Below are positions 1-22,405 of a stretch of 22,405 nt of DNA, one piece after another (position 1 is the first letter of the stretch; every line of letters starts with the position of its first letter). Position numbers and translations under genes: made by a program. Below the pieces are notes generated by a model that was not told where the DNA came from, did no database searches, and was given only the letters and a program-made list of their open reading frames with translations. This DNA is from a virus, in IMG/VR virus record IMGVR_UViG_3300025082_000083, positions 1-22,405 of that record, one strand, 5' to 3'.

Positions 1-175
1 CTTGATAGGCCAGCCCATTCATATTACCGTGGTCTGTAAGCGCTAGCGCGTCCATCCCATTCTCATAAGCAAAATCCATATGGTCTTGCGGATACCCAAT
101 GGCATCAAAAATTGACCCCGCCACGCTATGGGCATGTAGCCCAACAAACTTCACTGCTGACTGTTTACGATTCAT
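1..175 (-). CDS. dnaE: DNA polymerase III alpha subunit (DnaE-type family C polymerase), N-terminal PHP domain, partial
   Basis: Only the first 58 codons are in the window; the gene continues past position 1. The visible residues form the start of the PHP domain that opens bacterial and phage DnaE polymerases: a beta strand followed by the metal-binding LHAHS motif (about residues 13-17), then the DALALTDHGNMNGL segment (about residues 41-54), which matches the conserved A-(I/L)-TDHGN-(M/L)-G stretch of DnaE. In this family the PHP domain binds metals and supports proofreading, and the following palm, fingers and thumb carry out replicative synthesis. The ATG at 175 overlaps the stop of the upstream gene as ATGA and has a good GAGGAGG Shine-Dalgarno. 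Because only the PHP start is visible, a stand-alone PHP phosphoesterase cannot be excluded, but the HGN region is DnaE-like. Confidence 0.8.
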   Translation of the reverse strand, partial: MNRKQSAVKFVGLHAHSVAGSIFDAIGYPQDHMDFAYENGMDALALTDHGNMNGLAYQ

Positions 176-1059
176 TCTCGTTCCTCCTCAATACATACTC
201 TACCATGTTTGTGGGGTCCTGTCAAGTCTTTATAGGGGGTGGCGAGAGAATATTCCGACCCCAAAAACTGACGGTACTGATTCCATTCTGCCATGTCATA
301 ATACCACGGCAGCGTAATTGTGTGAGCATTTTTATCGTTAACCTCCTCAAAGATTTCTGCGAAGGTAAAGTGGCGCGCTGACCAGCGCTCTTCCAGCGGC
401 AGCTTGCGGGAAGGAATAGTTTCAGTGGGGAGGGGTCGCATATATTCTCGGGTAGTTTTCTTGTTGACTGCGTTGCGACAGTCTTTAAAGTCTTGGCCGA
501 ACATGGTAAAGGGTAAGCACATATTATCTTTCACAGTTTTTCCCTCATAACTAAGGAAACAATTCTTTTTCACATCGGCAATTTGAGCGCGGCTCTGTCT
601 GAGACTATACACATCGTATACTCCCATGGGAAAGGAGATAAAAAATTTATCTGGGCAGACCCATTTGGAAATAGTAAACGCCACACACCACGCTGAATAA
701 ATTCCATACAATACCGACCATCCATATGAATCGCGCCTGTCTCGATCCTTCGGATGAATTGGCACATAATAAATAGGGATCTCTTTGCGTACCTCGCTTG
801 GAAATCTCGCAAAAGTTCTATTATAATGTACAGGATCGTACACCCACTCCCCCACCACCTTTCTAATGATGGGCGCTAAGTCATCGTTCGCCACAATCCA
901 AATGGTTTGACACCCAGCCATCGCACATTCAAAAACTGATTTCTGAATGGCAGTAAAGTCTGGGTTGATTGGTAGCAAGATGGTAGGGGTGGCTAACTCA
1001 AAATCACTTTTTAAGTTAGCCACCGGAATCACGCCCGCCAAATGAATGTGGGCGCTCAC
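172..1059 (-). CDS. Nucleotidyltransferase-like conserved phage protein, function unknown
   Basis: This is a 295-residue protein. I place its start at the GTG at 1059: it overlaps the preceding stop as GTGA and has GAGG five bases upstream, whereas the longer open frame to 1164 lies inside the upstream gene. The N-terminus has a beta strand with a degenerate loop (HLAGVIPVANL), then an ILLPIN segment, then the pattern AIQKSVFECAMAGCQTIWIV. A strand, the phrase 'AIQ..+ helix + AGC..IWIV', and later KFFISFPMGVYD resemble the order of elements in GT-A type sugar-phosphate nucleotidyltransferases. The classic GxGTR loop is not present, so activity is doubtful. It lies between a Rossmann-like gene and a DnaE gene, coupled to both by four-base overlaps. 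The family assignment rests on pattern only; hypothetical protein is the safe label. Confidence 0.6.
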   Translation of the reverse strand: MSAHIHLAGVIPVANLKSDFELATPTILLPINPDFTAIQKSVFECAMAGCQTIWIVANDDLAPIIRKVVGEWVYDPVHYNRTFARFPSEVRKEIPIYYVPIHPKDRDRRDSYGWSVLYGIYSAWCVAFTISKWVCPDKFFISFPMGVYDVYSLRQSRAQIADVKKNCFLSYEGKTVKDNMCLPFTMFGQDFKDCRNAVNKKTTREYMRPLPTETIPSRKLPLEERWSARHFTFAEIFEEVNDKNAHTITLPWYYDMAEWNQYRQFLGSEYSLATPYKDLTGPHKHGRVCIEEERE

Positions 1060-1910
1060 AACTTCCTCAAAAGTCCATCGTAGGCCAGTGCAGCTTGCGG
1101 TAAAGCTTTGAGTAAATCCTCTTCCGTAGCTGCGGCCGTTGTGATGCCGTCTTCTTCCACCCAAGACGAATTAAAGTCTTGGTGTTTCTCGCGATGGAGA
1201 TGAGACGTTTTGAATTTATAATGTTTGGGTTTGCCATTCGGTGAATATCCATTGAATTTTCCTTTCATTCCTTTGCTTTCCATATCGGAGATTGTTTTAA
1301 ACCTTGCCATCGTTTCTGAATAATCGAAGTCACTTAGGCTTTCTTTACTCAGGCATGATACTATACAAGCATCCTTTACTTGGGTTGTGCCATCGATACG
1401 ATCCGAAGGGTAAAACCAAATTTGATTTACAAAATCATCATCAGTTTCTATCAAATCGATTTGATGTTTCCCTCCTCTATGAAAAGCTATCCAATCATAA
1501 CATGTATAGGACTGGTTTGCAAGCGTTTCTTTTGAGCGCACACCAACGCAATTAACATCACCAAAATAATAGCACTCCTCATAAGACACCTCAGCTATTT
1601 TAGAATATTCATTAGAGCAAACAAAACTTTTCCTCGAACGACGCAAGTGGTGACAAAGAGTGCTGAGTGGTACGTTGCCCCTTAGTGATAGCAAAAACAA
1701 AAGGCGCTCCCACAACCAGGCCTTCTGTATCCCCACCACCTTATCTTCTTTAAAAGTCCTCAAATTTTTCTGGGAATTTTTTAGCCTAACGGCCGATAAA
1801 TCCAAAGACGGATCAAAATAATCAAACCGAAACGGCCTTCTTATCTCTGAAAAGAAAATCGGCAGCTCGTTGTTAAATGCAAACAAGACTGCCTTCAGCG
1901 AGCTACCCAC
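1056..1910 (-). CDS. Rossmann-like conserved phage protein, function unknown; start possibly frameshifted
   Basis: A 284-residue open frame starts at a GTG (1910) with no convincing Shine-Dalgarno. The residues upstream in the same frame read K-I-V-V-G-S-S-L, a typical first beta strand and glycine loop of a nucleotide-binding Rossmann fold, which a GTG start would cut off. An ATG at 1924, with purine-rich GGAAGAGG upstream, reads ATG AAA AAA TAG. A shift of one base in the six-A run would give M-K-K-I-V-V-G-S-S. The true product is therefore probably about 289 residues. Later features are an aromatic region with IWFYPSDRIDG and a basic segment, NGKPKHYKFKTSHLHRE, near the C-terminus. It might bind a dinucleotide cofactor, but no catalytic motif is recognised. 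It follows the amidase and is coupled by GTGA to the nucleotidyltransferase-like gene. Confidence 0.6.
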   Translation of the reverse strand: MGSSLKAVLFAFNNELPIFFSEIRRPFRFDYFDPSLDLSAVRLKNSQKNLRTFKEDKVVGIQKAWLWERLLFLLSLRGNVPLSTLCHHLRRSRKSFVCSNEYSKIAEVSYEECYYFGDVNCVGVRSKETLANQSYTCYDWIAFHRGGKHQIDLIETDDDFVNQIWFYPSDRIDGTTQVKDACIVSCLSKESLSDFDYSETMARFKTISDMESKGMKGKFNGYSPNGKPKHYKFKTSHLHREKHQDFNSSWVEEDGITTAAATEEDLLKALPQAALAYDGLLRKL

Positions 1911-1926
1911 TACTATTTTTTCATGC

Positions 1927-2829
1927 TCAAGAATCTTCCACCTCTTCCAACAACTTCTTAATATCTAGACCGGCGCAGTCAATCTTTGTTTTACTAACGT
2001 GATAGTGGCTTACGTATCCCTGGAAGTCTCCGTACGCTACGTTCTGTTCGTACTTGCGCGAGGTGGTTCCGAATTGATTAAGCGGAGCTTTATAGGGTAT
2101 GTCTGTCGCTTCATGAATAGCTGCCCATAAGGCCTTAAGCGCTTCCATCTGTACAGGATAGAATCCCAAAAATGGATCTAGCTGTTGCCCATGTACCCAA
2201 GCCCCTTCCACTATGGGTCGCTCGCCAAAACCGTTCTCCACATAGGTCGATTGATATTTAGGATAGTAGGCGTTAGAAATTTCCACCCCCACCGACGGTC
2301 GATTAGTACGAGAACTGCCAGCATGCCACCCAGCATGTTGCATGTCTAGAGTTTGATAAATGGTGCCATCGTTATCAATTAAAAAGTGCACCGAAATTCC
2401 CCGCTTATCTAATACTCTAGCGCACATCTGCGATGACAAACACACGTCCCAATGGTTAACGAAGTAACGAATCTTGCGCTTAGGGCGGCCGGCATAGCTG
2501 TAATAGGTCCCGGGACGTGCGGCGATCCCACCATCGTCCGACCACAAGACTACCTTGTCCCATTTGATGGGAGTGTTTTGACCGTTGTAAACAATGTAAT
2601 TTGAGTACTGTGGTTCTTCAGCTTGCTGTTCCTCAAGATGGGCCTGGCGCTCCGTCCACAGGCGCCGAAACGTCATGGGCCCGCAGAGACCATCCGCAAC
2701 AAGATCGCGTAGGCGCTGCCACTTTTTAATAGCCCTTACTAGTTTGTCATCAAAATACTTTTCCCCAAACCAACATGGCGCCCAGCCTAACTTTGCTGCC
2801 GAGGCCTGGTTGTAAAAATCTTTGTCCAT
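1927..2829 (-). CDS. N-acetylmuramoyl-L-alanine amidase endolysin with N-terminal peptidoglycan-binding domain
   Basis: This 300-residue endolysin would cut the amide bond between muramic acid and the peptide stem to lyse the host. Residues about 8-58 form a PG_binding_1 type module (FDDKLVRAIKKWQ ... ADGLCGPMTFRRL). After a Glu/Gln-rich linker, residues about 115-290 are an Amidase_2/T7-lysozyme type domain. Candidate zinc ligands are H126 in VNHWD and H277 plus C285 in HYHVSKTKIDC; the eight-residue spacing matches the H122/C130 pair of T7 lysozyme. H148 lies in the HFLIDNDGTIYQ segment, and the HAGWHAG and GVEI motifs are also typical. The ATG at 2829 has AAGGA about ten bases upstream. 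It sits between the GroES-like and Rossmann-like genes. No holin or classical spanin is recognised next to it. T7 lysozyme also inhibits T7 RNA polymerase, but no such polymerase is visible here. Confidence 0.92.
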   Translation of the reverse strand: MDKDFYNQASAAKLGWAPCWFGEKYFDDKLVRAIKKWQRLRDLVADGLCGPMTFRRLWTERQAHLEEQQAEEPQYSNYIVYNGQNTPIKWDKVVLWSDDGGIAARPGTYYSYAGRPKRKIRYFVNHWDVCLSSQMCARVLDKRGISVHFLIDNDGTIYQTLDMQHAGWHAGSSRTNRPSVGVEISNAYYPKYQSTYVENGFGERPIVEGAWVHGQQLDPFLGFYPVQMEALKALWAAIHEATDIPYKAPLNQFGTTSRKYEQNVAYGDFQGYVSHYHVSKTKIDCAGLDIKKLLEEVEDS

Positions 2830-2877
2830 GCATTGTTTTTCCTTCTTCGGCGTACTGTAATTAGTTCTTTAAATAGG

Positions 2878-3156
2878 TTAGAGAATTCCAATTACGTAGT
2901 TCTCAAGGACTACCTGCACTACCTCGTCTTTCAACATCACCTCTTCAACCATAGTTCGATCCACAATTAGCTCATGGTCAATCCATAATAGATTTTTAAA
3001 TTTTACATCTTCTGCCCAACCCTTGATGGTCACTACAGCGTGATTCTCTTCATTGGGTTTAAAATCTTCGGGTAAAACAATGCCACTTTCTAATTCGTTG
3101 GGTTTGATTGCTGCCATCTCTACATGAATGTAGCGATTCACTGGCGTAAACTTCAT
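2878..3156 (-). CDS. GroES/gp31-like co-chaperonin
   Basis: The predicted protein has 92 residues. I start it at the ATG at 3156, preceded by TAGGAG that overlaps the stop of the reductase gene, rather than at the upstream in-frame ATG at 3177, which lies inside that gene. The sequence opens MKFTPVNRYIHVEM, continues with a probable mobile loop ending in SGIVLPEDF (about residues 24-32), and ends LENYVIGIL. The order of N-terminal strand, flexible loop, all-beta body and C-terminal strand matches the GroES fold. Phage versions such as T4 gp31 replace host GroES so that GroEL can fold the capsid protein. The length is close to GroES (97) and shorter than gp31 (111). It lies between ribonucleotide reductase and endolysin genes. 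Confidence 0.78.
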   Translation of the reverse strand: MKFTPVNRYIHVEMAAIKPNELESGIVLPEDFKPNEENHAVVTIKGWAEDVKFKNLLWIDHELIVDRTMVEEVMLKDEVVQVVLENYVIGIL

Positions 3157-3164
3157 TTCTTCTC

Positions 3165-5132
3165 CTAAATTGTACACGTATCATTGGTACAAAACTTTTC
3201 TCCGGAGCCTTCCTCCTGGGTATCCATCCGCTGGAGGGGCTTCGCGGTCTTAATTCTCTTCTCATACTCCTCTTGAGTAATGGGCTCGTAGGGCGCTTGT
3301 TGGTACCCTGTCTCTTCATACTTCAAGAAAGACACGGACTTCAGCCGCGTCTCATACATTTCTAATGCGTTCTTAAGTTGAGGAGCCTCATTCTCTTGAA
3401 AGGTGACGGTTACTGACACTGAATTGTCGGCCCAATAATGCTGATATTGTGCCGCTATTTCTAACTGTTCCCACATTGTGACGTTCCGCTTACTCTTAAC
3501 GAAGTAGGGTTCGTGCACAGGAAATTCTACTACCATTGTGTTGGGAGAATAAAGATCCTTTTCCACTTTGTATCCCGCCTCTTTTAAGAACGCCAACGTG
3601 TGGGAGTCATTAGAGAATCGAATGCGTCGAATGTAATATTCACTCTCAGGGAAATGAATCCCAGGAGTCGATCCGTTGAGTAGTGACACCGTTCCCGATG
3701 GTTTAATTGACGTCATCCGGACGGAACGTGGAATGCACAACCAATTAGAGTATTCATCATCAAGTTCTTTGATATAATCGTATGCTTTGTCACACCAGTC
3801 ATACAAAGTACGGCGCCCAAACTTATTAAACGCCTGCACAACCCCTGACTGCGACAAACCAATTCGACGGTTCTTTAACATCTTGGCGTTGGTCTCAGGC
3901 CAGTGGGTGTTAGATAAAGTGATAGTCTTTCCATACAAATAAGCTATCTTAAGGGTCTTCAAATAATCTTCCAAGTCTTTGTGCTTGGCTGGGAAAGTTT
4001 CAACAAGACAGCACAGCTCGGCGTCTTCTAACTGCTGTTCGGAACAAGGGTTAAACCCCATCACATGTAGGTCGTCGTTTCTAATTCCATCTTTAAAGCG
4101 GCCGCGAGTGCGCGCGTTGTTCAACCAAATGTACCCGGGCTCTCCGTTTTTCTGACACTGTTCGGCGGCCCATGTATAGTCCATGCCCACATCAGCTACC
4201 ATAGAATTATTTGAACCCCATCGATGATGATACAGTTTCTCTTGATCATTCTTCATCTGAAGGTAATACATATCGTCATGCTTCCCCATCGCCAGGGCAG
4301 CAGATCGGCGTACGTTTCCGGCCACAACGCAACGTCCGATCAAGTTCTCCGTGTCTACGATATCTACTGATGTTATATCTTCTCCTACTTTCTTGGAGAA
4401 CAAGTTAGTTAAGTCATCATGCAGTTCCTTCAACGGCTTAAAGCCGCTAGACGTGCCACCGAAACCCAGAATGGGTGCACCCTCTGGGCGGATAGCAGAG
4501 TAATCAAACTTCGGGACTTTCTCCCCAAAAAAATAACCATCCAATAACATGTGCACAGAGTTTACCCATCCTTCGCGGGAGTCATCAATAATATGTATGT
4601 CATTGGTATACTCTGGCTCTTTAATCGTGACGCTTCCTTCTCCCTCGGTGTCAAAGCCTACGCCTACGCCGACCATCAACGCATCCATCATCCACGCAAA
4701 AAGATAGCCTCCCTTGTTCCCAAGATCGCGCGTGGAGCGGAAGGCACAATTAAACAAGCCGGCTGCGGTGCGCTCTTCAACAAATTTTGTTCCCATCATC
4801 CAGAGGCCGCGGCCGGGTGGAGTCCACTTCAAAGTGAACAAGCGATCATATGCGTTCTTGGCGGTGCTCTGTGCTTTTGCATCATTCCATTCTAACCCAA
4901 GCATAATCACATGCTCCTTCTGCATGTTGAACATTCCTTCAACCACTCGCCTACAGGTCTGCCACCATTCTTCGGTGCCTTCGGCGCCTTCTTCAAACTC
5001 ACTAAGGCGGCGGGCATACGTACGCTTAAAAGTAACGTAGCCGAGGGGCCCCCAGGGCACCTCCGCATCCTTATAGGGTTCAATAAAGGTATCTGACAAT
5101 CTAAATCTGCGAATGTTTTCTAATGTTCTCAT
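3165..5132 (-). CDS. nrdJ: Adenosylcobalamin-dependent (class II) ribonucleotide reductase, monomeric type
   Basis: The 655-residue enzyme reduces ribonucleotides to deoxyribonucleotides for phage DNA synthesis, using adenosylcobalamin to make a thiyl radical. It aligns along its length, by eye, with the Lactobacillus leichmannii triphosphate reductase: WGPLGYVTFKRTYAR near the start, LFNCAF with C129, GFGGTSSG, VVAGNVRRSA, QEKLYHHRW, and NPCSE at 361-365. C363 is the expected radical cysteine and E365 and N361 the catalytic partners. C374 pairs with C129 as the active-site disulfide; the 363-374 spacing equals 408-419 in the Lactobacillus enzyme. The C-terminal CTNDTC (648-653) is the expected re-reduction cysteine pair. 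It is about 85 residues shorter than the Lactobacillus protein. The ATG at 5132 overlaps the helicase stop as ATGA. No B12 biosynthesis gene is visible, so the cofactor would come from the host. Confidence 0.95.
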   Translation of the reverse strand: MRTLENIRRFRLSDTFIEPYKDAEVPWGPLGYVTFKRTYARRLSEFEEGAEGTEEWWQTCRRVVEGMFNMQKEHVIMLGLEWNDAKAQSTAKNAYDRLFTLKWTPPGRGLWMMGTKFVEERTAAGLFNCAFRSTRDLGNKGGYLFAWMMDALMVGVGVGFDTEGEGSVTIKEPEYTNDIHIIDDSREGWVNSVHMLLDGYFFGEKVPKFDYSAIRPEGAPILGFGGTSSGFKPLKELHDDLTNLFSKKVGEDITSVDIVDTENLIGRCVVAGNVRRSAALAMGKHDDMYYLQMKNDQEKLYHHRWGSNNSMVADVGMDYTWAAEQCQKNGEPGYIWLNNARTRGRFKDGIRNDDLHVMGFNPCSEQQLEDAELCCLVETFPAKHKDLEDYLKTLKIAYLYGKTITLSNTHWPETNAKMLKNRRIGLSQSGVVQAFNKFGRRTLYDWCDKAYDYIKELDDEYSNWLCIPRSVRMTSIKPSGTVSLLNGSTPGIHFPESEYYIRRIRFSNDSHTLAFLKEAGYKVEKDLYSPNTMVVEFPVHEPYFVKSKRNVTMWEQLEIAAQYQHYWADNSVSVTVTFQENEAPQLKNALEMYETRLKSVSFLKYEETGYQQAPYEPITQEEYEKRIKTAKPLQRMDTQEEGSGEKFCTNDTCTI

Positions 5133-6523
5133 GGTTTTACTACTCCTTTGCGTCTAAATTTTTCATAGGTCTTCTGCAGTAATTCTTTTTGCATCTTTGA
5201 ATCTAATACTACCGGATTTGCGGGCACTTGTGAAGTGCCGTTGGCAGCATTTGGTGTATTCAATACTTTAATATTTACATTGGCCGTCTGCATGAAGATG
5301 TTATACACATCTCCGTCCGGACCGTTCCTGTTCTTCGCCACAAAAAGCTTGCCAGTGTTGTTCTGTTTGTCTTTGATTGTGCGAGAGATGGAAAAAATAA
5401 AATCTGCAACAAAACACTTATTGAATGCTTCTGAAATTTGTTCCATAGTTATAACTTCTACGTTTAACCCAGAGCGATTAGTTTGAGATGCGGTCCAAAC
5501 CGGGCACTGGAAATCTGTTGCAATAGCGCGTAGCTCTTCATAAATAGACTCCAACTCCGTCCTTTTCTCTTTTCTTATTGTAACCGGCTTTAATAAATCT
5601 GCGTAGTCAACAATTATAAGCCCAGGATGAATTCCGCGCTTCTTTAATTTCTCTAGATGTGAACGAATAGTATTGGTGGAAGCAGACTTGGTAGCATATT
5701 CTTTGATAATAAGTTTCCCTTCTATCTCCTGTACCTGCTCAAAGATATCATCCTTAAAAGATGATAGATCGGAAAGAGGGTAGCCGGTGATGCAACTATC
5801 ATAGCGACATGCTATCACTGTCTCCTGTAATTCCAAAGTATAATGTACGACTGCCTTCTTTTCTTTCAAGGCTTGAGCCCCCAAGTGAACGAGGACCATG
5901 CTCTTGCCAGAGCCGGTGCTCGCGATCACGACGCCCAACTCACTCTTGCCTAGGCCGCCACCACTAATGGTATCAATCTCACTCCAGCCGGTGGTGACCG
6001 GGTTGCGGAAGCGTGGACGAAATCTTTCTTCAAAGTCTGCGAGGTAATCATAACCGAAATTACTATCGGAGCCAAGCTTAAGCGCATCATTGATAACTGT
6101 TGAAATCTCATCAAAGGAACAACTTTGTAGTAAGTCCACTGACTTAAGCATAGCTTCCTTAAGATTTTGTTTACGACAAAAATCTAGTGACGCTTCTTTA
6201 ATATAATCCGCGTCAGAAATCTCTTTTGTATGAATGCGTGCAAAGTATTCTCGTACCTGCTTTTGTGTTACTTCGTCTTCGTTTTCTAATTCGGTACGCA
6301 CTACAGCAATAATAGATTCAACCGACGGGTGCGTGCCATACTTGGTCCGAAATTCCACAATCTTTTGCACGAACACACGCAGATATTCTAGCTCTAAAAA
6401 ATTGACATCTAACACTTCGGTGATTTGATCTGCGAAGGGGCGATCCTCAAAAATTAACTGGACCAGTCCTTCTTGAAAAGCTTTGCCGTATCTTCCAAAG
6501 CTGGCGCCATTATCGTTGAGCAT
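5129..6523 (-). CDS. DnaB-family replicative DNA helicase
   Basis: The 464-residue protein is a RecA-fold hexameric helicase that unwinds the phage replication fork. I start it at the ATG at 6523, with AGAGGG five to six bases upstream; the in-frame GTG at 6529 abuts that Shine-Dalgarno and is less likely. Residues 1-150 are a helical N-terminal region; the ATPase domain begins near FRNPVTTGWSEID. Walker A is ASTGSGKS (about 201-208), followed by KAVVHYTLEL; Walker B is LIIVDYADLL (about 302-311), then WTASQTNRSG and KNRNGPDG, as in DnaB/gp41 type helicases. It is the first gene after the promoter at 6575-6548 and overlaps the reductase start. No separate primase is visible in the window. Confidence 0.9.
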   Translation of the reverse strand: MLNDNGASFGRYGKAFQEGLVQLIFEDRPFADQITEVLDVNFLELEYLRVFVQKIVEFRTKYGTHPSVESIIAVVRTELENEDEVTQKQVREYFARIHTKEISDADYIKEASLDFCRKQNLKEAMLKSVDLLQSCSFDEISTVINDALKLGSDSNFGYDYLADFEERFRPRFRNPVTTGWSEIDTISGGGLGKSELGVVIASTGSGKSMVLVHLGAQALKEKKAVVHYTLELQETVIACRYDSCITGYPLSDLSSFKDDIFEQVQEIEGKLIIKEYATKSASTNTIRSHLEKLKKRGIHPGLIIVDYADLLKPVTIRKEKRTELESIYEELRAIATDFQCPVWTASQTNRSGLNVEVITMEQISEAFNKCFVADFIFSISRTIKDKQNNTGKLFVAKNRNGPDGDVYNIFMQTANVNIKVLNTPNAANGTSQVPANPVVLDSKMQKELLQKTYEKFRRKGVVKP

Positions 6524-6547
6524 AAACACCCTCTGTTCCGTGTAGTA

Positions 6548-6575
6548 AGTATAACATTTGCCCTCCTAAAGTCAA
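6548..6575 (-). promoter_or_regulatory. sigma70-type promoter upstream of the helicase operon
   Basis: On the minus strand TTGACT (6575-6570) is followed after 16 bases by TATACT (6553-6548), one mismatch in each box from the sigma70 consensus. The start of transcription would fall near 6542, about 20 bases before the helicase ATG. The 77-base gap between the exonuclease and helicase genes is otherwise non-coding, which supports a real promoter. Confidence 0.75.
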
Positions 6576-6585
6576 CAAACTTTAG
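6566..6585. repeat. Perfect inverted repeat overlapping the -35 box, operator-like
   Basis: CTAAAGT (6566-6572) and ACTTTAG (6579-6585) form perfect seven-base arms around a six-base centre, CAACAA. The repeat covers the -35 hexamer of the helicase promoter and begins 15 bases after the exonuclease stop. No T-run follows it in the direction of transcription, so a repressor or activator site is more likely than a terminator. Confidence 0.55.
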
Positions 6586-6599
6586 TCTCAATTTATGAT

Positions 6600-7574
6600 T
6601 TATTCGCTCGACGCGTCAATGCATTCTCTCGTAATCTTATTAAGATGAGTACGCAGATCTTCCCAGTTTAATTCACCAAATCCATCATCACGCATCATGC
6701 CTAAAATCTCTGTTTTGTTGAACTCGCATTCAAAATTTTCTATTGAGAACCTCACATGGTCTTTGCCCTGCACTGACAGTTGCGGCGCGTACAATTGCAT
6801 CATCTTATAATTCTTCTCAACCAGCTTCTTATCTGCCACCACGCTGTTATAAAACTTCAGCTTGCTATTGGCGTGCTCACAGTGCTCCACTACGTCATCG
6901 AGAGTATAAAATTTTTCTTCTGCCAGGAACTCCAAACGCTTCTTGACTGTCGCAAGCCCGGCGCCCTTGATGCCTGCCAAATTATCAGAGGTATCTCCCA
7001 CGATGGCACGAGCCATCGCCATGTTAATGGGATGAATGCCATACTGTTCTACAATTCTATTCTTGTTAAGCATTTCCTTGGCCGTGGGGCGCCACAGCAC
7101 GGTCTCATCATCGCACAACTGCATGAAGTCCTTGTCGTTTGAAACGATAATCTTCTGCCACCCGTCAAAGTGAGACATCTGCGTGACGTAAGCAATGATA
7201 TCGTCGGCCTCTACCTCTTCAATCATCGCTTGAATGATCGGCATGTTGTTTAGATACTGAATGATCCTACTCTGCTGCCACATTTTATTACGCAACTCTT
7301 CATCTTCTGTGAGGTTGTGGAAGGCGCGGTTCAGCCGAATAGGTTTGCGACCTGCTTTGTAATTCTTGTCCATGGTCTTGCGCTTGCGTGAGCCGTTGGG
7401 ACCATCCCACACCACTACCACTTGGTCAGGGCGCGTGTCGCGCACAAGCTTCTGTAAGATTTTAATGAAACCCTTAAGTCCTCCAATCGGTTGCCCATTA
7501 GAGGAGATGCTAGGGTCTACGATGTACGCTCGCAAGTATGCGTTAAGCGCGTCAATAATTAATACTCTTTTCAT
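6600..7574 (-). CDS. 5'-3' exonuclease / flap endonuclease (T4 RNase H and PolI N-terminal type)
   Basis: The 324-residue nuclease should remove RNA primers or flaps during lagging-strand synthesis. It carries the acidic metal-binding residues of the FEN/PIN-like family in the usual order: D8 in VLIIDALNAYLRA, D57 in VVVWDGPNG, the EVEADD cluster (120-125), SNDKDF (145-150) and GDTSDN (193-198), followed by a helix-hairpin-helix-like GIKGAGLATVKK segment that binds DNA. The basic patch NYKAGRKPIR (about 71-80) fits the arch region. The length matches T4 RNase H (305). The ATG at 7574 overlaps the stop of the small upstream gene as ATGA. The family A polymerase in this window lacks such a domain, so this protein may supply the activity in trans. 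Confidence 0.92.
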   Translation of the reverse strand: MKRVLIIDALNAYLRAYIVDPSISSNGQPIGGLKGFIKILQKLVRDTRPDQVVVVWDGPNGSRKRKTMDKNYKAGRKPIRLNRAFHNLTEDEELRNKMWQQSRIIQYLNNMPIIQAMIEEVEADDIIAYVTQMSHFDGWQKIIVSNDKDFMQLCDDETVLWRPTAKEMLNKNRIVEQYGIHPINMAMARAIVGDTSDNLAGIKGAGLATVKKRLEFLAEEKFYTLDDVVEHCEHANSKLKFYNSVVADKKLVEKNYKMMQLYAPQLSVQGKDHVRFSIENFECEFNKTEILGMMRDDGFGELNWEDLRTHLNKITRECIDASSE

Positions 7575-7777
7575 TTGTTTAATACCTCAATTTGATCTCT
7601 ATAAATGTTTATTATATGGACAGACTCAGTTTTAAAACACCACATCTTGTCCATGGAGGATGGGTCGGAGGACTCTGCAGTTTCAATAATAAAACCGAGC
7701 CATCTTTCTGGGAGGTCTCCCACGATTCCAACTGCGCTGCCCGGATAGCGAACAGCCACCAAGTCTCCTACTTGCAA
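7571..7777 (-). CDS. Small SH3-like phage protein, function unknown
   Basis: The start is probably the TTG at 7777, giving 68 residues, because GGAGG (7790-7786) lies eight bases upstream; TTG codons further upstream lie before this Shine-Dalgarno. The protein begins M-Q-V-G-D-L-V-A-V-R-Y and has GIVGDLPERWLGFII. The pattern 'VGDLV..+ short strand + GIVGD' resembles small SH3/KOW-like beta-barrel proteins that occur often in tailed phages and usually lack a known role. It is the first gene after the composite terminator/promoter at 7845-7799 and overlaps the exonuclease start by ATGA. Confidence 0.65.
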   Translation of the reverse strand: MQVGDLVAVRYPGSAVGIVGDLPERWLGFIIETAESSDPSSMDKMWCFKTESVHIINIYRDQIEVLNK

Positions 7778-7785
7778 CTTCAGTT

Positions 7786-7790
7786 CCTCC
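7786..7790 (-). promoter_or_regulatory. Ribosome binding site fixing a TTG start at 7777
   Basis: Minus-strand GGAGG lies eight bases before the TTG at 7777. There is no ATG in a suitable position, so this site decides the start of the SH3-like gene. The predicted leader from the promoter above it is only about 30 bases. Confidence 0.6.
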
Positions 7791-7798
7791 AAAAGCAA

Positions 7799-7835
7799 CC
7801 CCCCCGAACACTATTATTATAGCGTGTCGGGGGGG
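7799..7835 (-). terminator. G/C-tract hairpin, terminator-like, with a promoter -10 box in its loop
   Basis: The left arm at 7799-7811 is seven C then GAACAC; the right arm at 7824-7835 is GTGTC then seven G. They pair completely except for one bulged A. The 12-base loop (7812-7823) contains most of the TATAAT box. Read as minus-strand RNA from the His-rich gene side, the hairpin is followed by UUGCUUUU, a moderate U-run, so it could end transcripts from the UvsX operon. The U-run is interrupted, so termination would be partial. Confidence 0.55.
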
Positions 7836-7845
7836 TGATTGTCAA
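7816..7845 (-). promoter_or_regulatory. Consensus sigma70 promoter upstream of the exonuclease operon
   Basis: TTGACA (7845-7840), an 18-base spacer and TATAAT (7821-7816) are both perfect consensus hexamers. Initiation would fall near 7811-7809, inside the downstream arm of the surrounding inverted repeat, so transcripts started here would not be able to form the hairpin. Confidence 0.85.
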
Positions 7846-7856
7846 GTACTTTCTGT

Positions 7857-8084
7857 CTACTTTCGCTTCTTTGGTTTCCAATGTCCCTTGATGTGACGGC
7901 CGTGCTTATCTACATGCGCCGGCGACCACACCCACACGGTGCCACGATGTCTGTGCTGGTGCACTACCTTCGCCCTACGAGGCGGCGGCGGGGCCTGTAC
8001 ATAACTCGGAACACCCTGGTGTAATGTGTGTGCGTGAGCATGTCCACACCCAAGTGACAGCGATAGAAAAATCATTGCTAACAT
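7857..8084 (-). CDS. Small His-rich exported protein, function unknown
   Basis: This 75-residue protein starts at 8084 with GGAGAG five bases upstream. Residues 1 to about 18 (MLAMIFLSLSLGCGHAHA) look like a signal peptide with possible cleavage after AHA; the SLGC sequence is a weak lipobox at best. The mature part has four consecutive prolines, many histidines (HAHAH, HQHRHRG, HGRHIKGHW) and a WVWSPAHVDKHGRHIKGHW segment that resembles the W-x-x-G-x-W / PGHW repeats of small bacterial envelope proteins. A basic KPKKRK tail ends it. It may bind metal in the periplasm or act at the envelope; a proline-rich outer-membrane spanin is an alternative but weakly supported. It is the last gene of the UvsX operon. 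Confidence 0.65.
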   Translation of the reverse strand: MLAMIFLSLSLGCGHAHAHTLHQGVPSYVQAPPPPRRAKVVHQHRHRGTVWVWSPAHVDKHGRHIKGHWKPKKRK

Positions 8085-8100
8085 ACTTTCTCTCCTTTTT

Positions 8101-9246
8101 TTAAATTTGATGAGGAACTGTTAAGTCCTCTGGATCTGCGTAAAACGCTTTGGCTTCACCTTCTCGACGGTCAAACTTCCTAACAATTTCCTCATCCATT
8201 AGACGCATGACGTTGCTACGAAATTCAGTGTCAGATGTAATTAGTTCCGTCCACTTAGATGGCTGAAACTTTTTAGTGTATCCGTCAGGCATTGCCAGGG
8301 TATACCACGCTCCTGCGCTGGTTAGATACTCGGAAGATTTTATGGCGTCGAACCAAGATTCTTCGTCGCGAATACCAACCTCTTCAGTGCCCCATAGAAT
8401 ACGGAACGCACACGATCTTCCCTGTGTTCCGAACCGAGACTTCTCCAACTTCACCTTCACTTCTGATCCAATTCTAAATCCCTTCTCGTCTTCGATAAAA
8501 GAACTCTTGGCCTTCCTACCTGTCAGCCAGATGCGCAGCGAATAAGAATAATGCATCGCCTTGCCTCCCGGCGTAATGTATGGCGTAGTCATCGCTACGA
8601 TACGAGCGTTGGGTCCTTGTGGGATGTTGGTCTTCAACTGATTCAGTACAATTAAAGTTGCGCGCTTATCAGCCACCGGGATGACCAGCTTTGACATTCC
8701 CTTTGCGAGAATGCGCGCCTTCATCGCCATCGTTGATTGGGGATTGAAATCTCCCTCAACGTCCGAGACAGCCGGGGTGAAGGCCAAAGAATCCCAGATG
8801 AAAACTAACTGTTCATCAGTAGCTCCCAACAGTTCCTCAATTGTCTCCAAGACAAACTCCACAGAGCTAGCTTGAATGTACATTAAGCGCTCTAGATTAC
8901 ACCCTGCTCGCGCTAGAAAATCTGGATCGATGGCTGACTCGGAATCAAAATATACAATCAATTTACCGCTCTTCTGGGCGTTGGCTGCAATCTGCGCAGC
9001 CATATAAGATTTACCTGTAGATTCTAGTCCTGCAATCTCCGTAACTTTTCCGACGGGGATGCCTGCCACACGTCCGCGACAGACTATGGAGTCCAACCAG
9101 CGGCTGCCGGTTGGGATCCATTCTTTCACTTCTGTTGGGTTATCGCCCGTCAAATCGTGCGCAACATTTCTGCCCGCCTTCTTATTAACGAGACTCATTA
9201 GGTCCTGCATTGCTACACGACCTGCCTTTACTTTCTTCTTCGCCAT
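8101..9246 (-). CDS. uvsX: UvsX/RecA-like recombinase
   Basis: The 381-residue protein is a strand-exchange ATPase for recombination-dependent replication and repair. Walker A is GLESTGKS (73-80); the catalytic-Glu region is VYFDSESAIDPDF (98-110), comparable to the DTE.S.D segment of RecA; Walker B is LVFIWDS (147-153). The ATLIVLNQLKTNI and TTPYITPGGKAMHYSYSLRIWL stretches match the RecA/UvsX loop L2 region and following core, and the C-terminal 120 residues are a variable extension. Its length is near T4 UvsX (391). The ATG at 9246 has AGAGGAAAGG upstream. The gene directly before it encodes a PC4-like ssDNA-binding protein, a natural partner on ssDNA. Confidence 0.93.
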   Translation of the reverse strand: MAKKKVKAGRVAMQDLMSLVNKKAGRNVAHDLTGDNPTEVKEWIPTGSRWLDSIVCRGRVAGIPVGKVTEIAGLESTGKSYMAAQIAANAQKSGKLIVYFDSESAIDPDFLARAGCNLERLMYIQASSVEFVLETIEELLGATDEQLVFIWDSLAFTPAVSDVEGDFNPQSTMAMKARILAKGMSKLVIPVADKRATLIVLNQLKTNIPQGPNARIVAMTTPYITPGGKAMHYSYSLRIWLTGRKAKSSFIEDEKGFRIGSEVKVKLEKSRFGTQGRSCAFRILWGTEEVGIRDEESWFDAIKSSEYLTSAGAWYTLAMPDGYTKKFQPSKWTELITSDTEFRSNVMRLMDEEIVRKFDRREGEAKAFYADPEDLTVPHQI

Positions 9247-9259
9247 TTTTCCTTTCCTC

Positions 9260-9481
9260 TTAAAACCTTTTAAGCTGTTCTACAACCGCTTTTAAGAAAG
9301 CCTCTTTTTCTTCCGCGGGAATAGTAACTCCCTTTTTGGTGGGTTTCATTTCTTTGCCGTTCCAATAATATTCACGAATGTCCAAAAACGAAAATCCATG
9401 ATAAGCTCTAGGCTCAATTCGTACTTCTGTTTTTTGAGCGTCAAACTCTCTTTGCTTTAAGCTCGCGTATTTCTTAGCCAT
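9260..9481 (-). CDS. PC4/YdbC-like ssDNA-binding protein
   Basis: This 73-residue protein begins at the ATG at 9481, with GGAGGG just upstream; an in-frame ATG at 9520 lies inside the preceding gene. Residues about 19-72 match the transcriptional coactivator p15 (PC4) domain: V-R-I-E-P-R-A-Y-H-G, then FLDIREYYW-NGKEMKPTKKG as the beta-ridge that holds single strands, then VTIPAEEKEAFLKAVVEQL as the dimerising helix. In bacteria and phages this fold binds ssDNA without sequence preference. It sits 13 bases before UvsX and after the ParB-fold gene, so a role in recombination, replication or transcription of the phage genome is likely. Confidence 0.8.
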   Translation of the reverse strand: MAKKYASLKQREFDAQKTEVRIEPRAYHGFSFLDIREYYWNGKEMKPTKKGVTIPAEEKEAFLKAVVEQLKRF

Positions 9482-9494
9482 TTTCCCTCCTTTA

Positions 9495-10655
9495 TTATAT
9501 CTTGTTGTACAAGGCATCATCTCGTGTAAAGACGAAGATGTCCTTCCCGGGCTGAGTCTTAGTAATTATAATTTCGTCCGGCGTCCACTTAACATACTTG
9601 TAAGAGGAGGTGCGGCCGCGGTTCTTATTCTTAAAAACCTCATTCCACTTTTCCATCAAGGCAGCTGCCCCATAAGTAGCATAATGATTGGCCGAGTCAA
9701 AACACAGAACTGTTGTCCAATTAGAGAGTTCCTTTAATAGCGGGTTGCTATCCCGCACTAATGCAAAGAATTCCTTCAAGCGTCTGAGGCCTTCCTCGCC
9801 ACTAGGAATTCGATTCTGGCTAATGTGAATGAAGGCAGTAACCGCTTCTAATGCAGAGACAGGTATCTCGTCAATATTAAGGAAAGTCGCCTTGATAATA
9901 TCAACGGCAGTCGATATATTGGGGGCTCTTTTGAGGCCCCATTTTACTTCCTTGTGGTCTCCTCCTACCGAACGGATGACCCGCTGCAGCGTTCCGATCC
10001 CCTCGATAAGAGGATTAGTAGAACTCTGATTGGCGTGATCAAGCGAGAACCCGCTAGCGTTAGCAATACTCCATGTATCGCATGCTTGATTGTGGCGCGC
10101 GTGCTTCTGATCTAACAACTGCTGCAGAAATTTATCGTACGATGAAATGGCAGCATTGTTTTTGTCTTGCGCATTAAAAAGGCGCCGGCTTTCTTCGGCG
10201 TTTTTCACCACACGAACCGAAGCCGGAACCATAAACACCCCGTTGAGATAAGCCGCGGTAGAGCGACCACCCCCATTGCGAATGATATAAACGTCCTCCT
10301 CGATGATGTAATCTATATCAATGGCTTCGAACTGCATTACATCAAAGTGTTTTGCAATCGAAAGGATTTTACTATGGCGACTTCGCTGCGTGAGGGCATT
10401 CCTCTGGCCATGGTCCTCCCGAATTTCTGCTGTTCTAATATCAAACAGCGGCATCGGGTACCCCTTTACAAAGATGCCAGCGAACGTGGGCAGCAAGCGT
10501 GGTGCCGTCTGCTTTGTCTTCCATTCATCGAATTCTTCGCGAATACGCGGATTCTCAGAGATGTTTTCTTCAAGAGTATATCGGATTGTCTTGTGGGCCG
10601 TCGCCTGCCGATATTGGGGAGTCACGTCTGACGTGTATTGTGGTTTTAGATTCAT
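9495..10655 (-). CDS. ParB/sulfiredoxin-fold nuclease-like protein
   Basis: A 386-residue protein, first in its operon. Residues about 60-175 look like a ParB/Srx-like domain: a strand with FVKGYPMPLFDIRTAEI, then IDYIIEEDVYIIRNGGGRSTAAYLNG, where the usual DG.HR.AA box of ParB appears as NGGGRSTAAY, then VPASVRVVKNAEESRRLFNAQDKNN. The C-terminal two hundred residues are mostly helical and match nothing I know. In phages such domains occur in DNA-binding regulators or nucleases; the changed box (no His) leaves catalysis uncertain. The ATG at 10655 has TAGGAG six bases upstream. The 13-base gap before the PC4-like gene suggests co-expression. Confidence 0.72.
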   Translation of the reverse strand: MNLKPQYTSDVTPQYRQATAHKTIRYTLEENISENPRIREEFDEWKTKQTAPRLLPTFAGIFVKGYPMPLFDIRTAEIREDHGQRNALTQRSRHSKILSIAKHFDVMQFEAIDIDYIIEEDVYIIRNGGGRSTAAYLNGVFMVPASVRVVKNAEESRRLFNAQDKNNAAISSYDKFLQQLLDQKHARHNQACDTWSIANASGFSLDHANQSSTNPLIEGIGTLQRVIRSVGGDHKEVKWGLKRAPNISTAVDIIKATFLNIDEIPVSALEAVTAFIHISQNRIPSGEEGLRRLKEFFALVRDSNPLLKELSNWTTVLCFDSANHYATYGAAALMEKWNEVFKNKNRGRTSSYKYVKWTPDEIIITKTQPGKDIFVFTRDDALYNKI

Positions 10656-10691
10656 AATTGCTCCTATAATTTAATTTATCTAAATTTGTTT

Positions 10692-10712
10692 AGTACGAAG
10701 CTATCTCGTACT
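10692..10712 (-). promoter_or_regulatory. 5'-terminal stem-loop in the ParB-UvsX operon leader
   Basis: AGTACGA and TCGTACT form a perfect seven-base-pair stem with a seven-base loop, read on the minus strand from 10712 to 10692. It begins within about a base of the predicted transcription start, and lies about 37 bases before the ParB-fold start codon. A 5'-end stem of this kind typically protects mRNA from decay, but could also be an operator. Confidence 0.55.
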
Positions 10713-10717
10713 TCACA

Positions 10718-10746
10718 AGTATAACACAGAACAGTGTCTATGTCAA
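10718..10746 (-). promoter_or_regulatory. sigma70 promoter of the ParB-PC4-UvsX operon
   Basis: TTGACA (10746-10741), a 17-base spacer and TATACT (10723-10718) give a near-perfect sigma70 promoter. The spacer contains ACAC-N6-GTGT (10724-10737), a small palindrome that could be an operator half-site pair. The promoter lies just after the stop of the outer-membrane protein gene. Confidence 0.85.
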
Positions 10747-10752
10747 AGCTTT

Positions 10753-11271
10753 TTACCAGTTGACGCCGGTGGTGATAGCACCGCGCCAGTAATCGTTAAT
10801 GTCTGGGACATAAACGAAGTGAATAGGCACGCTAAATACGCCTGCCTGTTGTGTCCAGCCAAGGGCTGTTACCAAGTGGAAGAAGTTGTCTTCTTCGGCT
10901 GGGTCATAAACTGTTGCAGTCGCTCCGACTGCTACTTGAAGTGCGTCATTAACTTCAAACCCTACTAGGCCACTGACCGAGGGAACAATGACGCTCTGTT
11001 CTAAGCCGCTAATTACTACATTCTCGATGAAAAGAAGATCCAGCCAATCTCCTCCATCCATTGTCTGCTGAAGTTCAAAACCTATGGCGAACATGTGGGG
11101 ACTCTCTAGTCTATCAGTATCGTCGCCATTGTTGAGGTAGTTGTATCCAAACCGCAATCCTTGACGACCTTCCCAGGCCAACGCATCGTCAGCCAGGTCT
11201 GTCACATCGTGAGCCGTTGCTGGATTTGATAATCCCAGACACAACAGCCCCATCAAAATCTTCTTAATCAT
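10753..11271 (-). CDS. Probable outer-membrane beta-barrel protein
   Basis: The 172-residue protein starts at 11271 with AAGGAG upstream. Residues 1-20 are a clear Sec signal peptide: two lysines, a hydrophobic core (ILMGLLCLGL) and an ATA cleavage site before HDVTD. The rest is alternating hydrophobic/polar strands (GLRFGYNYL, HMFAIGFELQQ, GLVGFEVNDALQVAVGATATVY, FSVPIHFVYV) and it ends in tryptophan (TTGVNW). A C-terminal aromatic residue is the BAM insertion signal of Gram-negative outer-membrane proteins. The size fits an eight-stranded barrel such as OmpX/Ail/OmpW-like proteins. It follows the terminator after the SSB gene. A phage-encoded barrel could alter the host surface, for instance to block superinfection; that role is inference. 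Confidence 0.75.
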   Translation of the reverse strand: MIKKILMGLLCLGLSNPATAHDVTDLADDALAWEGRQGLRFGYNYLNNGDDTDRLESPHMFAIGFELQQTMDGGDWLDLLFIENVVISGLEQSVIVPSVSGLVGFEVNDALQVAVGATATVYDPAEEDNFFHLVTALGWTQQAGVFSVPIHFVYVPDINDYWRGAITTGVNW

Positions 11272-11275
11272 TCTC

Positions 11276-11509
11276 TTACTCCTTTAATTGATTATATCGT
11301 CGTGGTTTGAAAATATGCTCTCGCATATCGTAAGTTGTGTGCTGACTTTCAATGGATGGAATGTATGAATTTTTCACCATTTTATACGACGTAGCATTCA
11401 TACACCCAAAACCTGCGGCCGCCAACAAATTGTTTACCTCATTATAGTTTAATCCGGCCCGGATTGCTGAGGCTGCTATCAGACGTTCCACTGGCATCTT
11501 TTTTGCCAT
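11276..11509 (-). CDS. Small hypothetical protein
   Basis: This 77-residue protein has an ATG at 11509 with AAGGAG eight bases upstream and a stop seven bases before the start of the outer-membrane protein gene. It is basic, with an N-terminal helical segment (VERLIAASAIRAGLNYNEVNNLLAAAGFG) followed by NATSYKMVKNSYIPSI. The spacing of two helices around a turn resembles a helix-turn-helix, so DNA binding is possible, but no family is recognised. It lies only 14 bases after the T-run of the terminator and has no promoter that I can see, so it depends on read-through from the SSB promoter. Confidence 0.65.
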   Translation of the reverse strand: MAKKMPVERLIAASAIRAGLNYNEVNNLLAAAGFGCMNATSYKMVKNSYIPSIESQHTTYDMREHIFKPRRYNQLKE

Positions 11510-11523
11510 TTTCTCTTCTCCTT

Positions 11524-11556
11524 AAAAAAACGTGAGGCACCTGTTCCCCGTGCCTC
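11524..11556 (-). terminator. Intrinsic terminator after the ssDNA-binding protein gene
   Basis: On the minus strand GAGGCAC (11556-11550) and GTGCCTC (11540-11534) form a perfect seven-base-pair stem with a nine-base loop, followed after ACG by seven T (11530-11524). It lies 17 bases after the SSB stop. Downstream genes follow at once, so it probably lowers rather than abolishes their expression, leaving SSB as the abundant product. Confidence 0.88.
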
Positions 11557-11572
11557 CCTGCGGGACAAGCCA

Positions 11573-12346
11573 TTAACCAGACATCAATTCATCAAAGGCG
11601 CGATCAACATCACTCTTAGGACCGGCGCCGTATCTGGCAGTCTCAGAAGAACGACCTTCAGCAGATTTATCGCTGGACAGTTGTTCATCGAGAATTGCGT
11701 TGACCTGCTCGGGGCTGAGTCGCTCAAAGAGAGACTCAAAATCAGGCATACGATCAAGGAGGGCGGGGATCGCATCCTTGTCCTCAAGCAACGGCGAAGT
11801 ATTACGACGCATCTTTAGGCTTGTTTGAGGGTAAGCACCGGGTTTAGTGGGCTTAGTGTATGTTAGTGTGATATCGGTTCCCTCTTGTATGTCAGTGACA
11901 TCACCATACTCGGGATCGAGGATATATCCAAGCAACAATTCGTAGGCAGTCTTTCCGTATCCATATACCTTAATGCCCTCCTCTTCTCGACCCCGTACAA
12001 CGACAGGCGAAAAGTACCGTTGGCGTACAAAGAGTGACTTTGCAAGCTTCTTACTTTCCTCATCGTTGTTGTCGCTTCCTTCGCGCCATAGCGCAGAAGC
12101 GAATTCACAAATTGGGCAATGCTCACCATAGTTTCGCTTCGGACATAGAATGCCTCCGCGGTGCTCACCCACATTATAGTGGAAGAACATTTCCTTTAGT
12201 GGATCACCATCCGACGTCGGGATAATACGAATGTCCGTATCTCCGTCCTCCGGTCTAAACCAAACGGAGTTTCCATTTCCGTTTGCATCATATTCGCCGC
12301 GTAGTTGTTTGAGCTTGCGGCGCATCAGCTCCATATCAATTCCCAT
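11573..12346 (-). CDS. gp32-like single-stranded DNA-binding protein
   Basis: The 257-residue protein matches the T4 gp32 type of SSB. The N-terminal residues about 5-20 are basic and helical, as in the cooperativity region. The core holds a zinc motif: H62, then C68, C77 and C80 (HRGGILCPK ... EHCPICEFASALWRE), comparable to H64/C77/C87/C90 of gp32. The OB-like region continues through VKVYGYGKTAYELLLGYI and a YTKPTKPG stretch. The C-terminal tail is acidic and disordered with a conserved end (DVDRAFDELMSG), as expected for the part that recruits replication partners. The ATG at 12346 has AAGGAGA eight bases upstream. It has its own promoter and terminator, which fits a protein needed in large amounts. 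Confidence 0.92.
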   Translation of the reverse strand: MGIDMELMRRKLKQLRGEYDANGNGNSVWFRPEDGDTDIRIIPTSDGDPLKEMFFHYNVGEHRGGILCPKRNYGEHCPICEFASALWREGSDNNDEESKKLAKSLFVRQRYFSPVVVRGREEEGIKVYGYGKTAYELLLGYILDPEYGDVTDIQEGTDITLTYTKPTKPGAYPQTSLKMRRNTSPLLEDKDAIPALLDRMPDFESLFERLSPEQVNAILDEQLSSDKSAEGRSSETARYGAGPKSDVDRAFDELMSG

Positions 12347-12369
12347 GTTATATCTCCTTATGTATGGGT

Positions 12370-12392
12370 GACAATAAGCGTCCCTTACTGTC
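12370..12392 (-). promoter_or_regulatory. 5'-terminal stem-loop in the SSB leader
   Basis: GACAGTAAG and CTTATTGTC form a nine-base-pair stem with one G-U wobble and a five-base loop, read on the minus strand from 12392 to 12370. It begins at or next to the predicted transcription start of the SSB promoter and ends about 23 bases before the start codon. It resembles mRNA-stabilising 5' stem-loops; T4 gp32 is also controlled through its mRNA leader, so autoregulation is conceivable. Confidence 0.55.
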
Positions 12393-12396
12393 TTAT

Positions 12397-12425
12397 ACTA
12401 TACCACTCTCGACGTAGCATGTCAA
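12397..12425 (-). promoter_or_regulatory. sigma70 promoter of the SSB gene
   Basis: TTGACA (12425-12420), a 17-base spacer and TATAGT (12402-12397) form a near-consensus promoter. The TGA inside the -35 hexamer is the stop codon of the upstream tubulin-like gene, so the two features share bases. The predicted start is near 12391. Confidence 0.87.
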
Positions 12426-13264
12426 GAGTTTTCTTGTACTACGTTAGTATGGGCAACGCAGAACCCAAAGTCTTGTGTGTGTTCGGTTTCGTATATGGCA
12501 TACGAAATCTTTTTAAAGGCATTCCGTGGCTTGTCTTTCAGTTGATCTACAATTTGTTTGTGCAAGCTGCCCTCCTTCGCCAACCTTTCATTGTTTATAC
12601 ATAAATAATAACATAAGTCGCGAGGAGTGTCAAGGTCAAAAAGCCATTTTTCTTCTAAATTTTTCATGTTCAGCATGGCCACACTGCGGATGCGATTAAT
12701 CTCGGCCGGCCGAGCCATCACTCCCACTTCCGGCTCTGCATGGGCGAAGTAATTAAGGTAGTGCGCAGTTGAAAAAATGGAGGAATTCAGCCGATCAAAA
12801 TAGCTTTTAATAGGAACTTCCCCCAGCGCATCTTCTATGCTCATGTTGGATAATAAAGTGATAGAGTTAAACACACCGGAGCGCGCATACTCTTGCAGCA
12901 CCCCATACACTACGTTTTCAATCAACTTGGGAATACCGGTTAAAAGAGTAGTGTCTGGTTTAATATAGAATACATCAACCTTCTTGTGTTTCAACTGCTC
13001 CAACACAGCCAATGAATAATTGGAACTATAAGAAGAGCCCATTATAAATACTTGGACATGATCGTCCACGGTAGAGAAAAACTTTGTCAAGTCCGGAGGT
13101 TGATTTTCGTATTCCTCTGGTTCTTCAAAACGTTTTAATTTGAATTTATACTTAGACGTACGAGCTACCTTATCATTCAACACATAAACATTATATTGAG
13201 GTGTTTTGCTAAATTTTTCTGCAATGGCCGAAGCACCATTGCCGATACCAATTATAGAAATCAT
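12422..13264 (-). CDS. Divergent FtsZ/tubulin-superfamily-like protein (tentative)
   Basis: The 280-residue protein does not match a named family by exact motif, but its elements run in FtsZ order. It opens with a strand and glycine loop, SIIGIGNGASAIAEKF (compare VIGVGGGG.NAV), then YNVYVLND (compare .FIAINTD). At about residues 72-90 is VQVFIMGSSYSSNYSLAVLEQL, in the place of the tubulin signature GGGTG(T/S)G, here degenerate. Then come DVFYIKPDTTLL (compare VGVVTKPF), SITLLSNMSIEDAL (compare LIVIPND.LL), a helix YFDRLNSSIFSTAHYLNYF and PAEINRIRSVAML (compare INVDFADVRTVM). Known phage relatives are PhuZ and TubZ. The loss of the GGGTG box may weaken GTP binding. The ATG overlaps the polymerase stop (ATGA). 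A plain Rossmann dinucleotide-binding protein is the alternative. Confidence 0.5.
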   Translation of the reverse strand: MISIIGIGNGASAIAEKFSKTPQYNVYVLNDKVARTSKYKFKLKRFEEPEEYENQPPDLTKFFSTVDDHVQVFIMGSSYSSNYSLAVLEQLKHKKVDVFYIKPDTTLLTGIPKLIENVVYGVLQEYARSGVFNSITLLSNMSIEDALGEVPIKSYFDRLNSSIFSTAHYLNYFAHAEPEVGVMARPAEINRIRSVAMLNMKNLEEKWLFDLDTPRDLCYYLCINNERLAKEGSLHKQIVDQLKDKPRNAFKKISYAIYETEHTQDFGFCVAHTNVVQENS

Positions 13265-14445
13265 AAGTTTAAATCTTTTAAATCCAAATAGTTTTTGCCG
13301 GCGCGCAAATTAACAAGGTAGTTCCCAATTTGATTGTCTGCGAAAGTATCTCGTATTTCCGCAATCATCTCCCGTTCTTCATCAGCCATGTCGATCACTA
13401 ATTCATCATGCACGATGTGTGACACAAACGATTTCTTTCCTTCAAGCATCTTATCTACCACGACTGCGCGCTCTATTACCAAATCGGCGGTGGTGCTTTG
13501 GATTAAATAGTTCAGTGCTTTACGTTTGTCCACCTTAATCTTGCGCCCAAATGGTGTTAAAATATGATCATCCCGGTACCAAGCCTCTAATACCTTTTCT
13601 CTATCATAAACCTCCGTTTCAATAGCTTCAGACTCGGGGTTGTACAGCCAACTGAACAATAAGGTTTTAGCCTCTTCTCGCGTCACGCCCCCACCAAAAA
13701 TGTTTTTTACGTTCCATTGATGAATGTCTTGCGAAGGCTGCGCCTGTTCAGAGAGGCCCATCAACGTTCTCACCTCGGCCCCATTATAATCCAAAGACAA
13801 AAACCAATCGTTCTTCGGTTTTATTAATTGACGAAATCCACGCTGGGAAGTTAGGATGGGAAATGATTCTGGGAATGTGGTTAGGCGACCGGTCACTGTA
13901 CCAAATAAATTATAATTGATATAATGCGGGCCCTCCAATAATTTCTTGGCCATGGCTCGGGATGGAGTGCTATAAAAAAGTTCTTTACAGTTGTCTGGAT
14001 TAAGCTGCAGTGTTTGAAATTTTATCTTATACAACAGTTTGGTAGCATCCATGAGGTGCTCGTAGCACGGCGGCTTATCATATGTCGTAAGCACATGTTC
14101 AGTAATTTTATTTTTTATCTCGCAAAACTCTTTTAGAAAGTCTTCTGGTACCAACTCAAAAATACAGTGGTCTCGCAAGTTGATTTTAGCAATTCGAAAG
14201 GATTGTGCATAAGCTTTTAATCGTCGCTGCGCTTTTGCTAGCGGATCTTTAAGAGACGCGGGTGCTATTCTTTCTAGGGGCGCGCCCTCGCAGTACAAGG
14301 AGGCATATTCAATGTTCCCATCCGATAAAAACCCAGTATATTTCCATGTTTGTGCTATCTCTTCGGGCCAATTATCAAAATATAACTGGCCGTTCGCATA
14401 AACACCGACACATTCTGTTTTATCATCCAACGCTTGAAAAATCAC
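13261..14445 (-). CDS. Family A DNA polymerase (PolI-type polymerase domain)
   Basis: The 394-residue protein is a compact PolI-type polymerase. Motifs are intact: TGRLT (185-189); motif A SLDYNGAEVRTL with D219, E224 and R226; the O-helix with R256, K260, F264 and Y268 (TREEAKTLLFSWLYN); and motif C VHDE with H346, D347, E348. The Phe at the O-helix discrimination position matches PolI. No 3'-5' proofreading domain with its DxE motif precedes the polymerase core; the first 150 residues are a short unrecognised region rich in Asp/Glu and aromatics. The start is a GTG at 14445 with CGGGG five bases upstream; a stop lies nine codons upstream. It follows the tail genes closely and is coupled to the tubulin-like gene. 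It may act in repair, primer extension or replication beside the DnaE-type enzyme. Confidence 0.92.
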   Translation of the reverse strand: MIFQALDDKTECVGVYANGQLYFDNWPEEIAQTWKYTGFLSDGNIEYASLYCEGAPLERIAPASLKDPLAKAQRRLKAYAQSFRIAKINLRDHCIFELVPEDFLKEFCEIKNKITEHVLTTYDKPPCYEHLMDATKLLYKIKFQTLQLNPDNCKELFYSTPSRAMAKKLLEGPHYINYNLFGTVTGRLTTFPESFPILTSQRGFRQLIKPKNDWFLSLDYNGAEVRTLMGLSEQAQPSQDIHQWNVKNIFGGGVTREEAKTLLFSWLYNPESEAIETEVYDREKVLEAWYRDDHILTPFGRKIKVDKRKALNYLIQSTTADLVIERAVVVDKMLEGKKSFVSHIVHDELVIDMADEEREMIAEIRDTFADNQIGNYLVNLRAGKNYLDLKDLNL

Positions 14446-14459
14446 ATCAACCCCGTTCT

Positions 14460-15695
14460 TTAATAGTTACCTGACGACACGCTAGTTAGAGTACGCGACG
14501 CCTCAGTAGATGTTGCATGTATGTACTCTATAATATAACTCAAAGAGCCCCGATAGTCAAATGTTTTGTTAAGAATTCTTTCGAATATCTGTAGGGCCGT
14601 GTTGCGCCCTTGATTATAATAAAGCTCAAGACTATCATCTATTAACATTTCTTCTTCAAACGCTTTAAATTGAGATTCCTCTTCCCAAAAACGGATTTTA
14701 AAATACAATTTTAAAAAAGTTGAATCAGGATAATTATTTTCTATTTGAGCAGGCGTATAGCTCTGAGGAACAATGATGTTGTTCTTAGTGCTCCCATTAC
14801 AATATTCCACTTCAAGAAAGTTCTTAAGCTTAACTTTATTATACAGCCCCAAAAGAAAAAATTTAAATTGCTTATAGAAAATTAGGTCAGCCGAGGTATA
14901 TCCCCCGTTTAATACAAGATCTGTGCCACCGAGTCCATAGTTGGCGGCGTAGGCAATCATAGGAGAAGAACCAATATCGGCCACAAGGCGCCATGGCACA
15001 AAACGATCTACCATAAACCCATACGACCGACAGGCGTTCACATAAAATTCCCAATTTTTGCTCTTCACAAATCGATTGATTTTTTCCTCATCGTTAGTAT
15101 AATTCAAATCAGCTATTTCAACGACGAGCCCGGAACAGTTCATTGGGCACAGCCGGCTTTTAATATAAGCCGGCAACGTAAAAGGAAATCGTCTGGCACT
15201 TTTTTCTAATAAGATTTCTACTTCGGTTAAAAATTCATCAAAATTTTTAACTCTTATTTTTCGACGCGTAAACTCCGTTGCAATTGTAGTTTGATAGGTC
15301 GATAGATATTGGCCGTACAGCGCTTGCGGATCTTGGTAGGCTTTATACACCACCAAGTTACTCAGAAATGTATCGTCTTTGCTGATTTGTCCACTTGCTG
15401 CGCATCTTTTGAATTGAGCATTGAGATCATTGAAAGCATCTACCACAAAACTTGCTGCCCTTAAATTTTTGGCGGCTGCATTGCTTTTATTAAAAGCTTT
15501 AATGGGAAGGCGCGCCGGCACAATAGGCATGAAGAGTCGATTAACGCGTCCGTATAATAGCTTTTCTCCAAAATTAAAATTAACCAAATTTTTATACTCT
15601 TCTGCAGTGCTGGCCAATGTTCCCCAATAAATATTTCTCTTGTTAAAAAGATCTCGCGTAGATTCTTTATTAGATTCGGCGTAATAGATTCCCAT
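14460..15695 (-). CDS. Hypothetical protein in the tail/baseplate gene cluster
   Basis: This 411-residue protein starts with an ATG at 15695, three bases after the stop of the large upstream gene; GGAGG lies 14 bases before it, inside that gene. There is no signal peptide or membrane segment. Aromatic and Asn/Tyr-rich stretches are spread along it (for example IYYAESN, NYGLGGTDLVLNGGYTSADLIFYKQF) and two cysteines occur in LCPMNCSG near residue 190. It has no motif that I recognise. The position directly after a run of baseplate genes suggests a virion or assembly protein, but its translational neighbour downstream is the polymerase, so the role is open. Confidence 0.72.
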   Translation of the reverse strand: MGIYYAESNKESTRDLFNKRNIYWGTLASTAEEYKNLVNFNFGEKLLYGRVNRLFMPIVPARLPIKAFNKSNAAAKNLRAASFVVDAFNDLNAQFKRCAASGQISKDDTFLSNLVVYKAYQDPQALYGQYLSTYQTTIATEFTRRKIRVKNFDEFLTEVEILLEKSARRFPFTLPAYIKSRLCPMNCSGLVVEIADLNYTNDEEKINRFVKSKNWEFYVNACRSYGFMVDRFVPWRLVADIGSSPMIAYAANYGLGGTDLVLNGGYTSADLIFYKQFKFFLLGLYNKVKLKNFLEVEYCNGSTKNNIIVPQSYTPAQIENNYPDSTFLKLYFKIRFWEEESQFKAFEEEMLIDDSLELYYNQGRNTALQIFERILNKTFDYRGSLSYIIEYIHATSTEASRTLTSVSSGNY

Positions 15696-15698
15696 TTT

Positions 15699-18600
15699 CT
15701 AAAATAAATCCTCCGTCCCTTCATCCAACTTCGTGGTTACTGTATCGGTTAGTTCCAAAATCTTTTCCTCCGTAAGGCTCTCGAAAAATCCTTTGTCCTC
15801 TGAGTTGCTTAAATTTTTCACCCACGCCGGACACTTAGATTTGCTATTGGTTCCTGCCTCACGTTGGCGCTCGCGCGCATCTTCACACTCTTGATTTTCC
15901 TGTTCACCTTCTATTTGAGCAACCCACTTGGCTGTAATTTTTGTCTCTGCTTTGCCGGGAGCAAAGTTATGTTCTGAACGAATAATCATACAATACCCTC
16001 CAATACCATATCGTGTCAAGTCTAGTAAAAGCTCTTCACTATCATAAGCTACCGTATTAGGTGCAAAGCCGCGCGGATCTACGAATATGTAGGTACCCGG
16101 AAAAGTTTTAGCATTCGCATAACAATCTACATTAACATCGTATACCTCGCGTAGCTGTTGCAAGCCGTCGAAGCCTTCTTTTTGGAAACGTACTTCTTTC
16201 AAATATTTAGCATCAGTTTTAGAAAGACTAATTGTCTTTACGATGCCGCGGGGACGACCAATCAGGTAATGAAAAATACCATTGGACTCGTCTTCACTAC
16301 GTTTGCCATTCATCTTTTCTATCGGCTGTGTGCGACCGGCAAAGTAGACCAAATAATTCATTTCGTTTTGAACGCCGCCGTCCCCAAGAGGAAGATCACG
16401 CGGTCCCGAAATATTGAGCAACGGGATGGGCAGGCCCGCAGCTTTAATATTGAGGACAGAAGTATTGCCATGGCTAATTAAATATTTAGTTATTTCATCA
16501 TGCTTGGAATTACTATCTTTATAAGATGTGACGGCAGCTTGATTCACTCGCACTTTTTGTTTAGTAGAAAAGCCGCGGAAACAGGTGTCGTTGTTTAAAA
16601 AGTTTTTAACGAGATCGTTGAGCAAATCATTTAAAAATTTACTTAGGTTATATCGTGTCTCTTCTCGTTTAAGAAGTTTATCGGTTAGCCACTCTAAAAA
16701 ATAACGAACCGAAACTGGCACATCTCCAAAATTGATATGACGCATCGTTTCACCATCGCGAGGATCCATTATTTCCACGGGCCCCAACACAGCTCTAAAT
16801 TTTTCAAACTGTTTTTTAAACTGCTTATGAGAATCTATTTCTTGGTCCTTTTCCTCCTCGTCTAGATTGAGAAGTTTGCCGTGATCATAAACATCTCCGT
16901 CAGAAAAAGTCTCTAGTCTCTTCCCAATCCCATGTAAAATTACATCTAATAGATCGCTTACATAAAAAAATCCGATGTTTTCTTCAGTGGGGTTTGTCGC
17001 CCTCAAAGACAGTTCCAGTTGGGATTTAAGCTTCTCATCGGCCGCACCTTCATCTTCCCATTGACCTTTATATTCGTTCATTAAATCTGTATCTAATTCA
17101 TCAGCGGGAGAATCTAATATCTCCGGTCCTCCTTCTTGTTCAAAGAAGGGCCCCAGCGTGTTAAACGTTTTAAGAGTCTGGTGTGTAACGTTAATGTATC
17201 GTATTTTATCTGCTTCTCTCATTCGCGTTAGGAGAGACCTCATATTCTCAAATTTGTCTACGCGAATGTCACCATTTTTAGCAAGGGACTCTTTCCATTC
17301 TGCTATCTCTTCTGATTTACACAGCTTGCTTAATTCTTCATATTGATATTTTCGCGCCATGACGCGGATGGCTACGCCCTCCTCGTAAAAAATATCAAAC
17401 TGAGGCTGATCATAAAAATCCTCCACAAAGGCCAAATAATTAATAGTAAAAGTCACTCGTCCCATATCATCAATATTAAATTCATGGATGGTGGGGGTTA
17501 AATTTAAAGTCACATAGGATTCTGCAATCGCACTCAACAAAGCCTGTCGTTCGGATTCGGTTTTATTGGTAAACCATGTTTCCTCTACGGGGCGCGCAAA
17601 CCCAACAATGGCCTTAAGTCTAAAATGTAATTTACTTAGTTCGCTTTGCGCCTCTGGGGAATTTTGCCACGAACACTGGAGCGGCTCGTTAACGTCAGGC
17701 TCATTTGCCGCTCCCCGTTTGTCCGACCATGTTTTTAATGCCAGCTGCGCATACTGGTATGGGCGAGTTAGGTATTTAGGGTTATCGGGATCGGTGTTGT
17801 CCTTGTATGTGGCAGTGCGCAATTTAAGTAACTCATCAAAACTGCTAGCAAAAATAGTTAATTTAGCTTTAATACTTTTTTTAGCCGCGAAGGGGTTATT
17901 GCCGTCATAGGTAAAGGAAAAATCTTTTATCCCTGTTCCAAAGCCGCGCTTTGTCGTATCTGCAAAGAGACTTTCCACATCGCCGGCGGAAGCATATGCA
18001 TCAAAATTAAATTCATGTTGGTACTCGGTGCCATTTTCATCAAAAACTTTAAAAATTCTAATCATGGGCTGCAAACTAGAAAGTTCAGGTGTGGCCATAT
18101 CAAAAAATTTGTTTTGAGCGGGGTGTTGAGTCACCCGATTCATAAATCCATAGGGATCACCGTTCACCAAGAGCGAAGCATTTCCCGCATTAGCATAATA
18201 AGGCAGCGGTTTGACCCAGCTTTCGTTCTCCACAGGCATCGGAGAGGATGAAGGAATCCTTTCCAGCTCTCTCTTAGCGCCGGCGAGATTATAAATTTGG
18301 GCCAGCAAGAAACACTGTTCTTTAAAATTAATTTGGGTGCGCCAAAAAGAAGCAACAACCGCTTTTTCAAGAGCCTGGAAGTCTTCTTGATTTTCTTTAA
18401 GGGCGGCCTCAGAGTTTTTGGCTGATCCTGTCCCATAGTCCTCAGCAAAAGCTTGACGCATATTGCCCATACGATCCATGTACTCTCCCAGGTCACCCTG
18501 CATCGTAAGAGCCGCACAGGTTTGTAGGCCTAATTCATACATGACACTAATGGAATCACCCAAACAATTTCCTCTATACCATCCATATGATTTTTGGCCT

Positions 18601-19103
18601 GGGCTGTAGCTGGGAAGATCCTCTATTTTCTTTTGATAACCTTCGTGCCACTCCTCCAGCCTAAGATTGTTGCTCGTTAATTCATTAATTTGCGACAACG
18701 TGAGAGTATATAATTTATCTGCCGGCAGCCTGTCAGTTAAAAGAGTCATCAAAGTGCCCGTGTTGTCGTCGGCGTAAACGACAGCGTCCTGAGCTTGGGC
18801 CTTGAGAATGTCACTATTAAATTCCTCGCTTGCCGATTTAAGGGCGCTCATAAAGGCAGCGAGGGTGCCGAAAGGATTGGCATTGGTTCCCGTTATCGCC
18901 GTATTAGTAAAGTAATCACTTTTACTAAATTGCTCGGGGTGTGGGCAACTGTCCTGGCTGTACCAGGGTGTTGCCTCGTCAATTTGCTCCCATTGGGCCG
19001 CGGCAGCATCATGTAAACTATCGAGATAATCAACCGCAAATTCATACATTCCGCTGTAGTCAATAAGTGGGGTGTCTTTTGTGAAGCAAATGTCTTTTGC
19101 CAT
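15699..19103 (-). CDS. Large structural protein, probable baseplate hub
   Basis: At 1134 residues this is the longest gene wholly in the window. The ATG at 19103 is one base after the stop of the LysM gene, with GGGGC about eight bases upstream. Most of the protein is an acidic, mixed alpha/beta sequence without catalytic motifs. Near the C-terminus (about residues 1032-1066) a segment GIGGYCMIIRSEHNF followed by APGKAETKITAKWVAQIEG resembles the late-control/gpD/gp27 hub pattern 'GG-Y-+-hydrophobic..H.F..G...T'. After it come a highly charged linker (QENQECEDARERQRE) and a Glu/Asp-rich tail. Neighbours are a LysM baseplate protein upstream and an unknown downstream. Hub is the best guess; a large wedge or adaptor protein is an alternative. 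Confidence 0.75.
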   Translation of the reverse strand: MAKDICFTKDTPLIDYSGMYEFAVDYLDSLHDAAAAQWEQIDEATPWYSQDSCPHPEQFSKSDYFTNTAITGTNANPFGTLAAFMSALKSASEEFNSDILKAQAQDAVVYADDNTGTLMTLLTDRLPADKLYTLTLSQINELTSNNLRLEEWHEGYQKKIEDLPSYSPGQKSYGWYRGNCLGDSISVMYELGLQTCAALTMQGDLGEYMDRMGNMRQAFAEDYGTGSAKNSEAALKENQEDFQALEKAVVASFWRTQINFKEQCFLLAQIYNLAGAKRELERIPSSSPMPVENESWVKPLPYYANAGNASLLVNGDPYGFMNRVTQHPAQNKFFDMATPELSSLQPMIRIFKVFDENGTEYQHEFNFDAYASAGDVESLFADTTKRGFGTGIKDFSFTYDGNNPFAAKKSIKAKLTIFASSFDELLKLRTATYKDNTDPDNPKYLTRPYQYAQLALKTWSDKRGAANEPDVNEPLQCSWQNSPEAQSELSKLHFRLKAIVGFARPVEETWFTNKTESERQALLSAIAESYVTLNLTPTIHEFNIDDMGRVTFTINYLAFVEDFYDQPQFDIFYEEGVAIRVMARKYQYEELSKLCKSEEIAEWKESLAKNGDIRVDKFENMRSLLTRMREADKIRYINVTHQTLKTFNTLGPFFEQEGGPEILDSPADELDTDLMNEYKGQWEDEGAADEKLKSQLELSLRATNPTEENIGFFYVSDLLDVILHGIGKRLETFSDGDVYDHGKLLNLDEEEKDQEIDSHKQFKKQFEKFRAVLGPVEIMDPRDGETMRHINFGDVPVSVRYFLEWLTDKLLKREETRYNLSKFLNDLLNDLVKNFLNNDTCFRGFSTKQKVRVNQAAVTSYKDSNSKHDEITKYLISHGNTSVLNIKAAGLPIPLLNISGPRDLPLGDGGVQNEMNYLVYFAGRTQPIEKMNGKRSEDESNGIFHYLIGRPRGIVKTISLSKTDAKYLKEVRFQKEGFDGLQQLREVYDVNVDCYANAKTFPGTYIFVDPRGFAPNTVAYDSEELLLDLTRYGIGGYCMIIRSEHNFAPGKAETKITAKWVAQIEGEQENQECEDARERQREAGTNSKSKCPAWVKNLSNSEDKGFFESLTEEKILELTDTVTTKLDEGTEDLF

Positions 19104-19104
19104 T

Positions 19105-19443
19105 TTATGCCAGCCCCAATGCCTTTAGGGCGCTTTCCACATTTATTGGAATATAAATTACAGCGCCATTTTTAATATCAGCTTCGCAGGGAATTGCGTT
19201 CCACCATGCAATCACCCACCAGAAACGCGAATCCCCATAATGTTGGTGTGCCAGTTTATATAGGCGGTCTCCGTATTTCCAAATGTGCGCATTAGTGATC
19301 GTATGTGCCCGCTCAGACGTAGTAGGATTTTTGAGCCGCGGCGTCTCGTAATGCTTTATCACTTTAAGTCCCCTCGATTCGCGAAGTGGCTCGTAATATT
19401 CACTAGCGTTGGTTAAAATTCTAAATTTATTATATCTTCCCAT
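19105..19443 (-). CDS. LysM-domain baseplate protein (gp53-like)
   Basis: This 112-residue protein starts at 19443, directly after the stop of the preceding gene, with GAGGA nine bases upstream. Residues about 50-100 form a LysM-like motif: HIWKYGDRLYKLAHQHYGDSRFWWVIAWWN, then a strand with NGAVIYIPIN. The 'W..GDRLYKLA..HYGD...WWVI' pattern is typical of tail-assembly LysM proteins such as T4 gp53 and Mu-like gpX, which in myophages join the wedge or hub rather than bind cell wall. The small size, the basic N-terminus and the position between two large tail genes support this role. Confidence 0.82.
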   Translation of the reverse strand: MGRYNKFRILTNASEYYEPLRESRGLKVIKHYETPRLKNPTTSERAHTITNAHIWKYGDRLYKLAHQHYGDSRFWWVIAWWNAIPCEADIKNGAVIYIPINVESALKALGLA

Positions 19444-20532
19444 TTAGGCGTCCTCTTTGATGCCCACGGCAGCACACAAATCGTTCATTGCTACTCCGGC
19501 GCCTAACTGTTCTTGAGTGACCCCTGCCGCTAACAGATTGGCTGTTGTGCATTCTTGTGCTGCAGCAGAATCCTGCTGAGCTGAATTGAAATCGTCCATT
19601 AGTTCGGTCATTGCTGCCTCTGGATCTTGATAGCTTTCGTTGTCTGGATTTAGTTGAGCGTTAAGCTCCGCAGTAGCAGGCTGGAACACAATTTCGTCCG
19701 GGGGCTCAATCGGTTCGGATGTATTAATAGCATAAGGCCATACCTCATTCGTAAACATAACCGGATTTTCCTCATCGCCAGTCGCTGTCCACCCCAAAGC
19801 GTGTTCGTGAATGGGAGAAAATGAAATATTAACATCGATATGTTTAGGCATAATAACCCCACTTCCTTCGTTAAATCCTCCGCCATCTGGGGTCTCCAAA
19901 TTATGATTTACCGTAACGTTATCAATCACCCCTAAGAGGCCCTGGTCCGGGTCTACATTCATGGGATATTTATTTTTGATATAGTATTCATAGTCCAAAT
20001 AGCCTGTAGCTTTTTCCTCGCGGATGCCGCTCAATGTTTCTACCAACGCTCCATGAGATGTGGTGTCTTGTAAAAGATTCATTACTTTTAATCGTACCAT
20101 CGGGGACTGAGAAATTGTTTGAGCAAACACGTCACCCCCGAGGGTAGTGTAGTTAGGGTATAAGAATTGAAGTAGTGTTTGAACTTTTCCTAAATTTTGG
20201 AACGCTTCGCTTTGAGACTCCGCTGGTACCTTAAATCCTAAAGTAATTTTACGTTGAGTGTTTTTGAAAAGATAAATGGGATCGGCGCGGCCGTATACAG
20301 TTTCCGAGGCCCACTCAGAATTATAAGTTTCGGTAAAGGTAGTTATAAAAGCTTTAAAAAATACAGCCGTTTGGCTCGGCATATGCAAAAAAGAAATATA
20401 CATCTTCTTATGATTTGCATACGCGTCGGTGGCCTTAATTAAGGCGTTTGTATCGGACTGGCCGGTTGCGTTTTCTGTATATTTCTGCGAGTTAAACTCT
20501 GCGTCGAAGAGCCATTTGTAGTTTGTTGCCAT
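19444..20532 (-). CDS. Tail tube/baseplate structural protein
   Basis: The 362-residue protein starts with an ATG at 20532 and a strong GGAGGG seven bases upstream. Residues about 75-140 include YGRADPIYLFKNTQRKITLGF, a segment rich in polar residues, and FQNLGKVQTLLQFLYPNY, a pattern seen in tail/baseplate proteins next to tape measure genes in marine myophages; the exact T4 counterpart is not clear, perhaps the gp48/gp54 tail-tube initiator group. The last 90 residues are acidic, with many Ala/Gln, and look disordered. It lies between the tape measure and LysM genes. Confidence 0.72.
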   Translation of the reverse strand: MATNYKWLFDAEFNSQKYTENATGQSDTNALIKATDAYANHKKMYISFLHMPSQTAVFFKAFITTFTETYNSEWASETVYGRADPIYLFKNTQRKITLGFKVPAESQSEAFQNLGKVQTLLQFLYPNYTTLGGDVFAQTISQSPMVRLKVMNLLQDTTSHGALVETLSGIREEKATGYLDYEYYIKNKYPMNVDPDQGLLGVIDNVTVNHNLETPDGGGFNEGSGVIMPKHIDVNISFSPIHEHALGWTATGDEENPVMFTNEVWPYAINTSEPIEPPDEIVFQPATAELNAQLNPDNESYQDPEAAMTELMDDFNSAQQDSAAAQECTTANLLAAGVTQEQLGAGVAMNDLCAAVGIKEDA

Positions 20533-20547
20533 TTTTATCCCTCCATC

Positions 20548-22405
20548 CTATGATTCGTCCAGCGCCTCATCAACTTTTGTCTTTACTATTGTACCTAGTT
20601 TACCATCCAAAAACGCGGTGGTGGCCGCGGCGTCTAACTGAATAGTTCCTTTAAGGGTGTAGTTTCCACGGCCTCCGCCACCTCCGCCACCCTCACCGGT
20701 ACCAGTTGCTTTAAAAGCCGTGATAGCGTCAACTGTGGCGGTCATTGCGATGGCTTTGTTCTGCGGGATCGAATCCATGGCTTTGGCCACTCTTTCAATG
20801 GCGTCAGCCACTTGATCCAACTTCTCAGATTCCATCTTTTCCATTGCTGTTGCAAACGTGGCTATCGCTTTAAGCTTCTCTTCGTTGATGGTTAGGAGAG
20901 CAAAACCGACAGACCCCAGAGAAAGCGCAAATGCTCCGAAACCGACGGCGGCCATGATGCCGAGTGCGGAGCCAGCCAAGAGCAACCCTCCTAAAGCTAG
21001 CGCTTTTTCAACTTCAATACTTTTGAACAACAGAGACATCCCGAGCGCCAGTAACCCAATGCCGGCAGCTGCAGCGCCTATTGAAAAGGCCACCCCCGCA
21101 ATTGATCCAGCGATAGCACCGAGCGGGATCGCCAATTCCAGCAGGCCCGGGGCGGCTTTCTTGCTCGCCCACCCCAGCAGTACCAACGAAGCTGATAAGG
21201 CTATCATATATAGCACTAATTTAGACGGAGAAGCAATGAGCATGTAGGTCGTGAGGGCAAAAATGGCCGCGGCCAGGAACCAGATACCCCTGCTGGCCAA
21301 TTTGGCGGTGCCCGCTACAGCTAGCTGGGACAGAGCTTGGAAAGATTGCGCAACCGCCAGGCCTATGGTGATTGCTCGATAGGCCATCATAAAAGGAATC
21401 AGGACCCCAATAAGCGGAGACATGAAGCTTATGACTTTTACAACGGTTTGCATGATTTCCGCTATATCCGTAAAAAGTTCAACATTGTCCGCTAAAATAG
21501 CTTGCCAGGCCTCCTGCATGGTCATTAAACGTTGGGCTTTCTTTTTCTGGTCTACAAAACTTTCCGCAGTACCGTCTGCAGCGTTGGTTAAAAGATCCAT
21601 ATTGCCGGACAACATCACAGCCAAATCTCCCACTTCAGAAAGACCCAGAGATTCCGTATAAAATTGTTTCTGGTAGTAAGACATGCTATCAAAACTTAAA
21701 CCAGCGTCCAAGATAGCATCACGAACTGATTCAAATCTGGAGGCCGGGTCAGTGTCCATCATCATATCCATCGCGTTAACAAAGTTTCCACCGAGGGCAG
21801 CGTTCAGCTTTCCCGTCATGGCCGCCGCATCTTCAAACGTATCAAACTTATTAGCAATTCCCAGCACCTTTTCCATTTCCATGCCGGTGATCTTAGCGAT
21901 GCGGTTGAGATCTGCGAATGCTTGAACTCCTTGATCTCCAAACTTAGCGAGGGCGCCGGCTGATTTGGCATAGGCGCCGGCGAATTCCTCTTGATCGCGG
22001 CCTAAATTCCGGGCGACGTCTGCAAGTTTGCTTTGTGTGTGGATAGCATCATCTGCGCTTTGGCCAAACATTTTCATGGATGCTTGAAGGCCGGCGGAAT
22101 AAGTATCGTTTTGGATACCCAGGCGCTCTGCAATTGCTGTGCTGTCTCTCATCGATTTTTGTTGGCGGGCGCTCATCAACGTGTAATCGGTGACGCCTTT
22201 AATTAATGAAGTTTGAGCTTTGGTGGCGCCTTCTAAAGTTACACCAAATTCATTAAGTTCCTTATAAGTGTCTTTAATTTGAGCGGTATATTTGGGGCCC
22301 AATTGAAGTTGCTTTTCGAATTCTTTAGTAAGTTTATCATATTCAAACACCAAATCCTTGGCTGCTCCGTATAGCTTGGCGCCCAATTTGTCCATTTGTT
22401 CCAGG
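20548..22405 (-). CDS. Tape measure protein, 5' part outside the window
   Basis: The frame is open to the right edge of the window; an ATG at 22395 is internal, and three in-frame codons (L-E-Q) precede it in the window, so the real start is further right. The visible 600-plus residues show features of tape measure proteins: a long helical, Lys/Glu/Gln-rich first 300 residues (for example KLTKEFEKQLQLGPKYTAQ), then about 200 residues of hydrophobic Gly/Ala/Leu segments (LIGVLIPFMMAY, LLELAIPLGAIAGSIAGVAF, ALGGLLLAGSALGIMAAVGF) that may insert in the host membrane during DNA entry, then a helical stretch and a poly-Gly linker (seven glycines, about 20678-20700) before the C-terminus. It sets tail length and is encoded next to tail tube and baseplate genes as usual. 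Confidence 0.85.
   Translation of the reverse strand, partial: LEQMDKLGAKLYGAAKDLVFEYDKLTKEFEKQLQLGPKYTAQIKDTYKELNEFGVTLEGATKAQTSLIKGVTDYTLMSARQQKSMRDSTAIAERLGIQNDTYSAGLQASMKMFGQSADDAIHTQSKLADVARNLGRDQEEFAGAYAKSAGALAKFGDQGVQAFADLNRIAKITGMEMEKVLGIANKFDTFEDAAAMTGKLNAALGGNFVNAMDMMMDTDPASRFESVRDAILDAGLSFDSMSYYQKQFYTESLGLSEVGDLAVMLSGNMDLLTNAADGTAESFVDQKKKAQRLMTMQEAWQAILADNVELFTDIAEIMQTVVKVISFMSPLIGVLIPFMMAYRAITIGLAVAQSFQALSQLAVAGTAKLASRGIWFLAAAIFALTTYMLIASPSKLVLYMIALSASLVLLGWASKKAAPGLLELAIPLGAIAGSIAGVAFSIGAAAAGIGLLALGMSLLFKSIEVEKALALGGLLLAGSALGIMAAVGFGAFALSLGSVGFALLTINEEKLKAIATFATAMEKMESEKLDQVADAIERVAKAMDSIPQNKAIAMTATVDAITAFKATGTGEGGGGGGGRGNYTLKGTIQLDAAATTAFLDGKLGTIVKTKVDEALDES

Follow-up and report, generated by a model that had tools for sequence, protein, structure and literature searches.

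How do phages keep apart two groups of genes that run in the same direction when almost no intergenic DNA lies between them? The question is raised by a viral record of 22,405 bases, which is called the window here. Its minus strand carries, in this order, a gp32-like gene, further ORFs, uvsX, a small ORF, the element described below, another small ORF and a 5'-3' exonuclease gene. The UvsX/RecA-like recombinase gene of the upstream operon (8101..9246, minus strand) matched Pfam RecA with an E value of 1e-34. Between uvsX and the element, the ORF list holds a small ORF of 75 aa (7857..8084, minus), which had no Pfam match above the cut-off and at whose place the relatives L008 and L013 have partly similar DNA. 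Behind the element lies a small gene of family D4 (7571..7792, minus, starting at TTG 7792 or TTG 7777), for which the Pfam search gave no match, and the next gene in the downstream operon is the 5'-3' exonuclease gene (6600..7574, minus; Pfam 5_3_exonuc_N, E 2.4e-31). The original prediction had placed a promoter inside a terminator-like hairpin at this site, so that transcripts from upstream might stop while those started inside would escape.

Structure of the element in the window

The element was read directly from the sequence on the minus strand, between the small ORF on the uvsX side and the downstream small gene. In the promoter scan and by sequence reading, its -35 box TTGACA (7840..7845) lies just outside a hairpin and its -10 box TATAAT (7816..7821) in the hairpin loop. 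The spacer between the two boxes is 18 nt and the sigma-70 match is 12/12, the only such match among the 46 found in bases 1-20000. The left (5') arm CCCCCCCGACAC (7824..7835), located by RNA folding and sequence reading, falls within the promoter spacer, and the right (3') arm GTGTTCGGGGGGG (7799..7811, by sequence reading) contains G7. Promoter geometry puts the predicted transcription start at 7809..7811, about 5-7 nt past the -10 box and on the first bases of the right arm. The arm is followed by a U-rich tract, TTGCTTTT (7791..7798), which has 6 T of 8, interrupted, and is the predicted termination zone by its sequence and by the T-rich tracts of relatives; then comes GGAGG (7786..7790), an alternative Shine-Dalgarno sequence 8 nt before TTG 7777. 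The nested arrangement was thus found as predicted, including the 12-base inverted repeat, which has one bulged T in its right arm, and the placing of the inner start within the second arm agrees with the promoter geometry.

Folding of the RNA from 7850 to 7780 gave -32.2 kcal/mol, compared with -17.7 (sd 2.77) for 200 shuffles, corresponding to a z-score of -5.2, and none of the 200 shuffles folded as well as the real sequence. The hairpin has 8 G-C pairs, C or G runs of at least 6 occur nowhere in the window but in its arms (C7 and G7), and its stem region is the most stable among the 41 nonredundant elements examined below. Such a G7/C7 stem, the extreme of the family, could hinder promoter opening. 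A composite scanner, which asked for a promoter match of 10/12 or better, a hairpin enclosing the -10 box and at least 5 T of 8, gave one site in the real window and 13 sites in total in 200 dinucleotide shuffles of it (0.07 per window). The standard terminator scan considered loops of 8 bases or fewer and therefore left the hairpin unlisted. No Rfam match was obtained for the window at the gathering threshold.

Other sites were noticed around gp32. The gp32 promoter (TTGACA-17-TATAGT, window 12429-12405, minus) has an inverted repeat over its -35 box, ACTCTTGA...TCGAGAGT, whose counterparts in relatives are ACTCTTGA...TCAAGAGT (L011) and ACCCTTGA...TCAAGGGT (L031); these arms seem to covary too, but have no T-tract. 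A hairpin in the gp32 leader was seen around AAGGGACGCTT (12392-12370, minus); in L010, L011, L031, L043 and L060, a similar promoter is followed by AAGGAACGCTT or AAGGAAAGCTT. It is possibly a regulatory leader akin to that of T4 gene 32. The terminator 3' of gp32 (11556-11534, minus), GAGGCAC...GTGCCTC followed by ACGTTTTTTT, looks ordinary; with its nine-base loop it escaped the standard scan, which stops at loops of 8.

Conservation beside uvsX in related phages

For comparison, 80 UvsX loci were taken from the viral collection, the best 80 of 592 confirmed. Two of them (L074 and L077) had a flank of less than 120 nt after uvsX and were left out, giving 78 readable loci. These were searched by promoter and not by hairpin, for a match of 10/12 or better no further than about 350 nt from the uvsX stop codon. 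Such a match was present in 66 of the 78 loci, among them one in L019 that is not the element; the copy of the element in L019 lies 1,572 nt downstream by the hairpin scanner, and the elements of L019 and L071 were taken from the results of that scanner. Four loci (L044, L058, L075 and L076) have the promoter with TATTCT as the -10 box. Altogether, the promoter stands at this place in 71 of the 78 readable relatives (from the best 80 of 592). Of those 71, 68 have a hairpin enclosing the -10 box (stem of at least 6 with at least 4 G-C), and 62 of those 68 also have a T-tract (at least 5 T of 8) behind the hairpin. Ten of the 78 are without the hairpin layout: seven have no element, and three (L007, L023 and L046) have the promoter with a weak or missing stem. 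By eye, L031 and L034 carry a promoter-like match without hairpin; L047, L049, L053 and L078 have no element and an exonuclease almost directly after uvsX; and no element was seen in the 494 nt of L012. Because ten of the 78 readable relatives are without the hairpin layout, insulation is not essential.

The composite scanner found 91 sites with a hairpin around the -10 box in 758,913 bases, 58 of them with at least 5 T of 8, while ten shuffles of the same bases gave 5-17 sites (mean 10.2) and 0-5 (mean 1.1) with a T-tract. When matches to TTGACN...TATANT were compared within the same loci, a stem was found in 35 of 36 nonredundant elements and at 0 of 116 other matches. The pairing was analysed in 68 elements (67 relatives and the window), reduced to 41 nonredundant ones at 85% identity, a set without the four loci whose -10 box is TATTCT. 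The arms covary: the duplex of a spacer with its own arm averaged -20.2 kcal/mol, compared with -13.8 kcal/mol with the arms of other elements (n=41). In 28 of the 41 elements, own pairing was better than 90% or more of the swaps, and in 39 it was better than at least half of them; shuffled spacers paired equally well in 1.3% of trials. This comparison speaks for the promoter-inside-terminator model of the original prediction. A chance origin of the element was ruled out by the fold z-score, the shuffles of the window and of the loci, and the 0/116 other promoters.

Predicted overlap with the ribosome-binding site

A GGAGG-like core was found past the -10 box in 40 of the 41 nonredundant elements; the exception, L014, has no such core by the pattern used and was excluded from the core counts. 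In computed folding, this core was less than 0.2 unpaired in read-through RNA, that is, inside the hairpin, in 36 of the 40 elements. The predicted mean unpaired fraction was 0.04 in read-through RNA versus 0.50 in internally started RNA (n=40), and the predicted gain in accessibility was greater than 0.4 in 25 elements and 0.4 or less in 15. A start codon follows 3-17 nt past the core in 38 of 40. The eight bases past the core contain 5.3 T on average, compared with 2.35 in 96 control Shine-Dalgarno spacers from the same loci, and at least 5 T occurred in 29 of 40 elements versus 4 of 96 control spacers (Fisher p 2e-16, the rows being not fully independent). The T content of these spacers and the 0/116 other promoter matches support the original prediction. 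Going beyond it, the right arm appears in most nonredundant relatives to serve the next gene as its Shine-Dalgarno sequence, with the T-tract filling the space up to the start codon.

These results bear on the reading that the hairpin does no more than mask the ribosome-binding site of read-through RNA, in the manner of T4 gene e, with no transcription stop and with the T-rich stretch as a mere spacer. The right arm, as a Shine-Dalgarno sequence in most nonredundant relatives, fits such a role, and the hairpins of the T4 genes e, soc, 49 and I-TevI act on translation, as stated in an extract of PMC3014915. However, the T content of the spacers is far above that of the control spacers, and the tract begins at the stem, as in terminators. 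Moreover, the hidden site is the weaker part in the window. We therefore consider hiding without termination unlikely.

As for the window, its terminator and promoter parts appear clear from the sequence. The ribosome-site part is uncertain because there is a second GGAGG beyond the hairpin. This GGAGG was predicted to be 0.51-0.63 unpaired in read-through RNA versus 0.25-0.28 in internally started RNA, which runs opposite to the family and counts against the ribosome-site part there. The G7 run was 0.00 unpaired in read-through RNA versus 0.30 in internally started RNA, and its predicted duplex with the anti-Shine-Dalgarno sequence has -10.8 kcal/mol, so the G7 in the right arm may also serve as a Shine-Dalgarno sequence. 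TTG 7792 begins 6 nt past it, matching the family layout, which would hold in the window if G7 is the Shine-Dalgarno sequence for this start.

Genes behind the element

An ORF was called behind 65 of the 68 elements, and none for L003, L057 and L063. The downstream ORFs formed seven families with 35, 13, 7, 4, 3, 2 and 1 members, which have no mutual BLAST similarity at E 1e-3. Pfam searches with one member of each identified a dCMP/cytidine deaminase (35 members), the UV endonuclease UvdE (13), a 5'-3' exonuclease (7, family D3) and a pyrimidine-dimer glycosylase (2), and gave no match above the cut-off for the family of the window (4) and two other small families. An exonuclease homologue thus stands directly behind 7 of the 65 elements with a called ORF. 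More generally, the slot behind uvsX (L007, L023, L065 and others) often holds DNA-repair or nucleotide genes such as UvdE, pyrimidine-dimer glycosylase and deaminase.

In the pairs L052/L054, L040/L073 and L025/L071, identity continues through the element to its 3' edge or to the start codon and then stops. A block of about 4.7 kb (roughly 12446-7786) is common to the window and L002, with 99-100% identity in 300-base bins inside this block and 61-95% in bins outside it; BLAST gave 86.7% overall over 13.1 kb. The lower boundary is at 7785, directly past the element, GGAGG at 7786..7790 being the last shared bases, and the upper boundary is patchy and near the gp32 promoter. Window positions 7786-12446 thus look like a mosaic block, bounded by the element on one side and by the neighbourhood of the gp32 promoter on the other. 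The 3' edge of the element, on which the original prediction was silent, appears to be a gene-exchange junction in four phage pairs, with assembly chimerism possible for single pairs.

Occurrence beyond uvsX loci

When viral contigs were searched for CCTCC...TATAAT...GGAGGNTTTT, at least 120 stretches matched. A scan with TAATAT replacing TATAAT (63 stretches) served poorly as a control, since TAATAT is part of TATAATAT and many sites fit either motif; the spacing of the -35 box was used as the test instead. The 139 loci from the motif and control scans gave at least 125 matches, 76 of them nonredundant among the matches listed. In this listed set, a -35 box of at least 5/6 stood at 16-18 nt in 43 of the 76 nonredundant sites versus 1 of 76 at 24-26 nt. 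UvsX was not detected upstream of 24 of 43 sites among the matches listed, within the 3,000 nt or less that were searched (less than 150 nt at four sites). Three of those 24 (L136, L158 and L202) resemble truncated uvsX loci by the next gene, and the 22 with a called ORF fell into 18 families, again among the matches listed. In one of these families, at L181 position 1623, the same layout lies upstream of an ORF that looks, by eye, like an RNA polymerase sigma factor.

As for named phages, Staphylococcus phage vB_SscM-1 has one site, and its record is identical to L191 over 3,001 bases. Named phages with a UvsX match were all below 60% identity in 1501 records, the top row being a Microcystis phage at 32.6%. 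Phage 515A1, for which an RNA-seq map has been published according to an extract of the source, had one weak site with a T-tract in the 98,000 of 148,511 bases scanned. The scan of T5 (50,000 of 121,750 bases) gave one match with a hairpin around the -10 box and none with a T-tract. The element as a general feature of phages was ruled out by these two.

Within single genomes, three long contigs (338,870 bases) had one T-tract element each, at uvsX, and a dispersed repeat within one genome was ruled out by this. A second composite site, away from uvsX and with 4 T of 8, was seen at L127 1083 on the minus strand (G002 ~81083); it consists of TTGACA, the arm GCCTCTACTG, TATACT and the matching arm. 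These counts matter for the reading that the element persists chiefly because it serves recombination in gene swaps, like the PeSL (promoter-early stem-loops) cassettes discussed below, with regulation secondary. Seven unrelated downstream families and identity that ends at the 3' edge in four pairs would be expected of such a site. However, homologous recombination needs neither compensatory arm changes nor a T-tract, and the element is not dispersed, the 4-T candidate in G002 standing beside the single T-tract elements of the three contigs. A role mainly in recombination is improbable.

Another possibility is that the inverted repeat is a DNA operator, with a repressor or activator covering the -10 box by binding both arms. 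A repressor would be expected at such a dyad, whose centre is the -10 box, and the arms are long and perfect in many relatives. However, the arm sequences change (C7/G7, GCCTCCC/GGGAGGC, CCCCCTCAA/TTGAGGGGG, CCTGATCA/TGATCAGG) while their complementarity is kept, the position of the stem and the length of the loop vary across relatives, the right arm is mostly Shine-Dalgarno-like, and the T-tract lies on one side only. We regard an operator as very improbable. The suggestion in the original prediction that the pure G and C runs could be a protein-binding site was not borne out either: of the elements examined, only those of the window and L002 have C7/G7 arms, and it is the pairing that is kept instead.

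Discussion

Our results point to a compact transcription insulator, which would end transcripts from upstream and keep the next gene from being translated from those that read through, while its own promoter escapes both; we give this reading a probability of about three in four. Polymerase coming from the uvsX operon would copy both arms, and the RNA would fold into a very stable hairpin with a U-rich tract behind it, where a good part of upstream transcription would stop. In RNA that reads through, the right arm would stay paired, as computed by folding, and would probably hide the Shine-Dalgarno sequence of the next gene in most nonredundant relatives. Host sigma-70 polymerase would bind the -35/-10 pair, with the -10 box in the DNA of the loop. 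RNA from this inner promoter would start at the right arm without the left arm, form no hairpin, pass the U-tract and have its ribosome-binding site exposed. Termination, initiation at 7809-7811 and translational hiding are what we infer from sequence. It would follow that the next gene depends on its own promoter even with both operons co-directional. The element would also be a slot behind which genes are exchanged, because the drivers of the next gene lie upstream of its start codon within about 50-60 bases.

That a terminated polymerase stays on the DNA and restarts at the overlapping promoter, the element coupling rather than separating the operons, is hardly credible: after termination, polymerase is able in vitro to diffuse and to reinitiate close by, with a dependence on terminator-promoter distance expected by the authors (extract of PMC6978380), and here both overlap, but we found no evidence for restart, which is compatible with the insulator reading.

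How does such an insulator relate to known systems? A PeSL cassette combines a sigma-70-like promoter and a stem-loop terminator in one short cassette, and there are many copies per genome. PeSL cassettes have reportedly been described in T4-type phages, RB49/phi1 and others, by Arbiol in 2010 and Comeau in 2014. According to an extract of PMC4503421, they stand at places of intense gene shuffling. By its sequence, the element likewise joins a sigma-70-like promoter and a stem-loop terminator in one cassette, and it resembles PeSL in being a gene-exchange point; unlike PeSL, it occurs about once per contig (three contigs, 338,870 bases). In RB49 (104,018 of 164,018 bases), a separate terminator precedes each of four strict promoters. 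A hairpin around a -10-like box was listed by the scanner in 14 rows for the same stretch, most of them with few T behind it and three with at least 5 T of 8; only one of the three, at position 3201 of AY343333, has a 12/12 promoter and a T-tract directly behind the stem. In contrast to RB49, the overlap with a T-tract is the rule in the element, and its right arm usually doubles as the Shine-Dalgarno sequence.

In T4 gene e, and also in soc, 49 and I-TevI, long upstream transcripts hide the ribosome site. The late promoters of gene e lie in the 5' strand of the hairpin, and internally started transcripts without this strand are translated (both from an extract of PMC3014915). The element is similar in that the -10 box of its promoter lies in the DNA of the hairpin loop, and its escape at translation would follow the same logic. 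It is different in that gene e uses late promoters as a timing switch, whereas the element has a host-type sigma-70 promoter and a T-tract in one hairpin. Past nrdD in phage T5 (AY543070), an annotated terminator (55694-55729) and promoter (55708-55782) overlap by 22 bases. As in the element, a terminator and the next promoter are packed between co-directional genes, but by eye the T5 -10 box lies beyond the hairpin. By analogy, the element would work like a PeSL joined with the switch of gene e. We do not class it as a PeSL because PeSL occur in many copies. A literature search on overlapping promoters and terminators found no description of the element; the defining PeSL papers lay outside its scope and absence from print is not claimed.

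A wider reading, for which we see even chances, is that this is a widespread three-in-one phage element, in which one hairpin lets promoter, intrinsic terminator and ribosome-binding site share a single stretch of 50-60 bases. It would form a self-contained gene socket: any gene behind it would be shielded from transcription and translation coming from upstream, would have a host-type promoter of its own and could be exchanged at its start codon. The element would have arisen in, or spread to, many unrelated phages, at other places as well as beside uvsX. If true, promoter and terminator annotation would have to be corrected, since finders limited to short hairpin loops miss the element, and synthetic biology would gain a small insulated expression part. 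For the phages themselves, it would show how co-directional genes are separated with almost no intergenic DNA, and it would account for the sites of gene swaps near uvsX in this uncultured group.
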